From Thauera sp. (GTDB lineage Bacteria > Pseudomonadota > Gammaproteobacteria > Burkholderiales > Rhodocyclaceae), in assembly GCA_017302295.1 (NCBI GenBank), contig JAFLDS010000016.1, positions 21,486 through 85,485 of the forward strand: a DNA stretch of 64,000 nt. Reading direction: 5' to 3'. A program made the translations under genes and the position numbers. This document shows positions 1 through 64,000 of this stretch, one piece after another (positions within the stretch are counted from its first letter, which is position 1; each line of letters opens with the position of its first letter). Under the pieces are notes generated by a model that was not told the origin of the DNA, made no database searches, and saw only the letters and a program-made list of their open reading frames with translations.

Positions 1-255
1 CAGGAGCGCTACAAGGAGCTGCCGCATGGCTTCCATGGCTATGGCTATGACGGCTTGCTGGTCGCGGTGGATGCTATCAAGCGTGCGGGCTCGACCGATG
101 GCCAGGCCCTGAAGGACGCGCTCGAGAAGACGAAAGGCCTCCCGGGCGTAACCGGCGAGTACAACTACTCGGCCACCAACCATGGCGGGTACGTGCCCAA
201 GAGCAAGCTCCACATGACCGAGATCCGCAACGGCAAGTTCGTGATGATCGATTGA
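1..255 (+). CDS. ABC transporter substrate-binding protein, C-terminal end (LivK-like), partial
   Basis: The reading frame is open from the first base and ends at 255, so only the last 84 residues are seen. It reads through GYDGLLVAVDAIKRAG and closes with a pattern typical of type I periplasmic binding proteins for branched-chain amino acids or aromatic acids (a predicted loop YSATNHGG, then KSKLHMTEIRNGKF). The next genes are the two permeases and two ATPases of the same class of importer, so this is almost certainly the periplasmic substrate-binding component. The ligand cannot be told from this fragment. Confidence 0.85.
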   Translation, partial: QERYKELPHGFHGYGYDGLLVAVDAIKRAGSTDGQALKDALEKTKGLPGVTGEYNYSATNHGGYVPKSKLHMTEIRNGKFVMID

Positions 256-262
256 GCGCTCC

Positions 263-300
263 ATGTGGCCCCATCGTCGCACGCCACGATGGGGCCACAT
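263..300 (+). promoter_or_regulatory. Perfect 15-bp stem-loop between binding-protein and permease genes
   Basis: ATGTGGCCCCATCGT at 263-277 pairs perfectly with 286-300, leaving an 8-base loop. No run of T follows, so it is not a standard intrinsic terminator. Such hairpins after a binding-protein gene commonly protect the upstream message or partly stop transcription, so the binding protein outnumbers the membrane subunits. That role is inferred from position. Confidence 0.6.
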
Positions 301-359
301 CGAAGAGCGTCTGTGCCCCCGCATGCCAGAAGTGATGCGCCTCGCCGGAGAAGCCTGAA

Positions 360-1232
360 ATGACGGAATTACTGCAGTACGTGATAACGGGGGTGACCGT
401 AGGCTCGATCTACGGCCTGATCGCCCTGGGATTCGTGCTCGTCTACAACTCGAGCCATGTGATCAACTTTGCCCAGGGCGATCTGCAGATGGTCGGCGGC
501 ATGATCGCGGTCGCCGTCCTGACGGCCGGCCTGCCGCTGCCCGTCGCCGTGGTCGTCGGCACGCTGGGCGGCGCGGTCGCGGGCTTCCTGCTCTACAAGG
601 CCGCGATCGAACCGGCGGGCGATGCCGGGCCGCTGCCGCTGGTGGTGATCACGCTGGGCGCCGCGCTCGTCCTGCGGGGCGTCGTCGAGCTGATCTGGGG
701 ACGCGGGTATTACTCGTTGCCGGCCTTTTCCGGCGACGAGGCCATCCAGTTCCTCGGCGTGACGATCGTGCCCCAAAGTCTGTGGGTTCTGGGCTTGACC
801 GCCGCGGTCGTGGTCGTGCTCACCTACTTCTTCAATTCGACCAAGACGGGCAAGGCCATCCTTGCGACCTCCATCGACCCCGACGCAGCGACGCTCATGG
901 GCATCAACACCCGCCGGATGAAACTGCTCTGCTTTGGCCTGGGTGGTTTCCTCGGTGCGGTTGCCGGCGTCGCCATCGCGCCGATCGCGTTCACCTACTC
1001 GATGGTAGGCCTGATGCTGGGGCTCAAGGGCTTCGTGGCTGCCGTTCTCGGCGGCTTGGGCAACTTCAAGGGCGCAGTCATCGGCGGGCTGATCCTCGGT
1101 GTAACCGAGACGATGATGTCCGGGTATGGCGCCTCCGATTACAAGGACGCGATCGCGTTCCTGCTGATCCTCGTGATCCTGATCTTCATGCCACGCGGGC
1201 TGCTCGGGGCATCCGGAGTGGAGAGAGTCTGA
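360..1232 (+). CDS. livH: Branched-chain amino acid-type ABC transporter permease LivH
   Basis: This 290-residue, strongly hydrophobic protein opens with the LivH-family signature (GVTVGSIYGLIALGFVLVYN, then a conserved INFAQGDLQM segment) and has about eight membrane helices. It forms one half of the inner-membrane channel with LivM. An AGCCGGAGAA-like ribosome site precedes the ATG. The stop overlaps the livM start (TGATG), indicating translational coupling. Liv-type importers take up leucine, isoleucine and valine, but in aromatic-degrading betaproteobacteria many carry aromatic acids or other carboxylates. The neighbouring CoA-metabolism genes make that possible here. Confidence 0.92.
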   Translation: MTELLQYVITGVTVGSIYGLIALGFVLVYNSSHVINFAQGDLQMVGGMIAVAVLTAGLPLPVAVVVGTLGGAVAGFLLYKAAIEPAGDAGPLPLVVITLGAALVLRGVVELIWGRGYYSLPAFSGDEAIQFLGVTIVPQSLWVLGLTAAVVVVLTYFFNSTKTGKAILATSIDPDAATLMGINTRRMKLLCFGLGGFLGAVAGVAIAPIAFTYSMVGLMLGLKGFVAAVLGGLGNFKGAVIGGLILGVTETMMSGYGASDYKDAIAFLLILVILIFMPRGLLGASGVERV

Positions 1233-2245
1233 TGACGAACATGAATGAAGCGGTGGCGCCAGCGCAGTCCGCACCCATTGCGACGCCGCCCGCGCTGAAG
1301 TTGAAGGCCGATTCGCTTCGACGACTCGGTCCGGTCGTGGCGCTCGGCCTTGCCATTGCACTGGTCCCGCTCATCGCCGGTTCTGCCTATCACATGCACA
1401 TGGCCGTGATGATCGGCATCCATGCCGTGATTGCGATCAGCCTGAACCTGCTCGTGGGCTATGCGGGGCAGATCAGCCTCGGGCATGCCGGGTTCATGGC
1501 CATCGGTGCGTACGGAACGGCGATCCTGTCCGCCCGATACGGCTGGCCTCCGTTGCTCGGACTTGGGGTGTCGTCGATCGCCGCCGGGCTGCTTGCCTTC
1601 GCGGTGGGACGCCCGATCCTGCGCCTGAAGGGCTATTACCTCGCGATGGCGACCCTGGGTCTCGGGATGATCATCTATCTCGTGATCAGCAATGAGGTCT
1701 GGTTGACGGGCGGGCCGGATGGCATGTCGCTGTCGGTTCTCACTGTGTTCGGCATCGAGCTCGACAGTGCCGGGAAGTGGTACTGGATCGTCGGCGCGAT
1801 CCTGCTCCTGACCTACTGGATGGCGCGGAACCTGGTGGACGCACCCATCGGGCGCGCCCTGCGTGCGCTCGAAGGGCCCGACGCACTGGCGGCATCGGCC
1901 GGGATCGACATCTCGTGGAACAAGGTCCGCATCTTCGCGGTGTCCGCCGCGCTGACCGCGCTGATGGGTGGCGTCGGCGCGCTGTACTCGGGCTTCATCA
2001 CGCCCAAGAGCGCGGATTTCATGCAGTCCATCGAACTGATCCTGATGGTGATTCTCGGCGGCATGGGATCGGTGTTCGGTGCCGTTGTCGGCGCCGGCAT
2101 CGTGACGATGCTGCCTCAGGTCCTCACGTCGCTCGAGCACTACGAGTCCCTGGTGTATGGCGTGATCCTGATTCTCGTCATGGTGTTCATGCCGAAGGGG
2201 CTCGTTCCCACCACTGCGCATCTGATCAGGAAGTTCCGCCGATGA
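1232..2245 (+). CDS. livM: Branched-chain amino acid-type ABC transporter permease LivM
   Basis: The product is 337 residues. The ATG at 1232 overlaps the livH stop and follows a GGAGAG site. A 40-residue polar N-terminus is followed by about nine hydrophobic segments. The family signature ISLNLLVGYAGQISLGHAGF and the later conserved EGPDALAASAGID loop, which contacts the ATPase, mark it as LivM. It pairs with LivH as the second channel subunit. Its stop overlaps the livG start (ATGA). Confidence 0.92.
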   Translation: MTNMNEAVAPAQSAPIATPPALKLKADSLRRLGPVVALGLAIALVPLIAGSAYHMHMAVMIGIHAVIAISLNLLVGYAGQISLGHAGFMAIGAYGTAILSARYGWPPLLGLGVSSIAAGLLAFAVGRPILRLKGYYLAMATLGLGMIIYLVISNEVWLTGGPDGMSLSVLTVFGIELDSAGKWYWIVGAILLLTYWMARNLVDAPIGRALRALEGPDALAASAGIDISWNKVRIFAVSAALTALMGGVGALYSGFITPKSADFMQSIELILMVILGGMGSVFGAVVGAGIVTMLPQVLTSLEHYESLVYGVILILVMVFMPKGLVPTTAHLIRKFRR

Positions 2246-3003
2246 GCGATCTCCAAGTTGTTGCACTCAGCAAGGTGTTCGGGGGCCTGCGGGCAACGGA
2301 CGATGTGTCGTTCAGCATCGAAGCTGGAACGGTGAACTCGATCATCGGCCCGAACGGTGCAGGCAAGACGACCTTGCTCAACCTCATAACGGGGATCTAT
2401 GAACCCAGCAGCGGCGATGTCCGTCTGGGGGGAAAGAGCCTGATCGGCAAGCCCACCCACGTCCGCGTCGGGATGGGATTGGGGCGCACGTTCCAGACCC
2501 CGCAGATCTGTCACAACATGTCGGCGATCGAGAACGTGATGCTCGGCAGTCATCTGCAGCTCGACAGTCGCCTCGCACCGGCTGCGTTGCGCCGCCGCTC
2601 TATCGTGAGCGCTGACAAGCAGTGTCGCGCGCGTGCAGCCGAACTGATGAACTATGTGGGTCTCGGTCGCTACCTGGAAGAGAGCCCCGGTGCGATGCCC
2701 TATGGCGCGCTCAAGCGCCTCGAGATCGCGCGTGCGCTCGCCGGGTCGCCCAAGCTGATCCTGCTCGATGAGCCTGCGGCGGGTCTTGGCGCGCCCGAGA
2801 AGGCGGAACTGTCGCAGCTCATCTCGAAGCTGAGCGAGTCCGGCGTCACGACCGTATTGGTGGAGCATGACATGAAGCTGGTGATGTCCGTGTCGAAACA
2901 CATCGTCGTGCTCAACTACGGCAAGAAACTTGCGGAAGGAACGCCGGATGTGGTTCGCGACAATCCGGAAGTCATTGCAGCATATCTGGGACGGGCGGCG
3001 TGA
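2242..3003 (+). CDS. livG: ABC transporter ATP-binding protein LivG
   Basis: This 253-residue ATPase has a Walker A motif GPNGAGKT at residues 36-43, the LivG-type GRTFQ stretch, and Walker B LILLDEP around residues 172-178 with the catalytic glutamate. The family signature segment near residue 153 reads PYGALKRLE in place of the usual AYGQQRRLE. That is a mild departure at the position where the signature contacts ATP. The ATG overlaps the livM stop. It powers transport together with LivF on the cytoplasmic face of the LivHM channel. Confidence 0.92.
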   Translation: MSDLQVVALSKVFGGLRATDDVSFSIEAGTVNSIIGPNGAGKTTLLNLITGIYEPSSGDVRLGGKSLIGKPTHVRVGMGLGRTFQTPQICHNMSAIENVMLGSHLQLDSRLAPAALRRRSIVSADKQCRARAAELMNYVGLGRYLEESPGAMPYGALKRLEIARALAGSPKLILLDEPAAGLGAPEKAELSQLISKLSESGVTTVLVEHDMKLVMSVSKHIVVLNYGKKLAEGTPDVVRDNPEVIAAYLGRAA

Positions 3004-3788
3004 TGAGTGCAGATACAGGAGTTCTGGAGCGGACGCGCGCGGTTGGGGCGCCAGCAGCAATCCGGCGCGAGGGCGAACTTATCCTGAAGGTCGATGGGCT
3101 GTCCGTGCATCACGGCAGCGTCTGCGCGCTGGATGGCGTGTCACTGGAGGTGCGAAAGGGCGAGCTGGTCGCGCTGGTTGGAAGCAACGGAGCAGGGAAA
3201 TCCACCCTTCTGCGCACGCTGTCGGGATTGCATACCCCCAGGGCGGGGACCATCCACTATCTGCATCAAGACGTCGCGACGCTGAAGCCGGCGCAGCGGG
3301 TCGAGGTGGGCATGGCGCACGTTCCCGAGGGGCGAAGGGTTTTCGCACCGCTGACGGTCGAGGACAACCTGATGCTGGGGGCGTTCTCAAGACGAGACCG
3401 GCGGGATGTGCTGCTCGGGGACCTCGAAGAAATCTATGGTCTCTTCCCGATCCTTCGTGAGAAGCGCACGCTGGCTGCCGGAACACTGTCTGGCGGGCAG
3501 CAGCAGATGCTCGCTATCGGCCGCGCGCTGATGGGCAAGCCTCGGCTTCTTCTGCTCGATGAGCCGAGCATGGGCCTGGCGCCACTGCTCATTGCCGAGG
3601 TCTTCAATGTCGTGAGGAGATTGCAGCAGCAGGGCATGACGATCCTCATCGTCGAGCAGAATGCGACTGCAGCGCTGGAACTGGCCGATTTCGGCTACGT
3701 CCTGGAAGCCGGGCGTGTCACCAAGGCCGGGAAAGGCTTTGCGTTGAGCAACGATGAGGAGGTCAAGAAGGCCTACCTCGGCATCTGA
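3003..3788 (+). CDS. livF: ABC transporter ATP-binding protein LivF
   Basis: The product is 261 residues with Walker A GSNGAGKST at residues 60-68, signature LSGGQQQ from residue 162, and Walker B LLLLDEPSMGL. The ATG at 3003 overlaps the livG stop; a GTG one codon earlier is also possible. An N-terminal extension of about 25 residues precedes the first beta strand, longer than in typical LivF. Last gene of the importer operon. About 130 bp without a gene follow. Confidence 0.92.
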   Translation: MSADTGVLERTRAVGAPAAIRREGELILKVDGLSVHHGSVCALDGVSLEVRKGELVALVGSNGAGKSTLLRTLSGLHTPRAGTIHYLHQDVATLKPAQRVEVGMAHVPEGRRVFAPLTVEDNLMLGAFSRRDRRDVLLGDLEEIYGLFPILREKRTLAAGTLSGGQQQMLAIGRALMGKPRLLLLDEPSMGLAPLLIAEVFNVVRRLQQQGMTILIVEQNATAALELADFGYVLEAGRVTKAGKGFALSNDEEVKKAYLGI

Positions 3789-3920
3789 GGTGGAACGGAA
3801 CGGCAAGAGCGTGCCGTCGGTCGTGAGGTCTATGGGCTAATCCTTTTCCTGATTGGCAGTGGCGGTCAGGCATGATCATGAACCGACCCAGACTTCAGTC
3901 GGGCGTTATGCGCGTGGCCC

Positions 3921-4625
3921 ATGGATATCCTGGGAAAACCGAACATGTCGTTTGCACTTGATGACGTAATCCTCGGTCGTCGCGCGGTCAGGGCATTCCT
4001 TCCGAAGCCTGTGCCGCGCGAGGCAATCGATCAGATTCTCGAACTTGCCGCACGCGCGCCGTCGGGCAGTAATATTCAGCCCTGGCGCGTGCATGTGCTG
4101 ACGGGAGAGGTCCGTCAGGCCTTATGCGATGTGGTTTTTGCCGCCTACGGGCGGGGAGATGTCGATCAACGCGCTGAGTACGACTACTATCCCCGCGAGT
4201 TCTTCGAGCCTTATCTGGGCAGGCGACGACAAAATGGCTGGTCGCTGTATGGCTTGCTTGGTATCGCGCGGAAGGACAAGGCGAGGATGAAAGCCCAGCT
4301 GGGCAAGAATTTCCAGTTCTTCGGGGCACCGGTTGGGCTGATCTTCACGATTGATCGTCGCTTGTCCCAAGGCAGCTGGATTGACTATGGCATGTTTCTG
4401 CAGAATCTGATGCTCGTCGCGACATCGCGCGGGTTGGCGACATGCCCTCAGGCAGCCTGGATCGACTATCACGAAATCATCGGCAGGCAGCTCGGTTTCA
4501 AGGCAGACGAGCAATTGGTGTGTGGCATGGCCATGGGATATGAGGATCAGGAAGCGATTGAGAGCCGTTTCCGTACTGAACGGGTGCCGCTCTCCGACTT
4601 TGTTGTACACCATGCCGGACGCTGA
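3921..4625 (+). CDS. Nitroreductase-family FMN-dependent oxidoreductase
   Basis: The 234-residue protein has the nitroreductase fold signatures: RRAVRAF near the start, AARAPSGSNIQPWRVHVL for FMN phosphate and ring contacts, and a C-terminal GYEDQ segment. Members reduce nitroaromatics, quinones or, in some branches, carry out aromatic-ring or enoate reductions with NAD(P)H. A second in-frame ATG at 3945 (MSFALDD) fits the family N-terminus better, and neither start has a strong ribosome site, so the true start may be 24 bases downstream. It lies between an importer and a TetR gene, which suggests a shared catabolic or detoxification role. The substrate is unknown. Confidence 0.85.
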   Translation: MDILGKPNMSFALDDVILGRRAVRAFLPKPVPREAIDQILELAARAPSGSNIQPWRVHVLTGEVRQALCDVVFAAYGRGDVDQRAEYDYYPREFFEPYLGRRRQNGWSLYGLLGIARKDKARMKAQLGKNFQFFGAPVGLIFTIDRRLSQGSWIDYGMFLQNLMLVATSRGLATCPQAAWIDYHEIIGRQLGFKADEQLVCGMAMGYEDQEAIESRFRTERVPLSDFVVHHAGR

Positions 4626-4730
4626 CTGGCGTTCGCCTTGCGCGCATCTTTACACCCTTGTGTCCTCGGTTTTATGCAATGAAGATAACGCCGCCCGGGT
4701 CGTGACTCGGGTGCGCTGAGAACCAGAAAA

Positions 4731-5438
4731 ATGACGAAGATGAATCCAGTTCTTTCGCCCGGCAGATCCGAGACGGCCGCTCGGCGGCGAGGCCGTCCCG
4801 GTGACTATCAGGGGGATCGTCAGCAGGCACTCGTGCTGGCGGCGGCCAAACTGTTCTACAAGCTTGGATACGAAGGGGCGACGGTCAGGGAAATCGCCAA
4901 GGAAGCCGGCATCACCTCCGGCAGCATCTTTTATCACTTCGAGTCGAAGGAAGAGATCCTGGCGGAAGTGCTTCGGCAGGGGATGGAAGACGGTGTCGCC
5001 ATCGTCCGGACGACGCTCGACGGAGTCGAAGGTGCGCGGGCGCGATTCGACGCACTCATTCTAGGGCACTTGCGCGCACTCCATGGCGAGAAGACGCACT
5101 TCCATCACATCTGGTTGAAGGATTTGCGCGCCCTGCCCGAGGACATGCAGGCGCCATTGCTGGTGTTGAGCCGCAACTACAGAAGCCTGTGGTACCAAGT
5201 GCTCGACGAAATGAAAGCAGCCGGGCTGATCCGCGGCGACAAGAATGTCTTCCGCAAGGTCGCCATCGGCGCGCTCAACTGGACTGCGCAGTGGGTGCAT
5301 GGTCCGACGCCCGCGCAGATCGACGAGCTGGCGCGTGCGATGAGCCTGTCGCTGCTGAACGAACCCGACCTGACCCCCTTCAAGATGCTGGAAGGCCGCG
5401 AGAGCCTTTCGGGTACGAGCAGCGACGGGGACTTCTAA
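4731..5438 (+). CDS. TetR/AcrR-family transcriptional regulator
   Basis: This 235-residue protein has an N-terminal helix-turn-helix (LFYKLGYEGATVREIAKEAG followed by GSIFYHFESKEEIL, about residues 40-80) and an all-helical ligand domain. The C-terminal half resembles TetR regulators that respond to acyl-CoA or other hydrophobic ligands. A basic stretch (AARRRGRPGD) precedes the DNA-binding domain. It could control the racemase-like gene that converges on it, the importer upstream, or the Rieske operon whose promoter carries a palindrome at 9096-9115. The target is not shown by the sequence. Confidence 0.88.
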   Translation: MTKMNPVLSPGRSETAARRRGRPGDYQGDRQQALVLAAAKLFYKLGYEGATVREIAKEAGITSGSIFYHFESKEEILAEVLRQGMEDGVAIVRTTLDGVEGARARFDALILGHLRALHGEKTHFHHIWLKDLRALPEDMQAPLLVLSRNYRSLWYQVLDEMKAAGLIRGDKNVFRKVAIGALNWTAQWVHGPTPAQIDELARAMSLSLLNEPDLTPFKMLEGRESLSGTSSDGDF

Positions 5439-5467
5439 TGGCGTCTTCTTTTTCTGAAGGTCAGCAC

Positions 5468-5503
5468 GACGCCTTCTTGCGCCAGCGAGCGCAGGAAGGC
5501 GTC
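5468..5503. terminator. Hairpin between convergent genes, probable bidirectional terminator
   Basis: GACGCCTTC at 5468-5476 pairs with GAAGGCGTC at 5495-5503, and TGCGC inside pairs with GCGCA. It lies between the ends of the TetR gene (plus) and the CoA racemase gene (minus). The flanking T run is short (TCTTCT), so termination strength is uncertain. Confidence 0.5.
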
Positions 5504-5517
5504 TTCTGGGTGAATGC

Positions 5518-6690
5518 TCAGGCCGTCTCGGGCTGAACGAATACCGCTTTTTGCGTCAGGAGAGCGTCGATCTCCGCGCCCGAGAAGCCGTGGCCCTGGA
5601 GGACCGATAGTGTCTGGTCGCCGACGCACGGCACCGCACTCGCCATGCGGGGGGGAGTCCGGGAGAGGCGGGGGGCAGGGGCCGGAATCCGCGCGTCGAG
5701 CATCGTGACGAAGTTCCCACGCGCGAGGTTGTGCGGATGGCGCGGTGCCTCCGCCATGTCCAGCACAGGTGTGCAGCAGGCATCGCTGCCGTCGAACACG
5801 GCCGTCCACGTATCCCGCGTCCGCTCCAGGAAGCGGCTTGCGATCCGCGCCTTGATCTTCTCCCACGTTTCCCGTCGCCACTGCGCCGAGAGGTCGATGT
5901 CGTCGATCTGCAGCAAAGCGAGCAGCTGCCGGTAGAACGGTGCCTCGATCGCGCCAACGGCCATGAACTTGTCGTCGGCGCAGCGGTAGGTGCAATAGAA
6001 GGGCGCTGCGCCATCGAGAAAGTTCGAATGACGTTCGACGCTCCAGTGCTTGCGTCCGAGCATCGCATAGATCGGGCTCATCAACAGTGCCGCGCCGTCG
6101 CTCATCGCCGCGTCGAGAACCTGCCCCTGGCCGGACTTCGCCGCCTCGAACAGCGCGCACACGATGCCGTAGGCCATGACCATTCCGCCGCCGCCGTAGT
6201 CACCCACCAGGTTCAGCGGGGGCGGTGGGGGCGCGTTGCTGTCTCCCATGGCATACAGGGCGCCGCTCAGCCCGATGTAGTTGATGTCATGTCCGGCCGT
6301 CCGGGCGAGCGGGCCGGACTGTCCCCACCCTGTCATCCGCGCAAAGATCAGGCGCGGATTGAGGCTGGCGCACATCTCGGGGCCGAAGCCCAGCTTTTCG
6401 GCGACGCCGGGCCTGAATCCCTCGATCAGCACGTCGGCTTCGCGCACGAGTCGCAGCAGGGTCTCCACGCCACGCTCATGGCGCAGATCGATGCAGATCG
6501 ATTCCCGGCCGCGGTTGACCGGGCCGTCAGCGATGTCATTCATGCCACCGTCGGCACCTGCGGGCGGGCGGTCGATGCGGATGACCCGCGCGCCCATGTC
6601 CGATAGCAGCATGCCGCAGAAGGGGGCAGGCCCGAGTCCTGCCAGTTCGATGACGGTGATGCCGTCCAGTGGTCTCTTCGAAGTGTCCAT
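5518..6690 (-). CDS. CaiB/BaiF-family protein, alpha-methylacyl-CoA racemase type
   Basis: The 390-residue protein belongs to the family III CoA-transferase fold. Within that family it has the residues of alpha-methylacyl-CoA racemases: His134 in AGHDINY, Asp164 in VGDYGGG and Glu249 in GAIEAPFY. The racemase pair His/Asp replaces the single catalytic aspartate of true CoA transferases. The expected reaction is interconversion of R- and S-2-methylacyl-CoA thioesters, as needed in breakdown of branched fatty acids, isoprenoids or sterol side chains. This fits an importer for hydrophobic carboxylates nearby. A CoA-transferase activity is less likely given these residues. Confidence 0.85.
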   Translation of the reverse strand: MDTSKRPLDGITVIELAGLGPAPFCGMLLSDMGARVIRIDRPPAGADGGMNDIADGPVNRGRESICIDLRHERGVETLLRLVREADVLIEGFRPGVAEKLGFGPEMCASLNPRLIFARMTGWGQSGPLARTAGHDINYIGLSGALYAMGDSNAPPPPPLNLVGDYGGGGMVMAYGIVCALFEAAKSGQGQVLDAAMSDGAALLMSPIYAMLGRKHWSVERHSNFLDGAAPFYCTYRCADDKFMAVGAIEAPFYRQLLALLQIDDIDLSAQWRRETWEKIKARIASRFLERTRDTWTAVFDGSDACCTPVLDMAEAPRHPHNLARGNFVTMLDARIPAPAPRLSRTPPRMASAVPCVGDQTLSVLQGHGFSGAEIDALLTQKAVFVQPETA

Positions 6691-6780
6691 GGGGGTTTGT
6701 TCTCTTTGATTTTCTTGAGGCGCCTCGGGTTTGCGCTATCCGCATGCCGTCGGCGGTGAGATTGGCGTGCGGGCTGCGGC

Positions 6781-7350
6781 CTAGCCGAGTCCAATCGGTT
6801 GCGGCGCAGTCGCCACGATCAGGGAGAACATGCCGTCGAACGTCGACTTGTTGTCTCCCCTGAACCGCGGGTCGCCGTTCTCGCCGAACGCTTCGTCGAT
6901 GCGACGCCAGTCGGCTTCATCGAGGTGCCTCTCGGCGAGCGGAAGAAGAAGGCGCTCTTCCTCCGTCATGTGACGCCACTGCAGGTCTGCGAAGCGGTCG
7001 ACGCTCGCGAGAAAACGGTCTGCGGCACCTTCGACCCCGTTCGCCAGGTCCGTCAGCTGCGCCTTGAGGGTCGCGGTCAGGGACAGGTCATCCTCATGCT
7101 GCGCGTGCAGCCTCTCGATGATGGGCTCGGCCTCGACTCCGCGCCCGAGCAGGGCGGAGAAGATGTACGTCTCTTCCTTGACGTGGTGGAGCGTCTGCGG
7201 GAACTGCTCGATGTAGTCGAGCATTGTCCTGAGCAGCTCGACGTTGGGCGGGTGGTGCAGAGCCTCCTTGGCGAAATGCTGGAGGCCGTGAACCACCGCC
7301 CCGATCGCGCGGTGCTCTTCGTGGATCTGCAGAATTACGGCGTTCTTCAT
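6781..7350 (-). CDS. Hemerythrin-like HHE-domain protein
   Basis: The 189-residue protein starts at the ATG at 7350 (MKNAVILQIHEEH). It shows the spaced His and Glu residues of hemerythrin HHE cation-binding domains: HEEHRAI, HHVKEE, HAQHEDD, and HMTEEERLLLPLAERH. Such domains bind a diiron centre and act in oxygen or nitric-oxide binding or iron-sulfur repair. A longer frame upstream begins with low-complexity sequence overlapping the next gene and was rejected. It lies just downstream of the ferredoxin reductase on the same strand, 100 bp away, so co-transcription is possible. Confidence 0.82.
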   Translation of the reverse strand: MKNAVILQIHEEHRAIGAVVHGLQHFAKEALHHPPNVELLRTMLDYIEQFPQTLHHVKEETYIFSALLGRGVEAEPIIERLHAQHEDDLSLTATLKAQLTDLANGVEGAADRFLASVDRFADLQWRHMTEEERLLLPLAERHLDEADWRRIDEAFGENGDPRFRGDNKSTFDGMFSLIVATAPQPIGLG

Positions 7351-7417
7351 TCCGGAAATTACCTTGGCTGAGGATGAGATGAATGGCCGCCGGGTGCACG
7401 TGGAGGGCAGCGGCGCG

Positions 7418-7449
7418 ATGGGCGACCAAATGGCGACCAATGGGCGACC
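7418..7449. repeat. Short imperfect tandem repeat, three units of TGGCGACCAA type
   Basis: Three near-identical units, ATGGGCGACCAA, ATGGCGACCAA and TGGGCGACC, lie in the gap between the hemerythrin-like gene and the stop of the ferredoxin reductase gene. No function is evident; slippage is a simple explanation. Confidence 0.45.
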
Positions 7450-7450
7450 T

Positions 7451-8707
7451 CTAGCGGAGCAGGGCCTTGAGATCAAAAGCAGGATCGGAGAGGTCGTCGT
7501 CCTTCACCTCGGTCCTCCGCGCGATCAGGCGCTCGATCGTGCGGCGATCACGGCCAGAATTCACAAGGGTGGCGGCCACCAGGGCGTCTCCGTCTTTCTC
7601 GAAAAGCGTCCACTTCCCCGCGGCGACATCGCCCCGGATCACGCAGCGGCTTCTGTCGGACGTGTGCCCAAGGAATTGCAGGTTGAGGTCGTACTGGTCG
7701 GTCCACACCCATGGCACCTCCTGGTACGGCTCTTCCGCGCCGCAGGCATTCCGGGCTGCGGTCTCGCCCATGACGCGGGCCGCCTGCCAATGCTCCATGC
7801 GCAAGGCGGGCGCCAGATTCGCCGACCTGATGCGCGCGACATCGCCAATGGCATAGATCGACGGCTCGCTCGTCCTGCAGAATTCATCGACCAGAATGCC
7901 GTTGTCGCATTCGAGTCCCGCTGCGGCAGCCAGCGAGTCATTGGCCGTGGTTCCGATGCCGGCCACCACCAGGTCGCCGTGTATTCTCCGTCCGTCCTCA
8001 ATCCTGATTTCGAGTCCGGGCCCGGTGCGCGAGATGCGCTCCGCCTGTGCCCCGAGCTCGAACCTGACTCCCTCGCGATCGTGGCGCGCCCTGAGGAATT
8101 GTGCGACAAGCGCGGGGGCGCCTCGCGAGACGATACGCGAGCCTGCTTCGACGACCGAGACATTGCAGCCGAGCCGTCGTGCTGCTGCTGCGACTTCCAG
8201 GCCGATGAAGCCCGCGCCGATCACGACGAGCCGGGAGCCGACCGCGTCGGCCAAGCGTCGTCGCAAGGACAGTGCGTCGCCGAGGGTCTTCAGATAGAGC
8301 AGATCTGCTTCGACTCCCGCGTCGACGATCGCCGGATCGAGTGTTCGGGCCTTCGAGCCGGTGGCGATGATGAGGCTGCGGTAGGCACACACGGACCCAT
8401 CCGACAACTGGACCGTTCTGGCGTGCGGGTCAAGGTGTGCAGCGTGGATTCCAGACTTGATGACAAGTCGCGGATGCGCACGCAAGGTCTCGTCGATAAG
8501 CTGGAAGTCGCCGGTATCCGAGTCTCCGAGCAGAACGTCCTTGGAGAGTGGAGGGCGGTCGTAGGGTTCCCACTCTTCCTCGTTCACGAGGAGAACCCTC
8601 TGCGTGTCATCGCATGACAGAGCGGACTTGGCGGCACTCGACCCGCCGACGCCTGCGCCGATGATGAGGGTGTCAAAACTGTTGGACGCAGCGTTCATTG
8701 TGCTCAC
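7451..8707 (-). CDS. FAD-dependent NAD(P)H:ferredoxin reductase
   Basis: This 418-residue flavoprotein has an N-terminal FAD-binding GAGVGG (residues 17-22), the conserved YDRPPLSK segment of the oxygenase-coupled NADH-ferredoxin reductase family, a second GAGFIGLE motif near residue 150 for NAD(P)H, and YAIGDVAR for FAD. This family (BphA4/rhodocoxin reductase type) passes electrons from NADH to a small ferredoxin that feeds a ring-hydroxylating dioxygenase or cytochrome P450. The gene directly follows, and by four bases overlaps, a Rieske ferredoxin, so the pair forms an electron-transfer chain. No terminal oxygenase is encoded in this window. Confidence 0.9.
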   Translation of the reverse strand: MSTMNAASNSFDTLIIGAGVGGSSAAKSALSCDDTQRVLLVNEEEWEPYDRPPLSKDVLLGDSDTGDFQLIDETLRAHPRLVIKSGIHAAHLDPHARTVQLSDGSVCAYRSLIIATGSKARTLDPAIVDAGVEADLLYLKTLGDALSLRRRLADAVGSRLVVIGAGFIGLEVAAAARRLGCNVSVVEAGSRIVSRGAPALVAQFLRARHDREGVRFELGAQAERISRTGPGLEIRIEDGRRIHGDLVVAGIGTTANDSLAAAAGLECDNGILVDEFCRTSEPSIYAIGDVARIRSANLAPALRMEHWQAARVMGETAARNACGAEEPYQEVPWVWTDQYDLNLQFLGHTSDRSRCVIRGDVAAGKWTLFEKDGDALVAATLVNSGRDRRTIERLIARRTEVKDDDLSDPAFDLKALLR

Positions 8708-9066
8708 TCATGCATCGGCAGTGCGGTGTAAAGGACGCCTTCATCGGCGATGGCCTCGTATGTCTGCAGTTTCTTGGTGCAGGGGCGGTCGACGGGCTCC
8801 CCGGTCCTGATGTCGAACGAACCCGAGTGAAACGGGCAGATGACGAGCCCGTCCTCGATGTCACCTTCGGAGAGGGACGCGTTGCCGTGCGTGCAGGTGT
8901 CGTCGGTGACGAAGCACTCTCCGGCGATGCGGAATACGGCGAGCGGTGCGTGCTCGGGAAGCGTGACCTGGAGGGCGCTCCCCTCGGGGATATCTTCGAT
9001 CTTGCAGAGCCGAATCAGCGTCCTGGATTGCACGGGGGCCTCGGTGCGGGGGCAGGCGTTATTCAC
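8704..9066 (-). CDS. Rieske [2Fe-2S] ferredoxin, GTG start
   Basis: The predicted protein is 120 residues, starting at the GTG at 9066, preceded by GGAGAACGTCAA as a well placed ribosome site. Rieske ligands are Cys58 and His60 (CTHG) and Cys77 and His80 (CPFH), separated as in dioxygenase-type ferredoxins. It would carry electrons from the adjacent FAD reductase to an oxygenase. A much longer open frame extends upstream through the neighbouring gene but is an artefact of GC-rich sequence. The partner oxygenase is absent from the window, so the substrate is open. Confidence 0.9.
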   Translation of the reverse strand: MNNACPRTEAPVQSRTLIRLCKIEDIPEGSALQVTLPEHAPLAVFRIAGECFVTDDTCTHGNASLSEGDIEDGLVICPFHSGSFDIRTGEPVDRPCTKKLQTYEAIADEGVLYTALPMHE

Positions 9067-9095
9067 TTGACGTTCTCCATCAGATAGTAGCGCAA

Positions 9096-9115
9096 TATCA
9101 AGCAAGCGCTTGATA
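9096..9115. promoter_or_regulatory. Palindromic operator candidate upstream of Rieske operon
   Basis: TATCAAGC and GCTTGATA form a perfect 8-bp inverted repeat with a 4-base spacer, 30 bp upstream of the Rieske ferredoxin start. Size and symmetry fit a TetR-type site. The TetR protein at 4731 is the nearest candidate to bind it. I saw no second copy near that gene. Confidence 0.55.
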
Positions 9116-9194
9116 TAAATACTAGCAAAGCTGGATACGGTCTGCAACGATCGTTCGAAGGCGGATAACTGCGCCGTTTCATGGGCCGGCCGCT

Positions 9195-12100
9195 TCAGGT
9201 CGGCAGCACGTAGCCCTTTTCCTTCACCAGCCGGACGGTGGCGTCGACCACCTCGGTTGCGTAAAGTCTGCCCCGGTTGCCCACGACCTCGAGCAGGGCT
9301 GCTTCCAGTCCGACCGAGGCGCGGTAGGGGCGATGGGAGGCCATCGATTCGATGACGTCGGCCACCGCCAGCACGCGCGCTTCGGGCAGGATCTCCTCGC
9401 CTTTCAGCCCGCGGGGATAGCCGCTGCCGTCCATGCGCTCGTGGTGCTGGCGGATGATCTCGGCGACGGGGGTGGCAAAGGGCACGTCCTTCAGGATGTC
9501 GTATCCCGCCTCTGCGTGGCCCCGCATCATCTCCATTTCGAGCTTCGACAGCCGCGTCGGCTTGGTGAGGATCTCGGAGGGGACGGAGATCTTGCCGATG
9601 TCGTGCACCAGTCCCAGCAGTTCCAGGCTCTCGCAGCGATCGGGGGGCCAGCCCATTTCCTGCGCGATCGCGCTCGCGATCAGGCCGACGCGGCGCTCGT
9701 GGCCGGCGGTGTAGGGGTCGCGGATCTCGACCATGTTGGAGACGGCCTGGAAGGTCCCCCGCATCGCCGCCTCGAGCTGTTTCACGTAAGCGGCGATCTG
9801 CGCTTCGGCATGCTGGCGTTCGGTGATGTCTTCGGCCATGACGATGGTGGCCGGCAGGCCGTCGTCCCAGGTGACGATCCGCGCGGTGAGGCCCAACTGG
9901 ATGTATTGGCCGTCGCGGCGGCGGAAGGGCACGATGTACGAGATGCTGCGCCGCTGGCCCTTCCTCAGTTCGGCCCAGGCTTCCCGGATGCGCTGCAGGT
10001 TCTCCTCGTCCGGGGAGGTGAAGTCGAGCACGTCCCTGCCGATCAGCGCTTCGGCCGGCCAGCCGGTGATCTCGGCGTACCGCGGGTTGACGTAGATGTA
10101 ATGCCCCTTGCGGCGCACGTACATGCCGGTCAGCGTCTGCTCGACCATGCTGCGGAAGCGCTGTTCGCTCTCGCGCAGTGCCTTTTCGCCTTCGCGGATG
10201 GTGGTGAGGTCGGTCCAGGCGACGATCGCGTCGTCGCCAAGGACGGTCACCGTGCCCACCGCGGTGCGCAACCTGCCGTCCTTGCACCGGAGCGTGAGCT
10301 CCGGCGAGTTGAGCGGCTCGCCCGGGCGTGCCCGGGCGATGTTCGTCTTCCAATGGGCGTGAAGCGCGTCCCTCGCGTCATCGATGAAGGCGCGCTGGAA
10401 CCATTCGTCCTCAGTTGCGATCTCTTCCAGCGTGTAGCCGAGCCAGGCGCAATGCGCATCGTTGATCGCCCGCACGCGATGCTGCTTCAGATCCATGATC
10501 TGCATCGCCGCAGGCGATGACTTGAAGACTTCCCGGAAGCGCACTTCCAGCATCTGTGCCTGCTGCGAGGTTTCACGGAACTTCTGCCGCTGCGCGAGAT
10601 TGTCCAGTGCGAAGGCGATGTCCCCGGCGATCTCCCGCAACAGCTGGCGTTGTTCTTCGTCGAACACCGCGCCGGTCGCATAGATGACTGCCACCCCGAT
10701 CAGTTTCTCCTCGCACATGAGCGGGAGGATCGCGCGCTCGACAACGCCTTGTATCTGCAAGTACGCGCGCCACTGTCTCACTTCGGCGATGTTCCGCTCG
10801 CCGGCGTCGTCGGGCAGTTGTTGCAGTGCCTCGCAGAACACCTCGCCCCTTGCGACTTCTCCGAGGAGGGCACGCAAGGGCGTGGGCGGATCGCCGATCA
10901 TCCTTTCGAGCAGTGGCAAGTGTTCCACGGCGATGCCGTGGTGCGATTTCAGATGCAGCGGCCACGGATCGCCACTGCTTTCGGCGATGAAGACGATCGG
11001 AAACGTATCGTGCGCCACGAGGGCGTTCATCAGGCCGTCGAGCAGGGCTTCGCTGGTCTGGCTGTGCACCACCGAGCGGTTCGTGGCGCTGAGCATCTCG
11101 TAGAGGTAGCGCAGCCGCTGGATCCGTTCATCGGCCTGGCGCCGCTTGATCGCGTCGCTCACGTGGCGGGCGATGTTGCGCAGCAGCGAGATTTCTTCGG
11201 GCAGGAAGCGAGCGTCGCCGGGCACGCCGTCATCGGGATACCAGAGGGTGATGCGACCGACTTCCCGGTCGTCCACGCGCATGGACTGCGAAATTTCGTT
11301 ATGCGGCTTTAGGGCGGGGCTCTGTGCGCCGAAATGGCCCCATTGGCTTTCGATGCGGGCCTTTGCCAACGCCGGAGATACGAGGGCCGCCGGCAGAATT
11401 TCGACGATCCCCTGCAGCAGTTGCGGCATGGGTAGCGCCTGCCTTTCGAGCAGATCGGATACCGTGCCCAGGCATTGCAGTTCCTTGATGCGCTCGCCCA
11501 GGTCGTGTAATGCCCGTTCGCGTTCGCGTCCCAGGAGTTCCCGCTCGCGGACTTCATCCTGCAACTGGATGAAGGGCTCATGCACGGTATGGCGGACCAG
11601 CGCGATGAAGACGAACCAGTAGGCGTGGATCTTGAGCAGGTGTCCGATCAGGTTTGCTTCGGCATAGACGTTCACGTACTGCGTGAAGGCGAACTCGGAC
11701 AGCATCATGGCCACGATGGCCGCAAGCATCCCGTAAAGGACCGACGGCGACATGCGCAGCCGCCGCTGCCACAGCAGGACGGCCGACACGCCGAGCAGCG
11801 CGATGATTACGTATTCGCTGTATATCTTGAAGGCCGTGAGGCCTTCGCCGTCGATGTAGGCGTCGGGGAAGTATCCGAGGAAGATCAGCAACGCGAAGGT
11901 CGTCGCGCAGGTTCCGAAGGCGAGGTGGATCCACGCGATGCCCACCGGGGCCAGCAGGATGGGCGCGATCAACAATGCGGTCGCCTGCATGAAGCGCGCG
12001 GCGATCCAGAGTTGCGTCGCCGGGTTGGCGCTGTCCCCCGGCAGCAGCTGCATGCCTTTGAAGGCGAGGGTGTGCAACAGGTCCAGCGCTGCGCACCAGC

Positions 12101-12323
12101 CGATCGCCACCGACACGAACGCCACGAAATGGTTGCGCGTGTAGCGCATCGACGAGGTGGCGACCACCAGCGCGCAAAAGGCCACGCCGATGGAAAACAG
12201 CTCGGCAAGGGAGTGGAAAAGCAGATAGCTGCTCTTCGCGCCCACCCAGCTCGCGATCGAGAGCAGGAGTGGGGGCCAGAGCACGCTGAGCAGCGCTTTC
12301 GAGGTTGACTGCAGGGGATTCAT
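9195..12323 (-). CDS. Membrane sensor with GAF, two PAS domains and HD-GYP phosphodiesterase domain
   Basis: The chosen ATG at 12323 (MNPLQSTSK) gives 1042 residues; upstream frame lacks a good start. Residues about 10-245 form seven or eight hydrophobic helices resembling the MASE3 sensory domain. Then follow a short coiled linker, one or two GAF-like domains, and two PAS domains (YLEEIATEDEWF and NPRYAEITGWP regions). The C-terminus is an HD-GYP domain with HD at 907-908 (HDIGK) and HHERMDGSGYP at 960-970, the complete metal and GYP set, so it should hydrolyse cyclic di-GMP. Signal input is unknown. It complements the GGDEF protein at 25095. Confidence 0.88.
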   Translation of the reverse strand: MNPLQSTSKALLSVLWPPLLLSIASWVGAKSSYLLFHSLAELFSIGVAFCALVVATSSMRYTRNHFVAFVSVAIGWCAALDLLHTLAFKGMQLLPGDSANPATQLWIAARFMQATALLIAPILLAPVGIAWIHLAFGTCATTFALLIFLGYFPDAYIDGEGLTAFKIYSEYVIIALLGVSAVLLWQRRLRMSPSVLYGMLAAIVAMMLSEFAFTQYVNVYAEANLIGHLLKIHAYWFVFIALVRHTVHEPFIQLQDEVRERELLGRERERALHDLGERIKELQCLGTVSDLLERQALPMPQLLQGIVEILPAALVSPALAKARIESQWGHFGAQSPALKPHNEISQSMRVDDREVGRITLWYPDDGVPGDARFLPEEISLLRNIARHVSDAIKRRQADERIQRLRYLYEMLSATNRSVVHSQTSEALLDGLMNALVAHDTFPIVFIAESSGDPWPLHLKSHHGIAVEHLPLLERMIGDPPTPLRALLGEVARGEVFCEALQQLPDDAGERNIAEVRQWRAYLQIQGVVERAILPLMCEEKLIGVAVIYATGAVFDEEQRQLLREIAGDIAFALDNLAQRQKFRETSQQAQMLEVRFREVFKSSPAAMQIMDLKQHRVRAINDAHCAWLGYTLEEIATEDEWFQRAFIDDARDALHAHWKTNIARARPGEPLNSPELTLRCKDGRLRTAVGTVTVLGDDAIVAWTDLTTIREGEKALRESEQRFRSMVEQTLTGMYVRRKGHYIYVNPRYAEITGWPAEALIGRDVLDFTSPDEENLQRIREAWAELRKGQRRSISYIVPFRRRDGQYIQLGLTARIVTWDDGLPATIVMAEDITERQHAEAQIAAYVKQLEAAMRGTFQAVSNMVEIRDPYTAGHERRVGLIASAIAQEMGWPPDRCESLELLGLVHDIGKISVPSEILTKPTRLSKLEMEMMRGHAEAGYDILKDVPFATPVAEIIRQHHERMDGSGYPRGLKGEEILPEARVLAVADVIESMASHRPYRASVGLEAALLEVVGNRGRLYATEVVDATVRLVKEKGYVLPT

Positions 12324-12588
12324 CGGTCCGAACAGGCCGGCGGAAGTGTCGATATGGTATTCCCCATTGTGGGCACAAGACGAGACAGATTCCGCTTTTT
12401 GGGCATTTTTCCTGGCTGCACGCCCGTGTCCTGTGATCGCGACTTCGAGATGCGGCGCTGAATTCCCGTTTACCGATATGCAGCGCGATCCAGCCGCGAA
12501 TGGGCGGGAATTGAGCCACCTCAATGTAGCGCGTCAATAGTGGAGTAATCTTGTCGGGTATCCGCTCTCCCCTAATGCAGCAGACATC

Positions 12589-12801
12589 ATGGCCAAGAAG
12601 TTCCCCCTCCACCCGAAGAACCCCGAGCGCATCTGCTGGGGCTGCGACAAGTACTGCCCGGCCGAGTCGCTCGGTTGCGGCAACGGTTCGGGGCGCACGC
12701 AGCACCCGATGGAGCTGCTGGGCGAGGATTGGTACGAGTATGGCGACTGGGGCCTCGAGATCGAGGAGGGCGCCAGGTCGGTGGGAGGAAAACCGCGCTG
12801 A
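12589..12801 (+). CDS. Small DUF3079-family protein
   Basis: The 70-residue product has a compact N-terminal motif ERICWGCDKYCPAESLGCGNG with four to five cysteines, followed by acidic and aromatic sequence (GEDWYEYGDWGLEIEE). This matches the DUF3079 family of short, probably metal-binding cytoplasmic proteins of beta- and gammaproteobacteria. Function is not established. It is divergent from the HD-GYP gene across a 265-bp region in which I see no clear regulatory element. Confidence 0.85.
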   Translation: MAKKFPLHPKNPERICWGCDKYCPAESLGCGNGSGRTQHPMELLGEDWYEYGDWGLEIEEGARSVGGKPR

Positions 12802-12967
12802 AGGCTGTGGTATGCCCTGGCCCGCGGCGTCGGGGGCGCGGCAGCCGTCGCATGAGGGATTTGGCGTTGTCGGCGTGAAGGGCTAGGCTGATCGATGACG
12901 GCTTCGCCAACGCCCGGCAGCGAGGGATGCGTGGCGGAGTGTGCCTACCTCCTGCCCAGGATCGACC

Positions 12968-14059
12968 ATGAACGCTCCCGCCGTTGCCGGCGTCGACTTC
13001 GCGCGCCTCGCCGTTCAATACCGCGAGCGCGCGCAGAAATGCGAGCACACCGCGAAGGTCTACCTGCGCATCATCATCGGCGTGCTGTCGGCCTGCATCC
13101 TGATCTTCGCCGGGGCGGACCGGCTCGCCGGCGCGCTGTTCAAGACGGCGGCAGAGCGCGAGGCGGAAGCGCTGCTGAGCCATGCGACGACGCAGATTCT
13201 GCGCAACCTGTCGGCGGCCTCGGAGCAGATGCGGAACTCGACCGCGGCCCAGGGCGAGGCGCCGCAGCCGGATGCCTCGAAGCCGGATGCCTCGAAGCCG
13301 GATGCCTCGAAGCCGTCCTTGCCTGTACCGCCGCCTGCCAACGGCGCGGTCCTTCGACCGCCGGCAGCCCCGTTCGCGGCGGCGGCAGGGCCCGCTCCAC
13401 CGGCGCCTGTTGCCGCCGGGCCTGCGGCGCCCGCGGCGAAGCCGGTACGGCCGCCGGTGGAGAGGACGCCTTCGACCAGCGAGGCGCTGCGCCGGACCGT
13501 CAAGCAGTTGTACGAAGACAACGCCGCGCTGCAGCAGCAGCTGGCACAGGCGCGCGATCGCCTCGGCGAAGAGGGCGACCGGCTGGCGGTGGAGGAGGTG
13601 CGCAAGGACACCGCGGTCGAGGTGGCGCAGATCCGCGCCAGTGCGGACGAAACCCGCGCCTGGGCCGACCGCGACGTCGCCCAGACGAGGGCGGACGCCG
13701 AGCGCGATGTCGCGCAGGCGAAGGCGGATGCCGAACGCGCGGTGGCCGAAGAGGGCACCCGTCGCGCGGAGGATCTCAACGCGCTGATCGCCAGTTCGGT
13801 CGCACGTGTCGGCTCGGCGGTGATCGTCGTGCTGCTGGTGCGCATCTTCCTGCGCGACCGCCAGCGCTTGATCCTGCTGGCGGGCTTCTACGCCGGGCTG
13901 GCGGACGCGCTGGAGATCAGCGCGGGCGATCCGGCGCGGCTCAGAGAGTGGCTGCCGCAGCTGGTGCCGCCGGCGATGGCGACGGCGGACGATGTGGCGA
14001 CGCCGATCGAGACGGTCATGCAGGCGGTGGTGGAGCTGGCGAAGCGCAGTCGCACCTGA
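12968..14059 (+). CDS. Hypothetical membrane-anchored coiled-coil protein with PDASK repeats
   Basis: I do not recognise a named family. From the ATG at 12968 the 363-residue protein has a transmembrane helix near residues 35-55 (YLRIIIGVLSACILIFAG), a Pro/Ala-rich linker that includes three identical PDASK units, then a long charged coiled coil with repeated DVAQTRADAERDVAQAKADA heptad-like units, and a second hydrophobic helix near residue 285 (SSVARVGSAVIVVLLVRIF). The arrangement suggests both ends near the membrane with the coiled coil between. A more distal ATG at 12941 is less likely. Confidence 0.65.
   Translation: MNAPAVAGVDFARLAVQYRERAQKCEHTAKVYLRIIIGVLSACILIFAGADRLAGALFKTAAEREAEALLSHATTQILRNLSAASEQMRNSTAAQGEAPQPDASKPDASKPDASKPSLPVPPPANGAVLRPPAAPFAAAAGPAPPAPVAAGPAAPAAKPVRPPVERTPSTSEALRRTVKQLYEDNAALQQQLAQARDRLGEEGDRLAVEEVRKDTAVEVAQIRASADETRAWADRDVAQTRADAERDVAQAKADAERAVAEEGTRRAEDLNALIASSVARVGSAVIVVLLVRIFLRDRQRLILLAGFYAGLADALEISAGDPARLREWLPQLVPPAMATADDVATPIETVMQAVVELAKRSRT
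13268..13312. repeat. Three exact tandem copies of a 15-bp coding repeat
   Basis: CCGGATGCCTCGAAG occurs three times in tandem without mismatch, each encoding PDASK in the linker of the coiled-coil protein. Exact identity at the DNA level suggests recent expansion by slippage. Confidence 0.85.
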
Positions 14060-14111
14060 GCGCCGGTCGCGCAGGCGTTGCGGTCCGCCGGGCGTAAGGC
14101 CCCCCCGCCCA

Positions 14112-14137
14112 CCCGTGCCCAGCAGCCGGGGCACGGG
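14112..14137. terminator. GC-rich hairpin between convergent genes
   Basis: CCCGTGCCC at 14112-14120 pairs with GGGCACGGG at 14129-14137. It lies between the coiled-coil protein gene and the methyltransferase gene, which converge. It lacks a T run, so it may act with Rho or be only a barrier. Confidence 0.4.
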
Positions 14138-14149
14138 CGTGCAGGGATG

Positions 14150-15016
14150 CTAGTGCCGCGTCACCACGACCTCCAGATACTCGCCTGGCACCACCAGCGA
14201 GCCGCCTCCGCCGACGTTGCGCGACTCCAGCAGTGTGAGCAGGTCGGCCTGCAAGCGTGCCTGGCCGTCGCCGTCGAGTGCCGCGAAGGCCTTGTGTGTG
14301 GGGCCGTAATAGGTGCGGAAGACCTCGACCCAGTGCGCCGGCGAGCGGTAGCGGAAGTTGAAGATGCGGCGGCTGCAGCGGATGTCGTCGGCGTGCGGGC
14401 CAAACAGCTCGACGACATAGGGTTCGTCGCCCCACTTGACCGGAGAGCGGAGGCCCGCGGGCGGCGGCACGTGGCTGCCGACCAGGCGGAACAGCTGGCC
14501 GATGAAGCCTTCCGGCGTCCACGCCGCAAAGCCGATGCGCCCGCCCGGGCGTACGACGCGCAGCAGCTCGGCGGCGGTGCGGGCGTGGTCGGGTGCGAAC
14601 ATCGCGCCGAAGGTGGACAGCGCCACGTCGAAGCTGCCGTCGGCAAAGGGCAGCGCCTCGACATCGGCCGCCTGGAAGCTCACCGCGAGCCCTTCGGCCT
14701 GCGCGCGCGCCGCGCCCTTGTCGAGCAGATGCGGCACGTAGTCGGTGGAGGTGACCGCGGCGAAGCGACGCGCCGCGGCGAGCGTGGCGTTGCCGTTGCC
14801 CGCGGCGACGTCCAGCACGCGCTCGCCGGCGCGCACGTCCGCTGCCTCGGCCAGCGTTTCGCCGACGATCTGCAGCGTGGTGCCGATGACGGCATAGTCG
14901 CCGCTCGCCCAAGTGGCCTGCTGGCGCGTCTTGATCGCGGCGAGGTCGGGAGCGGGGCTGGGGGCAGCTTGCGGTGCGGCTTGCGTGAGCGTGCACGTTT
15001 CGATGGGGGCGTTCAT
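14150..15016 (-). CDS. Class I SAM-dependent methyltransferase (UbiE/COQ5-like fold)
   Basis: The 288-residue protein carries methyltransferase motif I VLDVAAGNGNAT near residue 68, the acidic loop after strand 2 (TSTDYVPHLL), DVEALPFADGSFDVALSTFG for motif II, and LLRVVRPGGRIGFAAW for the post-motif. These place it in the Methyltransf_11/UbiE group acting on small molecules. The substrate is unknown. It faces an AraC-family gene across a 191-bp shared control region, so that regulator is its most likely controller. Confidence 0.82.
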   Translation of the reverse strand: MNAPIETCTLTQAAPQAAPSPAPDLAAIKTRQQATWASGDYAVIGTTLQIVGETLAEAADVRAGERVLDVAAGNGNATLAAARRFAAVTSTDYVPHLLDKGAARAQAEGLAVSFQAADVEALPFADGSFDVALSTFGAMFAPDHARTAAELLRVVRPGGRIGFAAWTPEGFIGQLFRLVGSHVPPPAGLRSPVKWGDEPYVVELFGPHADDIRCSRRIFNFRYRSPAHWVEVFRTYYGPTHKAFAALDGDGQARLQADLLTLLESRNVGGGGSLVVPGEYLEVVVTRH

Positions 15017-15207
15017 GGTTGGTCTCCGTTGGGGTTGGGGCGGGCCGCTGCGGGCTCTTGCCGGGGGGCGGGGTACCCCTTTCCGACGCCTTCATTCTTT
15101 CGCTGGAGCGGATTCGATGCTTGACTGAGAGTCGGGCGAACTTGCTCGTGCGTCCGCCATTGGCGGCGGCGCGTCCCGCGAGCGGGAATCTTCTGGAGCC
15201 GAGCGCG

Positions 15208-16209
15208 ATGAGCCGCGACACGCTGTCCGATCTGCTGGGCGCCGTGCGCCTGCGCGGCGCGGTGTTCTACTACGTGAGCTGCTGGCACGACTGGGCGGCC
15301 GAGGCGCCGCCTGCGCGCGAGATCGCCGACGCGGTGATGCCGGGCGCCGAGCATGTGATGGAGTTCCACATGGTCGCCCGCGGCCGCGGCTGGGCCGCGG
15401 TGAGCGGGTTGCCGCCGGTGCGGCTGGAAACCGGCGATATCATCGTCGTGCCGCATGGCGACGGCCATGTTCTCTCGAGCGCGCCGCATGTGAAGCCGGT
15501 GCGAATCGAGGCGGAGTGGGTGTTCGCCACCCGGCACGAGCCCAAGCCCTTGCCGATCGCCTTTCACCATGGCGACAGCGCCGTGGGCGCGCCGGCCCCG
15601 GCGAGCGACGCCGACACCGTGCTGGTGTGCGGCTTCCTCGGCTGCGACCTGCGCCCGTTCAACCCGCTGGTGGCGGCGCTGCCGCGCCTGCTGCATCTGC
15701 CGGCGGCAAACGCCGGTGGCTGGGTCGAGCGCGTCATCGACCAGGCGGCGCAGGAGTCGGCCGAACGGCGGCCGGGTGCCGACGCGGTGCTCGAGCGCCT
15801 GGCGGAGATGATGTTCGTCGATACCGCGCGCCGCTATCTCGACACCCTGCCCACGGAAGCCACCGGCTGGCTGGCCGGACTGCGTGACCGCCATGTCGGC
15901 CGCGCGCTGGCGCTGCTGCACGAGTTTCCGGACCGGCCCTGGACCATGGACGAACTGGGTCACCAGGTCGGCCTGTCGCGCTCGGCCCTGCACGAGCGCT
16001 TCACGCAGTTCCTGGCCCAGCCGCCGATGCACTACCTCGCCAGCTGGCGCATCCAGCTCGGCTCGCGCCTGCTGCGCGAGACGCGCCGCAGCGTGGCGTC
16101 GATTGCGGTGGAAGTCGGCTACGAGTCCGAGGCCGCGTTCTCGCGCGCCTTCAAGCGCCTCGTCGGCCTGCCGCCGGCGACCTGGCGGCGCAATATGGCA
16201 GCGGCCTGA
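15208..16209 (+). CDS. AraC-family regulator with N-terminal cupin domain
   Basis: The start at 15208 follows GGAG and gives 333 residues. Residues about 15-190 form an AraC-binding cupin of the AraC_6 type (GAEHVMEFHMVARGRGW, then RLETGDIIVVPHGDGH), which typically senses a small molecule. The C-terminal 100 residues hold two helix-turn-helix motifs (WTMDELGHQVGLSRSALHER and VASIAVEVGYESEAAFSRAF). It is divergent from the methyltransferase gene; the cupin and neighbour together suggest local control of a detoxification or modification step. Confidence 0.88.
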   Translation: MSRDTLSDLLGAVRLRGAVFYYVSCWHDWAAEAPPAREIADAVMPGAEHVMEFHMVARGRGWAAVSGLPPVRLETGDIIVVPHGDGHVLSSAPHVKPVRIEAEWVFATRHEPKPLPIAFHHGDSAVGAPAPASDADTVLVCGFLGCDLRPFNPLVAALPRLLHLPAANAGGWVERVIDQAAQESAERRPGADAVLERLAEMMFVDTARRYLDTLPTEATGWLAGLRDRHVGRALALLHEFPDRPWTMDELGHQVGLSRSALHERFTQFLAQPPMHYLASWRIQLGSRLLRETRRSVASIAVEVGYESEAAFSRAFKRLVGLPPATWRRNMAAA

Positions 16210-16337
16210 GCGCGGCACCCGCCGACGAGCGTCGCATGGTGTGCCGCCTTGCACGCTAAAGGCGCGAATTGATATTGCGTTGCAACAGAAGTGCTAATCT
16301 GTTGTCCGACAGTGTCACCGTCCCGTTGAGCCGCACC

Positions 16338-18656
16338 ATGAGCGAAATCGATCTCCACAAGTTCTTCCTCGAGCAGGTCCGCCTGTTCGAAAGCTTCCCC
16401 GCCGACAAGGTCGAGGAAATCGTCGGCAAGTCCCGTCTCGTCACCTTCGAGGGCAACGAGGCCATCATGGAGACCGGCGACCGCGGCCGCTTCATCGGCG
16501 TCATCGTCAGCGGCCACGCCGAAGTCTCGGTCACCGACAACACCGGTGTGCGTACCGTCATCCAGCAACTCGGGCCGGGCGACATCTGCGGCGCGATTTC
16601 GCTGCTCACCGGTGACCCCATCATCGCCGACGTGATCGCCGGCAACCGCTGCTTCGTGCTGACGATCCCGCAGGAGGTCGTGCATGCGCACATCCTCGGC
16701 AATCCGAAGGCGGTGGCCTATCTGTCGCGCGTGCTGACCGACGTCACCCGGGCGATGTCGGTGGACATCGTCACCGCCAGGGCGCGCGCGGTGGCCAAAT
16801 CCGTGGATCCCTACGCGCTGTCGCTGAAGACCGAGATGCCGGGCAAGGTGGTGGTGCTCAATGTCGGCCTGAGCCAGATCCACTTCGGCATCTACGACAC
16901 GCAGGACCTCGGCGCCGACGTGCAGGGCGTGATCGACAACACCGATGCGAGCGTTGCCCGCGTCAGCGTGCGCGTGGGCACGCAGAGCCGGACTTACGAG
17001 CGCGCGTCGTTCCCGCACTCCGAACTGTTCGCGGTGATGCAGGAAGCGGCGGAAAAGCTCGGCAGCCACTTCGCCTTCCATCTGCCTGACGTGATCGCCG
17101 TCGGCCATCGCGTGGTGCATGGCGGCAGCCGTTTTTCCAGCGCGGTCGTCATCACCGCCAGCGTGATCGCCGACATCGAGGCGCTGGCGCCGTTCGCACC
17201 GCTGCACAACCCGCAGAACCTCGCCGGTATCGAAGTGGCGATGAAGCAGCTGCCTCACGTACCCCATGTGGCGGTGTTCGACACCGCCTTCCACCAGACG
17301 CTGCCGCCTTACGCCTATCTGTACGGACTGCCGTACGAGCTCTACAAGCAGGAAGGCATCCGCCGCTACGGCTTCCACGGCACCTCGCACCGCTACGTGT
17401 CGCTGAAGTCCGCCGAGGTGCTCAAGCGCTCGCTGGGCGAGCTCGAGATCGTGTCCTGCCACCTCGGCGTCGGCGCATCCATGTGCGCGATCGACCACGG
17501 CCGCTCGGTCGACACCACCATGGGCATGACGCCGACCGATGGCCTGATCATGCCGTCGCGGGCCGGCAGCCTCGACCCGGCGGTCATGATCAGGCTCATG
17601 GAGCACTACAAGATGTCGCCGGCGGAACTGTCCGACCTGGTGAACAAGCAAAGCGGCCTGAAGGGCATCTCGGGCCTGTCGGGCGACATCCGCGAGATCG
17701 AGGAAGCGGCCAACGACGGCCACCACCGCGCGCTGCTCGCGCACAAGGCCTTCTGCTACCAGATCCGCAAGAACATCGGCGCCTACGTCGCGGCGATGGG
17801 CGGCATCGACGTGCTCGCCTTCACCGGCGACGTCGGCGAGACCAGCGCCGCGGTGCGCAGCCTGGCCTGCCAGGGCCTGGGCTACATGGGCATCAAGCTC
17901 GACGAGGAGCGCAACCGCAATCTCGGCCGGCTGAGCTCGCACGCCATCATCTCGGCCGACGACTCGCCGGTGAAGATCCTCGTCATCGCCAACGACAACG
18001 AGCGCCTCGTCGCCTGGGAAACCCTGCGCGCGATCGAGCGCAACGAGCTGCTCGTGGGCACGGACGAGAAGAAGCACCCGATCCCGATCGAGATCTCCGC
18101 CCACCACGTGCATCTGTCGCAGGCCGATGTGGACAAGCTGTTCGGCCCCGGTCACCAGCTCACGCCGCAGCACGAACTGTCCCAACCCGGGCAGTACGCC
18201 TGCGCGGAGAAGGTGCATCTGGTCGGCCCCAAGGGGCGCATCGCCAACGTGCGCGTGCTCGGCCCGACGCGCAAGGAAACCCAGGTCGAGATCGCGATGA
18301 CCGAGCAGTTCAAGGTCGGCATCCAGCCGCCGATCCGAGAATCGGGCGACCTCGCCAACACGCCGGGCATCACGCTGGAAGGCCCGGCCGGCAGCACCAC
18401 CATCGAGCGCGGCGTGATCTGCGCCCAGCGTCACATCCACATGACGCCGGAAGACGCGCTGCGCCTGCATGTGCGCGACAAGTACATCGTGCGCGTGCGC
18501 ATCGAGGGCGAGCGCGAGCTGATCTACGGCGACGTGGTGGTGCGCGTCAGCCCCTCCTACCGTCTGGCGATGCACATCGACACCGACGAAGGCAACGCGG
18601 CGAACATCCGCACCGGCATGGTCGGCTACATCGACGCGATCCAGAGCCGTCACTGA
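16338..18656 (+). CDS. Three-domain fusion: cyclic-nucleotide-binding domain, acetate-kinase-like domain, PduL phosphotransacylase domain
   Basis: This 772-residue protein starts at MSEIDLHKF. Residues about 1-150 are a Crp-type cNMP-binding domain (VSGHAEVSVTDNTGVRT, GDICGAISLLTGDP). Residues about 170-575 are an acetate/propionate kinase: GHRVVHGG with Arg258, VFDTAFHQTLP, RRYGFHGTSH, MPSRAGSLDP and FTGDVGETS keep the expected catalytic Arg, Asp, His, Arg and Glu. From 580 to the end is a PduL-type phosphotransacylase with both zinc-binding motifs, ISAHHVHLS and AQRHIHM. Together the two enzymes interconvert acyl-CoA and acyl phosphate, then acyl phosphate and ATP. The nucleotide-contact motif near N175 (NVGLSQIH) departs from the usual NxGSSSxK. 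The joined regulator suggests allosteric control of acetate or propionate overflow. Confidence 0.85.
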   Translation: MSEIDLHKFFLEQVRLFESFPADKVEEIVGKSRLVTFEGNEAIMETGDRGRFIGVIVSGHAEVSVTDNTGVRTVIQQLGPGDICGAISLLTGDPIIADVIAGNRCFVLTIPQEVVHAHILGNPKAVAYLSRVLTDVTRAMSVDIVTARARAVAKSVDPYALSLKTEMPGKVVVLNVGLSQIHFGIYDTQDLGADVQGVIDNTDASVARVSVRVGTQSRTYERASFPHSELFAVMQEAAEKLGSHFAFHLPDVIAVGHRVVHGGSRFSSAVVITASVIADIEALAPFAPLHNPQNLAGIEVAMKQLPHVPHVAVFDTAFHQTLPPYAYLYGLPYELYKQEGIRRYGFHGTSHRYVSLKSAEVLKRSLGELEIVSCHLGVGASMCAIDHGRSVDTTMGMTPTDGLIMPSRAGSLDPAVMIRLMEHYKMSPAELSDLVNKQSGLKGISGLSGDIREIEEAANDGHHRALLAHKAFCYQIRKNIGAYVAAMGGIDVLAFTGDVGETSAAVRSLACQGLGYMGIKLDEERNRNLGRLSSHAIISADDSPVKILVIANDNERLVAWETLRAIERNELLVGTDEKKHPIPIEISAHHVHLSQADVDKLFGPGHQLTPQHELSQPGQYACAEKVHLVGPKGRIANVRVLGPTRKETQVEIAMTEQFKVGIQPPIRESGDLANTPGITLEGPAGSTTIERGVICAQRHIHMTPEDALRLHVRDKYIVRVRIEGERELIYGDVVVRVSPSYRLAMHIDTDEGNAANIRTGMVGYIDAIQSRH

Positions 18657-18661
18657 GGCGG

Positions 18662-20809
18662 CTAACGCCGCAACAGGTCCGGCACCAGCGCCTCTGCGGC
18701 GAAAGCGCCGGAGATCATCACCGCCTCGATGCCGGGGCCGTGGGTGGCAGCCCCCGCCACCACGAGGTTTCGCACCGGCGAGCGGGTGGGGATCTTGCCG
18801 CGCTCGGCCTTCACCCCGTAGATGCTGCCGTCGCTGGTCCAGCCGTAGCGGTGGAAGGTGACGGGGCTGGCATCGGTTCGATAGACGATGCGCGCGTCGA
18901 TGTCGGGAATTGCCTGTTTGGCCAGGGCGATCATGCGGTCGCCTGCGGCCCGCTTGCGTGCGAGATAGGCGGCCGATCGGCGATGCGCCCGATACTCGCC
19001 GTTGCCCCGGGCGACGCCGTCATCATCGGCCGGGATTCCGGGGAACCAGGACGGCGCCTCCTTCGAGCCGATCAGCGTCAGCAACTCGACCGTCGAATAG
19101 CCGGCCTGCGCGCAGTCCGGATCGACCCTGGACGGGATGACCATCGAAACGTCACCGGCCGTGCCCTGGATATGGATGATGGGCGGTAGGTCGAGCTCAC
19201 CGCGCAAGGCGAGGCTGACGGCGAAAGCCGAGCAGGCCGGCCGCAGCGGTCCGACCTGCTCCTCCAGCCGCCGCGCCAGGGGTTCGTCGGCGAGCAGGTG
19301 ATGCAAGCTCGTGCGCAGGTCGGCGTTCGTGACGACCGCGCGAGCCCGCACGCAGCGTTCCGGTGCGCCGCGCTTGCTTGTCACGACGCCGCAGGCGGCA
19401 CCTTCCGCGGTGAGGATGCGGCTGACCGCCGTGTGCAGATTGACCGCGCCGCCGCGTGCTTCGATCGCGTCCACGAGCCGCTGCGCGATGCGCCCCGATC
19501 CCCCCAGCGGGTAGTACCCGCCGCGGAAGTGGTAGCCGAAGATCGGGACCATTTCGCGCACCAGGGTGTGTTCGAGGTCGTCCGTGATGTAGCCGGCCAG
19601 GGCCGAGATCCGCCTCAGTACCGCCGCATCGCGCACGTGGCGGCCGACGAATGCCTGCCAGGGGCGATCGAGCCAGGTCGCGGCGAGCGGATGACGGCGC
19701 GCGAAATCGAGCAGGCCCCGCGGCGTCGAGGGCGTCCCGGGAATCCCGCCGCGCTCTGCGGCAGTCGAGAACATCGCCTCGTACACGGCGTGGATGTCGT
19801 CGAAAAGCGCGCGCAGGCCCGCCGCTTCGGCCGGGAACTCGTTTGCCAGCAGGCCCACGTAGGCGTGCCAGTCGCGCGGTACGTCAATCGCGTGACCATC
19901 CTGGATGTAGCGGTGATCGAGACGCACCCACTGCGCCTCGTCGGCGATCCCCAGGCGTTCGAACACGCTGCGCACGGTGCCGCCCGGGTGCCAGCCCGAG
20001 ACGTCATGCACACCGGCGTCGAAACGGAAGTTCAGTGCTTCTCCGGTCTGGGGATCGCGCAAGCGAGCCCGGCGTAGCCAGGTGTGGGAGAAACCGCCTG
20101 GCACCACGTGCTGCTCGAAGACCGCGACCTTGAGGCCCGCGTCGGCAAGCAGCGCAGCGGCAGTCAGCCCGCCGATGCCCGCGCCGATCACCGCCACGTC
20201 GCAATCATCCGGATCGTCGCTCGCGACTGGCGCCGCGCGGAAGTCAGGCGCAGGCCAGTCATTCCGGCGATCGCCCGCGGCCATCTTGCGCAAGCCGCGT
20301 GCGGCGAGCAGCTGCGGCAGCAGGATGGACGCGACGCCGCCGAGCGCGGCGGGCAGCCAGTGGGCAGGCGCTGGCAGCGCCAACCACGCCGCTGCGGCAA
20401 GCCAGGTGAACAAGGCCGCCCACAGGGCCGACAGCTTCATGTTGACCGCGACGAAGAGCGGAGCTTCACTGGCGCCGCCAAAGTCGGCGGCCGAGAACTC
20501 CGCGGTCCATGGCTGTCGCCGGACAAGGCCGACGACGGCGCCCATCGCGAGGCAAGCCATGACGATGGCCATCGCGCGGGACGTGACGGTGACCGCGCCG
20601 CTTGCGAGCGCCGCAGCGGCCAGACCGAAACCGACGATCAGGCCGGCCTCGAACGTTGGCGGGAGCTGACGGCCACGCTTCAGCAAGGACGCGCCCAGTG
20701 CCCAGCCGAAGGCGGCAAGCGCGCCCGGCATGGGATACCCTTGCGACGCCGCGATCAGGAAGATCGGCAGTGGAATCAGCAACAGATTGACGTGGAGGAA
20801 GGTCTTCAT
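18662..20809 (-). CDS. Phytoene-desaturase-like FAD oxidoreductase with N-terminal membrane domain
   Basis: The start at 20809 (MKTFLHVNLLL) gives 715 residues. The first 175 form about six membrane helices resembling an intracellular-septation/IspZ-like module, including RRQPWTAEFSAADFGG. From residue 205 is an FAD enzyme with GAGIGGLTAAALLADAG (209 onward) and a C-terminal NLVVAGAATHGPGIEAVM FAD-binding segment. It is closest in pattern to carotenoid desaturases, isomerases and retinol saturases, so a lipophilic membrane substrate is likely. No other carotenoid gene is present. Two palindromes upstream and a divergent TetR gene suggest ligand-induced expression. Confidence 0.8.
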   Translation of the reverse strand: MKTFLHVNLLLIPLPIFLIAASQGYPMPGALAAFGWALGASLLKRGRQLPPTFEAGLIVGFGLAAAALASGAVTVTSRAMAIVMACLAMGAVVGLVRRQPWTAEFSAADFGGASEAPLFVAVNMKLSALWAALFTWLAAAAWLALPAPAHWLPAALGGVASILLPQLLAARGLRKMAAGDRRNDWPAPDFRAAPVASDDPDDCDVAVIGAGIGGLTAAALLADAGLKVAVFEQHVVPGGFSHTWLRRARLRDPQTGEALNFRFDAGVHDVSGWHPGGTVRSVFERLGIADEAQWVRLDHRYIQDGHAIDVPRDWHAYVGLLANEFPAEAAGLRALFDDIHAVYEAMFSTAAERGGIPGTPSTPRGLLDFARRHPLAATWLDRPWQAFVGRHVRDAAVLRRISALAGYITDDLEHTLVREMVPIFGYHFRGGYYPLGGSGRIAQRLVDAIEARGGAVNLHTAVSRILTAEGAACGVVTSKRGAPERCVRARAVVTNADLRTSLHHLLADEPLARRLEEQVGPLRPACSAFAVSLALRGELDLPPIIHIQGTAGDVSMVIPSRVDPDCAQAGYSTVELLTLIGSKEAPSWFPGIPADDDGVARGNGEYRAHRRSAAYLARKRAAGDRMIALAKQAIPDIDARIVYRTDASPVTFHRYGWTSDGSIYGVKAERGKIPTRSPVRNLVVAGAATHGPGIEAVMISGAFAAEALVPDLLRR

Positions 20810-20845
20810 CGCACTCACCCAGCCGGACGCGTCCCGGCGAATCAT

Positions 20846-20860
20846 GTTTACGCTGTAAAC
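20846..20860. promoter_or_regulatory. Operator palindrome 1, TetR site
   Basis: GTTTACGCTGTAAAC is an inverted repeat GTTTAC-N3-GTAAAC. It lies between the divergent flavoprotein and TetR genes, and it overlaps the -10 region (TATGTT on the minus strand) of a predicted flavoprotein promoter. Confidence 0.8.
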
Positions 20861-20872
20861 ATAGATCGTGCC

Positions 20873-20887
20873 GTTTACGATGTAAAC
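20873..20887. promoter_or_regulatory. Operator palindrome 2, TetR site
   Basis: GTTTACGATGTAAAC repeats the first site with one changed spacer region, centre to centre 27 bp. It overlaps a minus-strand -35 (TTTACA, 17 bp from TATGTT) and ends 22 bp before the TetR start, so binding could repress both genes. Confidence 0.8.
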
Positions 20888-20908
20888 ACGATTCGCCATA
20901 CTGCCGCC

Positions 20909-21529
20909 ATGAACAAGGCGCGCAACGCGAAAGAAGCTGCTCAGCAGGGCGACCTGCGCGAACGGTTGCTCGACGAGGCGATCACCATCCTGGAGGCGCA
21001 GGGTCCGGAGGCGCTCACGCTGCGGGCAGTGGCTGGCGCGGCAGGTGTCTCGCACATGGCGCCGTACCGCCATTTCGCCGACAAGGAGGCGCTGCTGGCT
21101 GCGATTGCCGAGCGGGGCTTTCGCGCGCTGTCGGCAGCCATGGGCGATGCGGGGAGGTCCGGTCAGGACCTGCTGTCGCAGTTGCACGCTTTCGGCTTGG
21201 CTTACCTTGCCTTCGCCCGCCGCCGCCCGGCGCTGTACCGGCTGATGTTCGGTCCGGCGCTGGCGGGTAAGCCGCAGTACGCGGCGCTGGCGCAGGCGGG
21301 CGGCGAGGCGTTCGCGCACTGCGCCGATGCGGTCGCCGCGATCCTGCGCGAACGCGCTGTTGTGGCGGACGCCGAGCCGCAGGCCTTGGCCGTCGCCACC
21401 TGGGCGCTCGTCCACGGACTGGCCATGCTGCTGATCGACGGCAGGCTCGCCATTACCGAGGGCGGAGCGGAGGAGGATGCGTTGATCGCGCACGTCCTGG
21501 CTTTGCACGCCAGGACGTTTCGCGGGTGA
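20909..21529 (+). CDS. TetR-family regulator divergent from membrane flavoprotein
   Basis: The 206-residue protein has an N-terminal helix-turn-helix (TLRAVAGAAGVSHMAPYRHF, about residues 40-60) and a C-terminal TetR_C_33-like ligand domain (LAYLAFARRRPALYRLMFGP). The ATG at 20909 follows the two GTTTAC-N3-GTAAAC operators, which fits autoregulation with the divergent flavoprotein gene. The ligand is unknown. Confidence 0.9.
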   Translation: MNKARNAKEAAQQGDLRERLLDEAITILEAQGPEALTLRAVAGAAGVSHMAPYRHFADKEALLAAIAERGFRALSAAMGDAGRSGQDLLSQLHAFGLAYLAFARRRPALYRLMFGPALAGKPQYAALAQAGGEAFAHCADAVAAILRERAVVADAEPQALAVATWALVHGLAMLLIDGRLAITEGGAEEDALIAHVLALHARTFRG

Positions 21530-21617
21530 CGTTGCTGCACGCAGCGGGGCTGAGCGGGCGGTGCCGGCGACGGCGCGGTGTCCGGGTGGCCGGCGGTGCG
21601 CGGGCTCGGCGGCGTCC

Positions 21618-22949
21618 TCAGCGCATCTCGAACGCTTCCTGGTGGAAGCGCATTCCGCCCATCCCGATCGACCGCAAGCCGGCCCGAAGCGTATCGGCGA
21701 GTCCTTGCGGACCGCAGAACCAGATCTCGGCGCGCTTGCCGTGCCGCCCGCGCTCGCGCAGGGTCTCGGCGCTGAGCCGCTCCTTGCGTTCGCTGCACAG
21801 GATGTGCAGCCGCACCGAGGGCAGCGTTGCGCACAGGGCCTCGAGCCGTGCGACGAAGGGGTCCGATTCGCGCTGGCGCACGCTGTAGTAGAAGTCCACA
21901 TCCGGCGCCTTGTCGGGCGTTGCCTGCAGACTCTCGAGCCAGGCGAGGAAGGGCGTCACGCCGATGCCGCCGGCGATCCAGACCTGATCGCGCCTGTGCG
22001 GCCCTGAAGGCAGGTTGAAGCAGCCGTAGGGCCCTTCGATGCGCACCGGCTGCCCGGGCTGCAACCGCCGCGCGAGGCCCTTCGTGTAGTCGCCCAGGGC
22101 CTTGATCTCGAAGCGCACCCGGCCGTCGCCGCGGTCGGCGCTGGCGATGGTGAAGGGGTGGGCGCCTTCGAACTTGTCGAAGGTGACGAAGGCGAACTGC
22201 CCGGCTCGGTGTCCGCGCCAGCCCTCGTTCAGCCGGCAGGTGACTTCGGTCAGTCCGGCGCCGGGCTCGCGCACCGATTCGACCACGCCCTCGACCCGCC
22301 GGCGCTGGCCGATCCAGCCGGCGAGCGCCTGCACGCTGGCCACCGAGCCGCCGGCGATGAGCAGCGCCAGCAGCGCGCCCACCGGCTGACCCCAGTAATC
22401 GAGCGGCGCGAGGAAGGCCGCATGGAAGGCCAGCGTCAGGTACAGCACCGGCATGATCTTGTGCAGATAACGCCAGATCTTGAACGGAAAGCGTTTCCAC
22501 AGCGTCAGCACCAGCATCGCCAGCAGCGCGTAGATGGCGAACTCGCCGAGTTCCTCGGCGACGTCGCGCATCGCTTCGAGGACGCTGCCGCCGTGGTCCT
22601 TGGGCAGACGGCCCTCACGGCCGACGAGCGCCTTGATCACGTCATCGGACATCTCCACCAGCCAATGCAGCGCGGCGAAGCTGATGGCGAGGATGCCCGC
22701 CCACTTGTGCACCCGGTAGATGCGGTCCATGCCGCCGAACGGGCGCTCCAGCCAGGCCGGCCGGGTGGCGAGCACCATCGCCAGCGACATCAGCGAGAAT
22801 GACCACAGGCCGGTGAGCGTCAACGCGTGCTCGCGCACCGCCCAGGCGTTGACGGGCGCGACGGCTGACACGCCGGCTGCGGGTGCCAGCAGGTTCCAGC
22901 CCCACGCCAGGGTGACCAGCGCGATGAATGCAGCGAGAAAGCGTTTCAT
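21618..22949 (-). CDS. Ferric-reductase-like membrane cytochrome b with NAD(P)H/FAD domain
   Basis: The chosen start at 22949 gives 443 residues. About six hydrophobic helices (residues 5-225) contain paired histidines of a ferric-reductase-type haem domain (HKWAGILAISFAALHW, LHKIMPVLYLTLAFHAAF). The C-terminal half is a ferredoxin-reductase module with HPFTIAS for FAD, GGIGVTPFLAW for NAD(P), and CGPQG. It should move electrons from cytosolic NAD(P)H across the membrane. Upstream on the same strand are the periplasmic diheme and monohaem cytochromes DHC and SHP, which are its probable acceptors. Confidence 0.85.
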   Translation of the reverse strand: MKRFLAAFIALVTLAWGWNLLAPAAGVSAVAPVNAWAVREHALTLTGLWSFSLMSLAMVLATRPAWLERPFGGMDRIYRVHKWAGILAISFAALHWLVEMSDDVIKALVGREGRLPKDHGGSVLEAMRDVAEELGEFAIYALLAMLVLTLWKRFPFKIWRYLHKIMPVLYLTLAFHAAFLAPLDYWGQPVGALLALLIAGGSVASVQALAGWIGQRRRVEGVVESVREPGAGLTEVTCRLNEGWRGHRAGQFAFVTFDKFEGAHPFTIASADRGDGRVRFEIKALGDYTKGLARRLQPGQPVRIEGPYGCFNLPSGPHRRDQVWIAGGIGVTPFLAWLESLQATPDKAPDVDFYYSVRQRESDPFVARLEALCATLPSVRLHILCSERKERLSAETLRERGRHGKRAEIWFCGPQGLADTLRAGLRSIGMGGMRFHQEAFEMR

Positions 22950-22962
22950 GATCCGTGCTCCT

Positions 22963-23454
22963 TCAGTCGTCCTCGAAGTAACCCTTCGCGGCGTCGATGT
23001 GGCAGGCGGTGCAGTTGGCCTTGCTGCCCACGTCCTTGCGTGTCCAGTCGGTTTTGGGCACCTCGCGGTGCTCACGCGCCCATTTCGGCAGTTCGGTGAT
23101 CCGTAGCGGCGCCTCGCCCGGCTTCATGCCGCGCAGCAGCTTGCTGGCGTGGCCCGGCGCATCCCCTGCGTTGAGCGTCAGATAGCGGGTGATGGCAGCG
23201 GCCGTGTCGGCATCGACGCTGGCGTCGTCGCCGAAGTGGTTCTGCAGGTCGCCCATCATGCGTTTCCACGAGGCGCCCGGCAGCATCGACGGCGGAAAGG
23301 CCAGGTGGCAGCTGCCGCACTCCTGCAGCGTCAGCTTGTCGGTGACCGGGGGGTAGTACTCGTCGTCGCCGGCCTGTGCCCGGCCGAGCAGCAGCGCAGT
23401 GACCGCCAGCGCAGCGATGCCGACGGCGAGCGGGCGGATGATGTTCGTTGTCAT
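22963..23454 (-). CDS. dhc: Diheme cytochrome c (DHC)
   Basis: The 163-residue precursor has a signal peptide (to about residue 28, GRAQA) and two haem c attachment motifs, CGSCH at 46-50 and CTACH at 148-152. The distance and overall length match the DHC family, whose known partner is SHP. It probably relays electrons between the membrane cytochrome b encoded 13 bp downstream and SHP encoded just upstream. All three genes are in one operon read on the minus strand. Confidence 0.9.
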   Translation of the reverse strand: MTTNIIRPLAVGIAALAVTALLLGRAQAGDDEYYPPVTDKLTLQECGSCHLAFPPSMLPGASWKRMMGDLQNHFGDDASVDADTAAAITRYLTLNAGDAPGHASKLLRGMKPGEAPLRITELPKWAREHREVPKTDWTRKDVGSKANCTACHIDAAKGYFEDD

Positions 23455-23476
23455 GACGGATCTCCTTGGCCTTCGC

Positions 23477-23893
23477 TTACTGCTTCATCATCCAGGCGAG
23501 CCAGTCGCCCTTCTCGCGTGCGCTGCATTCGCGCCCCAGCACTTCGGTGCAGTTGCGCTTGAACCACTTCTCGACCTTGGCCGCGTCGGTGTAGCGCGTC
23601 GGCGAGACGGACACGGCCATCGGCTCGATCGCCTTGCCGGCGCGGGTGCGGCCGGCGGTGCGCGCATCCTCGCCATGGCACGAAGTACAGGCAGGCGTAT
23701 CCGGTTTGCCGCCGCCATGGCGGCTGCGATGGAGGGCTTCGCCGCGTGCGGCGCTGAAGCCGGCGAAGGCCGGGTCGGCGGCGCGGGCTTCTGCGGTGTA
23801 GCGGGCGATCAGGTCTTCGCCCTCGCCGGCAAAGGCGGGCATGTGCAGGCCGGCGGCGCACAGCATCACAAGGGCCTGGCAGGTTCTGGTCAT
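23477..23893 (-). CDS. shp: Sphaeroides haem protein (SHP, DUF1924 family) cytochrome c
   Basis: The 138-residue precursor has a signal peptide ending near AFAGEG, a haem motif CTSCH at 69-73, and a C-terminal WFKRNCTEVLGRECSAREKGDWL region. That region is diagnostic of SHP, a high-spin haem c protein in which an asparagine can serve as a removable ligand; Asn114 followed by Cys115 and Cys123 is the likely equivalent of that Asn and disulfide. SHP binds oxygen and nitric oxide in characterised members. The first gene of the SHP-DHC-cytochrome b operon; physiological role remains poorly understood. Confidence 0.9.
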   Translation of the reverse strand: MTRTCQALVMLCAAGLHMPAFAGEGEDLIARYTAEARAADPAFAGFSAARGEALHRSRHGGGKPDTPACTSCHGEDARTAGRTRAGKAIEPMAVSVSPTRYTDAAKVEKWFKRNCTEVLGRECSAREKGDWLAWMMKQ

Positions 23894-24104
23894 GGTGGGA
23901 TCCTCGGCAGGTGAAGGGGCCGGGTCTGGGCTGCGCGGGGCGCGGCCTTGCCCGAAACTTGCCGCCAGTGTGCGGACCGACGACTGAAGCGAAGCTGAAA
24001 ATCCCCACCGGCTTCCAGCCGATTTACGCGTGCGATGTTGCGCGCCACAATGGGGCGCTCATCGGTGGCCAGCCGGCTCCCCTTCCGTACTCTTGTCCGA
24101 ACGC

Positions 24105-24962
24105 ATGACGACCCTTACGCCCAAGCAAGCACTGCTGCTTTCGATTGCAGCGGCCCTGACCACCATCGCGATGAAGAGCGGCGCCTGGTGGATGACGGGC
24201 TCGGTCGGCTACCTGTCCGATGCGCTCGAGTCACTGGTGAACCTCGCCGGCGCCGGCTTTGCGCTGTGGATGGTGTCGTATGCACAGCAGCCGCCGGACC
24301 GCCAGCATCCCTATGGCCACGGCAAGGCCGAGTACTTTTCGGCCGCATTCGAGGGCGGGCTCATCTTCATCGCCTCGCTCGCCATCCTCGCCACGGCGAG
24401 CGAACGCCTGCTCAATCCGCAGCCCATCGGCCAGCTCGGTTTCGGCACCGCGCTGTCGGTCGGGGCGAGCCTGATCAACTTCCTCGTCGCGCGCGTGCTG
24501 TTGCAGGTCGGGCGTGCGCACCGCTCGCTCGCGCTCGAGGCCGACGCGCGCCACCTGATGACCGACGTGTGGACCACCGCCGGCGTGGTGCTCGGCGTGG
24601 CGCTGGCCGGGTTCTCCGGCTGGCACTGGCTCGATCCGCTGGTGGCCGGCGCGGTGGCGGTCAACATCCTGCGCGAGGGGTGGGAGCTGATGCGCCGCTC
24701 GGTCGATGGCCTGATGGACCGTGCGCAGAGCGACGAGGAGATCGCGGCCATCGCGGCGGTGCTGGATGCCTTCGCGACGGACGGCTGCACCTGGGCCAAC
24801 CTGACGACACGGGTGGCCGGCACGCTGCGCTTCGCTCATGTCGATGTGCGGGTGCCGGGCGAATGGACGGTGACCCATGCCCACGCACTGGCCGACGCGA
24901 TCGAGCGCAGCGTCGAGGAGCGCACCGGCACGCGCCTGCGGACGCACGTCGAGCCGGTTTGA
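24105..24962 (+). CDS. Cation diffusion facilitator (CDF) metal efflux transporter
   Basis: The 285-residue protein starts at MTTLTPKQ. It has six membrane helices with CDF metal-site residues: SVGYLSDALESLVN in helix II, HPYGHGKAEYFSA after helix II, and ADARHLMTDVWTT in helix V, plus a C-terminal cytosolic domain (RFAHVDVRVPGEWTVTHAHALADAIE). It exports divalent metals such as Zn, Fe, Co or Mn by proton antiport. Helix II has YLSDA where Zn transporters have HxxxD, and helix V keeps HLMTD; this pattern leans to the Fe/Zn or Mn subgroup but does not settle specificity. Confidence 0.88.
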   Translation: MTTLTPKQALLLSIAAALTTIAMKSGAWWMTGSVGYLSDALESLVNLAGAGFALWMVSYAQQPPDRQHPYGHGKAEYFSAAFEGGLIFIASLAILATASERLLNPQPIGQLGFGTALSVGASLINFLVARVLLQVGRAHRSLALEADARHLMTDVWTTAGVVLGVALAGFSGWHWLDPLVAGAVAVNILREGWELMRRSVDGLMDRAQSDEEIAAIAAVLDAFATDGCTWANLTTRVAGTLRFAHVDVRVPGEWTVTHAHALADAIERSVEERTGTRLRTHVEPV

Positions 24963-25094
24963 CATACGGGGCGTCGCCACGGCGGCCAAGCTGCCCGGAT
25001 TGGGCAGATGAACACGCCGCCAAGTTGGAATACGATGGCATCGTTCGGTCTCCCTCGCCGGAGTGTCCGGCGAGGGCACCGCCCGTTGCCTACG

Positions 25095-26570
25095 ATGCCC
25101 ATGATTGCCTTCGAGATCTTCCCGTGGAATGCGCATTTCGAGACGGGCATAGCGCTGATCGATCAGCAGCACCATACCTTGGTCGACCTGCTCAACCGGC
25201 TGGCCCGCCAGCTCGCGCACGACAGCGACGCGACTTCGCTGATGGCGCTGTTCGACGAGCTGACAAGCTACGCCGCGCGCCACTTCGAGTCGGAGGAGGC
25301 GATCTGGGCGCAGTACCTGCCGGGTGACGATTGGGAAAGCGAGCACAAGGACAGTCACCAGCAGTTTCTCGCTGAAGTGCTCAGGCTGCGCGAAGAGGGA
25401 AGCGGCAAGTCGATCGACGAGGTGGTGAAAGCTGTCGCCGCTTACCTGACGCGCTGGCTCACCTTCCACATCCTTTCCAGCGACATGCGCCTCGCAAGGG
25501 CCGTGCATGCCGTGCAGTCCGGGCTGTCGGTGGCGGATGCCAAGGCGCAGGCCGAGCGTGAGATGCGCAGCGCGATGGACGTGCTGATCGGCGCCATCCT
25601 GTCGATGTACGACAGGCTTTCGTCACGAACGCTCGAGCTGATTCAGGAGATCAACGAGCGCAAGCGCGTCGAGCAGCGGCTCCGGCTGGCGTCCACAATC
25701 GTGCAGAACACCATGGACGCCATCTGTATCACCGACGCGGGTGGCTGCATCATCGAAGCCAATCCCGCCTTCCTCGAGACCAACGGATGGTCGCTCGAAG
25801 GGCTGGCCGGGCGGTCGCTGCGCGAGCTGAAGTTCGGCGAGGTGGAGGCCGATCCCTGCGCCGAGTCGGCCCGCATCGGCCACTGGAGCGGCGACGTCAG
25901 GAGCCGCACGCGCAGCGGCAAGCGCTGCGCGGAATGGCTTACTTTGTCGGCAATCAGGGATGAACAGGGCGAGATCAGCAACTATGTGGCGGTCTTTTCC
26001 GACATCACGCAGCTTGTGAACCTGCACCAGAAGCTGAGCCGCATCGCGCACTACGATTCGCTGACGGAACTGCCGAATCGCGTGCTGCTGTTCGATCGCA
26101 TGCAGGCCGCTTTCGCGGCGGCGCAGCGTTCGCAGAGTCTGCTGGCAGTCTGCTATCTCGACCTCGACGGATTCAAGGCGGTCAACGACACCCTCGGCCA
26201 TTCCGCGGGCGATCAGTTGCTGCGCGAGGTGGCGCAGCGGCTGCACCACGTGCTGCGTGGCATCGACACGGTTGCGCGGCTCGGCGGCGACGAATTCGTC
26301 ATGCTCATGGGCAACCTTCATGGCATCGACGCCTGCAGGGAGTTGCTGCAGCGCGTGCTGGCGGCGGTCGATCAGCCGGTGTACACACAGGAGGGCGAGG
26401 CCCGGGTGTCGGCCAGCATCGGCGTGGCCTTTTACCCGCGCGACAGTCGCAGCGCCGACGAGTTGCTGGCGCTGGCTGACCGCGCCCTGTACCGGGCGAA
26501 GCGCTCGGGGCGGTCGTGTATCGTCTTCCATGACCCGCTCGCCGAGGCCAGCCCGCCGGATCAGAACTAA
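25095..26570 (+). CDS. Hemerythrin-PAS-GGDEF diguanylate cyclase
   Basis: Starting at the ATG at 25095 (or 25101), the 491-residue protein has an N-terminal bacteriohemerythrin domain with the full ligand set (IDQQHHTLVD, HFESEEAIW, EHKDSHQQF, FHILSSDMRLA), a linker, a PAS domain (residues about 200-310) and a C-terminal GGDEF domain with the catalytic motif GGDEF at 397-401. An inhibitory RxxD site is not obvious. Diiron hemerythrin domains sense oxygen or redox, so this links oxygen to cyclic di-GMP synthesis. It is functionally opposite to the HD-GYP protein at 9195. Confidence 0.9.
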   Translation: MPMIAFEIFPWNAHFETGIALIDQQHHTLVDLLNRLARQLAHDSDATSLMALFDELTSYAARHFESEEAIWAQYLPGDDWESEHKDSHQQFLAEVLRLREEGSGKSIDEVVKAVAAYLTRWLTFHILSSDMRLARAVHAVQSGLSVADAKAQAEREMRSAMDVLIGAILSMYDRLSSRTLELIQEINERKRVEQRLRLASTIVQNTMDAICITDAGGCIIEANPAFLETNGWSLEGLAGRSLRELKFGEVEADPCAESARIGHWSGDVRSRTRSGKRCAEWLTLSAIRDEQGEISNYVAVFSDITQLVNLHQKLSRIAHYDSLTELPNRVLLFDRMQAAFAAAQRSQSLLAVCYLDLDGFKAVNDTLGHSAGDQLLREVAQRLHHVLRGIDTVARLGGDEFVMLMGNLHGIDACRELLQRVLAAVDQPVYTQEGEARVSASIGVAFYPRDSRSADELLALADRALYRAKRSGRSCIVFHDPLAEASPPDQN

Positions 26571-26628
26571 ATCCGGCGCCTTCGATCGAACGCCGGGTCC
26601 GGACATACTAGTTCTCAAGGAGTGGGGA

Positions 26629-27219
26629 TTGAAGCGCATCCAGCCAGGTCTGATCGGCACGTGCCTGTGCCTTTCCATGTTTGCCGGGGGGGCCGGCGCG
26701 GTGGAGCCGATGGCGCCGCTCGCCACCATCGAGACGCTCGATGTGCCGCGTTACATGGGCAAGTGGTACGAGGTGGCGAAATTTCCCAACTGGTTCCAGA
26801 AGACGTGTGTCGGCGAGACGAATGCGGAATACCGCCAGCTCGACGACGGCCGGGTGCAGGTGGCCAACCGCTGTCGGCTGGAGAGCGGCGAGATGAACGA
26901 GGCGCTGGGCGTGGCGCGCCAGGTCGGGCCGGCGAACTCGCCCCGGCTAGAGGTGCGCTTTGCGCCCGCGTGGCTGAGCTTCATCCCGGCGGTGTGGGGC
27001 GATTACTGGGTGATCGATCTCGATCCCGACTACAGCCTGGTGGCGGTCAGCGAGCCGCGGCGCGAATATCTGTGGGTGCTGTCGCGCACGCCCCGGGTCG
27101 ATCCGCAACGCTATGAGGCCCTGCGCGCGCGGCTCGCGGCGAAGGGCTTCGACCTGAGCCGGCTCGAGCTGACCTCGCAGGGCTCGGCGTCGCAAGGTCC
27201 GGCGGCTCAGGCCAACTGA
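26629..27219 (+). CDS. blc: Lipocalin (Blc family), TTG start
   Basis: AAGGAG at 26617-26622 places the start at TTG 26629, giving 196 residues with a signal peptide ending near AGGAGA. The lipocalin signature MGKWYEVAKFPNWFQ, then the WVIDLDPDYS and LWVLSRTP strands, identify bacterial lipocalin Blc. No lipobox cysteine is seen, so it is probably a soluble periplasmic protein rather than the lipoprotein form. Blc proteins bind lysophospholipids or fatty acids and serve in membrane stress. In other proteobacteria lipocalins are among light-induced genes, but no light-regulator operator is visible here. Confidence 0.88.
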   Translation: MKRIQPGLIGTCLCLSMFAGGAGAVEPMAPLATIETLDVPRYMGKWYEVAKFPNWFQKTCVGETNAEYRQLDDGRVQVANRCRLESGEMNEALGVARQVGPANSPRLEVRFAPAWLSFIPAVWGDYWVIDLDPDYSLVAVSEPRREYLWVLSRTPRVDPQRYEALRARLAAKGFDLSRLELTSQGSASQGPAAQAN

Positions 27220-27226
27220 GCGGCTG

Positions 27227-28693
27227 TTGAACCTGTTGCCCGACTTCCTCGCTGGCGGCATCGCCTTCGTCGATATCGAGACGACGGGCGGACCGGCCCA
27301 GCGCGAATCGATCACCGAGATCGGCATCGTCGAGGTCGACGAGGGTGGCGTGCGCGAGTGGTCGACGCTGGTGCGGCCGGCCATGCGCATCCCCGAGCAC
27401 ATCGAGCGCCTCACCGGCATCAGCAACGACATGGTGGCCGACGCACCGCCTTTCGAGGACATCGCCGACGAGGTGTTCGACCGGCTGCAAGGGCGGCTCT
27501 TCGTCGCTCACAACGCGCGCTTCGACCACGGCTACCTGCGCGCGGCCTTCCGGCGCGCCGGCATGGACATCCGGCCGCGCGTGCTGTGCACGGTGAAGTT
27601 GTCGCGACGTCTGTTTCCCGACCACCGCCGGCACAGCCTCGACCACCTGATCGAGCGCCACGGCCTGGACGTAAGCGCGCGTCACCGCGCGCTGGGCGAC
27701 GCGCAGCTGCTGTGGCAGTTCTGGCAGCGGCTGCACGAGCGTTTTGCGCCCGGCACGATCGCCGACGCGGTGCGCGAACTCATTGGCCAGCCCAGCCTGC
27801 CGCCGCAGCTCGACCCCGAGGCGCTGGCGGACATGCCTGATGCGCCCGGCGTGTATCTGTTCTACGGCGATAACGAGCTGCCGCTCTACGTCGGCAAGAG
27901 CCTGCACCTGCGCACCCGCGTGCTGTCGCATTTTTCCGCCGACCACCGCAACGACCGCGAGCTGAGCCTGAGCCAGCAGGTGAAACGCGTCGACTGGATC
28001 GAGACCGCGGGCGAGCTGGGCGCGCTGCTGAAGGAGGCCGAGCTGGTCAAGCGCCTGCAGCCGACCCACAACCGCCTGCTGCGGCGCAACCGCGACCTGT
28101 GCGCGTGGCGGCTGCAGGCCGACATGATCGGCGACTGGCGGCTGGAGCTGGCGCATGCGGCCGAGCTCGACCTCGGCCGCCAGGACGATCTCTACGGCTT
28201 CTTCCGCAGCCGGCGCGAGGCCACGACCCGGCTGCGCGCGATCGCCGCCGAACACGCACTATGCCCGCCGCTGCTCGGGCTGGAGAAGCACGCGCCAGGG
28301 CAGCGCTGCTTTACCTACCAGCTGAAGAAGTGCCGCGGCGCCTGTCATGGCACCGAGTCGCGCCAGGCGCACGGCGTGCGCCTGGTCGAGGCGCTGCATG
28401 CGCTGAAGGTGAAGGTCTGGCCCCACGACGGGCCGATCGGCATCCGCGAGGGTGACACGCTGCACGTGGTCGACGCCTGGTGCTACCTCGGCGCGGCGCG
28501 CGACGACGAGGGCCTGGCCGAGCTGCTGCGCGCCGGCCGCCCCGCCTTCGATCTCGACATCTACAAGCTGCTCGTCAAGGCGCTGGCGCGCTCGCGTGCA
28601 GTGGTGCCGCTCGGCCGCCTGAAGGCGGCGTCCGCCGAGGTGCCGGATCCAGGGCGCGAAGATAACCAGGTCGATGCTGAAGTAGTTGACTGA
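27227..28693 (+). CDS. DnaQ-type exonuclease fused to UvrC-like GIY-YIG nuclease domain
   Basis: The 488-residue protein begins at a TTG at 27227, directly after the lipocalin stop, with no strong ribosome site. Residues about 12-175 form a DEDDh exonuclease (FVDIETTGG, then HNARFDHGYLRAAF and HRALGDAQLLW). Residues about 200-290 form a GIY-YIG domain (APGVYLFYGDNELPLYVGKS). The rest carries the UvrC/Cho-like cysteine pattern (CPPLLGLEKHAPGQRCFTYQLKKCRGACHGTE). This epsilon-UvrC architecture is widespread in proteobacteria and is thought to act in an alternative excision repair path. Confidence 0.85.
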   Translation: MNLLPDFLAGGIAFVDIETTGGPAQRESITEIGIVEVDEGGVREWSTLVRPAMRIPEHIERLTGISNDMVADAPPFEDIADEVFDRLQGRLFVAHNARFDHGYLRAAFRRAGMDIRPRVLCTVKLSRRLFPDHRRHSLDHLIERHGLDVSARHRALGDAQLLWQFWQRLHERFAPGTIADAVRELIGQPSLPPQLDPEALADMPDAPGVYLFYGDNELPLYVGKSLHLRTRVLSHFSADHRNDRELSLSQQVKRVDWIETAGELGALLKEAELVKRLQPTHNRLLRRNRDLCAWRLQADMIGDWRLELAHAAELDLGRQDDLYGFFRSRREATTRLRAIAAEHALCPPLLGLEKHAPGQRCFTYQLKKCRGACHGTESRQAHGVRLVEALHALKVKVWPHDGPIGIREGDTLHVVDAWCYLGAARDDEGLAELLRAGRPAFDLDIYKLLVKALARSRAVVPLGRLKAASAEVPDPGREDNQVDAEVVD

Positions 28694-28725
28694 ATCAGTG
28701 GGTTTATCTACATTTCGGTTGTCCC

Positions 28726-28843
28726 AAGGGGGAGTAGCTCTCCGCCGCGGTGTCGTCAATTCGGAACGGCTCGAAACCTGAGCCTTCCCGGCGCCCGGGC
28801 AGTCGTCGCCAGACGGCTGTGAGCAAGACCTTTGCCGCGATGG
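28726..28843 (+). promoter_or_regulatory. yybP-ykoY (manganese) riboswitch aptamer
   Basis: Two conserved loops of the yybP-ykoY aptamer are present in order: AAGGGGGAGTAGC near 28726-28738 and GAGCAAGACCTT near 28820-28833, with complementary AAGG and CCTT closing the base stem. Internal hairpins lie between them. The next gene is terC, the classic target in this class (E. coli alx). Such RNAs bind Mn2+ and turn on export genes. Exact ends are estimated. Confidence 0.82.
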
Positions 28844-28870
28844 CGGAGGTCCCCTTGTCGGAAGTACAGC

Positions 28871-28899
28871 GGCCCTTCGTCCTCGTTGGACAAAGGGCC
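28871..28899 (+). terminator. Hairpin of riboswitch expression platform
   Basis: GGCCCTT at 28871 and AAGGGCC ending at 28899 pair, extended inside by GTCC/GGAC around loop TCGTT, followed by GTTCCGTTTTC. It lies between the aptamer and the terC start and may act as a metal-controlled terminator or as an attenuating stem. The T run is interrupted, so strength is uncertain. Confidence 0.6.
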
Positions 28900-28986
28900 G
28901 TTCCGTTTTCTGCTGCCGGATTCGCTTCGTGGTCGCCGGCGGCAGCCAAGGGAACGGAAAACCGTACCGACAAGGAGCTTCAATTC

Positions 28987-29982
28987 ATGGAATCAATCGG
29001 CACCTGGTGGATGTGGGCGGGATTCTTCGCCATCGTCCTCGTCATGCTCGCCATCGACCTGTTCGTGGTCGGCGGCGGCAAGCAGCATCGCGTTTCGTTC
29101 AAGGAGGCGGCCACCTGGTCGGGCGTCTGGGTCGCGGTGTCCATGCTCTTCGCCGGCGCGCTGTGGTGGTACCTCGACGGCGCGATGGGGCGCGAGCTGG
29201 CCAACCAGAAGGCGCTGGAGTTCGTCACCGGCTACCTGATCGAGAAATCGCTCGCGGTCGACAACGTCTTCGTGTGGCTGATGTTGTTCAGCTTCTTCGC
29301 CATCCCGCTGGAGCTGCAGAAGCGCGTGCTGGTGTTCGGCGTGCTGGGCGCGATCGTGCTGCGCACCATCATGATCTTCGCCGGCGTGTGGCTCATCGCG
29401 CAGTTCCACTGGCTGCTGTACGTGTTCGGCGCCTTCCTGCTGATCACCGGCATCAAGATGTGGTGGTTCGCCGAGCAGGAGCCCGATTTGGCGAAGAACC
29501 CCCTCATCAAGTGGATCCGCCGCCACATGAAGGTCACCGACGAGCTGCACGGCGAGCGCTTCTTCGTCATGAAGCAGGAGGGCGGCAAGTGGGTGCGCTA
29601 TGTCACGCCGCTGTTCCTGGTGCTGGTGCTGGTGGAGTTCAGCGACGTGATCTTCGCGGTGGATTCGATCCCGGCCATCTTCGCCATCACCACCGACCCC
29701 TTCATCGTGCTCACCTCGAACGTGTTCGCGATCCTGGGCCTGCGCGCGATGTACTTCCTGCTCGCCGGCATGGCCGACCGCTTCTCGCTGCTGAAATATG
29801 GCCTGGCGCTGGTGCTGGTGTTCATTGGCGCCAAGATGCTGCTGATCGATCTCTACAAGATCCCGGTCGGCGTCTCGCTCGGTGTGGTGGCGGCGATCAT
29901 CGGCACCTCGGTCGTGCTGTCCCTGCGTCGCACTGCCCGCGAGCAAGCGTCAGGCAAGCCGGTCGAGGACAGCGCCGGCTGA
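28987..29982 (+). CDS. TerC/Alx-family membrane protein, probable Mn2+ exporter
   Basis: Start at ATG 28987 after AAGGAG; 331 residues with about nine membrane helices. Family hallmarks include acidic residues inside helices: [19 protein letters not shown] and [19 protein letters not shown]. These are likely metal-coordinating. Members (Alx, TerC) export manganese and protect metalloproteins at the membrane. Regulation by the upstream manganese riboswitch is expected. The next gene, 27 bp downstream, is ftsH, which makes a membrane quality-control link plausible. Confidence 0.92.
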
Positions 29983-30009
29983 CGACCGGCGCCTGACAGG
30001 AGACGAATC

Positions 30010-31845
30010 ATGGAAAAGAAGACGCAGTTTTCCGTCTGGTACTTCGCCTTCGCGCTGCTGGCGATGGTGTTCCTGAACGACCTGTGGCAGGGCGCGCGCA
30101 CCACCGCGCCCATCCCCTACAGCGAGTTCCAGACCCTGGTGGAGGAGGGCAAGGTCGCCGACATCGCCATCGCCGACAACCAGATCCACGGCACCTTCAA
30201 GACACCGGTGGACGGCAAGACGCGCTTCGTCACGACGCGGGTCGACCCGGCGCTGGCGAAGGATCTGGCGCAGTACGACGTGAAGTTCACCGGCGTCGTG
30301 CCCAACACCTTCCTCACCGACCTGCTCGGGTGGGTGCTGCCGGCGGTGATCTTCGTCGGCATCTGGATCTTCGCCATGCGCAAGTTCGCCGGCAAGATGG
30401 GTGGCGGTGGCTTCATGAACATCGGCAAGAGCAAGGCCAAGGTCTACGTCGAGACCGACACCAAGGTGAATTTCGCCGACGTGGCCGGGGTCGACGAGGC
30501 CAAGGACGAACTCAAGGAGATCGTCGGTTTCCTGAAGGACCCGCAGCGCTTCGGCCGCCTCGGCGGACGCGCGCCCAAGGGCGTGCTGCTGGTCGGCCCG
30601 CCGGGAACCGGCAAGACGCTGCTGGCCAAGGCGGTAGCGGGCGAGGCCGGCGTGCCCTTCTTCTCGATCTCCGGCTCGGAGTTCGTCGAGATGTTCGTCG
30701 GTGTCGGCGCCGCGCGGGTGCGCGATCTGTTCGAGCAGGCGCGCGCCAAGGCGCCGGCCATCATCTTCATCGACGAGCTCGATGCGCTCGGCCGCGCGCG
30801 CGCCGCCGGCGGCATGATGGGCGGTCACGACGAGAAGGAGCAGACGCTGAACCAGCTGCTGGTCGAGCTCGACGGCTTCGACGGCGCCAAGGGCCTGGTG
30901 CTGCTCGGTGCAACCAACCGCCCCGAGGTGCTGGACCCGGCCTTGCTGCGCGCCGGCCGCTTCGATCGTCAGGTGGTGGTCGACCGTCCGGACAAGCTCG
31001 GGCGCATCGCCATCCTCGACGTGCATATGCAGAAAATCCGCCTCGCCGACGACGTGGATCGCGCCAAGGTGGCGGACCTGACGCCGGGCTTCACCGGCGC
31101 GGAGCTCGCCAACCTGTGCAACGAGGCGGCGCTGGCGGCGACGCGGCGCAACGCCGATGCGGTGACGCTGGCCGACTTCACCGTGGCCATCGAGCGCATC
31201 GTCGCCGGCCTGGAGAAGCGCAACCGCGTGCTGTCGCCGCTCGAGCGCGAGACGGTGGCGCACCACGAGATGGGCCACGCCATCGCCGCCATGGCGCTGC
31301 CGGGTGCCGACCCGGTGCACAAGGTGTCGATCATTCCGCGCGGGGTGGGCGCGCTGGGCTACACCATCCAGCGCCCGACCGAGGAGCGCTACCTGATGAC
31401 GCGCGCCGAACTCGAGCGCCGCATGATGGTGCTGCTGGGCGGCCGCGCCGCGGAGGAGATCATCTACGGCCACTTCTCCACCGGCGCCGCCGACGACCTG
31501 CAGCGCGTGTCGCAGATCGCGCGCGCCATCGTCACCCGCTACGGCATGGACGACGACCTCGGCCACGTGGTGTACGAGAAGGAGCAGAGCAACTTCCTCG
31601 GCCAGGCGGCGCCGCAGTTCGACAAGGGCTACAGCGAGGCCACCGCGCGCGAGATCGACCTGGCGGTGCGCGCCATCGTGCAGGACGCCTACCGCCGCAC
31701 GCTCGCCTTGTTGCGCGCACGGGAGACGCTGCTGCGTGAATCGGCCGCCGAGCTTCTTGAACGCGAGACGCTGGGCGAAGCCGAACTCGAGCGCATCCGC
31801 AGCGTCGCGGCCAAAGCCGGCCAGCCCGCGCAGCTGGCCGCTTGA
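30010..31845 (+). CDS. ftsH: ATP-dependent zinc metalloprotease FtsH
   Basis: The 611-residue protein has two membrane helices (near residues 11-25 and 105-125), an AAA+ module with Walker A GPPGTGKT at 196-203, Walker [12 protein letters not shown], second region of homology ([20 protein letters not shown]), and a protease domain with HEMGH at 419-423. It degrades misfolded or regulated membrane and cytosolic proteins. RNA polymerase reading through from terC would place it under the Mn2+ riboswitch. A housekeeping ftsH elsewhere in the genome is likely, so this may be a stress copy. Confidence 0.92.
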
Positions 31846-31847
31846 GA

Positions 31848-32759
31848 TCAGGCGGCGAGGTTGCTCCGCGTTCGCGCGCTGGCCGCAACGATGGCGGCCA
31901 GCGCGGGGTGCGGGATGCGCCGCTGAGCAGAGATCGCGTGCCAGCCCTGGCGCACGCCGGCCACCGTTCCGACCGGTTGGGCGTCGTACTGGTCCGCGAT
32001 CTCGTCGCGCATGTTCGCGGGGGCTGGAAACAGGCCCAGGCCGGCGCGCGCGAAGGTCTTCATCAAGGCGCTGTCGGAAAACTCCCCCACCACCACCGGC
32101 TGCAGGTTGCGCGCCTCGAGCCACGCATCGAGCGTGTTGCGCAAAGGGTTGCCGCGCGCAGGCAGCAGGATGGGCGCCCCTGTGAGCTGCGCCGGGAAGT
32201 CGTCGGCGTAGCGCTCGCGGAGCGGCGACGTTGCAAACAGGTCGATCTCCGCTTCACCCAGCAATTCGGACTGAAGCCTGAGGTTGGCACGTTGCGGCGC
32301 CGGCTGGTCGGCGAGCATCAGATCGAGGCGGTTCAGCGCCAGCTCGCCCAACAGGTACTCGAAATGCCCCTCGCTGCACTCCAGTCTGACCTCCAGGGGC
32401 GGGCGCAGCACGCCCTCCAGCAGCCGGAAGGCCACCACCTTGGGCACCGTATCGGTGAGCCCGACCGCCAGCCGCGGCCGTGGATTGCGGCTCTCGGCGA
32501 GCGCATGGCGCAACTTGTCGGCAAGCTGGAAGATCTGCTCCGCATGGCCCAGCACGATGCGGCCCGCGTCGGTCAGCCCCAGGGAGCGGCCCTGCGGCGC
32601 AAACAAGGTCCGTCCGAGCTGACTCTCGAGCAGGCTCAACTGCGTGCTGATGGTCTGCACCGACAGGTTCAGGCGCGCGGCGGCGCGGGTGATGCTGCCT
32701 TCCTTCGCCACCGCCCAGAAGTAGAGCAGGTGGCGGAAGTTGAGATCGTTCGGGGTCAT
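31848..32759 (-). CDS. nhaR: LysR-family regulator, NhaR-like
   Basis: From ATG 32759 (MTPNDLNFRHLLYF) the protein is 303 residues. The N-terminal winged helix (HLLYFWAVAKEGSITRAAARLNLSVQTISTQ) closely follows the NhaR pattern. NhaR proteins activate sodium/proton antiporter genes in response to Na+. The next block in the window is a multisubunit Mrp Na+/H+ antiporter operon, which fits functionally. It converges on ftsH with only two bases between stops. Confidence 0.85.
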   Translation of the reverse strand: MTPNDLNFRHLLYFWAVAKEGSITRAAARLNLSVQTISTQLSLLESQLGRTLFAPQGRSLGLTDAGRIVLGHAEQIFQLADKLRHALAESRNPRPRLAVGLTDTVPKVVAFRLLEGVLRPPLEVRLECSEGHFEYLLGELALNRLDLMLADQPAPQRANLRLQSELLGEAEIDLFATSPLRERYADDFPAQLTGAPILLPARGNPLRNTLDAWLEARNLQPVVVGEFSDSALMKTFARAGLGLFPAPANMRDEIADQYDAQPVGTVAGVRQGWHAISAQRRIPHPALAAIVAASARTRSNLAA

Positions 32760-32886
32760 CGGACTCTTCCAAAAAATGGGAAACGGTTGTCCAGATTCTT
32801 CGCTTCCTTGGAAAACCGGCAAACCTTAACGTTCCTCCTGCCGAGCGGGTGTTCTCCCGCGCCGGCGATGCCGACAGGAGACGGAA

Positions 32887-33108
32887 ATGATCACGCTGGA
32901 AGACTGCACCGCGTTCTGCGACGCCTCTGAACTCGATGTCGCGCGGATTGCGCGCGAGCGGCAGCTGACGATGGCGGCCGCCATTGCCTGCGCCCACGCG
33001 CACCACCTCGCGCGCGCCGAGCGCAAGCGCAAGTCAGCCCACCGCGAGCCGCGGGTGCATGAAACCACCGGCGGCAAGCGCGTCGAGACAGCGCCGCTGC
33101 AGGCCTGA
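32887..33108 (+). CDS. Small conserved-looking protein of unknown function
   Basis: 73 residues, start at ATG with AGGAGACGGAA in front, a very good ribosome site. The sequence (LEDCTAFCDASELDVARIARE, then MAAAIACAHAHHLARAERKRK) predicts two to three helices and a basic, His-rich tail, with no signal or membrane segment. I do not recognise a family. It is divergent from nhaR and convergent with mrpG. Confidence 0.6.
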   Translation: MITLEDCTAFCDASELDVARIARERQLTMAAAIACAHAHHLARAERKRKSAHREPRVHETTGGKRVETAPLQA

Positions 33109-33159
33109 GGCATCACCTCCCCGGCGGCGGGTGCCGGCGTTCGGCATCCGCTGCCGCCA

Positions 33160-33450
33160 TCACTCCCGCCCGTCCGGGCACATTTCCTCGACGCCGGCGC
33201 GCGCAAGCGCATGCGAGGCGAGCGGCAGCGTGACCAGCAGCACCAGCGCCAGCACGAGCAGCCGCCAGGTCCAGGCGCCATCCCAGGCCAGCACGCCGAT
33301 CCCGATCGCGAAGCTCAGCACCGCAAGGGTGACCGCCTTGGTGCCGGCGTGCTGGCGCGACAACGCGTCGGGCAGGCGGACGAGGCCGACCGCGGCGACG
33401 AGCAGGATGGTGGCGCCCAGTGCGCAAAGGAACCAGCCGATCGCGCTCAT
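33160..33450 (-). CDS. mrpG: Mrp/Mnh Na+/H+ antiporter subunit G
   Basis: 96 residues beginning MSAIGWFLCALGATILLV, with three membrane helices and the PhaG/MnhG pattern VGLVRLPDALSRQHAGTKA. MrpG is a small required subunit of the Mrp complex. The ATG at 33450 overlaps the end of mrpF by four bases. Last gene of the operon. Confidence 0.9.
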   Translation of the reverse strand: MSAIGWFLCALGATILLVAAVGLVRLPDALSRQHAGTKAVTLAVLSFAIGIGVLAWDGAWTWRLLVLALVLLVTLPLASHALARAGVEEMCPDGRE

Positions 33451-33731
33451 GCAGACCTCCGCGAGGAATTCAGCTGGCCGTGGCGGATCGTGCGCGCCCA
33501 CGCCAGCGTGGCGACGAAGCCGACCAGCGCCAGGCCGATCGCGACGTCGAGGAACACGGTGCGCCCGCTGGCCCACGCAGCGCACAGGCTGAGGACGATC
33601 GCGGCGGCGAACAGCACGTCCAGCCCCACGACGCGGTCGGTCTGCGTCGGCCCGGCCAGCAGCCGGTAAGTGCCCATCAAGGCGCTGGCGCCGGCCATCA
33701 CCACGAACAGCATGATCAGGGTCATTTCCAT
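33447..33731 (-). CDS. mrpF: Mrp/Mnh Na+/H+ antiporter subunit F
   Basis: 94 residues, three membrane helices, with the conserved MrpF segment YRLLAGPTQTDRVVGLDVL. The stop overlaps mrpG; the start overlaps the end of mrpE. MrpF proteins sit in the membrane arm of the antiporter and some are linked to bile acid or sodium efflux. Confidence 0.9.
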   Translation of the reverse strand: MEMTLIMLFVVMAGASALMGTYRLLAGPTQTDRVVGLDVLFAAAIVLSLCAAWASGRTVFLDVAIGLALVGFVATLAWARTIRHGQLNSSRRSA

Positions 33732-34057
33732 CCTCCCGCGATGATGCGCACCGGTTCGATGAGGTCGCGGCGGATGGCCGCCTGGGTGGCCTCCGCCGCG
33801 TCGAGATCGAGCAGGTGCAACAGGTACTCCCGGCGCAGGGGATCGATATCTACCGTGCTGGTGCCCGGTGTCAGCGTGATCAGCGCACCCACCGCCAGCG
33901 CCGCGCCTTCGGGCAGGTCGCCGTAGGGCATGCGCACGAGGCCGGGACGCAGCGTCCGGCTGCCGCGAAGGATCAGCGCGGTGGTGGTGGCACCCGACAT
34001 GACCAGATCCTTGGCGAAGTGCAGCACCAGCCGCAGCAGTGCGCCCAGTCGATTCAT
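33722..34057 (-). CDS. mrpE: Mrp/Mnh Na+/H+ antiporter subunit E
   Basis: 111 residues from ATG 34057, overlapping the mrpD stop. It has an N-terminal membrane helix (LRLVLHFAKDLVMSG) followed by a cytosolic domain with the MrpE motif GALITLTPGTSTVDID. This is shorter than the usual 160-residue MrpE because only one membrane helix precedes the conserved domain, as in several proteobacterial forms. Confidence 0.88.
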   Translation of the reverse strand: MNRLGALLRLVLHFAKDLVMSGATTTALILRGSRTLRPGLVRMPYGDLPEGAALAVGALITLTPGTSTVDIDPLRREYLLHLLDLDAAEATQAAIRRDLIEPVRIIAGGWK

Positions 34058-35535
34058 CGTGGTCCTCCGACGAGCCACAGCGTCTGCGTCGCCAGCTCGA
34101 GATGGCGCAGCGCCGCCTCCGGGTAAAGTCCGAGCGCGACGATGGGGACAGTCAGCGCCAGCACGCCGGCGTACGCGGCGGGGTGGAGCGCCGCATGCGC
34201 AGGGGCGCCCTCCGGGCGGGCGGCCGGGTGCGGCTTCCAGAAGCCTTCCAGCCAGATCTTGCTCATGGAGTAGAGCGTGAGCAGGCCGACCCCCAGCGCC
34301 GCGCCGCCCCAGACGAGGCGGTCCTGAGCGAAGGCCTCGCGCACCAGCAGCAGCTTGCCCCAGAAGCCGGAGCTGGGCGGGACGCCCACCAGCGAGAAGG
34401 CGCCGATCAGGAACAGCACCGCGAGCAGCGGCCGCGCCACGTAGAGCCCGCCGATGCGGCGCAGGTCGTGATGGCCGGCCGCCATCCAGATCAGGGCGCA
34501 GATCAGGAACAGCTGCGCCTTCACGAGCACGTTGTGGACTAGGAAGAAGGCCGTGCCCGCTGCGCCCGCCGGACTGGCAAGCGCCACGCCGAGCAGCAGG
34601 TAGCCGATCTGGCTGACGATGTGGAAGGCGAGGATGCGGCGAATGTCCCAGTGGTAGGCCGCGCCCAGCACGCCGCTGATCATGGTGATCACCGCCAGCC
34701 AGCCGAGCGCTTCGGCGAGCAGCCCCGGCATCCCGGCGAAGACTCCGCCCAGAAGCCGCATCACCACATACAGCGCGACCTTCGTCAGCAGGCCGCCGAT
34801 CAGGGCCAGCGCCGCCGCCGGCAGCGTATGGTAGCTCGCCGGTAGCCAGAGGAAGAGGGGGAAGACGCCGGCCTTCAGCAGCAGCGCGAGCAGCAGCAGC
34901 GTCACAGGGGCGGGCAGGGCCGCGGCGACCTGCGGGTCGCGCATCGCGCCCTGCAGCGCAGAGAAATTGAGGTGTCCGGTCGCGCCGTAGATCAGCCCCA
35001 CGGCGGCAAGCATCAACAGCGTGCCGAGCATGCTCGTCGCAAAGTACTTCAGCGCGGCCTCGGCGTGGCGACGCTCGGCACCCAGCACCAGCAGGCCCAG
35101 CGTCGCGATCAGCATCAGCTCGAACCAGACGTAGAGGTTGAACAGGTCGCCCGCCAGGAACACGGCCATGACCGCAGCCAGCAGCGCGTGCAGCAGGGGG
35201 TGCAGCCCGGCGCGCGCCTGCTCGGCAGGCTCGGTGCCCGCTGCGGTGGCGAGGGCGTGCGCGATCACGCACAGGCCGAGCAGCGCGGCCGTCAGCACCA
35301 GGGCCGTGCCGAGGCCGTCGGCGACGAACTCGATCGCGTAGGGCAGCGGCCAGTTGCCCAGGGCCACGGACATTGCGCCGTCCTGATGCACGTGAAGGAA
35401 CAGCGCCACCGCACTGGCCAGCAGCGCCAGCGCGCCGGCGAGGCTCGTGATGCCGCGCAGCCGGGGGTGATGCGGCAGCGATGCCGTCAGCAGGGCGGTG
35501 AGCAGCGGCACGAGGACGGGGGCGAGGGGCAGCAT
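34054..35535 (-). CDS. mrpD: Mrp/Mnh Na+/H+ antiporter subunit D
   Basis: 493 residues, start ATG 35535 overlapping the mrpC stop. About fourteen helices with the proton-translocating antiporter fold shared with complex I ND2/ND4/ND5: conserved Glu in FNLYVWFELML and Lys-containing helices (LLKAGVFPLFLWLPASYH). MrpD carries one of the ion paths of the complex. Confidence 0.92.
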   Translation of the reverse strand: MLPLAPVLVPLLTALLTASLPHHPRLRGITSLAGALALLASAVALFLHVHQDGAMSVALGNWPLPYAIEFVADGLGTALVLTAALLGLCVIAHALATAAGTEPAEQARAGLHPLLHALLAAVMAVFLAGDLFNLYVWFELMLIATLGLLVLGAERRHAEAALKYFATSMLGTLLMLAAVGLIYGATGHLNFSALQGAMRDPQVAAALPAPVTLLLLALLLKAGVFPLFLWLPASYHTLPAAALALIGGLLTKVALYVVMRLLGGVFAGMPGLLAEALGWLAVITMISGVLGAAYHWDIRRILAFHIVSQIGYLLLGVALASPAGAAGTAFFLVHNVLVKAQLFLICALIWMAAGHHDLRRIGGLYVARPLLAVLFLIGAFSLVGVPPSSGFWGKLLLVREAFAQDRLVWGGAALGVGLLTLYSMSKIWLEGFWKPHPAARPEGAPAHAALHPAAYAGVLALTVPIVALGLYPEAALRHLELATQTLWLVGGPR

Positions 35536-35921
35536 CAATCCTCCAGGATGGGCGGCTTGACCGCGTCGCTCGCGGCCGGCTCGGTGGTGCGCAGGCGATC
35601 CACGTCGGCATGGCGCTGCCGGCGCGCCAGCCAGGCGGCCAGCACGAGCGAGAAGCACAACAGCGCGAAGCCGATGACGATGGCGGTCAGCACCAGCGCC
35701 TGCGGCAGCGCATTCACCGCGTCGGCCGGCAGCGTGGCGACGCCCGGCGCGATCACCGGTGGCGTAAGGCTGGCGGGCCGCGCCGTCATGAACACCACCA
35801 GGTTGACCGTGCTGCCCAGCATCGCCAGGCCGATCACCAGGCGGAACAGTTCGCCCGACAGCACGAGCAGGACCCCGGCCGCGACGGTGATCGAGATCGT
35901 GATCGCCAGCATCAGCTCCAT
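35535..35921 (-). CDS. mrpC: Mrp/Mnh Na+/H+ antiporter subunit C
   Basis: 128 residues from ATG 35921 (MELMLAITISITVAAGVLL). Three membrane helices and high similarity to the complex I NuoK subunit (GLAMLGSTVNLVVFM, LPQALVLTAIVIGFA). It lies 10 bp after mrpB. Confidence 0.9.
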   Translation of the reverse strand: MELMLAITISITVAAGVLLVLSGELFRLVIGLAMLGSTVNLVVFMTARPASLTPPVIAPGVATLPADAVNALPQALVLTAIVIGFALLCFSLVLAAWLARRQRHADVDRLRTTEPAASDAVKPPILED

Positions 35922-35931
35922 GCGGCTCTCC

Positions 35932-36345
35932 TCATTGCGCCGCCTGCCCGTTGTCGGCGAGCAGCGCATACACATAGCCGGTGAGCGCCCCCCAGACGGC
36001 GAGGAACACGCCCGCATCGAACAGCATCACGGTGGAAACGCCCCATGCGGTCCACAGATGGGTGAGATAAGGCGCGCCGGTCGCGGCGCCGGCGAGGCCG
36101 GACAACATCGCCAGCCCGACCCCGAGCATCGCCAGCGGCAGCGGTGCGAGCGGCTGCAGCCGGCGCGCCGCAGCGGTATCGAGGGCGATCGCCACCAGGC
36201 TGCTGGCGGCCACCGCCACCAGTCCGCCGATGAAGCCGCCACCGGGCTCGTTGTGGCCGCGCAGCAGGATCCACAGCGCGGCGGCGAGCAGCAGCCAGTA
36301 GAGGGGCCGCGCGGCGAACGCGAGCAGGGCGGAGCGTGGGGTCAT
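35932..36345 (-). CDS. mrpB: Mrp/Mnh Na+/H+ antiporter subunit B
   Basis: 137 residues with four membrane helices and the MnhB pattern [15 protein letters not shown]. The ATG overlaps the mrpA stop (ATGA). Separate mrpA and mrpB genes define the seven-subunit group 1 arrangement. Confidence 0.9.
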
Positions 36346-38609
36346 GGCTGGCGGTCTCCGCGCAGTCCGGCCAGCAGCGGCATCGCGGCCAGCAGCGAGA
36401 AGGCGACCACCGCGATCTCGCCCAGCGTGTCGAGGGCGCGAAAGTCCACGATGATCACGTTCACCACGTTGCGTCCGCGGCCTTCCGGCAGGCTGTTGGC
36501 GGCGAACCAGTCCGCCAGCTGAGTGTCCGGCGTCAGGCCGGCAAGCTGGGTCAGCAGCACGAAGCAGCCGAGGCCGGCGGCGACCGCAAGCGCCAGGTCA
36601 GTGGCGCGCCAGCGCCGCCGGGCGGGGGAGGGCGCGGCGCCGACGAACTGCGGCAGCAGGCTGGCGGCGACCACCACCAGCGCGGTCTCGACCATGAACT
36701 GGGTGAAGGCGAGGTCCGGCGCGCCGGCGAACAGGAACAGCACTGCCGAGCCGTAGCCGATCAGTCCGCTCGCCATCAGCACCGCGAGCCGGTCGCGCAG
36801 CGACACCGCGGCCAGAGCGCCGGTCGCGATCAGCACGCAGGCCGCCAGCCAGGCCCAGCCCTGCGGCGCCCATTGCCACTCCAGCTGCAGCGCAGGGACG
36901 GTCAGCAGCCAGCCGAAGCTGCCCATGGCGAGCAGCGCTGCCAGCATCAGCCGCAGATAGCCCGTCAGCCCACCGTGCTGGATGGCGCGCGTATGCCAGG
37001 CGGCAAGCCGCGCGAGGCCGTGCAGCAGCGCTTCATACAGGGCCGCGGGGCCGTAGCGGTCCAGCCAGTGCTGGCGGTGCAGCACCTCGTGCAGGTGGTC
37101 CCAGAAGACGAACAGCAGCAGCCCGATGCCTACGGCGATGCCGGAGGTCGACAGCAGCGTGGCGAGGTCATGCGTGGCCTGGAGATCGACCTGCCCGAGC
37201 GCCGGCGAGATCGACTGCGCGGCAGCGAGCAGCAGCGGGTTGGCGACATTCGGGATGAGCTCGAACTCGAGGCCGAGCAGCACGATCAGCAGCGGCGGCG
37301 CCAGCATCGTCCAGTGTGCTTCATGAACCTTGCCGCGCGGCCACTCCGGCGGCCCCCAGAACACGCGGATCGCGGCCACGCCGGCGACCGCCACCGCGAT
37401 CGCGTTGACCAGCACCAGCGCGTAGCTCGCGAGCGCGAACAGCTCGGCCTCGGCCTTGGCGACGGCCATCACGTCCTTGGCGACGAAGCCGAAGGACAGC
37501 GGCAGCCCGGCCATGGACAGGCCGGCGAGGATGGCGACGGCGGCGGTCCACGGCATGGCGTGGCGCAGGCCCATCAGGTGGTCGATGCTGCGGGTGCCGG
37601 TGGCGTGGTCGATGTTGCCCGCGACCATGAACAGCGGCGCCTTGTAGAGCGCGTGGGCGAACAGGAAGGCGGCCACCGCGAGGCCGGCCCCGGGAGTGGA
37701 CAGGCCGATCAGCAGTGTCAGGGTGCCGAGCGCCGACACCGTGGTGCGCGCCAGGATGCGCTTGAGGTCGCGCTCGCGCAGTGCCAGCACCGCGCCCCAT
37801 ACCGCCGTGATGGTGCCTACCGTGATCAGGGTCGATTCCCACAGCGGCAGGTCGTTGAAGCTGGCGTCGAAGCGCGCCAGCAGGTAGATGCCCAGCTTCA
37901 CCATGGTGGCCGAATGCAGGTAGGCGCTCACCGGGGTGGGGGCCGACATCGCGTTCGGTAGCCAGAAGTGGAAGGGAAACTGGGCCGACTTGGTGAAGGC
38001 GCCGATCATCACCAGCACCACCGCCAGCGGCAGCAGCGGGTCGTGCATGATCGCCGGGGCGGCGGCCTGCACGCCGGAAAGCGACCACGTGCCGGCCATG
38101 CGCGCGAGCAACACGAAGCCGCCCAGCAGCGCGAGCCCGCCGCCCATCGTGACCAGCAGCGCCTGACGTGCCGAGGCGCGTGCATGGGCATCGTCGTGCT
38201 TGAAGCCCACCAGGAGGAAGGAGCTCAGGCTGGTCAGCTCCCAGAACAGGAACAGCACGATCAGGTTGTCGGCCGTGACCGCGCCGATCATGGCCAGCAT
38301 GAAGAGCAGCAGCACGCCGAGCAGCCGGCCGCGTCGCGCTTCGTGGGCCAGGTAGCCGCTGGCATAGACGAACACCAGCGTACCGATGCCGGTGATGAGC
38401 GCCAGCATCTGCGCGCTCAGGCCGTCGATACGGAAAGCGAGGCTCACGCCCAGCGACGGCACCCAGGCCACTTCGCCCTGCCATGGCAGCTCGTGATGTA
38501 GCACCCCCCACGCCAGCGCCGAGAACAGCGCCAGCGGCAACAGCGCAACCCACAGGCAGGCGTGTCCGCCATGGTGCTCAGGATGGTCCAGGTGGAGTGG
38601 CGCGGGCAT
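36342..38609 (-). CDS. mrpA: Mrp/Mnh Na+/H+ antiporter subunit A
   Basis: 755 residues, about twenty membrane helices. The N-terminal 500 residues follow the NuoL/ND5 fold ([72 protein letters not shown] split across helices V-VIII with the key Lys and His). The C-terminal part has the MrpA-specific DUF4040/MbhE-like helices ([31 protein letters not shown]). It contains one sodium/proton path and is the largest subunit. Nine bases separate its start from the stop of the Ca2+/Na+ exchanger upstream, so both share one transcript. Confidence 0.93.
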
Positions 38610-38618
38610 GGCGAAGGC

Positions 38619-39701
38619 TCAGCGCGGCGCCGCGCGCCACTGGCGCATGGCGAGCACGAACAGCGTGATGAAGGTCAGCGGCAGCGCGAAGCCGGCAGTG
38701 ATGAGGCCGAAGGCCTGCAGCGCGTCGTGCTCGCGCGCCGCCAGGATCAGGTAGGCGGTGTAGGCGAGGTAGTAGGCGAAGAACAGCGCGCCTTCCCAGC
38801 GCCCGATCACACGCCCGGTGAAGAACACCGGCAGGCAGGCGAGCGCCACCGCGACCATCACCGGCAGGTCGAACACCGGCATCGACGGTGCCACGGCGAG
38901 GCCGGCCGGCGACACCATCGCCGACACGCCGAGCACGCCCAGGATGTTGAACACGTTGCTGCCCACCACGTTGCCCACCGCGATGTCGCGCTCGCCGCGC
39001 AGTGCGGCGGTGATCGAGGTCGCGACCTCCGGCAGCGAGGTGCCGGCGGCGATCAGCGTCAATCCGATCACCAGCTCGCTCACCCCGAGCGCGCGCGCGA
39101 AGCCCACCGCCGCCTCGACGAGCCAGTTGGAGCCGAGCACCAGCAGCGCGAGCCCCGCCGCGATGAAGGCGATCTGCAGCGCCCAGTGACCGCCTGCGCT
39201 GGCGGCGGCGTCCTGCGGCGCTGCTTCGGCATTTGTTGCGGCGGCTGCGGAACGTTGCGCGGTCTCGCGGCGGCTGGCGCGGATCAAGACCACCGTGTAG
39301 CCGATCAGCAGGCCGGCGAGCAGGATGCCGTCGAGGCGGCTAATGGTGCCGTCGGCAGCCAGCGCCCACAGCAGCAGCGACACGCCGATCATCACCGGCA
39401 CCTCGCGCCGCACGAGCTGCTCATCCACCAGCAGCGGCGTGATCATCGCCGACAGGCCGAGGATGAAGAGCACGTTGAAGATGTTGCTCCCCACCACGTT
39501 GCCGAGCGCGATGTCCACCTGCCCTGACCACGCCGACTGCACCGACACCGACAGTTCCGGCGAGCTGGTGCCGAACGCGACCACAGTCAGCCCCACCACC
39601 AGGGGCGAGATGCCGACCGCAATGGCGATGCGTGAAGCGCCGCGGACCAGCAGTTCGGCGCCCAGGATCAGCGCAAGCAGACCGACGATGAACCACAGCA
39701 T
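38619..39701 (-). CDS. Calcium/sodium (CaCA family) antiporter, YrbG-like
   Basis: 360 residues from ATG 39701, with GGAGGTG six bases upstream. Two inverted halves each bear the CaCA alpha repeat: GTSSPELSVSV with ALGNVVGSNIFNVLFILG, and GTSLPEVATSI with AVGNVVGSNVFNILGVLG. It exchanges Ca2+ for Na+ or H+. As the first gene before mrpABCDEFG it may use the sodium gradient set by the Mrp complex, or drain sodium with it. Confidence 0.9.
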   Translation of the reverse strand: MLWFIVGLLALILGAELLVRGASRIAIAVGISPLVVGLTVVAFGTSSPELSVSVQSAWSGQVDIALGNVVGSNIFNVLFILGLSAMITPLLVDEQLVRREVPVMIGVSLLLWALAADGTISRLDGILLAGLLIGYTVVLIRASRRETAQRSAAAATNAEAAPQDAAASAGGHWALQIAFIAAGLALLVLGSNWLVEAAVGFARALGVSELVIGLTLIAAGTSLPEVATSITAALRGERDIAVGNVVGSNVFNILGVLGVSAMVSPAGLAVAPSMPVFDLPVMVAVALACLPVFFTGRVIGRWEGALFFAYYLAYTAYLILAAREHDALQAFGLITAGFALPLTFITLFVLAMRQWRAAPR

Positions 39702-40338
39702 GTCCAACACCTCCCCGGGTTTGACGGCTCGACGCCGCAGCGCGAATGCCTGGATGATGCGATGGCGATGAACAGGCCGCGTCGTCTCTGAAGACAGGGC
39801 GCGGCGGCGCAAGTTCAGCCCCGCGGGCGGCAAGCTCGTCATGCCATGTCGATGCTCCAAGTAGTGAACTTTTCGGATCACCGGGTGGTCGAAACCGCCA
39901 TTCCGACAAGCTCACCGGACACCGCATCCCTCTGCGATGCACGTGGCTTGCGGATGGGCGGTCATCGAACTCCGCCAGGAGCGCCAGGCCTCCCGAGCGA
40001 TTGTGCGGAGCGTTTCGTTTTGCCGGAGCGGATGCAGATCCGGCTCGATTGCAGGGGACAGGTCATGCGACCCATTACGCTACCCATGTTGATGATCTCG
40101 GCGCTCGACTTCAGCCTGTCACTGGCGATTGCCGCATTGCGGTTTCAGCACAATCTCATTACCGGACACCGCCTCACCGGCCTGGGCTGGACGCCTGTGA
40201 GGCGGGAGCCGGAGTCCTTGCACCAGAAGCCGCTCCAAGTGGACGAGTCGACGTGAGGCGCTGCCGTCCGCCACGGCGCCCTCAGGGCGGCGTGGGCGCG
40301 CTGCCGAACGTGACGATTTCGCCCTGCCTGCGGCCGCT
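39702..40338. other. 637-bp region without a recognisable gene
   Basis: This stretch separates the cax-mrp operon start from the light-regulator gene end. It must hold the cax-mrp promoter, but I see no clear element. One short possible gene (40065-40256) is listed separately with low confidence. No repeat, RNA fold or transposon remnant stands out. Confidence 0.5.
40065..40256 (+). CDS. Possible small membrane protein, weakly supported
   Basis: 63 residues from an ATG preceded by AGGGGACA. The first 25 residues are hydrophobic (ITLPMLMISALDFSLSLAIAAL), followed by a polar tail. No family is recognised and the coding pattern is weaker than in neighbours. It may be a small membrane protein or chance. 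Confidence 0.25.
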   Translation: MRPITLPMLMISALDFSLSLAIAALRFQHNLITGHRLTGLGWTPVRREPESLHQKPLQVDEST

Positions 40339-41250
40339 TCAAGCCAGGTGGGCGGCGCGCCACTCCGTCAGCGCGTTCACACTGTCCGCGAGGCTGGAGA
40401 CGATGCGGATCCCTGGCAAGCGCTTCTCTTTGCCCTTCACCGCCTCGCCGCCTGCCCAGATCGCGATCGTTGCAGGGAGCGTCATGCGCAGCTGGAGCAG
40501 ATCGTCTATCGCCTGTCGTGATGGATAGGCGGCACTGAAGGACAGTCCGACGACATCGAAGCCGCCATCGATGGCGGCGGTACGCAGGTCGGGCAGGGGC
40601 GTGCGTGTCCCCAGCGACAGGCAGCAGGCGCCTTCCGCGACCAGCGTCGCCTCGACCATCAGCAGGCCCAGCACGTGTTCCTCGTCAGGGAAAGTGGTGA
40701 GCAGCACCCGCGGGCGCGTGCCGACGCCCGCGTGCGCGCCGATCGCGCCGCGCAGCACGTTCTGCACCTGCTCGGTGTACAGGTGTTCCTCCGGCACGTC
40801 GATTTCACCGCGCATCCACGCCTCGCCGATGGCTTCGTTCAGCGGCGCCACGGTTTCGGCCGCAAAGCGCTGCAGCCCCTGCTTCAGCAAGGCCTGCCGC
40901 AGGGCCGCCGCGAGTTCGGCGCCGCGATGAAGGCGCACGTATTGCAACATCGACGTATCCGCCGCTGCCGCCTGGCGCGGGGTGTTCGCAACTTCGATCA
41001 TGGCCAGGAGGGCTTCACTGCTGGCGCCGATGATTTTCGCCGGTCGTTTGCCCTGGTCGATCAGGCGGCGGATCAGGCGCAGCTTCTCGACCTGATCGGC
41101 CGGGTAGAGGCGGTCGCCGCTGGCGTCACGCTCGGGCACCGGAAAGCCGTAGCGGCGCTCCCACACGCGCAGGGTGTCTTTGGAGATTCCGGTATCGCGC
41201 TCGACGGCAGCGATGCTCGACGCGGAGTCGAGTTTAGGTTGAATTTCCAT
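40339..41250 (-). CDS. litR: LitR/CarH-type B12-dependent light-sensing MerR regulator
   Basis: 303 residues from ATG 41250. The N-terminus is a MerR winged helix (ISKDTLRVWERRYGFPVPER). A helical bundle follows with the CarH light-sensing pattern W-x9-EH (Trp145, Glu155, His156). The Rossmann part has the cobalamin motif E-x-H-x2-G (Glu190, His192, Gly195). All residues that bind adenosylcobalamin and respond to light in CarH are kept. In characterised members the dark, B12-bound tetramer represses, and light releases it from DNA. An in-frame ATG at 41286 would put an operator inside the coding region; the ATG at 41250 with AGGA four bases upstream is preferred. It is divergent from an eleven-gene operon. 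Confidence 0.9.
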   Translation of the reverse strand: MEIQPKLDSASSIAAVERDTGISKDTLRVWERRYGFPVPERDASGDRLYPADQVEKLRLIRRLIDQGKRPAKIIGASSEALLAMIEVANTPRQAAAADTSMLQYVRLHRGAELAAALRQALLKQGLQRFAAETVAPLNEAIGEAWMRGEIDVPEEHLYTEQVQNVLRGAIGAHAGVGTRPRVLLTTFPDEEHVLGLLMVEATLVAEGACCLSLGTRTPLPDLRTAAIDGGFDVVGLSFSAAYPSRQAIDDLLQLRMTLPATIAIWAGGEAVKGKEKRLPGIRIVSSLADSVNALTEWRAAHLA

Positions 41251-41251
41251 T

Positions 41252-41264
41252 TTGTCCTGGACAA
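41252..41264. promoter_or_regulatory. LitR operator A
   Basis: TTGTCCTGGACAA is a perfect inverted repeat around a central base. It ends one base before the litR start codon and overlaps its ribosome site, and lies upstream of the -35 of the divergent promoter. The same core occurs at 41326 and 54564. Confidence 0.8.
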
Positions 41265-41279
41265 TCGTTCTCGTTGTGC

Positions 41280-41308
41280 TTGACATCGGGGTGCTGTGTT
41301 CCTATCTT
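41280..41308 (+). promoter_or_regulatory. Sigma-70 promoter for the light-regulated operon
   Basis: TTGACA at 41280-41285 and TATCTT at 41303-41308, 17 bp apart, a near-consensus pair. The predicted transcript starts near 41315, just ahead of operator B, so bound regulator would block elongation or initiation. Confidence 0.8.
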
Positions 41309-41332
41309 AGGGGTGCATCCTTTTTTTGTCCA
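41304..41332 (-). promoter_or_regulatory. Promoter of litR, sharing -10 with divergent promoter
   Basis: On the minus strand TGGACA (plus 41327-41332) and TAAGAT (plus 41304-41309) are 17 bp apart. The -35 is inside operator B and the -10 overlaps the opposite promoter's -10 by five bases, so the two promoters exclude each other. Confidence 0.7.
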
Positions 41333-41339
41333 GGACAAA
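41325..41339. promoter_or_regulatory. LitR operator B
   Basis: TTTGTCCAGGACAAA is a 15-bp perfect inverted repeat around a central A. It covers the -35 of the litR promoter and lies between the start point and the first start codon of the divergent operon. Centre to centre with operator A: 74 bp, about seven helical turns. Confidence 0.85.
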
Positions 41340-41343
41340 GACC

Positions 41344-41583
41344 ATGAGTACAAAATCAATCAAAGCGTGTCGGAACGTCGCCGCCGGGACAGCATTGGCG
41401 TTGATGCTCGTGGTGTTCACAAACCCGGCCGAGGAGGTCGGCGCGAGTGCTCTTGCTGGTTCCGACGCTGCTGTGTCGAAAGAGTTTGTCCACGACAATG
41501 ATCAGAAACACAGCCTTCAGACCATGCTCTTCCTGCATCGCCAGGGCATCATCGGCGCGCCCGTCGGAGGTGCGGACAAGTGA
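41344..41583 (+). CDS. Small secreted protein, first gene of the light-regulated operon
   Basis: 79 residues starting five bases after operator B. A signal peptide is evident (basic start, then AAGTALALMLVVFTN), with a mature part of about 45 residues (SDAAVSKEFVHDNDQKHSLQ, then TMLFLHRQGIIGAPVG). I know no family. As the first gene after the operator it should be the most strongly light-controlled. The stop overlaps the next start (GTGA). Confidence 0.7.
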   Translation: MSTKSIKACRNVAAGTALALMLVVFTNPAEEVGASALAGSDAAVSKEFVHDNDQKHSLQTMLFLHRQGIIGAPVGGADK

Positions 41584-42170
41584 CCGCCATCCGTTCGCGC
41601 ATGCGCCGCGTCGCGGCGGCAGCCCTGGTTTCGCTCGGGGCCGGATTGTCGACCGCGGTCCAGGCTGCGGAGCCGGCCCCGGCGTCCTGTCCGGCGCTCC
41701 TCGATCACCGCTTTCCCGCCTTGCAGGACGAGAGCCAGCAATCGTTGTGCCAGTACGCTGGCAAGGTGGTGCTGGTGGTCAACACCGCCAGCTATTGCGG
41801 CTACACCTCGCAATACGACGGCCTCGAGCGCCTCTATGACAAGTACCGCGCGCGCGGCTTGGTGGTGCTCGGCTTCCCGTCGAACGACTTCAAGCAGGAA
41901 CCCGGCAGCAACCAGGAGATTGCGGAGTTCTGTCGCAGCACCTACGGCGTGCGCTTCCCGATGTTCGCGCGCAGCACGGTAGCGGGTCGCCAGGCCAACC
42001 CGCTGTTCCTGCGCCTGGCCGAACTGAGCGGCGAACGCCCGCAATGGAATTTCCACAAGTACCTGATCGATCGCAGCGGCAGCAAGGTGACGAGCTTCCC
42101 CAGCCAGGTCTCGCCCGAGAGCCGCATCCTCGTCGGCAGCATCGAGAAGCTGCTCGACACCCAACCTTGA
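41580..42170 (+). CDS. Exported glutathione-peroxidase-family protein, GTG start
   Basis: 196 residues. The GTG at 41580 overlaps the preceding stop and has GGAGG seven bases upstream; an ATG at 41601 is also possible. A signal peptide runs to about AVQAAEP. The peroxidatic cysteine is Cys73 in NTASYCGYT. The usual second cysteine in FPCNQF is replaced by Ser101 (FPSNDF), so the thioredoxin-type resolving cysteine is missing and another reductant is needed. It probably removes lipid or hydrogen peroxides in the periplasm produced under light. Confidence 0.85.
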
Positions 42171-42219
42171 ACGCAGCACTTCTGCAACTCAGTCCAAGGC
42201 GAAGCCGCCGGGAGACCTC

Positions 42220-43047
42220 ATGAACGCACCAGACAAGTTCTTCCTGCCCGACGTGCAGGCCAGTAACGACACCCGAGCCCTCGCGATCCAGCAGGTCGGT
42301 GTGCGAGGCCTGCGCTACCCGCTGAGCGTGAGCGACGCGGACGGCCGCGTACAGCACACCGTGGCCACGATCGAAATGACGGTCGGGTTGCCGCCGCAGG
42401 TCAAGGGCACCCACATGTCGCGCTTCGTCGAAGTGCTCGAGGCGGAGCGCGGCGCGCTGAGCCTGGAAGGGCTGCGCGTGCTGTTCGTCGGCATGCTGCA
42501 GCGCCTCGAGGCGCGCAGCGGCCGCATCGAAGCGCGTTTCCCCTGGTTCGTGCGCAAGCAGGCGCCGGTGTCGGGCGTAGAGAGCCTGCTCGACATGGAT
42601 GCCACGGTGATCGTCGAGCAGGTCGAGGGCGGCCTCCCCGAAACGACGCTGAAGGTGGTGGTTCCGGTCACCAGCCTGTGCCCGTGTTCGAAGAGGATCT
42701 CGGAATACGGTGCGCACAATCAGCGCTCGCACATCACGCTCACCACCCGCCTGGCCGGTGACATCGGCCTGCTCGAGCTGGTGCGCATGGCCGAGGAAGA
42801 AGCCTCTTGCGAAGTGTTCGGCCTGCTGAAGCGGCCGGACGAGAAATGGGTGACCGAGCGCGCTTACGACAATCCCAAATTCGTCGAGGATCTGGTGCGC
42901 GACATCGCGCTGCGGCTGCGTGCCGACGAGCGTATCGCCGCATGGACGGTGGAGTCGGAGAACTTCGAATCCATCCACAACCATTCGGCCTATGCCTTGA
43001 TCGAGGGTGTGAACGCGCCGCCGGCGGCGCAGGCGGGACGGACATGA
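42220..43047 (+). CDS. folE2: GTP cyclohydrolase FolE2 (type IB)
   Basis: 275 residues with FolE2 motifs KGTHMSRF (from residue 62), SLCPCSK (Cys154, Cys156), and [11 protein letters not shown]. It converts GTP to dihydroneopterin triphosphate, the first step to tetrahydrofolate. FolE2 tolerates several metals and replaces zinc-dependent FolE under stress. In a light regulon it could raise folate for the methenyl-tetrahydrofolate antenna of photolyases. GGGAGACCTC precedes the ATG. Confidence 0.92.
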
Positions 43048-44396
43048 AACTGGGCGAGATCGAACGTGCGGCCGGCGGCCCTCGCCGGGTCGCAGTGATC
43101 GGCGGCGGCATCGCCGGTCTCGGCGCAGCGTGGCTGCTGTCCAGGCACCATCGCGTGACGCTGTTCGAGGCCGGCAGCTACGTGGGCGGCCACACCAATA
43201 CGGTGGATGTCGACATCGGCGGCGTATCGCATCCGGTCGACACCGGCTTCCTCGTCTTCAACCGTCGCACCTATCCCAACCTGTGCGCGCTGTTCGAGCA
43301 CCTGGGTGTTAAGCACGTCGAGAGCGAAATGAGTTTCGGCGTGAGCCTCGCCCATGCCGGCATCGAGTGGGCGGGGTCGGATCTCGGCACGGTGTTCGCG
43401 CAGCGTTCCAACCTGCTGCGTCCGGCCTTCCTCGGCATGTTGCGCGACATCCTGCGCTTCAATCGCGAGACGACCCGGATGGCGCGGGACGGCGATACGC
43501 CGGCGGTGAGCCTGGGCGACTATCTCGATGCCGGCCGCTACGGCGAGGCGTTCCGCGACTGGTACCTGCTGCCGATGGCGGCGGCGATCTGGTCGTGCCC
43601 GACGCGCACCATGCTCGACTATCCGCTCGCCACCTTCGTGCGCTTCTGTCATAACCACGGCCTGCTGCAGATCTTCGATCGTCCGCAGTGGCTCACCGTC
43701 GAGGGCGGCGGGCGGAGCTACGTGCGGCGCATCGTCGGCGAGCTCGACGACGTGCGCGTGGCGACCCCGGTGCACCGGGTCGAGCGCCATAGCGACGGCG
43801 TGTCGCTGTTTACCGACGCGGGTGGCGAGTTCTTTCACGAGGTGGTCTTCGCCTGCCACAGCGACCAGGCCTTGGCCATCCTCGGTGAGGGCGCCTCGCC
43901 TGCCGAGCGCCGCATCCTTGGCGCGGTGCGCTACCAGCCCAACGTCGCCCTGCTGCACACCGACACCGCGCTGCTGCCGCGCCGGCGCAAGGTCTGGTCG
44001 GCGTGGAACTACCTCGCCGGCGAGGGGCGGCCGGACGAGCGCCCGGTGTCGGTCAGTTACCTGATCAACCGCCTGCAGCCGCTGCCCTTCGACACGCCCG
44101 TCGTGGTGTCGCTGAATCCCTTCATCGAGCCGGCGCCGGACAAGCTGTTCCGTCGCATCGAGTACTCGCACCCGGTGTTCGATCAGGGCGCGATCGAGGC
44201 GCAGGCCGCGCTGCCGCGGATCCAGGGCGTTCAGCACAGCTGGTTCGCCGGTGCATGGACGGGCTACGGCTTTCACGAGGATGGTTTGAAGTCGGCGCTC
44301 GCCATCGCCGAGTCCTTCGGCGTTTCCATCCCCTGGCGTCAGGCGCAGGCGGCTGTGCCTGCTGCGGCGCCCGAGCCGCTGCGCGAGGCGGCCTGA
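43044..44396 (+). CDS. FAD-dependent amine-oxidase-like flavoprotein
   Basis: 450 residues; ATG overlaps the folE2 stop. N-terminal FAD motif [19 protein letters not shown] and GGHTNTVDV, with a C-terminal [23 protein letters not shown] segment. This family (NAD(P)/FAD-binding, amine-oxidase fold) is regularly adjacent to DUF1365 and cyclopropane-synthase genes in proteobacterial light and stress clusters. It is thought to modify membrane lipid acyl chains, e.g. furan fatty acid or related chemistry, but the reaction is not proven. Confidence 0.85.
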
Positions 44397-45199
44397 TGAA
44401 CGCGGGCCGCGCCCTGCCGGCGAGCTCGGGCTGCGACGCGTTCGCGCCTGCGGTGTGCTTCGGCGCCGTCATGCACGAGCGCCATGTGCAGGCGCACAAC
44501 CGCTTCATCTATCCGACCGCCTTCCTGCGCCTGCCCCTGTCGCGGCTCGACGCGCTGAAAGTGCCGCTGCTGGGCATCGGGCGGCCCAACCTGTTCGCTT
44601 TTCACAATCGCGACCACGGTCCGCGCGACGGCTCGCCGCTGCTGCCCTGGCTGCGCGACATCATCGCCCGCCGTGGGCTGGATGCGGCGTGCGACGGCGA
44701 AGTGGTGCTGCAAACCATGCCGCGCGTGCTGGGCTACGTGTTCAACCCGGTCAGCTTCTGGTTCTGCCACGATCGCAGCGGCGCGCTGCGGGTGGTGCTG
44801 GCCGAGGTGAACAACACCTTCGGCGAGCACCACAATTATCTCGTGCATCATCCCGACCTGCGCCCCATCGGGCATGACGACGAACTGGTGGCGCAAAAGC
44901 TGTTCCACGTGTCGCCCTTCTTCCCGCTGCGCGGCGAATACCGCTTCCGCTTCGAGGCGCGCGGTGCGGTGCATGCAGCCGCCATCGACCTGTGGGACGA
45001 CGGCGTGCACCAGCTCGCCACCCGCCTGTCGGGCCGCGCCGAAACCCTGGACGGGCGGGCGATGGCGAAATGGCTGCTGCGCCACCCGCTGATGACTCTG
45101 GGCGTGATCGCCCGCATCCACTGGCAGGCGCTGCGCCTGGCGCTGCGCCGGGTCAGCTTCCACCGCAAACCCGCGCCGCCGATCGAGGAGACCACCTGA
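44396..45199 (+). CDS. DUF1365 family protein
   Basis: 267 residues; start overlaps preceding stop. Typical DUF1365 features: MHERHVQAHNRFIYP at the start, GYVFNPVSFWFCHD, EVNNTFGEHHNYL, and QKLFHVSPFFP. Role unknown, consistently linked with the flavoprotein before it and the cyclopropane synthase after it, which implies a shared lipid modification path. Confidence 0.88.
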   Translation: MNAGRALPASSGCDAFAPAVCFGAVMHERHVQAHNRFIYPTAFLRLPLSRLDALKVPLLGIGRPNLFAFHNRDHGPRDGSPLLPWLRDIIARRGLDAACDGEVVLQTMPRVLGYVFNPVSFWFCHDRSGALRVVLAEVNNTFGEHHNYLVHHPDLRPIGHDDELVAQKLFHVSPFFPLRGEYRFRFEARGAVHAAAIDLWDDGVHQLATRLSGRAETLDGRAMAKWLLRHPLMTLGVIARIHWQALRLALRRVSFHRKPAPPIEETT

Positions 45200-46449
45200 T
45201 GAACGCCCTGGAAAACACCCTCGGCCCGCTGCTGCAACCGCTCGCCAGCGTCGCCGCCGAGCGCCTGCCGCGCGCCACCCGCCTGGCGCTTGAGATGCTC
45301 GACCGCCTGCAGGGCGGCGCGCTCGCCATCGAACTGCCCGATGGGCGTCATGTGCGTGCCGGCCACGGCGCCCTGGTTGCGCACCTGCGGGTGAGTGAGC
45401 ACGCGCTGTTCGACGAGACGCTTGCGCGCGGAGACATCGGCTTTGCCGAGACCTTCATGGACGGCCTGTGGCACACCGACGACCTCGCCGGTCTGCTCAC
45501 CCTGCTGTCGCGCAACCGCGCCACGCTCGATGCGGCGATCTACGGCCGCCTGCTCCGCCTGCTCGGCCACCGCCTCACTCACCTGCTGCGCGCCAACACC
45601 CGCGCCGGCGCGCGCCGCAACATCGAGGCGCACTACGACCTCGGCAATGATTTCTACGCGTTGTGGCTGGACCGCACGATGACCTACTCGGCGGCGGTGT
45701 TCGACGCCCCGGACGAGGCGCTGGAGGCTGCGCAACGGAGGAAGTACCGCCGCATCCTGACAAAGGTCGGCGCGCAGCCCGGGCAGACGGTGCTCGAGAT
45801 CGGCTGCGGCTGGGGCGGCTTTGCCGAAGTCGCCGCCACCGAGTTCGGCTGCCGCGTGCTGGGCCTGACGCTCTCTCCCGCCCAGCTCGCCTTCGCGCGC
45901 GAACGCGCCGAGCGCGGCGGCTATGCCGGGCAGGTGGATCTCGAATTGTGCGACTACCGCGATGTGCGCGGCCAGTACGACCACATCGTGTCGATCGAGA
46001 TGATCGAGGCGGTCGGCGAGCGCTTCTGGCCGACGTATTTCGCCCAACTGTCGGCGCTGCTCAAGCCCGGCGGGCGCTGCGCGGTGCAGGCGATCACCAT
46101 CGCCGACGCGCTGTTCGCCCGCTACCGCCGCGGCACCGACTTCATCCAGCGCCACATCTTCCCCGGCGGCATGCTGCCCAGCCCCGGTGCCGTGCAGCGC
46201 CAGGCGACGCGCGCCGGCCTGCAGGTGGTCGACGACTTCGCCTTCGGGCCGGACTATGCGCGCACGCTGGCACGCTGGCATGCGCGCTTCGACGCGCAGG
46301 CCGACGCGGTGCGGCAGCTTGGCTTCGACGAACGTTTCCTGCGCATGTGGCGCTTCTACCTCGCCTATTGCGAGGCGGGCTTCAACACCGGCGATATCGA
46401 CGTCCATCACTACACCTTCGAGCACGCGCGCGGAGGCGCGGGAGCATGA
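45199..46449 (+). CDS. cfa: Cyclopropane-fatty-acyl-phospholipid synthase family protein
   Basis: 416 residues. N-terminal lipid-binding domain, then a SAM methyltransferase core: NIEAHYDLGNDFYALWLD, TYSAAVF, VLEIGCGWGGFAEVAA, VSIEMIEAVGERFW, and C-terminal WRFYLAYCEAGF. It methylates unsaturated phospholipid chains with SAM to cyclopropane or related products. Membrane remodelling on exposure to light-derived singlet oxygen is a reasonable role. Confidence 0.92.
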   Translation: MNALENTLGPLLQPLASVAAERLPRATRLALEMLDRLQGGALAIELPDGRHVRAGHGALVAHLRVSEHALFDETLARGDIGFAETFMDGLWHTDDLAGLLTLLSRNRATLDAAIYGRLLRLLGHRLTHLLRANTRAGARRNIEAHYDLGNDFYALWLDRTMTYSAAVFDAPDEALEAAQRRKYRRILTKVGAQPGQTVLEIGCGWGGFAEVAATEFGCRVLGLTLSPAQLAFARERAERGGYAGQVDLELCDYRDVRGQYDHIVSIEMIEAVGERFWPTYFAQLSALLKPGGRCAVQAITIADALFARYRRGTDFIQRHIFPGGMLPSPGAVQRQATRAGLQVVDDFAFGPDYARTLARWHARFDAQADAVRQLGFDERFLRMWRFYLAYCEAGFNTGDIDVHHYTFEHARGGAGA

Positions 46450-46994
46450 AAACCCGGCGCGTGGCCTTGTGCGGTGTCCTGCTGGCCGCCTGGCTGGCAT
46501 GGCCGGTGGTGACCGTGGCGCGCAATCTGCCAGCGGCGGTCGAGGCGGCAGCGGGGCCGCTGCGACTGTCCGGCGAGGGTGAGATGCGCTGGCTGGGCTT
46601 CAAGCTCTACGATGCCGCGCTGTGGGTCGAACCGGGCGGGGTGGTGGCGTCAGCCGAGCATGCGCTCGCGATCCGCTACGCGCGTCCGATTGCCGCGGAG
46701 CGCCTGGTCGAAACCAGCCTCGACGAGATGCGCCGCCTCGGCGAGCGCGACGAGGTGCGACTGGCGCGCTGGCGCGGCGCGCTCGAGAGGGCGCTGCCTT
46801 CGGTCGCGGAAGGCGACACCCTGATCGGCCTGCACCGCCCGGGGCGCGGCGCGAGCTTCTGGCACCAGGGGCGGCTGACGGCGCACATCGACGACCCCGC
46901 GCTCGCGCGCGCCTTCTTCGCCATCTGGCTGGACGAACGCACGCGCGAACCGGCGCTGCGCGCGCGCCTGCTCGGGCTCGCGGAGCCGCAGTGA
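46446..46994 (+). CDS. Chalcone-isomerase-like exported protein
   Basis: 182 residues; ATG overlaps the cfa stop. Signal peptide to about VTVARN, then a CHI-like domain (LSGEGEMRWLGFKLYDAALWV). Bacterial proteins of this kind bind fatty acids or unknown ligands rather than isomerise chalcones. Location in this operon suggests lipid handling in the periplasm. Confidence 0.82.
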   Translation: MKTRRVALCGVLLAAWLAWPVVTVARNLPAAVEAAAGPLRLSGEGEMRWLGFKLYDAALWVEPGGVVASAEHALAIRYARPIAAERLVETSLDEMRRLGERDEVRLARWRGALERALPSVAEGDTLIGLHRPGRGASFWHQGRLTAHIDDPALARAFFAIWLDERTREPALRARLLGLAEPQ

Positions 46995-48340
46995 TGGATG
47001 CCGGCGCGTTCGGCCGCGGGGCGATCCTGGCCTACGGCGCGCTCGGCCTGCCGCTGGCCTTCGCCGCGCTGCCCCTGTACGTGCATGTGCCGCGGCTCTA
47101 TGCCGGCGAGGTCGGGCTGTCGCTTGCCACCGTCGGCGCGGTGCTGCTGGCGGCGCGCATCGTGGACGCGGTGACAGATCCGCTGATCGGCTGGGCGAGC
47201 GATCGCATCCGTGGCCGGCGCGGGCTCCTGCTCGTCGCCTGCCTGCTGCTCGGGCTCAGCTTGCCAGCCCTGCTGTCGCCGCCGGCGGACGCAGGCGTGG
47301 GCTGGCTGTTCGGCTTCATCGTGCTGGTGTCGCTCGCCTATTCGGTGGCGTCCATCGCATACAGCGCGTGGGGCGCGGAGGTGGCGCCGACGCCCGACCT
47401 GCGCACCCGCTTCGTCGCCGCGCGCGAAGGCTTCGCGCTGCTCGGCGTGGTGCTGGCGGCGGCCTTGCCCGCGGTGCTCGCGCAGGGCGCGGGCGAGGCG
47501 GCCGGGCTGGCGCGGCTGTCCTGGATCTTCCTGCCGTTGCTGCTGGCCTGTGCCGCATGGACCCTGCTCGGTGCGCCGGCCGCGCCAGTGCATGCGGGCC
47601 GCGGCCAGTCGGTGTGGGGCGGTCTCGCCGGCGCCCTGCGCGATGGCGCCTTCGTCCGCCTGCTCGCGGTGTTCGCGGTGAACGGCATCGCCGCGGCGGT
47701 GCCGTCTGCCACGGTGCTGTTCTTCGTTGCCGATGTGCTGCAGGCGGACGATCGCGCGGCCGGCGCCTTCCTGGTGCTGTATTTCGCCGCCGCGGCGGCC
47801 AGCCTGCCGCTGTGGGTGGCGCTGTCTCGGCACCTGGGCAAGCTGCGTGCCTGGCTTGCCGGCATGGTGCTTGCCGTTGCGGTGTTCGTGTGGGCGGGAC
47901 TGCTGGGCAGCGGCGATCTGCTCGCCTACGGCGCGATCTGCGTGCTGTCGGGCGTCGCGCTCGGCGCCGACCTGTCGCTGCCGCCGTCGCTGCTCGCCGA
48001 CCTGCTGGCACGAAGCCAGGAGATGGGAGCCGGAGGCGCGGAGGCGAGGGGCGGCGGTGTTCGCGCCGGTGCCTGCTTCGGCTGGTGGAACTTCGTCACC
48101 AAGGCCAACCTCGCCTTGGCCGCCGGCCTGGCGCTGCCGCTGCTCGCCGCGCTCGGCTACGCGCCCGGTGCGCGCGACGCCGATGCGACGGCCGCGCTGG
48201 CGATGGTGTATGCCGGGCTGCCGGTCGTGTTGAAGCTCGGCGCGGTGGTGCTGCTGTGGCGCTGGCGCGGACAAATCGAGCCGGTTGCCGCGGCGACGGA
48301 TTCTGCGGCTGCGGCCGCTTTGCGGGAGGTGAGATCGTGA
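46994..48340 (+). CDS. MFS transporter of the GPH/MelB-like type
   Basis: 448 residues, twelve membrane helices. Family marks: VDAVTDPLIGWASDRIRGRRG between helices II and III and SIAYSAWGAEVAPTPDLRTR. GPH/MelB members move sugars with cations, but those within lipid clusters are proposed to move lipids or lipid precursors. Start overlaps preceding stop. Confidence 0.85.
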   Translation: MDAGAFGRGAILAYGALGLPLAFAALPLYVHVPRLYAGEVGLSLATVGAVLLAARIVDAVTDPLIGWASDRIRGRRGLLLVACLLLGLSLPALLSPPADAGVGWLFGFIVLVSLAYSVASIAYSAWGAEVAPTPDLRTRFVAAREGFALLGVVLAAALPAVLAQGAGEAAGLARLSWIFLPLLLACAAWTLLGAPAAPVHAGRGQSVWGGLAGALRDGAFVRLLAVFAVNGIAAAVPSATVLFFVADVLQADDRAAGAFLVLYFAAAAASLPLWVALSRHLGKLRAWLAGMVLAVAVFVWAGLLGSGDLLAYGAICVLSGVALGADLSLPPSLLADLLARSQEMGAGGAEARGGGVRAGACFGWWNFVTKANLALAAGLALPLLAALGYAPGARDADATAALAMVYAGLPVVLKLGAVVLLWRWRGQIEPVAAATDSAAAAALREVRS

Positions 48341-48891
48341 TCTGGAGGGCGATGCGAGGTGTCCTGTTCCTTGTTGCCGGCCTGCTCGGGCTGGCGCTGA
48401 TGGGAGGTTGTTCGACGGTGGATATCGGGAAATATCGCAGCGAGACGCCGGTGCTCGATCTGCGCGACTACTTCAATGGCACGCTCGACGCGCACGGCAT
48501 CTTCCAGGACCGCTCGGGCGAGGTGGTGAAGCGCTTCCACGTCGTCATCGAGGCGAGCTGGCAGGGCGAAGTCGGCACGCTCGACGAGCGCTTCACCTAT
48601 TCCGACGGCAGCACCCAGCGCCGCGTGTGGACCATCACCCACCTCGGCAACGGCCGCTACCGCGGAACGGCCGACGACGTCGTGGGCGAGGCGCAGGGCG
48701 AAGCGGCCGGTAACGCCCTGCGCTGGCGCTACGTGCTGGCGCTGCCGGTCGATGGCAAGGTGTACAACGTCGACTTCGACGACTGGATGTTCCTCATGGA
48801 CCAGCGCGTGATGCTGAACCGCTCGGTGATGAGCAAGTGGGGCTTCCGCCTCGGCGAGGTCACGCTATCCTTCTACAAGCGGGGCGGATGA
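48337..48891 (+). CDS. DUF3833 putative lipoprotein, GTG start
   Basis: 184 residues from GTG 48337 after GGAGGTGA and overlapping the MFS stop. The N-terminus has a signal with a lipobox-like LMGGCS. Body shows DUF3833 strands (LDLRDYFNGTLDAHGIFQDR, YVLALPVDGKVYNVDFDDWM). Probably outer-membrane anchored. No known activity; conserved in light/lipid operons. Confidence 0.85.
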   Translation: MIWRAMRGVLFLVAGLLGLALMGGCSTVDIGKYRSETPVLDLRDYFNGTLDAHGIFQDRSGEVVKRFHVVIEASWQGEVGTLDERFTYSDGSTQRRVWTITHLGNGRYRGTADDVVGEAQGEAAGNALRWRYVLALPVDGKVYNVDFDDWMFLMDQRVMLNRSVMSKWGFRLGEVTLSFYKRGG

Positions 48892-49679
48892 TGGCCCTGC
48901 TGCCGCCGATGAATCGGCCCATCCGTGACTGGCAGGGGCAGCGTGTGTGGATCGTCGGCGCATCGAGCGGCATCGGCGCGGCGCTGGCCAGGGCGCTGGC
49001 GGTGCGCGGCGCGTGGGTGGCGGTGTCGGCGCGCAATCGCGAGGCGCTGCAGGCGGTGGCGGCCGATTGCGGGATCTCCGCGGTGGTCGAGCCGCTGGAC
49101 CTGACCATGCCGGACGATTTCCTGCGCGTGCGTGACGCCTTGCTGATGCGCTGGGGGCGGCTCGACCTCGTCGTGTTCAACGCCGGAACCTATCGCCCGC
49201 TGCGTGCCTGGTCGCTGACGATCCCGGCCATTCGCGAGACGCTGCAGACCAACCTCCTTGGCACGATGGAGGGCGTCGCCGCGCTGGCGCCGATGTTCAG
49301 CGCCCAGGGTGCCGGCGCGATCGCGCTCGTCGGCAGCGTCGCCGGCTACGGCGGCCTGCCCAAGGCGACGGTGTACGGCCCGTCCAAGGCGGCGCTGATC
49401 AACTTCGCCGAAACGCTGTACCTGGACCTTGCGCCGCGCGGCGTGTCGGTCTTCCTGGTCAACCCCGGCTTCGTCGCCACGCCGCTGACCGCGCAGAACG
49501 ACTTCCACATGCCGGCGCTGCTGACGCCGGAGCAGGCGGCCGAGGCGATGATCGCGGGTTTCGCGCGCGGCGCCTTCGAGATCCACTTCCCGAAGCGCTT
49601 CACCGGCGTGCTCAAGCTGTTGAGCCTGCTGCCGCGGCGGCTGTACTTTCCGCTGATCCGCAAGGTGACGGGGCTATGA
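48888..49679 (+). CDS. Short-chain dehydrogenase/reductase
   Basis: 263 residues; start ATG 48888 overlaps the preceding stop, with another ATG next to it. Gly-rich GASSGIGAALA for NAD(P), NAG motif (FNAGTYRP), catalytic Ser (VGSVAG) and Tyr-Lys (VYGPSKAALINF). A regular SDR with all catalytic residues. Likely reduces a lipid-derived carbonyl. Confidence 0.9.
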   Translation: MMALLPPMNRPIRDWQGQRVWIVGASSGIGAALARALAVRGAWVAVSARNREALQAVAADCGISAVVEPLDLTMPDDFLRVRDALLMRWGRLDLVVFNAGTYRPLRAWSLTIPAIRETLQTNLLGTMEGVAALAPMFSAQGAGAIALVGSVAGYGGLPKATVYGPSKAALINFAETLYLDLAPRGVSVFLVNPGFVATPLTAQNDFHMPALLTPEQAAEAMIAGFARGAFEIHFPKRFTGVLKLLSLLPRRLYFPLIRKVTGL

Positions 49680-50131
49680 CGATGCGGCGTGACCCCATTG
49701 CCCCCGCCGACTGCAGCGAGGGCGTGGCCGCGCTGGCGCATTTCTACGAGACGCTGCAGCCGGCCTCGCTGGCGCGCGTCGGCGAGCTGTACGCCCCCGA
49801 CGCGCGCTTCAAGGATCCGTTCAACGAGGTCGTCGGCATTCCCGCCATCTCACGCATCTTCGAGCATATGTTCGCCACCGTGGCGGCGCCGCGCTTCGTC
49901 GTCACCACCCGCATCGTACAGGGCCGGGAGGCGATGCTGGGCTGGGATTTCCACCTGCGGCTGTCGGGCCGCGACACGGTGATCCGCGGTGTGACCCACC
50001 TGCAGTTCGACGAGGCCGGGCGGGTGGTGTTGCACCGGGACTACTGGGACGCGGCCGAGGAACTCTATGCCCGCCTGCCGATCATCGGCGGGCTGATGCG
50101 CTGGCTGCGGCGCAAGCTGTCGAGCGGGTGA
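49676..50131 (+). CDS. NTF2-like/SnoaL-fold protein
   Basis: 151 residues; start overlaps the SDR stop. Pattern of NTF2-like cone: FYETLQPASLARVGELYAPD, FKDPFNEVVG, and C-terminal VVLHRDYWDAAEELY. Last gene of the eleven-gene operon. Such proteins act as small isomerases or ligand binders; exact role unknown. Confidence 0.88.
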   Translation: MTMRRDPIAPADCSEGVAALAHFYETLQPASLARVGELYAPDARFKDPFNEVVGIPAISRIFEHMFATVAAPRFVVTTRIVQGREAMLGWDFHLRLSGRDTVIRGVTHLQFDEAGRVVLHRDYWDAAEELYARLPIIGGLMRWLRRKLSSG

Positions 50132-50167
50132 ACGCGGGCCAAAAGGTGCGGAAGGTGCCCGGAATCC

Positions 50168-50273
50168 GGTCTGGCGGCGGGGGTTGCGCTCCGTCGGGCT
50201 GCGGAACTCGACCTCGCTTCGCTCGGGACTCGAACAGTCCTCGCCCGCTCCGCGCATCCCCCGCCGCCAGACC
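50168..50273. repeat. 106-bp dispersed repeat, copy 1
   Basis: The ends are perfect inverted repeats, GGTCTGGCGGCGGGGG at 50168 and its complement ending at 50273, with matching inner bases TGCGC. The same 106-bp sequence, inverted and with a few changes, lies at 61156-61261. It sits between the light operon and the methyltransferase gene. Nature not identified: REP-like or a miniature mobile element. Confidence 0.85.
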
Positions 50274-50403
50274 TGCCGCATTGCGTGCTCCAGGGTACGT
50301 AACAGCCCAGGGCGTCTGGCTGTGATGCCGAGTTTGCGATCTGCAGCCGATCCTGCTATCCAGCACCTTTTGCCGTGACCGACGTCCGCGCCACCCGCCC
50401 CGC

Positions 50404-51258
50404 ATGAACATCGTCCCCTTCCAGTCCCTCGCCTGTCCGCTCGACGGCGCGTCCTTGCAGCGCAGCGGCGCGGCGTGGCGCTGCTCCTCCGGCCACAGCT
50501 TCGACATCGCCCGCGAAGGCCACACCCATCTGCTGCCGGTACAGAACAAGCGCTCGCGCGATCCCGGCGACAGCAAGGAGATGGTGGCCGCGCGGCGGCG
50601 TTTCCTGAAGGCGGGCTGCTACCAGCCGATCGCGGCGGCGGTGGCGCGCACCGTGCTGCAGCACCTGCCGACCGGCGGCGCCTGCCTCGATGCGGGCTGC
50701 GGCGAAGGCTATTACCTGCGCCAGCTGGCCGACGCTGCTGCGGCGGCGGCTGTCGCAGGCGAGGGCAGGCTGGCGTTGCTCGGGCTGGATATCTCGAAGT
50801 GGGCGGTGCTCGCGGCGGCGAAGCCCTTCCGTGACGCCGGCTGGGTGGTGGGCAGCAATGCCAACCTGCCGGTGCTGGCGGCGACGCTGGACTGCGTGCT
50901 GTGCATGTTCGGTTTTCCGGTTTATGCGGAGTTTGCCCGCGTGCTGAAGCCGGGCGGGCTGCTGCTGCAGGTCGATGCCGGGCCGGATCATCTGCGCGAG
51001 CTGCGCGAGATCATCTACCCGGCGCTGAAGCCCGAGCGAGCGGCCGACGAGGCGCCGCCTGCGGGGTTCGAGCGCGTCTCCACCGAAAGCCTGCGCTTTG
51101 CGCTGCCTCTGGCCGACCCGGCGCAGATCGCCGACCTGCTGGTGATGACTCCCCACCTGTACCGCGCCACTGCCGAAGGCCGCGCGCGGGCGGCGGCGCT
51201 GACGGCGCTGGACGTGACCGTCGACGTGCGCCTGGTCAGCCTGGTGCGCCGACACTGA
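50404..51258 (+). CDS. rlmA: RlmA-like 23S rRNA (guanine-N1) methyltransferase
   Basis: 284 residues. RlmA pattern: N-terminal zinc-finger region CPLDG to WRCSSGHSFD, then GHTHLLPVQNKRSRDPGDS, ARRRFLKAGCYQPI, SAM motif CLDAGCGEGYYL. It modifies G745 in domain II of 23S rRNA in E. coli. One zinc cysteine is changed (CPLC to CPLD), so the finger may be altered. Starts 270 bp after the light operon, separated by the repeat. Confidence 0.85.
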   Translation: MNIVPFQSLACPLDGASLQRSGAAWRCSSGHSFDIAREGHTHLLPVQNKRSRDPGDSKEMVAARRRFLKAGCYQPIAAAVARTVLQHLPTGGACLDAGCGEGYYLRQLADAAAAAAVAGEGRLALLGLDISKWAVLAAAKPFRDAGWVVGSNANLPVLAATLDCVLCMFGFPVYAEFARVLKPGGLLLQVDAGPDHLRELREIIYPALKPERAADEAPPAGFERVSTESLRFALPLADPAQIADLLVMTPHLYRATAEGRARAAALTALDVTVDVRLVSLVRRH

Positions 51259-51282
51259 TCCCGGCTGCGCGTCCGCGTTGCG

Positions 51283-52815
51283 CTAAAGCGCGTCCAGCCG
51301 CGCGCGCAGGCTCGCAGCCTGGGTGGTGAGCGCGTCGCGCGTCGCCGCGTCCATCTTCGCCAGCTGGCGATACACCATGCCCAGCCGGTGGTTGTTGCCC
51401 ATGCGATCGGCGTGGCGGGAGAAGAAATCCCAGTACAGCGCGTTGAACGGGCAGGCGCGCGCGCCGGTGCGCGCCTTCTTGTCGTAGTGGCAACCCTTGC
51501 AGTAGTCGCTCATGCGGTCGATGTAGGCCGCGCTCGACACATAGGGCTTGGTGGCGAGCAGGCCGCCGTCGGCGTGCTGGCTCATGCCCAGCGTGTTGGG
51601 CAGTTCCACCCATTCGAAGGCGTCGATGTAGACGCCCAGGTACCAGCGGTGCACCGCCTGCGGCGACAGGCCGGCGAGCAGCGCGAAGTTGCCGATCACC
51701 ATCAGGCGCTGGATGTGGTGCGCATAGGCGTGCTCCAGCGACTGGCCGATCGAGTGGGCGAGGCAGCGCATGCGCGTCTGCCCGGTCCAGAACCAGGCTG
51801 GCAGCGGCGCATCGTGGCCCAGTGCGTTGTGTTCGACATAGCCGGGCATGTGCGCCCAATACACGCCGCGCACGTATTCGCGCCAGCCCAGGATCTGGCG
51901 GATGAAGCCTTCGGCCGCCGCCAGCGGGACGCGGCCGTCGCGCCAGGCGGCTTCCGCTTTCGCCACCACCTCGCGCGGGTTCAGCATCTTGACGTTGAGC
52001 GCGAAGGACAGCAGTGAGTGGAAGAGCCGCGTGCTGCGCAGGCTCATCGCGTCCTGGAAGTCGCCGAAGTGCGGCAGGGCCGCGTCGATGAAGGCGTCGA
52101 GCTGGGCCAGCGCCTCGTCGCGGTTCAGCGGCCAGGCCAGGCGGTCGGCAGCGGGGTCGCCGAAGCTGCGCACGCCGGCGGCGACGATGGTCTGCCACAG
52201 CGCGGAATGGTCGTGCCGGACGCGCGGGTCGGCGGGCACGTAGGGGATGCCCGGCCAGGGCTTGCGGTTGTCGTGGTCGAAGTTCCACTGGCCGCCGGCC
52301 GGCTTGCCGGCAGCATCCATCAGCACGCCGTGGCGCCAGCGCATGTGGCGGTAGAAATGCTCCATCAGCCACTGCTTGCGGCCTTCGAACAGCGCCGCGT
52401 CCTCGTCGCGCGCGGTGTAGAAGTGTTCGCTGTCGACCGCCTGCGCCGGGATTGCGAGCTGGCGGGCGTAGTCGGCGAGCTGCGCGTCGAGCCGCCACTC
52501 GTCGGGCGACTGCCATTCGAGGGCGGTGGCGTGGTGGGCGGCGATCGCCGCGTCGAGGTTCGCGGGCAGCGACTGGCGGTTGTCGGCGTCGTCGATGGCG
52601 AGGTAATGCACGCGGTGGCCGGCCGCGCGCAGTTGGCGCGCGAAGTCGCGCATGGCGGCGAAGATGGCGAGGATCTTCTGCGCGTGGTGCAGCACGTAGT
52701 CGGTTTCCTGGCGCACTTCCATCATCAGGTAGACGACGTCGTCGCGCCGGGTGTCGAACCAGGAATGGCGCGGGTCGAGCTGGTCGCCGAGGATCAGGCG
52801 CAGGCAGGTGCTCAT
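51283..52815 (-). CDS. Iron-sulfur bacterial cryptochrome/photolyase (PhrB-like, 6-4 type)
   Basis: 510 residues from ATG 52815. N-terminal LRLILGDQLDPRHSW and the C-terminal YCKGCHYD with ACPFNALYWDFF mark the FeS-BCP group. The four iron-sulfur cysteines are Cys351, Cys439, Cys442 and Cys455, one residue offset from those of Agrobacterium PhrB. Known members repair (6-4) photoproducts with FAD, a ribolumazine antenna and a [4Fe-4S] cluster. Third gene of the operator-C operon; start overlaps DUF2256 stop. Confidence 0.92.
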   Translation of the reverse strand: MSTCLRLILGDQLDPRHSWFDTRRDDVVYLMMEVRQETDYVLHHAQKILAIFAAMRDFARQLRAAGHRVHYLAIDDADNRQSLPANLDAAIAAHHATALEWQSPDEWRLDAQLADYARQLAIPAQAVDSEHFYTARDEDAALFEGRKQWLMEHFYRHMRWRHGVLMDAAGKPAGGQWNFDHDNRKPWPGIPYVPADPRVRHDHSALWQTIVAAGVRSFGDPAADRLAWPLNRDEALAQLDAFIDAALPHFGDFQDAMSLRSTRLFHSLLSFALNVKMLNPREVVAKAEAAWRDGRVPLAAAEGFIRQILGWREYVRGVYWAHMPGYVEHNALGHDAPLPAWFWTGQTRMRCLAHSIGQSLEHAYAHHIQRLMVIGNFALLAGLSPQAVHRWYLGVYIDAFEWVELPNTLGMSQHADGGLLATKPYVSSAAYIDRMSDYCKGCHYDKKARTGARACPFNALYWDFFSRHADRMGNNHRLGMVYRQLAKMDAATRDALTTQAASLRARLDAL

Positions 52816-52961
52816 GCGGTGCTCCTGGCACTGCGGCGGCAGCGTTCCGAGCACCACTTCACCTGTTCCCAGTCGCGTGTCCATTTCTTGCGCCAGGCGA
52901 AGGGGCGCCCGCAGTGGGCGCAGGTCCTGGTCGGCAGGTCGGCTTTGCGGCGCATGCCCAT
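52812..52961 (-). CDS. DUF2256 small zinc-ribbon protein
   Basis: 49 residues, start ATG 52961 directly after the stop of the preceding gene (TAAATG) with GGAG within that gene's last codons. Sequence MGMRRKADLPTRTC, CAHCGRPFAWRKKW, then WCSERCRR: two CxxC-type pairs of a zinc ribbon. DUF2256 genes typically accompany photolyase genes. The stop overlaps the start of the iron-sulfur photolyase. Confidence 0.9.
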   Translation of the reverse strand: MGMRRKADLPTRTCAHCGRPFAWRKKWTRDWEQVKWCSERCRRSARSTA

Positions 52962-54488
52962 TTACCACTCCAGGCTGAGCTGACGGTCGGTGCCCGCGCG
53001 GCGGGGGCGGCGCGCCTCCGGGCGCTTGCGCGAGCCGTGTTTCTTGACGATCGCCGCCTTGGCGGCACGCACTTCGGGCTGGGCGCGCAGCGCATGCACG
53101 CGGGCCTTGGCGGCGCGGGTGGCGGTTTCCAGGTCCACGAGCGGCGCGGCGATGTCCTCGCCCACGCGCACGCCGCAGCGCTGCTGGATGTCGGCTGGCA
53201 TGCGCCAGGGCTCGAACAGCCAGGCGTCGGGCACGCGGCGCATCGCCGGCAGCCACCGGCGCACGAAGCGGCCCTCCGGGTCGTGGTCGCGCGCCTGCTT
53301 CACCGGGTTATAGACGCGGGTGGTGTTGATGCCGGTGGTGCCCGACTGCATCTGCATCTGGCTCCAGTGGATGCCCGGTTCGTAGTCGAGGAACTGCCGC
53401 GCCAGCCATTCGCCGACCGGGCGCCAGTGCAGCCAAAGCGGATAGGCGGCCACCGACACCAGCATCGCGCGCATGCGGAAGTTCAGCCAGCCGGTCTCGC
53501 GCAGCATCGCCACGCAGGCATCGACCAGCGGCCAGCCGGTGCGCCCGGCCACCACCGCATCGAAATGCGCCGGGTTCCAGTCCGGCTCGCGCAGGCCGTC
53601 GTAGCCGCGATGCAGGTTGCGGAACTCGAGCTCAGGTTCGCTCTCGAGCTTCTGAATGAAATGGCAGTGCCAGTAAAGGCGGCTGAGGAAGGCGGCGAGG
53701 CCCTTGCGGCGGCGTTCGTCGGCCGGCGGTAAGGCTTCGATTTCAGCGCGCGTCGCCTGCACCACCTCGCGCAGGCTCAGGCAGCCCCAGGCGAGGTAGG
53801 GCGATAGCCGCGAGCAGGCGCTGGGCGCCGACAGCGGCGAAGAGATGCCTCCGCGGTACTGGCCGCTGCGCTCGGACAGAAAACTGTGCAACACGTCGAG
53901 CGCGGCGTGGCGCCCGCCCGGCTGGCGGCGTGGCGGATCGTCGTCGAGCAGGCCCAGTCCGGAGGCGTCGGGGGGCGGCGTTTCGGTCCAGGGCAGCGAG
54001 GCGGACTCGATGTGTGCGGGCAGGTCGTGCCGGGCGGCGGCGACATGCGCTTCCCAGCGCCCCCGCCAGGTGTCGCGGTCGTGCAGGCGGCGGACCACGC
54101 CGAACTGCGGGTACTCGTGCCAGGCGACGCCATGGCCTCGGCACCAGGTGGCCACCGCGCGGTCGCGTGTGTAGCTGGCGCCGTTGCCGGTCTCCTCGTG
54201 CGAGTGCAGCGCGGCGAAAGGCGCCAGCGCGTGCAGGCGGTCGAGCACCGCGACCGCCTCGCCAGTGACGACGTGCAGCCTTCCGCCGTGCTGGCGCAAG
54301 GCGGCGTAGAGCTCGCGCAGGCTCTCGATCACGAAACGGTAGTGCTGGCTGGCCGCGTCTGGCTGCGCCCACAGGCCGGGTTCGACGATGTACAGGCACA
54401 GCACCCGTCCGCGCGCGGCGGCGTGCGCGAGCGCGGCGTGGTCGTGCAGGCGCAGGTCGCGCTTGAACCAGACGACTTGGTAGCTCAT
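52962..54488 (-). CDS. Cryptochrome/photolyase family protein with altered substrate residues
   Basis: 508 residues. N-terminal antenna domain (VVWFKRDLRLHDHAALAHA) and FAD domain (RTGWPLVDACVAMLRETGW, DHDPEGRFVRRWLP). The usual class I photolyase substrate glutamate (E274 in E. coli) aligns with Arg270 ahead of Trp273, and the GGWQW loop with the tryptophan of the electron chain is replaced by HWSQMQMQSGTTGINTTRVY. Thus it is not a typical CPD repair enzyme; it may be a cryptochrome-like or unusual repair protein. Basic C-tail (KKHGSRKRPEARR) suggests nucleic-acid contact. First gene after operator C. Confidence 0.88.
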   Translation of the reverse strand: MSYQVVWFKRDLRLHDHAALAHAAARGRVLCLYIVEPGLWAQPDAASQHYRFVIESLRELYAALRQHGGRLHVVTGEAVAVLDRLHALAPFAALHSHEETGNGASYTRDRAVATWCRGHGVAWHEYPQFGVVRRLHDRDTWRGRWEAHVAAARHDLPAHIESASLPWTETPPPDASGLGLLDDDPPRRQPGGRHAALDVLHSFLSERSGQYRGGISSPLSAPSACSRLSPYLAWGCLSLREVVQATRAEIEALPPADERRRKGLAAFLSRLYWHCHFIQKLESEPELEFRNLHRGYDGLREPDWNPAHFDAVVAGRTGWPLVDACVAMLRETGWLNFRMRAMLVSVAAYPLWLHWRPVGEWLARQFLDYEPGIHWSQMQMQSGTTGINTTRVYNPVKQARDHDPEGRFVRRWLPAMRRVPDAWLFEPWRMPADIQQRCGVRVGEDIAAPLVDLETATRAAKARVHALRAQPEVRAAKAAIVKKHGSRKRPEARRPRRAGTDRQLSLEW

Positions 54489-54541
54489 GTCCGATCGAAG
54501 AAGGCGGTGTGGTGCGACGCGGGGAGGCGCCCTTCAATCGG

Positions 54542-54570
54542 ATGATAGCCTGTGAGCTCCTATTTGTCCT
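54542..54570 (-). promoter_or_regulatory. Promoter of photolyase operon
   Basis: On the minus strand AGGACA (plus 54565-54570) and TATCAT (plus 54542-54547) are 17 bp apart. The -35 lies inside operator C, the same layout as at litR. The start point would be near 54535, about 47 bases before the ATG. Confidence 0.75.
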
Positions 54571-54577
54571 GGACAAA
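54563..54577. promoter_or_regulatory. LitR operator C
   Basis: TTTGTCCTGGACAAA is a perfect 15-bp inverted repeat with a central base, matching operators A and B. It overlaps the -35 of the photolyase-operon promoter. It links the two operons 13 kb apart to one regulator. Confidence 0.85.
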
Positions 54578-54614
54578 AGTGCTTTTTCTCGAGCGCTGCG
54601 CTTACGCGGCCGGC

Positions 54615-55298
54615 TCAGCGCGTGACCCAGCCGCCGCACATCGGGAACACCTGACCGACGAAGCAATCCGCCGCCGCGCTGCTCAGGTAGACGGCGAAAG
54701 CCGCATCCTCGCGCGCGCCGACCAGGCGGCCGAGCGGCACCTCGCGCTGCAGGCGTTCCTGGAAGCGCGGGTTGGCCTGAACGTCGGGCGGGAAGTAGGT
54801 GGGGTTGTCGACGAAGTTCTGCGCGATCGCGTTGACCTGGACATTGTTCGGCGCCATCTCCACCCCGAGCGCCTGCACATAGGCCAGTTGCGCGCCGCGC
54901 GCGGCGCTGTAGCTGGAGGCGCGCTTCATGCCGCGCAGCGCAGCCGCGCTGCCCATCAACACGATCTTGCCGGCACGGCGCGCCACCATCTGCGGCAGCA
55001 CCGCGCGGCACAGCCGCGGCAGCGGATCGACCAGGCAGCCGAACACCTCGGCCCATTCGTCGTCGGTGACGTCCATCGCCGGCGTGCTGGGCGCTGGCAG
55101 TGCGAGGTTGGCGACCAGCACGTCGACCACGCCGGAGCGCGCCACCAGCGCCGCCGGCGCGTCGGCTGCGCGCAGCGACTCGGTGCTGGCGATCACTTCG
55201 GCGCCCTGTTCGGCGAACACTTCGCACAGCACCGGGCCCATGAAGGCGTCGGCCTGGGTGATCAGCACACGTTTTCCGGCAAGCGGGGCATCGGCCAT
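54615..55298 (-). CDS. Halohydrin dehalogenase
   Basis: 227 residues from ATG 55298 after GGAGACGACC. The fold is SDR-like but it has the two diagnostic halohydrin dehalogenase motifs: T-x4-F-x-G (Thr14, Phe19, Gly21) replacing the NAD glycine motif, and S-x12-Y-x3-R (Ser117, Tyr130, Arg134) with Arg in place of Lys. The later NFVDNPTYFPPD corresponds to the halide-binding region. Such enzymes convert vicinal haloalcohols to epoxides and halide, and the reverse with azide, cyanide or nitrite, without a cofactor. Natural substrate unknown. Ten bases after the glycerophosphodiesterase gene. Confidence 0.88.
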   Translation of the reverse strand: MADAPLAGKRVLITQADAFMGPVLCEVFAEQGAEVIASTESLRAADAPAALVARSGVVDVLVANLALPAPSTPAMDVTDDEWAEVFGCLVDPLPRLCRAVLPQMVARRAGKIVLMGSAAALRGMKRASSYSAARGAQLAYVQALGVEMAPNNVQVNAIAQNFVDNPTYFPPDVQANPRFQERLQREVPLGRLVGAREDAAFAVYLSSAAADCFVGQVFPMCGGWVTR

Positions 55299-55308
55299 GG
55301 TCGTCTCC

Positions 55309-56286
55309 TCAGTTCCAGCGGATGGGTGTGGGCGCGTGCTGCACGTGCAGTGCGGCGACGGCCCGGTTCGGGTAGTCGGTGATGATGCCGGTGACGCCGG
55401 CGGCTGCCAGCGCCGCCATGCGGTGCGCGTCGTTGCAGGTCCAGGCGAAGACCATGTGGTCGGCGGCGGCGAGTTCGGCAAGCGTGGCGCGGCTGGTGGG
55501 GTCGAGCGTGCCGTCGACGGAGCCGAAGCCGAGCGAATCCACCTCGCCGTGGCAACCGGGGTGGTAGGCGTCGGCGTCGAGGAGGGCGAGGTAGTCGGCG
55601 ACGCGCGCGAGGCGTCCGCTGCTCAGCACGCCGGTGGCGATGTCGGCATCCAGCCGGCGCAGCTGGACCAACTGCGCGTGGTCGAAGGACGACACCAGTA
55701 CGCTGCGCGCGAGGCCTGCGGCGCGAACGTCTCCCACCACGCGTGCGGCGATGCCTTCATACAGCCGGGGGATGGACTTGATCTCGATGTTCAGCAGCAG
55801 GTCGCGGTCGGCTGCGAACAAGAGAACTTCCTGCAGCGTGGGGATGCGGATCGCGCCGCTGGCGAAGCGCGCGCGCTCGGCGAGCGGCACCTGCCCGGCA
55901 AGTTCGGTGTCGGTCAGCCCGCGCAGGAAAGGTTGGCGACGCGCTGCGGGCAGGTCCAGCTCGCGCACGTACCAGCTGCCGGCGTCGAGCTCGCGCAGCT
56001 CCTCCGCGCTGAAGTCGGAGACGAACCCGCCGGCAAACAGCGGGAATTCGGTGGCGACGTCGGTGCAGCGGGCGAGGCGGTCGTCGTGATGCACCACGGC
56101 GATACCGTCGCGCGACAGATGCACGTCGAGTTCCACCATGTCGCAGCCCAGCGTGGCCGCCTTATCGAAGGCGGCGAGGGTGTTCTCGGGGGCGAAGGCG
56201 CGCGCGCCGCGATGGCCGACGACGAGCGGGCGACCCATTGGCAGCGGGCGGCCGGATGGGAACTGCAGGCGACGGGGTCGAGACAT
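55309..56286 (-). CDS. Glycerophosphodiester phosphodiesterase (UgpQ/GDPD type)
   Basis: 325 residues; GDPD motifs: VGHRGARAFAPENT (His25, Arg26, Glu34), VELDVHLSRDG (Glu52, Asp54), VVHHDD (His67), IEIKS. No signal peptide, so cytosolic. It hydrolyses glycerophosphodiesters to glycerol-3-phosphate and an alcohol. It is longer than UgpQ (about 250) through internal loops. In one transcript with halohydrin dehalogenase. Confidence 0.9.
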   Translation of the reverse strand: MSRPRRLQFPSGRPLPMGRPLVVGHRGARAFAPENTLAAFDKAATLGCDMVELDVHLSRDGIAVVHHDDRLARCTDVATEFPLFAGGFVSDFSAEELRELDAGSWYVRELDLPAARRQPFLRGLTDTELAGQVPLAERARFASGAIRIPTLQEVLLFAADRDLLLNIEIKSIPRLYEGIAARVVGDVRAAGLARSVLVSSFDHAQLVQLRRLDADIATGVLSSGRLARVADYLALLDADAYHPGCHGEVDSLGFGSVDGTLDPTSRATLAELAAADHMVFAWTCNDAHRMAALAAAGVTGIITDYPNRAVAALHVQHAPTPIRWN

Positions 56287-56440
56287 GCGGGTCTCCCGCG
56301 TGGGCTTCGCGTGGTTGCTGTCCCGATTCTATTCAGCTCGACGGCAAATACCTACCTGAATGCAGCGTCGGCGGCAGCGGACTGCGCTGGGGTCTCGCTG
56401 ACCGCGATGCGGTGCGGCCACGCGAGCGCAGCGTGCCGGC

Positions 56441-57763
56441 TTAGCGCTGTATGGCCTGTGCCCGCAGCCAGTCCAGCGCACCCTGCCCGGCGGCGCGGCC
56501 GCTGGCGAAGCAGGCGGTGAGCAGGTAGCCGCCGGTGGGTGCTTCCCAATCCAGCATCTCGCCGGCAGCGAACACGCCGGGCAGCGCGCGCAACATGAGG
56601 TGCGCGTCCACTTCGCCGAAATCCACGCCGCCCGCGCTGCTGATCGCTTCGTCCAGCGGCCTTGTCGCGACCAGGCGCAGCGGCAGCGCCTTGATGCCGG
56701 CGGCGAGCCGCGTCGGATCATTGAAATCCGCGGCGGGCAGGCATTCGCGCAGCAACGCCGCCTTCAGCCCCCTGATGCCGGCCTGGCCCTGCAGGTGGCT
56801 GGCCATCGAGCGGCTGCCGCGCGGTCGCGCGAGCTCGGCAGCGAGCCGCTCCAGGCTGCGACCGGGGGCGAGATCGAGCTCGAGGAGCACTTCGCCGCGC
56901 GCGGCGATGGTGTCGCGCAGCGGGGCCGACAGCGCATAGATCAGCCCGCCCTCGATGCCGGTGGCCGAGATCAGACATTCGCCGGCGCGTTCGTGGCGCT
57001 CGCCAGCTGCATCGGTGACGCGGGCGGCGACCGACTTCAGCGGTTCGCCGAGGTGGCGCGCCAGCAGATGAGCACTCCATCCGCGGCCGTTGGTGCCGCC
57101 GGCGGCGACGTCGAAGCCGCAGTTGGCGGGCACGAGCTCGGCGACGCGGATGCCGCGTTCGCGCAGGGTCGGTACCCAGGCGCCGTCCGAGCCCAGCTTC
57201 GCCCAGCTGCCGCCGCCCAGCGCCAGCACCACCGCGTCGGGCGTCACGCGATGCTCGCCGGCGGGGGTTGCGAAACGCAGGGCGGGCGCAGCGAGGCGGG
57301 CCGAGCCGCCGATCGTGTGCGCATCGGTGTTCCAGCCCAGCCAGCGATGACGCATCGCGAAATGCACGCCGGCCGTCCGCAGCCGCGCCAGCCAGGCGCG
57401 CAGAAGCGGCGCAGCCTTCATCTCCTGGGGGAACACGCGGCCGGAGCTGCCAACGAAGGTGCCGACGCCCAGTCCGTGCGCCCAGGCACGCAGCGCGTCG
57501 GCGTCGAAGGCGGCGATCATCGGCTCCAGCATCGCGCGGCGCGCGCCATAGCGCGACAGAAAGGCGTCGCGCGCTTCGGAGTGGGTCAGGTTGAGGCCGC
57601 CGCGGCCGGCGAGCAGGAACTTGCGCCCCACCGAGGGCATTGCATCGTAGACCGTGACCTCGGCTGCGCCGGCCAGCACTTCCGCCGCCATCAGCCCGGC
57701 TGGACCGCCGCCGATGACGGCGACCTGCGGCCGACGGCTGCGGACTGCGTGGGCGTCGCTCAT
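56441..57763 (-). CDS. TIGR03862/HI0933-family flavoprotein
   Basis: 440 residues. N-terminal VAVIGGGPAGLMAAEVLAG FAD motif, SVGRKFLLAGRGGLNLTHSE, and C-terminal FAAGEMLDWEAPTGGYLL, typical of the HI0933/BaiN-like family subgroup TIGR03862. These are FAD enzymes of unknown or uncertain redox role. Start overlaps the thioesterase stop. Confidence 0.9.
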   Translation of the reverse strand: MSDAHAVRSRRPQVAVIGGGPAGLMAAEVLAGAAEVTVYDAMPSVGRKFLLAGRGGLNLTHSEARDAFLSRYGARRAMLEPMIAAFDADALRAWAHGLGVGTFVGSSGRVFPQEMKAAPLLRAWLARLRTAGVHFAMRHRWLGWNTDAHTIGGSARLAAPALRFATPAGEHRVTPDAVVLALGGGSWAKLGSDGAWVPTLRERGIRVAELVPANCGFDVAAGGTNGRGWSAHLLARHLGEPLKSVAARVTDAAGERHERAGECLISATGIEGGLIYALSAPLRDTIAARGEVLLELDLAPGRSLERLAAELARPRGSRSMASHLQGQAGIRGLKAALLRECLPAADFNDPTRLAAGIKALPLRLVATRPLDEAISSAGGVDFGEVDAHLMLRALPGVFAAGEMLDWEAPTGGYLLTACFASGRAAGQGALDWLRAQAIQR

Positions 57764-58188
57764 GCGCCGGGAAAGCGGCGGCGAAAGCCCTCGGGCGCCG
57801 GCGCGATCTTGCGTGCACCGTAGTCGAAGAACACGATGCCGGTCTTGCCGCGCGCCACGTCGCGGCCGCTGGCCTTGTCGCGCATGCGCCAGACGACGTC
57901 GCAGCCATACTTGCTGAAGTCCTCGGCGCCCATCTCGACCACCATGGTTTCACCGTGGAAGGCTTCGGAAAGGTATTGCAGCGCGGCGTCGGCGACGATG
58001 ATGCCCAGCCCCTCGACGTCCAGTTCCGCGTAGCCCATGGATTTCAGCCAGCGCACCCGCGCTTCCGACACCAGTGACAGCAGCAGGGCGTTGTCGAGGT
58101 GGTTGCCGTGGTTGATGTGGCCGATGTAGAGCGGGATCTCGGTCGAGAAGGGAAACGATGCGGGGAGGTCGATCTTGATGCGGGCCAT
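57760..58188 (-). CDS. Acyl-CoA thioesterase (4HBT hot-dog fold)
   Basis: 142 residues from ATG 58188. Hot-dog fold with YIGHINHGNHLDNALLLSL, where Asn/Asp replace the usual YDxHVNxxxY. Resembles YbgC/4-hydroxybenzoyl-CoA thioesterase-type proteins. It likely cleaves acyl-CoA. The first gene of a two-gene unit with the flavoprotein. Confidence 0.85.
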   Translation of the reverse strand: MARIKIDLPASFPFSTEIPLYIGHINHGNHLDNALLLSLVSEARVRWLKSMGYAELDVEGLGIIVADAALQYLSEAFHGETMVVEMGAEDFSKYGCDVVWRMRDKASGRDVARGKTGIVFFDYGARKIAPAPEGFRRRFPGA

Positions 58189-58312
58189 GGCTGCAGCGAC
58201 GTGAAGACGCAAAAAAATGGGCGGAGGGGCCGAAGCCTAGCGCGCTGCACGCGTTGGCTTCAACTCTTCCGCCCTTGTGGCGATGCCGGGCGCTACGGCC
58301 CGGCGGCGTCGG

Positions 58313-58786
58313 TCAGGCCTCGGCCGGGATGCGCAGCACCTGGCCCGGATAGATCTTGTCCGGGTGGCTCAGCATCGGCTTGTTGGCCTCGAAGATGGCC
58401 GGGTACTTGTTGGCGTTGCCGTAATACTGCTTGGCGATCGCCGACAGGGTGTCGCCGCGCGCCACAGTGTGGAAACGCGCTTCCGCGGCAGGCGCGGCCA
58501 CCGTCATGCTGTCGCTGACCTGGGCCACGCCCGCGACGTTGCCGGCGGCAAGCAGGATCTTTTCCTTTGTTGCCTGATCCGGCGCGGTGCCCGAGACGGT
58601 GACGGTGGAACTGGCGCCGTCGAAAGCAACGGCAAGATCGGCCGGCGCCAGCTTGAGCGCGACGATGTAGTTGCGGATCGCTTCGCCGGCCTTCGCATTG
58701 GCCGCCGGATCGGTGCCGGCCGCCTGCGCTTCGCCACTGCCGAAAAGCTTCTCACCTGCTTCCTTGATGAACGCGAACAGTCCCAT
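58313..58786 (-). CDS. BON-LysM domain protein (Kbp/YgaU-like)
   Basis: 157 residues starting MGLFAFIKEAGEKLFG, then a BON domain (residues about 35-95, AIRNYIVALKL, VTVSGTAPDQATKEKI) and a LysM domain (about 105-155, FHTVARGDTLSAIAKQYYGN). Length and order match E. coli Kbp/YgaU, a cytoplasmic K+-binding protein. AAGGAGT precedes the ATG. Confidence 0.9.
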   Translation of the reverse strand: MGLFAFIKEAGEKLFGSGEAQAAGTDPAANAKAGEAIRNYIVALKLAPADLAVAFDGASSTVTVSGTAPDQATKEKILLAAGNVAGVAQVSDSMTVAAPAAEARFHTVARGDTLSAIAKQYYGNANKYPAIFEANKPMLSHPDKIYPGQVLRIPAEA

Positions 58787-58950
58787 TCTTGACTCCTTTA
58801 CCAGACGATGCGAATTGCAACGGAGTCAGGATAGCTCGATATCCCGGGCGGGTCCATTTGCGCAAAATATGTCATGCATCGGCGCCATGCCGGCTAGAAT
58901 CCCGGCCGAGCCGCGTGCGCGGGAAGATTCTTAGTGACTGGAGTTGAATC

Positions 58951-59448
58951 ATGTTCGATCAGGAAGACAGTGAGCTGAATGTCGTGATGGGCGTGTTGTT
59001 CGGGATCATCGCCCTGGTGATCGCCCTCGTCATCGGCCTGGGCGTGCACAAGCTGCGCTCGGGCGGCGAGGCAGCGCCGGTGGCCGTGGCCATGGCGCCG
59101 GCGGGCGAGGCCTTCGTCGATGTTCAGGAAGTCGGCGAACCGCTCGCCAAGGTGTACTTCGATCTGGGCCAGTCGGCGCTTCCGGCCGATGCGGCGCCCA
59201 GCATCGAGAAGGTTGTTGCGGCGTTGAACGCCGCCGGCGACAAGCGCGCGCTGTTGTCGGGCTACCACGACGAGACCGGCGGTGCGGCGGTAAACGCCGA
59301 AGTTGCGAAGAATCGCGCCCTGTCGGTGCGTGCAGCGCTGCTCGCCGCCGGCGTTCCCGCCGAGCGCGTGCTGATGCGCCGTCCGGCGGTCACGCTTGGC
59401 GGTGGCGATGCCGCCGAGGCGCGTCGGGTCGAGATCCGCGTGCAGTAA
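58951..59448 (+). CDS. OmpA-like membrane-anchored protein
   Basis: 165 residues. An N-terminal transmembrane helix (VVMGVLFGIIALVIALVIGLGV split) then a C-terminal OmpA-family domain with AKVYFDLGQSALP and GYHDETGG, NRALSVRAALLAAGVPAERV. It probably binds peptidoglycan from the inner membrane. CTGGAGTTGAATC precedes the ATG. Terminator follows. Confidence 0.85.
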   Translation: MFDQEDSELNVVMGVLFGIIALVIALVIGLGVHKLRSGGEAAPVAVAMAPAGEAFVDVQEVGEPLAKVYFDLGQSALPADAAPSIEKVVAALNAAGDKRALLSGYHDETGGAAVNAEVAKNRALSVRAALLAAGVPAERVLMRRPAVTLGGGDAAEARRVEIRVQ

Positions 59449-59475
59449 TTCGCTGCAACTCAGTTGCCGTTCGAG

Positions 59476-59501
59476 AGCCGGGCATGCCCGGCTTTTCTTT
59501 T
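59476..59501 (+). terminator. Intrinsic terminator of OmpA-like gene
   Basis: AGCCGGGCATGCCCGGCT at 59476-59493 is a perfect palindrome forming a GC-rich stem, followed by TTTCTTTT. A clear Rho-independent terminator. Confidence 0.9.
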
Positions 59502-59702
59502 GTCGTGCGCACTGACCATTGGCAATGAAGGCACCGGAGTGGTGCGGGAGTAGGGCAAGGGCATGAAAGGCGCCGGCTCGGCCTGCCTCATGCACCGAAA
59601 GCGGGAATTTCATGCACAATGTTGGGGAAACCGCGCGACCGTCTCGGGTAACACCGAGGCGGTCGCGCGCGCATGTCCATCTCTACACACAGGCCCAGCA
59701 TC

Positions 59703-61046
59703 ATGAAATATCAGTCTCTCGAGGAGTTCCTGGCTTACGTTGAGCAGCGCAACCCTGGCCAGCCCGAATATCTGCAGGCGGTCAGCGAGGTCATGGAGAG
59801 CCTGTGGCCCTTCATCTCCGCGAACAGACGCTACGCTGAGCACGCGCTCCTCGACCGACTGATCGAACCCGAGCGCGTGATCATGTTCCGCGTGTCGTGG
59901 GTGGACGACAAGGGCGACGTCCAGGTCAATCGTGGCTATCGCATCCAGCACAATTCGGCCATCGGCCCCTACAAGGGCGGCCTGCGTTTCCATCCTTCGG
60001 TGAACCTGTCGATCCTGAAGTTCCTCGCCTTCGAGCAGACCTTCAAGAACGCGCTGACCACGCTGCCCATGGGCGGCGGCAAGGGCGGCTCCGACTTCGA
60101 TCCGAAGGGCCGCAGCCCGGGTGAAGTCATGCGTTTCTGCCAGGCCTTCATGAGCGAGCTGTATCGCCACGTTGGCCCCGACACCGACGTGCCGGCGGGT
60201 GACATCGGTGTGGGCGGCCGCGAGGTCGGCTACATGGCCGGCATGATGAAGAAGCTGTCGAACAACGCCGCCTGCGTGTTCACCGGCAAGGGCCTGACCT
60301 TCGGCGGCTCGCTGATCCGTCCGGAATCGACCGGCTACGGCACGGTGTACTTCGCCAACGCGATGCTCGAGCACGCCGGCCGCGACTTCAAGGGCCTGCG
60401 CGTGGCCGTGTCCGGTTCGGGCAACGTCGCCCAGTTCGCCATCGAGAAGCTGATGCAACTCGGCGCCAAGCCCATCACCTGCTCGGATTCGAGCGGCACG
60501 GTGATCGACGAGGCCGGTTTCACCCCCGAGAAGCTGGCGATCCTCATGGAGATCAAGAATCACCATTACGGCCGCGTCTCCGAGTACGCCGAGCGCATCT
60601 GTGCCCGTTTCGAGCCGAACGTGCGCCCGTGGCACGTGCCGGTCGATGTCGCCCTGCCGTGCGCGACGCAGAACGAGCTCGACGCCAACGACGCCGCCAC
60701 GCTGGTCAGGAACGGTGTGATCGCGGTTGCCGAGGGCGCCAACATGCCCAGCACCGCCGAAGCCGTGAAGATCTTCGAGCACAACGGCGTGCTGTACGCG
60801 CCGGGCAAGGCGTCCAATGCCGGTGGTGTTGCCACTTCCGGCCTGGAGATGAGCCAGAACGCGATGCGCCTGTCGTGGACCCGCGAAGAGGTCGACGCAC
60901 GCCTGAAGGAGATCATGCTCGGCATCCACGCCGCCTGCCTGAAGTACGGCAAGCGCGCCGACGGCACGGTGAGCTATGCCGACGGCGCCAACGTCGCCGG
61001 CTTCGTCAAGGTCGCGGAGGCGATGCTTGCGCAAGGCGTGATCTGA
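59703..61046 (+). CDS. gdhA: NADP-type glutamate dehydrogenase
   Basis: 447 residues from ATG 59703, the exact usual length of hexameric GdhA. Motifs: RIQHNSAIGPYKGGLRFHP, LPMGGGKGGSDFDPKGRS with the catalytic Lys, DTDVPAGDIGVGGREVGYM, and the Rossmann VAVSGSGNVAQFAIEK. It makes glutamate from 2-oxoglutarate and ammonium. A short alternative start at 59673 (MSISTH) is less typical. Confidence 0.95.
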   Translation: MKYQSLEEFLAYVEQRNPGQPEYLQAVSEVMESLWPFISANRRYAEHALLDRLIEPERVIMFRVSWVDDKGDVQVNRGYRIQHNSAIGPYKGGLRFHPSVNLSILKFLAFEQTFKNALTTLPMGGGKGGSDFDPKGRSPGEVMRFCQAFMSELYRHVGPDTDVPAGDIGVGGREVGYMAGMMKKLSNNAACVFTGKGLTFGGSLIRPESTGYGTVYFANAMLEHAGRDFKGLRVAVSGSGNVAQFAIEKLMQLGAKPITCSDSSGTVIDEAGFTPEKLAILMEIKNHHYGRVSEYAERICARFEPNVRPWHVPVDVALPCATQNELDANDAATLVRNGVIAVAEGANMPSTAEAVKIFEHNGVLYAPGKASNAGGVATSGLEMSQNAMRLSWTREEVDARLKEIMLGIHAACLKYGKRADGTVSYADGANVAGFVKVAEAMLAQGVI

Positions 61047-61069
61047 CCCTGCCAGTGGTCTCCTGACAC

Positions 61070-61108
61070 GCCCGCCCGTCGCAGCTTCGGCTGTCGGGCG
61101 GGCTTTTT
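61070..61108 (+). terminator. Intrinsic terminator of gdhA
   Basis: GCCCGCCCG and CGGGCGGGC with inner CAGC/GCTG around a TTCG loop form a strong stem, with one small bulge, followed by TTTTT at 61104-61108. Confidence 0.9.
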
Positions 61109-61155
61109 CATTGGCCGCTTGTGGAATACCGATTCGTGGATTCCGCAATACAGCA

Positions 61156-61261
61156 GGTCTGGTGGCGGGGGATGTGCGGAGCGGGTGAGGACTGTTCGAG
61201 TCCCGAGCGAAGCGAGGTCGAGTTCCGCAGCCCGACGGAGCACATCCCCCGCCACCAGACC
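61156..61261. repeat. 106-bp dispersed repeat, copy 2 (inverted)
   Basis: Same length as copy 1 and reverse-complementary in orientation. Ends are GGTCTGGTGGCGGGGG and its complement. Internal arms include GGACTGTTCGAGTCC, a 5-bp stem with a 5-base loop. It lies just after the gdhA terminator and before the hydrolase gene, again intergenic. Confidence 0.85.
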
Positions 61262-61327
61262 GGATTCGGCGTGCCGAGGTGATCGGTTAAACTCCAGCCA
61301 AGACCAGGATTTCAGGAGCAGTAACTC

Positions 61328-61969
61328 ATGATCCAAGCCAGCATCGTCCCCGTCACGCCTTTCGAGCAGAACTGCAGCATCCTGTGGTGCGACCGGACGA
61401 AGAAGGCGGCGGTCGTCGATCCGGGCGGCGATCTCGATCGCATCCTGGCCGCGGCGAAAAAGCTGGGTGTGACGATCGAGAAGATCCTGATCACCCACGG
61501 CCATATCGACCACGCCGGCGGCACCGCCAAACTGGCGCGCGAGCTCGGTGTGCCGATCGAAGGGCCGCAGCAGGAAGACCGCTTCTGGATCGATGGCATG
61601 CCGCAGCAGAGCAAGATGTTCGGCTTTCCGGACGTCGAATCCTTCGAGCCCGACCGCTGGCTGAACGACGGCGACACGGTCACGGTGGGTGAAGAAACGC
61701 TACGCGTCATCCATGCGCCCGGTCACACGCCCGGCCATGTCGTGTTCGTGCATTCCGAGGCCCGCCTCGCGATCGTCGGCGACGTGCTGTTCGCCGGCTC
61801 GATCGGGCGTACCGATTTCCCGCGCGGCGATCACCAGACGCTGATCCGCTCCATCCGCAACAAGCTCTTCCCGCTCGGCGACGACATCGTCTTCATCCCG
61901 GGACACGGGCCGACGTCGACTTTCGGCGACGAGCGCGCAGGCAACCCCTACGTCGGCGACCACGCCTGA
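61328..61969 (+). CDS. Metallo-beta-lactamase-fold hydrolase, YcbL/glyoxalase II-like
   Basis: 213 residues with the THGHIDHAGG zinc motif, GHTPGHVVF, GDVLFAGSIGRTDFPRG, and PGHGPTS. Matches the YcbL type I glyoxalase II-like group, which hydrolyses S-lactoylglutathione or related thioesters. CAGGAGCAGTAACTC precedes the ATG. Confidence 0.9.
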   Translation: MIQASIVPVTPFEQNCSILWCDRTKKAAVVDPGGDLDRILAAAKKLGVTIEKILITHGHIDHAGGTAKLARELGVPIEGPQQEDRFWIDGMPQQSKMFGFPDVESFEPDRWLNDGDTVTVGEETLRVIHAPGHTPGHVVFVHSEARLAIVGDVLFAGSIGRTDFPRGDHQTLIRSIRNKLFPLGDDIVFIPGHGPTSTFGDERAGNPYVGDHA

Positions 61970-61997
61970 GTGCGACTGCCCGATCTGCATCCCCAAA

Positions 61998-62033
61998 TGA
62001 AAAGACCCGCGCGCCATGCCGGCGGGCGGGTCT
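61998..62033 (-). terminator. Terminator of mscL
   Basis: On the minus strand AGACCCGC and GCGGGTCT form a stem with a GC-rich loop, followed by TTTTCATTT. It lies between the convergent hydrolase and mscL genes and may serve both. Confidence 0.75.
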
Positions 62034-62071
62034 CCTGACGCACGGCGGTCGCGTGACCGCCGCCGGATCGA

Positions 62072-62500
62072 TCAAGCGCGCTGCTTCAGCGCATCGCGGA
62101 TCTCGCGCAGCAGCTTGACGTCTTCCGGTTCCGGCGCGGGCTCAGGTTCGGCCGCCGGCGGTTCGGCGCGCTTGAGCTTGTTGATCGCCTTGATCGCGAC
62201 GAAGATCGCGAAGGCGATGATCAGGAAGTTGATGATCGAGTTGATGAACACGCCGTACTTGATTAGCGGCGCGCCGGCCTTTTCGGCAGCTTCCAGCGTC
62301 TCGTAGGCGGTTGCGCTCAGGTTGACATACAGGTTGCCGAAGTCCACGCCGCCGACCAGCATGCCGACGATGGGCATCACCACGTCCTTGACCAGCGAGT
62401 CGACGATCTTGCCGAAGGCGCCGCCGATGATCACGCCGACGGCGAGATCGATGACGTTGCCACGCATGGCGAACTCTTTGAATTCCTGAACGAAACTCAT
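62072..62500 (-). CDS. mscL: Large-conductance mechanosensitive channel MscL
   Basis: 142 residues from ATG 62500, with AAGGAG six bases upstream. [26 protein letters not shown] is the signature of MscL; TM2 is [15 protein letters not shown], and a charged C-terminal coil ([11 protein letters not shown]) follows an acidic Pro/Glu linker. It relieves osmotic downshock. Confidence 0.95.
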
Positions 62501-62732
62501 GGGCAACTCCTTGTTAAGCTGTTGTCGTTTGAAGGCGGCCCCTCACGCATCGAGTGGCGCCGCCGGCCTCATAGGCTTGATGCGTGGTCCATATTAACGC
62601 CGCATTGCAACATCTGCCAAAAACTTCACGTTTTGTGCGCTGAAGAATTTGCCATTCATGCGGGCCCGGACGCGTGCCTACCCGCATCGATGGCGTGAGT
62701 TCGCCGGACGCCGGCGCGTTCCAGGAGACGAC

Positions 62733-63704
62733 ATGACACTCCCTGTTTCCCTGCGCGGGCAATTCCGCGTTCCCGCGATCGCCGCACCGATGTTCCTCGT
62801 TTCCGGCCCCGCACTCGTCATCGAAGCCTGCAAGGCGGGCGTCGCAGGCACCTTTCCTGCGCTGAATGCGCGTCCTGCCGAGCAACTCGATGCCTGGTTG
62901 AGCGAGATCGACGCCGCGCTGGCGCGCTGGCGCGACGTGCATCCCGACGCCGCCTGTGCGCCACATGGGGTCAACCTGATCCTGCATGCGTCGAACGACA
63001 GGAAAGAGCGGGATCTGCAGACGATCGTGCGCCATCGTGTACCGATCGTGATCACCAGCCTGGGGCATCCAGGCGAGGTGGTGAAGGCGGTGCATGCCTA
63101 TGGCGGCCTGGTCTTCTCCGACGTGATCCATGCCTATCACGCGCGCAAGGCGATCGCTGCCGGTGTCGACGGCATCATCGCCGTGGCCGCCGGAGCGGGC
63201 GGGCACGCGGGGGGGCAGGGCGTGCTCAGCCTGGTCCGCGAGATCCGCGAATTCTGGGACGGCGTGCTGGTGGCGGCGGGCAGCATTTCGGACGGCGCGG
63301 CGATCCGCGCGGTGGAAGTGCTCGGCGCCGATTTCGCCTACATGGGAACGCGCTTCATCGCCACGCGCGAGTCGATGGCGCCCGAGGCCTACAAGCAGAT
63401 GATCGTCGATTGTGGCGCAGCCGACATCGTGTATACGGACGCGATCTCCGGCACCAACGCCAGCTTTCTGTGGCCCAGCCTGCAGCGAGCGGGCTACGAC
63501 CGTGAGGCGCTCGGCGTCGGCGCGGGCAAGGGCAAGCTGCACGACATGTCCGACGAGGCGCGCGCCTGGCGCGACGTGTGGAGCGCCGGGCAGGGGGTGG
63601 CGACGATCCACGACATCCCGGAGGTGGCGGCGCTGGTCGACCGGCTGGTGGCCGAGTACCGGGCCGCCTGCGCCCTGCCGCCCAGCGCGGCGCTGAGGGC
63701 CTGA
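62733..63704 (+). CDS. Nitronate monooxygenase (2-nitropropane dioxygenase family)
   Basis: 323 residues, ATG 62733 with CCAGGAGACGAC in front. FMN TIM barrel: AIAAPMFLVSGPALVIEACKAG, GVDGIIAVAAGAGGHAGGQG with the conserved His, GSISDGAAIRAVEVLGADFAYMGTRF. These oxidise nitronates such as propionate-3-nitronate. A LivH permease follows by 45 bp, so it may belong to an uptake/catabolic unit. Confidence 0.88.
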   Translation: MTLPVSLRGQFRVPAIAAPMFLVSGPALVIEACKAGVAGTFPALNARPAEQLDAWLSEIDAALARWRDVHPDAACAPHGVNLILHASNDRKERDLQTIVRHRVPIVITSLGHPGEVVKAVHAYGGLVFSDVIHAYHARKAIAAGVDGIIAVAAGAGGHAGGQGVLSLVREIREFWDGVLVAAGSISDGAAIRAVEVLGADFAYMGTRFIATRESMAPEAYKQMIVDCGAADIVYTDAISGTNASFLWPSLQRAGYDREALGVGAGKGKLHDMSDEARAWRDVWSAGQGVATIHDIPEVAALVDRLVAEYRAACALPPSAALRA

Positions 63705-63749
63705 GCGCGGGCGATCCGCCTCGCCGCTTATCGGGCAGCTCGTCCCTCC

Positions 63750-64000
63750 ATGCTCGCCTTCGTCCAGGTCCTGATCAGCGGTGTCGCGCTCGGCTGCGTG
63801 TATGGGCTGGTCGCGCTCTCCTTCGTGCTGATCTACAAGGCGACCGAAACGGTCAGCTTCATGCAGGGTGAGCTGCTGATGGTGGGGGCGTTCGGCGCCC
63901 TGGGGCTGCACCTGGGCGCAGGCTGGCCGCTGCTGGCAGCGGAGCTCGCCGCGATTGCCGGCACGGCCCTGCTCGGCGCGGCCTGCGAGCGCGTCGCGCT
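63750..64000 (+). CDS. LivH-type ABC transporter permease, start only (partial)
   Basis: The first 83 residues are seen: MLAFVQVLISGVALGCVYGL, then ALSFVLIYKATETVSFMQGELLMVG, the LivH pattern with a variant FMQGE for FAQGD. The reading frame runs off the window. Probably the first permease of a second importer for a different carboxylate or amino acid. Confidence 0.9.
   Translation, partial: MLAFVQVLISGVALGCVYGLVALSFVLIYKATETVSFMQGELLMVGAFGALGLHLGAGWPLLAAELAAIAGTALLGAACERVA

Follow-up and report, generated by a model that had tools for sequence, protein, structure and literature searches.

Among the closest described systems is CarH of Thermus thermophilus and Bacillus megaterium, an AdoCbl photoreceptor and repressor that combines a MerR-type HTH (R-x-W-E-R-R-Y) with B12-binding_2 and B12-binding domains and carries the motifs Wx9EH, ExHx2G and GG. 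Excerpts of PMC9304148 describe the CarH operator as tandem 11-bp direct repeats, nnnnTnnACAn. In the T. thermophilus protein (TtCarH), illumination makes the His next to the Trp the upper cobalt ligand; this His is found in many, not all, CarH proteins, and upon its loss most of the protein is still tetrameric after light (excerpts of PMC10442372). For CarA of Myxococcus xanthus, inverted repeats have been proposed upstream of and over the -35, but their retention is limited to Myxococcus species plus one other, and the DNA concerned can alternatively be read as 11-bp direct repeats (PMC9304148, in part). Class II LitR proteins (PplR1-3 of P. putida, PmlR2 of P. mendocina), as portrayed in excerpts of PMC9758184, are without the second B12 domain, and PmlR2 acts with a LOV protein.

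The window analysed here is a 64-kb stretch of Thauera sp. DNA in which a litR gene diverges from a run of eleven ORFs, with photolyase genes further along. This resembles the arrangement in T. thermophilus, where carH and a gene pair including phr are transcribed divergently. Copies of a palindrome, TTTGTCC-W-RGACAAA, lie at the predicted promoters, and the relevant features are as follows.

40339-41250, minus strand: litR, with MerR-type HTH, B12-binding_2 and B12-binding domains (Pfam profiles)
41251-41265, no strand: candidate operator O1, TTTGTCCTGGACAAT, 1 mismatch (palindrome scan and paired-operator geometry)
41280-41285, plus strand: predicted operon promoter -35, TTGACA (from sequence)
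41303-41308, plus strand: predicted operon promoter -10, TATCTT, 17-bp spacer from the -35 (from sequence)
41304-41309, minus strand: predicted litR promoter -10, TAAGAT, on the opposite strand of the operon -10
41325-41339, no strand: candidate operator O2, TTTGTCCAGGACAAA, perfect (palindrome scan)
41327-41332, minus strand: predicted litR promoter -35, TGGACA, within O2
41344-41583, plus strand: small ORF of 79 aa, first operon gene; signal-peptide-like start by inspection, no Pfam match
41485-41499, no strand: operator-like O3, TTTGTCCACGACAAT, 2 mismatches (palindrome scan)
41580-42170, plus strand: glutathione peroxidase, gpx (PF00255, 2.8e-30)
42220-43047, plus strand: GTP cyclohydrolase FolE2 (NF010200, 277 bits, cut-off 215)
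42807-44396, plus strand: FAD/NAD(P)-binding oxidoreductase ORF, amine oxidase family (PF01593, 7.5e-16); start probably 3' of 42807
44003-45199, plus strand: DUF1365 ORF (PF07103, 7.9e-76); start probably 3' of 44003
44992-46449, plus strand: cyclopropane-fatty-acid synthase family ORF (PF02353, 1.4e-87); start probably downstream
45663-46994, plus strand: chalcone-isomerase-like ORF (PF16036, 1.8e-10); start probably downstream
46622-48340, plus strand: MFS_2 transporter ORF (PF13347, 2.5e-57); start probably downstream
47368-48891, plus strand: DUF3833 ORF (PF12915, 5e-70); start probably downstream
48837-49679, plus strand: SDR oxidoreductase (PF00106, 8.4e-40)
49676-50131, plus strand: SnoaL-like protein, final operon gene (PF12680, 1.1e-17)
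51283-52816, minus strand: photolyase-related ORF, no Pfam match at E 0.001
52962-54488, minus strand: DNA photolyase, phr (PF03441, 9.2e-60; PF00875, 9.9e-26)
54542-54547, minus strand: predicted photolyase promoter -10, TATCAT, N17 from AGGACA
54563-54577, no strand: candidate photolyase-operon operator, perfect copy (palindrome scan)
54565-54570, minus strand: predicted photolyase promoter -35, AGGACA, embedded in the photolyase operator

The count of eleven ORFs given for the operon by the first-pass annotation holds, from the small ORF to SnoaL; a scan of the region after SnoaL returned nothing useful. We take the photolyase-related ORF to be cryB-like, and its orthologues adjoin operators in three other loci (L136, L144 and L145).

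LitR has 303 aa if read from the probable ATG at 41250, within an ORF extending to 41286. It matches MerR_1 (PF13411, 52.9 bits) and B12-binding_2 (PF02607, 29.3 bits, above the cut-off of 23), while its B12-binding match falls under the cut-off (27.9 bits against 32.1). Residues 11-288 align with T. thermophilus CarH 5c8d (3e-31), and the recognition helix RxWERRY is present as R28-x-W30-E-R-R-Y34. With 135.9 bits against the 400 of the NCBIfam CarH equivalog NF052513, the protein is, as judged from its profile scores, a relative within the family and not a CarH equivalog. The AdoCbl and light-response residues had been described as kept, which is correct in part. Wx9EH (W145, E155, H156) is invariant in 85/85 alignment rows, and E190xH192xxG195, the 41 residues to S237 and the GG at 267-268 agree with the published distances, again in 85/85 rows. 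However, the SxT/V of the B12 motif is replaced by S237-x-S239 in all 85 rows, with Ser in place of Thr/Val, and only one of the 149 litR loci encodes a His after the Trp. Met146 occupies this position in the window, mostly Met or Leu is found across the clade, and the sole locus with His (L158) has 39% identity. The only other B12-binding_2 match in the genome is a 1292-aa open frame, presumably MetH; a PduO-type adenosyltransferase is also encoded.

We scanned the window for TTTGTCCNGGACAAA at up to 3 mismatches and retrieved four sites, compared with a shuffle mean of 0.70 (four were reached in 1 of 100 shuffles). The three operators claimed at first pass are all real, but O3 had been overlooked, and the first site, placed at 41252-41264, extends over 41251-41265. 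As had been stated, the three claimed sites sit on promoter or ribosome-site elements: the third contains the photolyase -35, O1 directly adjoins the probable litR start codon, contains the litR AGGA and lies upstream of the operon -35, and the AGGA preceding the ATG at 41344 falls within O2. A scan of the 4.11-Mb draft genome, suggested in the same annotation, yielded two perfect copies, both within the window (41325-41339 and 54563-54577). At up to 1 mismatch, five sites were detected, compared to none for the reversed-pattern control. No enrichment was seen in the genome at up to 3 mismatches (48 sites versus 76 for the control) and, therefore, only near-perfect copies are meaningful. One site with 1 mismatch (C2:62500) sits within an apparent coding frame and was set aside as chance. 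O3 lies inside the small ORF, 160 bp from O2. A site at 140-175 bp recurs in 42 of 119 distinct loci (none for the reversed pattern), in 32 of these 42 in frame within an ORF that is 66 aa or longer and usually encoding V-x-D; O3 may be an operator or a protein motif.

We examined 149 distinct litR loci, and in 134 the palindrome occurred no more than 200 bp from the gene (reversed-pattern control, 3/149); its presence persists down to ~41% LitR identity. It was absent within 200 bp in the other 15, of which 11 have LitR proteins at 46-53% identity to that of the window. Paired palindromes 62-65 or 72-77 bp apart (about 63 or 74) occurred in 105 of the 149 loci, with no cases in the two-site control. 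At up to 1 mismatch, and uncorrected for kinship, the 80 litR-bearing genomes contained 196 sites versus 14 for the control, whereas the 119 genomes without litR contained 40 versus 47. Palindrome sites thus exceed chance only in litR-bearing genomes, which, together with the sites at 134 of 149 litR loci, strongly supports the earlier proposal that the operators define a regulon. Among the genomes without litR, five (G001, G124, G136, G146 and G197) have two or three sites each, none being a perfect copy or part of a close pair, and 28 have one each; a LitR search of those five retrieved none, with only two weak matches (best E 2.7e-5).

Other genomes also carry the palindrome upstream of orthologues of the same regulon genes. 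Orthologues of phr were detected in 21 and the C23 SDR in 14 of the 199 genomes, in both cases all among the 80 litR-bearing genomes (uncorrected for kinship). An operator lies within 400 bp upstream in 6 of the 21 phr loci, including that of the window and leaving a second fragment (L251) out of the count, and ~1 kb upstream in a further 7; in the remaining 8, none was present in the sequence stretch examined. Three of the 20 distal site regions examined (L137, L143 and L152) appear to be chance or unexplained.

The geometry of these promoters is strict. In the window, the O1/O2 pair brackets the TTGACA-N17-TATCTT operon promoter, the -10 of which ends 16 bp before O2, a distance shared by 84 of the 107 distinct pairs. 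Across these pairs, the operon -35 is TTGACA in 74 and the spacer is 17 bp in 90, although the search script favoured 17. The litR -35 provided by O2 reads TGGACA or TAGACA in 98, and a litR -10 matching at least 4/6 positions is found at 17 bp in 79, compared with 0-23 at other spacers. Of the 44 sites away from litR, 17 have TAnnnT at a distance of 17 bp from the embedded -35, compared with 0-1 for every other spacer between 12 and 23. The CarH subsite, TnnACA, can be read on one strand of 101/107 O1 and 101/107 O2 copies. The operon -35 is spaced 22 bp from the TnnACA of O1 in the window and 11 bp in the commoner class. Seven of the 149 loci have three TnnACA in tandem within this same promoter, the first in O1, the second in the adjacent 11-bp slot and the last in the -35, which is a CarH-type array. 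Three or more tandem 11-bp TnnACA were absent from window positions 41201-41360, while the same test recovers them upstream of T. thermophilus carH at -46, -35 and -24, where the TTTGTCC palindrome is absent. The class II operator, T(G/A)TACA-N12-TGTA(C/T)A, was found neither in 41201-41360 nor in any of the 149 litR loci.

Many related bacteria share the palindrome and its strict placement in promoters, which makes a role as the operator of a single light-response regulon very probable. Our main reading, to which we assign a probability of roughly 80%, is that the neighbouring LitR uses TTTGTCC-W-RGACAAA as its operator and acts as an autoregulated repressor of the operon and the photolyase genes that is released by light through AdoCbl. 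While the operator, its conservation and promoter geometry, its dependence on litR-bearing genomes and the B12 motifs are shown by the comparisons above, we infer LitR as the binder and as a repressor, and take control by light and AdoCbl from what is known of the LitR/CarH family. AdoCbl-bound LitR would, in the dark, sit on O1 and O2, and perhaps O3, covering the intervening operon promoter as well as the divergent one of litR, with its common -10 and its -35 inside O2. It would thereby shut down its own gene and the eleven-ORF operon, and the photolyase operon would be repressed by LitR covering the operator-embedded -35. Light would break the Co-C bond of AdoCbl and release LitR from the DNA, and the membrane-lipid, peroxide-defence, folate and photorepair genes would then be turned on.

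LitR might instead bind these operators while another signal (redox, a LOV or BLUF partner, or the free B12 level) is in control, without being a direct B12 photosensor. We consider this unlikely, albeit worth taking seriously: excerpts of PMC9758184 describe PmlR2 as relieved by a LOV protein, a BLUF gene lies close to the Comamonas homologue, and the near-universal loss of the His after the Trp recalls TtCarH H132A, which disassembles poorly (PMC10442372, in part). However, the same excerpts mention an earlier report of light disassembly of H132A, the residues W, EH, ExHxxG and GG are invariant in our alignment, and the class II proteins are those described without a second B12 domain. Ownership of the palindrome by another transcription factor, unlinked and controlling litR as well, seems very improbable. 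CarH operators do differ in build, but the site accompanies litR down to ~41% identity, genomes without litR are at chance level, the TnnACA subsite is kept in nearly all O1 and O2 copies, and O1 is the first of three tandem repeats in the seven loci mentioned above.

Two further explanations concern what the sites do. O1 moves by 11 bp relative to the -35, at least five times on a quick tree, which would fit an activator site with LitR at about -46 or -57 aiding the polymerase, because activator sites upstream of promoters likewise move in steps of one helical turn. We nevertheless judge this improbable, given that the operon promoter is close to consensus as it stands (TTGACA-N17), that O2 is located past the inferred start, and that at phr and litR the operators cover the -35, a position from which bound protein would block. 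That the palindromes act as RNA hairpins masking the ribosome sites of litR and the small ORF is scarcely credible, even with an AGGA before the start codon in both O1 and O2: the phr site and 16 others each contain a -35 that has its -10 17 bp away and would therefore fall outside the transcript, and a stem over so short a loop looks weak by inspection.

Within the reading of LitR as an AdoCbl-dependent repressor, we propose tentatively, with the balance tipping slightly against it, that a widespread betaproteobacterial branch of the B12-type LitR changed both ends of the CarH mechanism, adopting an inverted-repeat reading and light release without the Co-ligating His. The -35 would then have stayed in the ancestral 11-bp register, intermediate promoters would carry both operator plans, and the LitR assembly would bracket one core promoter common to two divergent genes. 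If true, these promoters have been caught midway between the direct-repeat (CarH) and inverted-repeat plans, and the operator code makes the B12-LitR light regulons of Thauera, Azoarcus, Zoogloea, Accumulibacter and relatives readable from sequence. A clade that naturally combines B12 photoreceptor motifs with the lack of a light-state histidine offers a sharp test case, and the compact two-operator promoter might be usable as a light switch for soil and wastewater bacteria.

The operator class, the promoter geometry and the missing histidine appear new. Judged by titles and abstract openings, matches to the string TGTCC(A/T)GGACA in the open PMC literature were off topic, and among the titles listed there on the subject none reports a TTTGTCC-W-RGACAAA operator. 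In its build, the palindrome operator departs from those of CarH and class II LitR as described in excerpts of PMC9304148 and PMC9758184, with which the earlier remark that it is unlike characterised LitR/CarH ones agrees. With CarH, the clade shares the domains and motifs but mostly has Met or Leu where TtCarH has His. CarA resembles it in its proposed inverted repeats but, unlike LitR here, is B12-independent, with Wx9EH not intact (PMC9304148, in part). The class III LitR of Burkholderia multivorans is also betaproteobacterial, with a C-terminus dissimilar to the functional domain according to excerpts of PMC9758184. The regulon gene content resembles that of known LitR light regulons: in the excerpts on class II, photolyase, CryB, FolE and a fatty-acid enzyme are similarly light-induced, and two sites likewise surround a sigma-70-like promoter, at the -35 and past the start, with T(G/A)TACA-N12-TGTA(C/T)A in place of the palindrome described here (PMC9758184).

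The regulator gene litR, the palindromic candidate operators and the photolyase operon occupy the following window positions.

Operators, promoters and principal genes in the window
40339-41250, minus strand: litR, 303 aa, MerR-type regulator with B12-binding_2 and B12-binding domains
41251-41265: operator O1, 1 mismatch to TTTGTCCNGGACAAA
41280-41285 and 41303-41308: -35 and -10 of the operon promoter
41327-41332 and 41304-41309: -35 and -10 of the litR promoter
41325-41339: operator O2, 0 mismatches
41485-41499: operator-like O3, 2 mismatches
51283-52816: second frame of the photolyase operon, presumably a photolyase-related protein
52962-54488: phr, photolyase, first gene of that operon
54563-54577: operator heading the photolyase operon, 0 mismatches

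These four sites are the only matches to TTTGTCCNGGACAAA in the window with up to 3 mismatches. The B12-binding domain of LitR scores below the Pfam cut-off. Thermus thermophilus CarH aligns with residues 11-288, and the score against the NCBI CarH model (135.9 bits) falls far short of its 400-bit cut-off. By LitR, the nearest named relatives are two MAGs (85 and 84% identity) and Thauera sp. 2A1 (83%), from which the source is likely to be a Thauera-like organism. Eleven ORFs, most with profile matches, are divergent from litR: a small secreted-looking ORF, glutathione peroxidase (gpx), FolE2, an FAD oxidoreductase, DUF1365, a CFA-synthase-family enzyme, a chalcone-isomerase-like protein, MFS_2, DUF3833, an SDR and a SnoaL protein.

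Across the draft genome (4,110,904 bases, 53 contigs), five sites carry at most 1 mismatch, versus none for the reversed pattern, and no perfect copy lies outside the window. At 3 mismatches no excess was seen (48 sites versus 76 for the control), and the operator evidence is therefore limited to near-perfect copies. The sites outside the window at up to 2 mismatches are a pair 76 bp apart preceding an SDR gene (C23:26902-26916, 2 mismatches, and C23:26978-26992, 1 mismatch; L016 6903 and 6979), one with 1 mismatch inside an apparent coding frame (C2:62500), and one with 2 mismatches at the codon where a gene for a DUF2189 membrane protein probably starts (C34:56944-56958; L018 5945).

The occurrence of such sites follows that of litR. 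With at most 1 mismatch, 80 litR-bearing genomes contain 196 sites, those at litR itself included, versus 14 for the control, while 119 litR-negative genomes contain 40 versus 47. Five of the litR-negative genomes, each having two or three sites, were inspected and showed neither a perfect copy nor a close pair nor a LitR. Among the 199 genomes, 21 have a photolyase orthologue (E 1e-60) and 14 the C23 SDR; all of them belong to the litR-bearing set, as raw genome counts uncorrected for kinship.

The family sample of 199 genomes yielded LitR in 80, and the class sample of 274, searched at E 1e-40, in 7, the window's own counted. A further 80 named loci, kept from 111 relatives, were added; named litR loci include Thauera, Parazoarcus, Azoarcus, Zoogloea, Niveibacterium, Uliginosibacterium, Accumulibacter, Rhodocyclus and Noviherbaspirillum. 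Once short-upstream and duplicate loci were dropped, the pooled set comprised 149 distinct loci with at least 200 bp upstream. A site (up to 3 mismatches) lies within 200 bp of litR in 134 of them, versus 3 for the reversed pattern; 109 have two or more sites (reversed pattern, 0), 105 a pair spaced 62-65 or 72-77 bp, and 46 a perfect copy. Fifteen loci have no site within 200 bp (L097, L100-L102, L158, L204, L205, L207, L223, L226, L231, L232, L235-L237); at the start codon of L097 a shorter core is present. A 63-bp pair is still kept at 41% LitR identity (L155, L156). Of the plasmid loci, those of Azoarcus sp. KH32C and Eleftheria terrae carry the pair, and those of Comamonas and Caballeronia a weak single site only; a BLUF-domain gene (L293 363-761) lies about 3.2 kb from the LitR homologue of Comamonas endophytica, which has such a site. 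On one contig (G188:C178; L051 and L061) litR is present twice, the two genes lying about 4 kb from each other; both have operators of their own, and the SDR follows directly after one.

The two operators frame a shared promoter region. The operon promoter sits between O1 and O2 in 107 distinct pairs, with a -35 of TTGACA (74), TTGACG (15) or TTGACT (10), most commonly TATCTT as -10 (40), and a 17-bp spacer in 90; the script looked for the best hexamers, with a mild preference for 17. The -10 lies 16 bp from O2 in 84 pairs, and the gap from O1 to the -35 is mostly 3 or 14 bp. O1-O2 spacings are 63 (63 pairs), 74 (19), 62 (6), 64 (6), 75 (5) and a few others, and a quick tree has the 63 and 74 classes interchanging at least five times. 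The litR promoter runs in reverse, its -35 (TGGACA or TAGACA in 98 of 107) inside O2 and its -10 on the strand opposite the operon -10. With a 17-bp spacer this -10 agrees with TATAAT at four or more positions in 79 of 107, and other spacers from 12 to 22 give 0-23. Of 50 sites scanned at distal, phr and SDR loci, 6 are at litR promoters; 17 of the other 44, the window's phr included, show TAnnnT at a distance of exactly 17 bp from the embedded -35, and any other spacer from 12 to 23 gives 0 or 1 of 50. Classical MerR proteins activate promoters with a 19-20-bp spacer. Near-consensus 17-bp promoters overlapped by an operator would point to repression, not to classical MerR activation. O3, found in the window and 41 other loci, is mostly in frame inside the fast-changing secreted-looking small ORF, where it usually reads V-x-D; it may be an operator, a peptide motif or both.

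Twenty distal operator regions were examined, and tblastn found window regulon genes in seven: gpx-folE2-FAD oxidoreductase (L133, L135), gpx (L146), the photolyase-related gene (L136, L144, L145) and phr (L148). Genes in further regions are the C23 SDR (L134, L151), DUF3429 (L147), DUF2189 (L149, L150), as at C34:56944 in the window's genome, a lipocalin (L138) and a membrane-looking protein without a Pfam match (L139, L141). At L133 2974-3062, the three-gene operon, which is distant from litR, comes with a separate operator pair spaced by exactly 74 bp. Fasciclin-domain genes also stand beside an operator (L140, L142, L294), in Eleftheria divergent from litR itself. Regions L137, L143 and L152 look like chance matches. 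An operator (up to 2 mismatches) precedes the SDR in 11 of 14 genomes, and in the remaining three the SDR is directly downstream of a litR; with its 76-bp pair, the C23 SDR is a predicted further regulon member outside the window. Six of 21 phr loci, the window's included, have an operator within 400 bp upstream, seven more (L240-L245, L260) have one upstream at about 1 kb, and the remaining eight have none in the stretch scanned.

In LitR, Trp145, Glu155, His156, Glu190, His192, Gly195, Gly267 and Gly268 do not vary across all 85 alignment rows, and neither does Ser237-x-Ser239, at whose place the published B12 motif is SxT/V (PMC9304148) rather than the SxS seen here. In T. thermophilus CarH the His after Trp becomes a cobalt ligand after light, and without it most of the protein stays tetrameric, an earlier report to the contrary being noted in the same source (PMC10442372). 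Nearly all of the present clade, in contrast, lacks it: among the 149 loci the residue is Met in 66, Leu in 36, Val in 12, Glu in 11 and His in 1. The window's genome encodes a PduO-type adenosyltransferase, and no second LitR-like B12-binding_2 protein was found in it.

The data establish the operator, its promoter geometry and its dependence on litR, and on this sequence evidence LitR is very likely the protein that binds the palindrome. From the family's known mode we infer that AdoCbl and light would control the regulon, whose physiological content resembles that of known LitR light regulons. The new part comprises the operator class, the two-operator promoter with a shared -10, the mixed promoters described below and the near clade-wide loss of the light-state His; a prior description may exist.

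CarH binds tandem 11-bp nnnnTnnACAn repeats (PMC9304148), whereas the window operator is a palindrome and no TnnACA triple was found at 41201-41360 of the window. Before T. thermophilus carH, our scan recovered the repeats at -46, -35 and -24 and found no TTTGTCC palindrome. One palindrome strand reads TnnACA in 101 of 107 O1 copies (75 oriented with the operon, as in the window, and 26 with litR) and in 101 of 107 O2 copies (98 oriented with litR). From the O1 TnnACA place to the start of TTGAC in the operon -35 the distance is 11 bp for 65 of the 107 pairs and 22 bp for 19. The 11-bp step between the 63 and 74 classes thus corresponds both to a turn of the helix and to a CarH repeat. Among the 29 pairs of the 74 class, 9 have TnnACA in the middle slot, and three tandem 11-bp TnnACA (O1, middle slot, -35) occur in 7 of 149 loci (L074, L078, L080, L082, L085-L087). 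Each of these loci has a 74-bp pair in which the O1 palindrome is somewhat degraded and O2 is kept. These seven mixed promoters carry both operator plans, which links the palindrome to a CarH-type protein; they look like intermediates between the two, in one direction or the other. The layout at litR is similar to that described for class II LitR, which has sites at the -35 of P6650 and downstream of its start, but the operator differs: the class II sequence T(G/A)TACA-N12-TGTA(C/T)A (PMC9758184) occurs in 0 of 149 loci.
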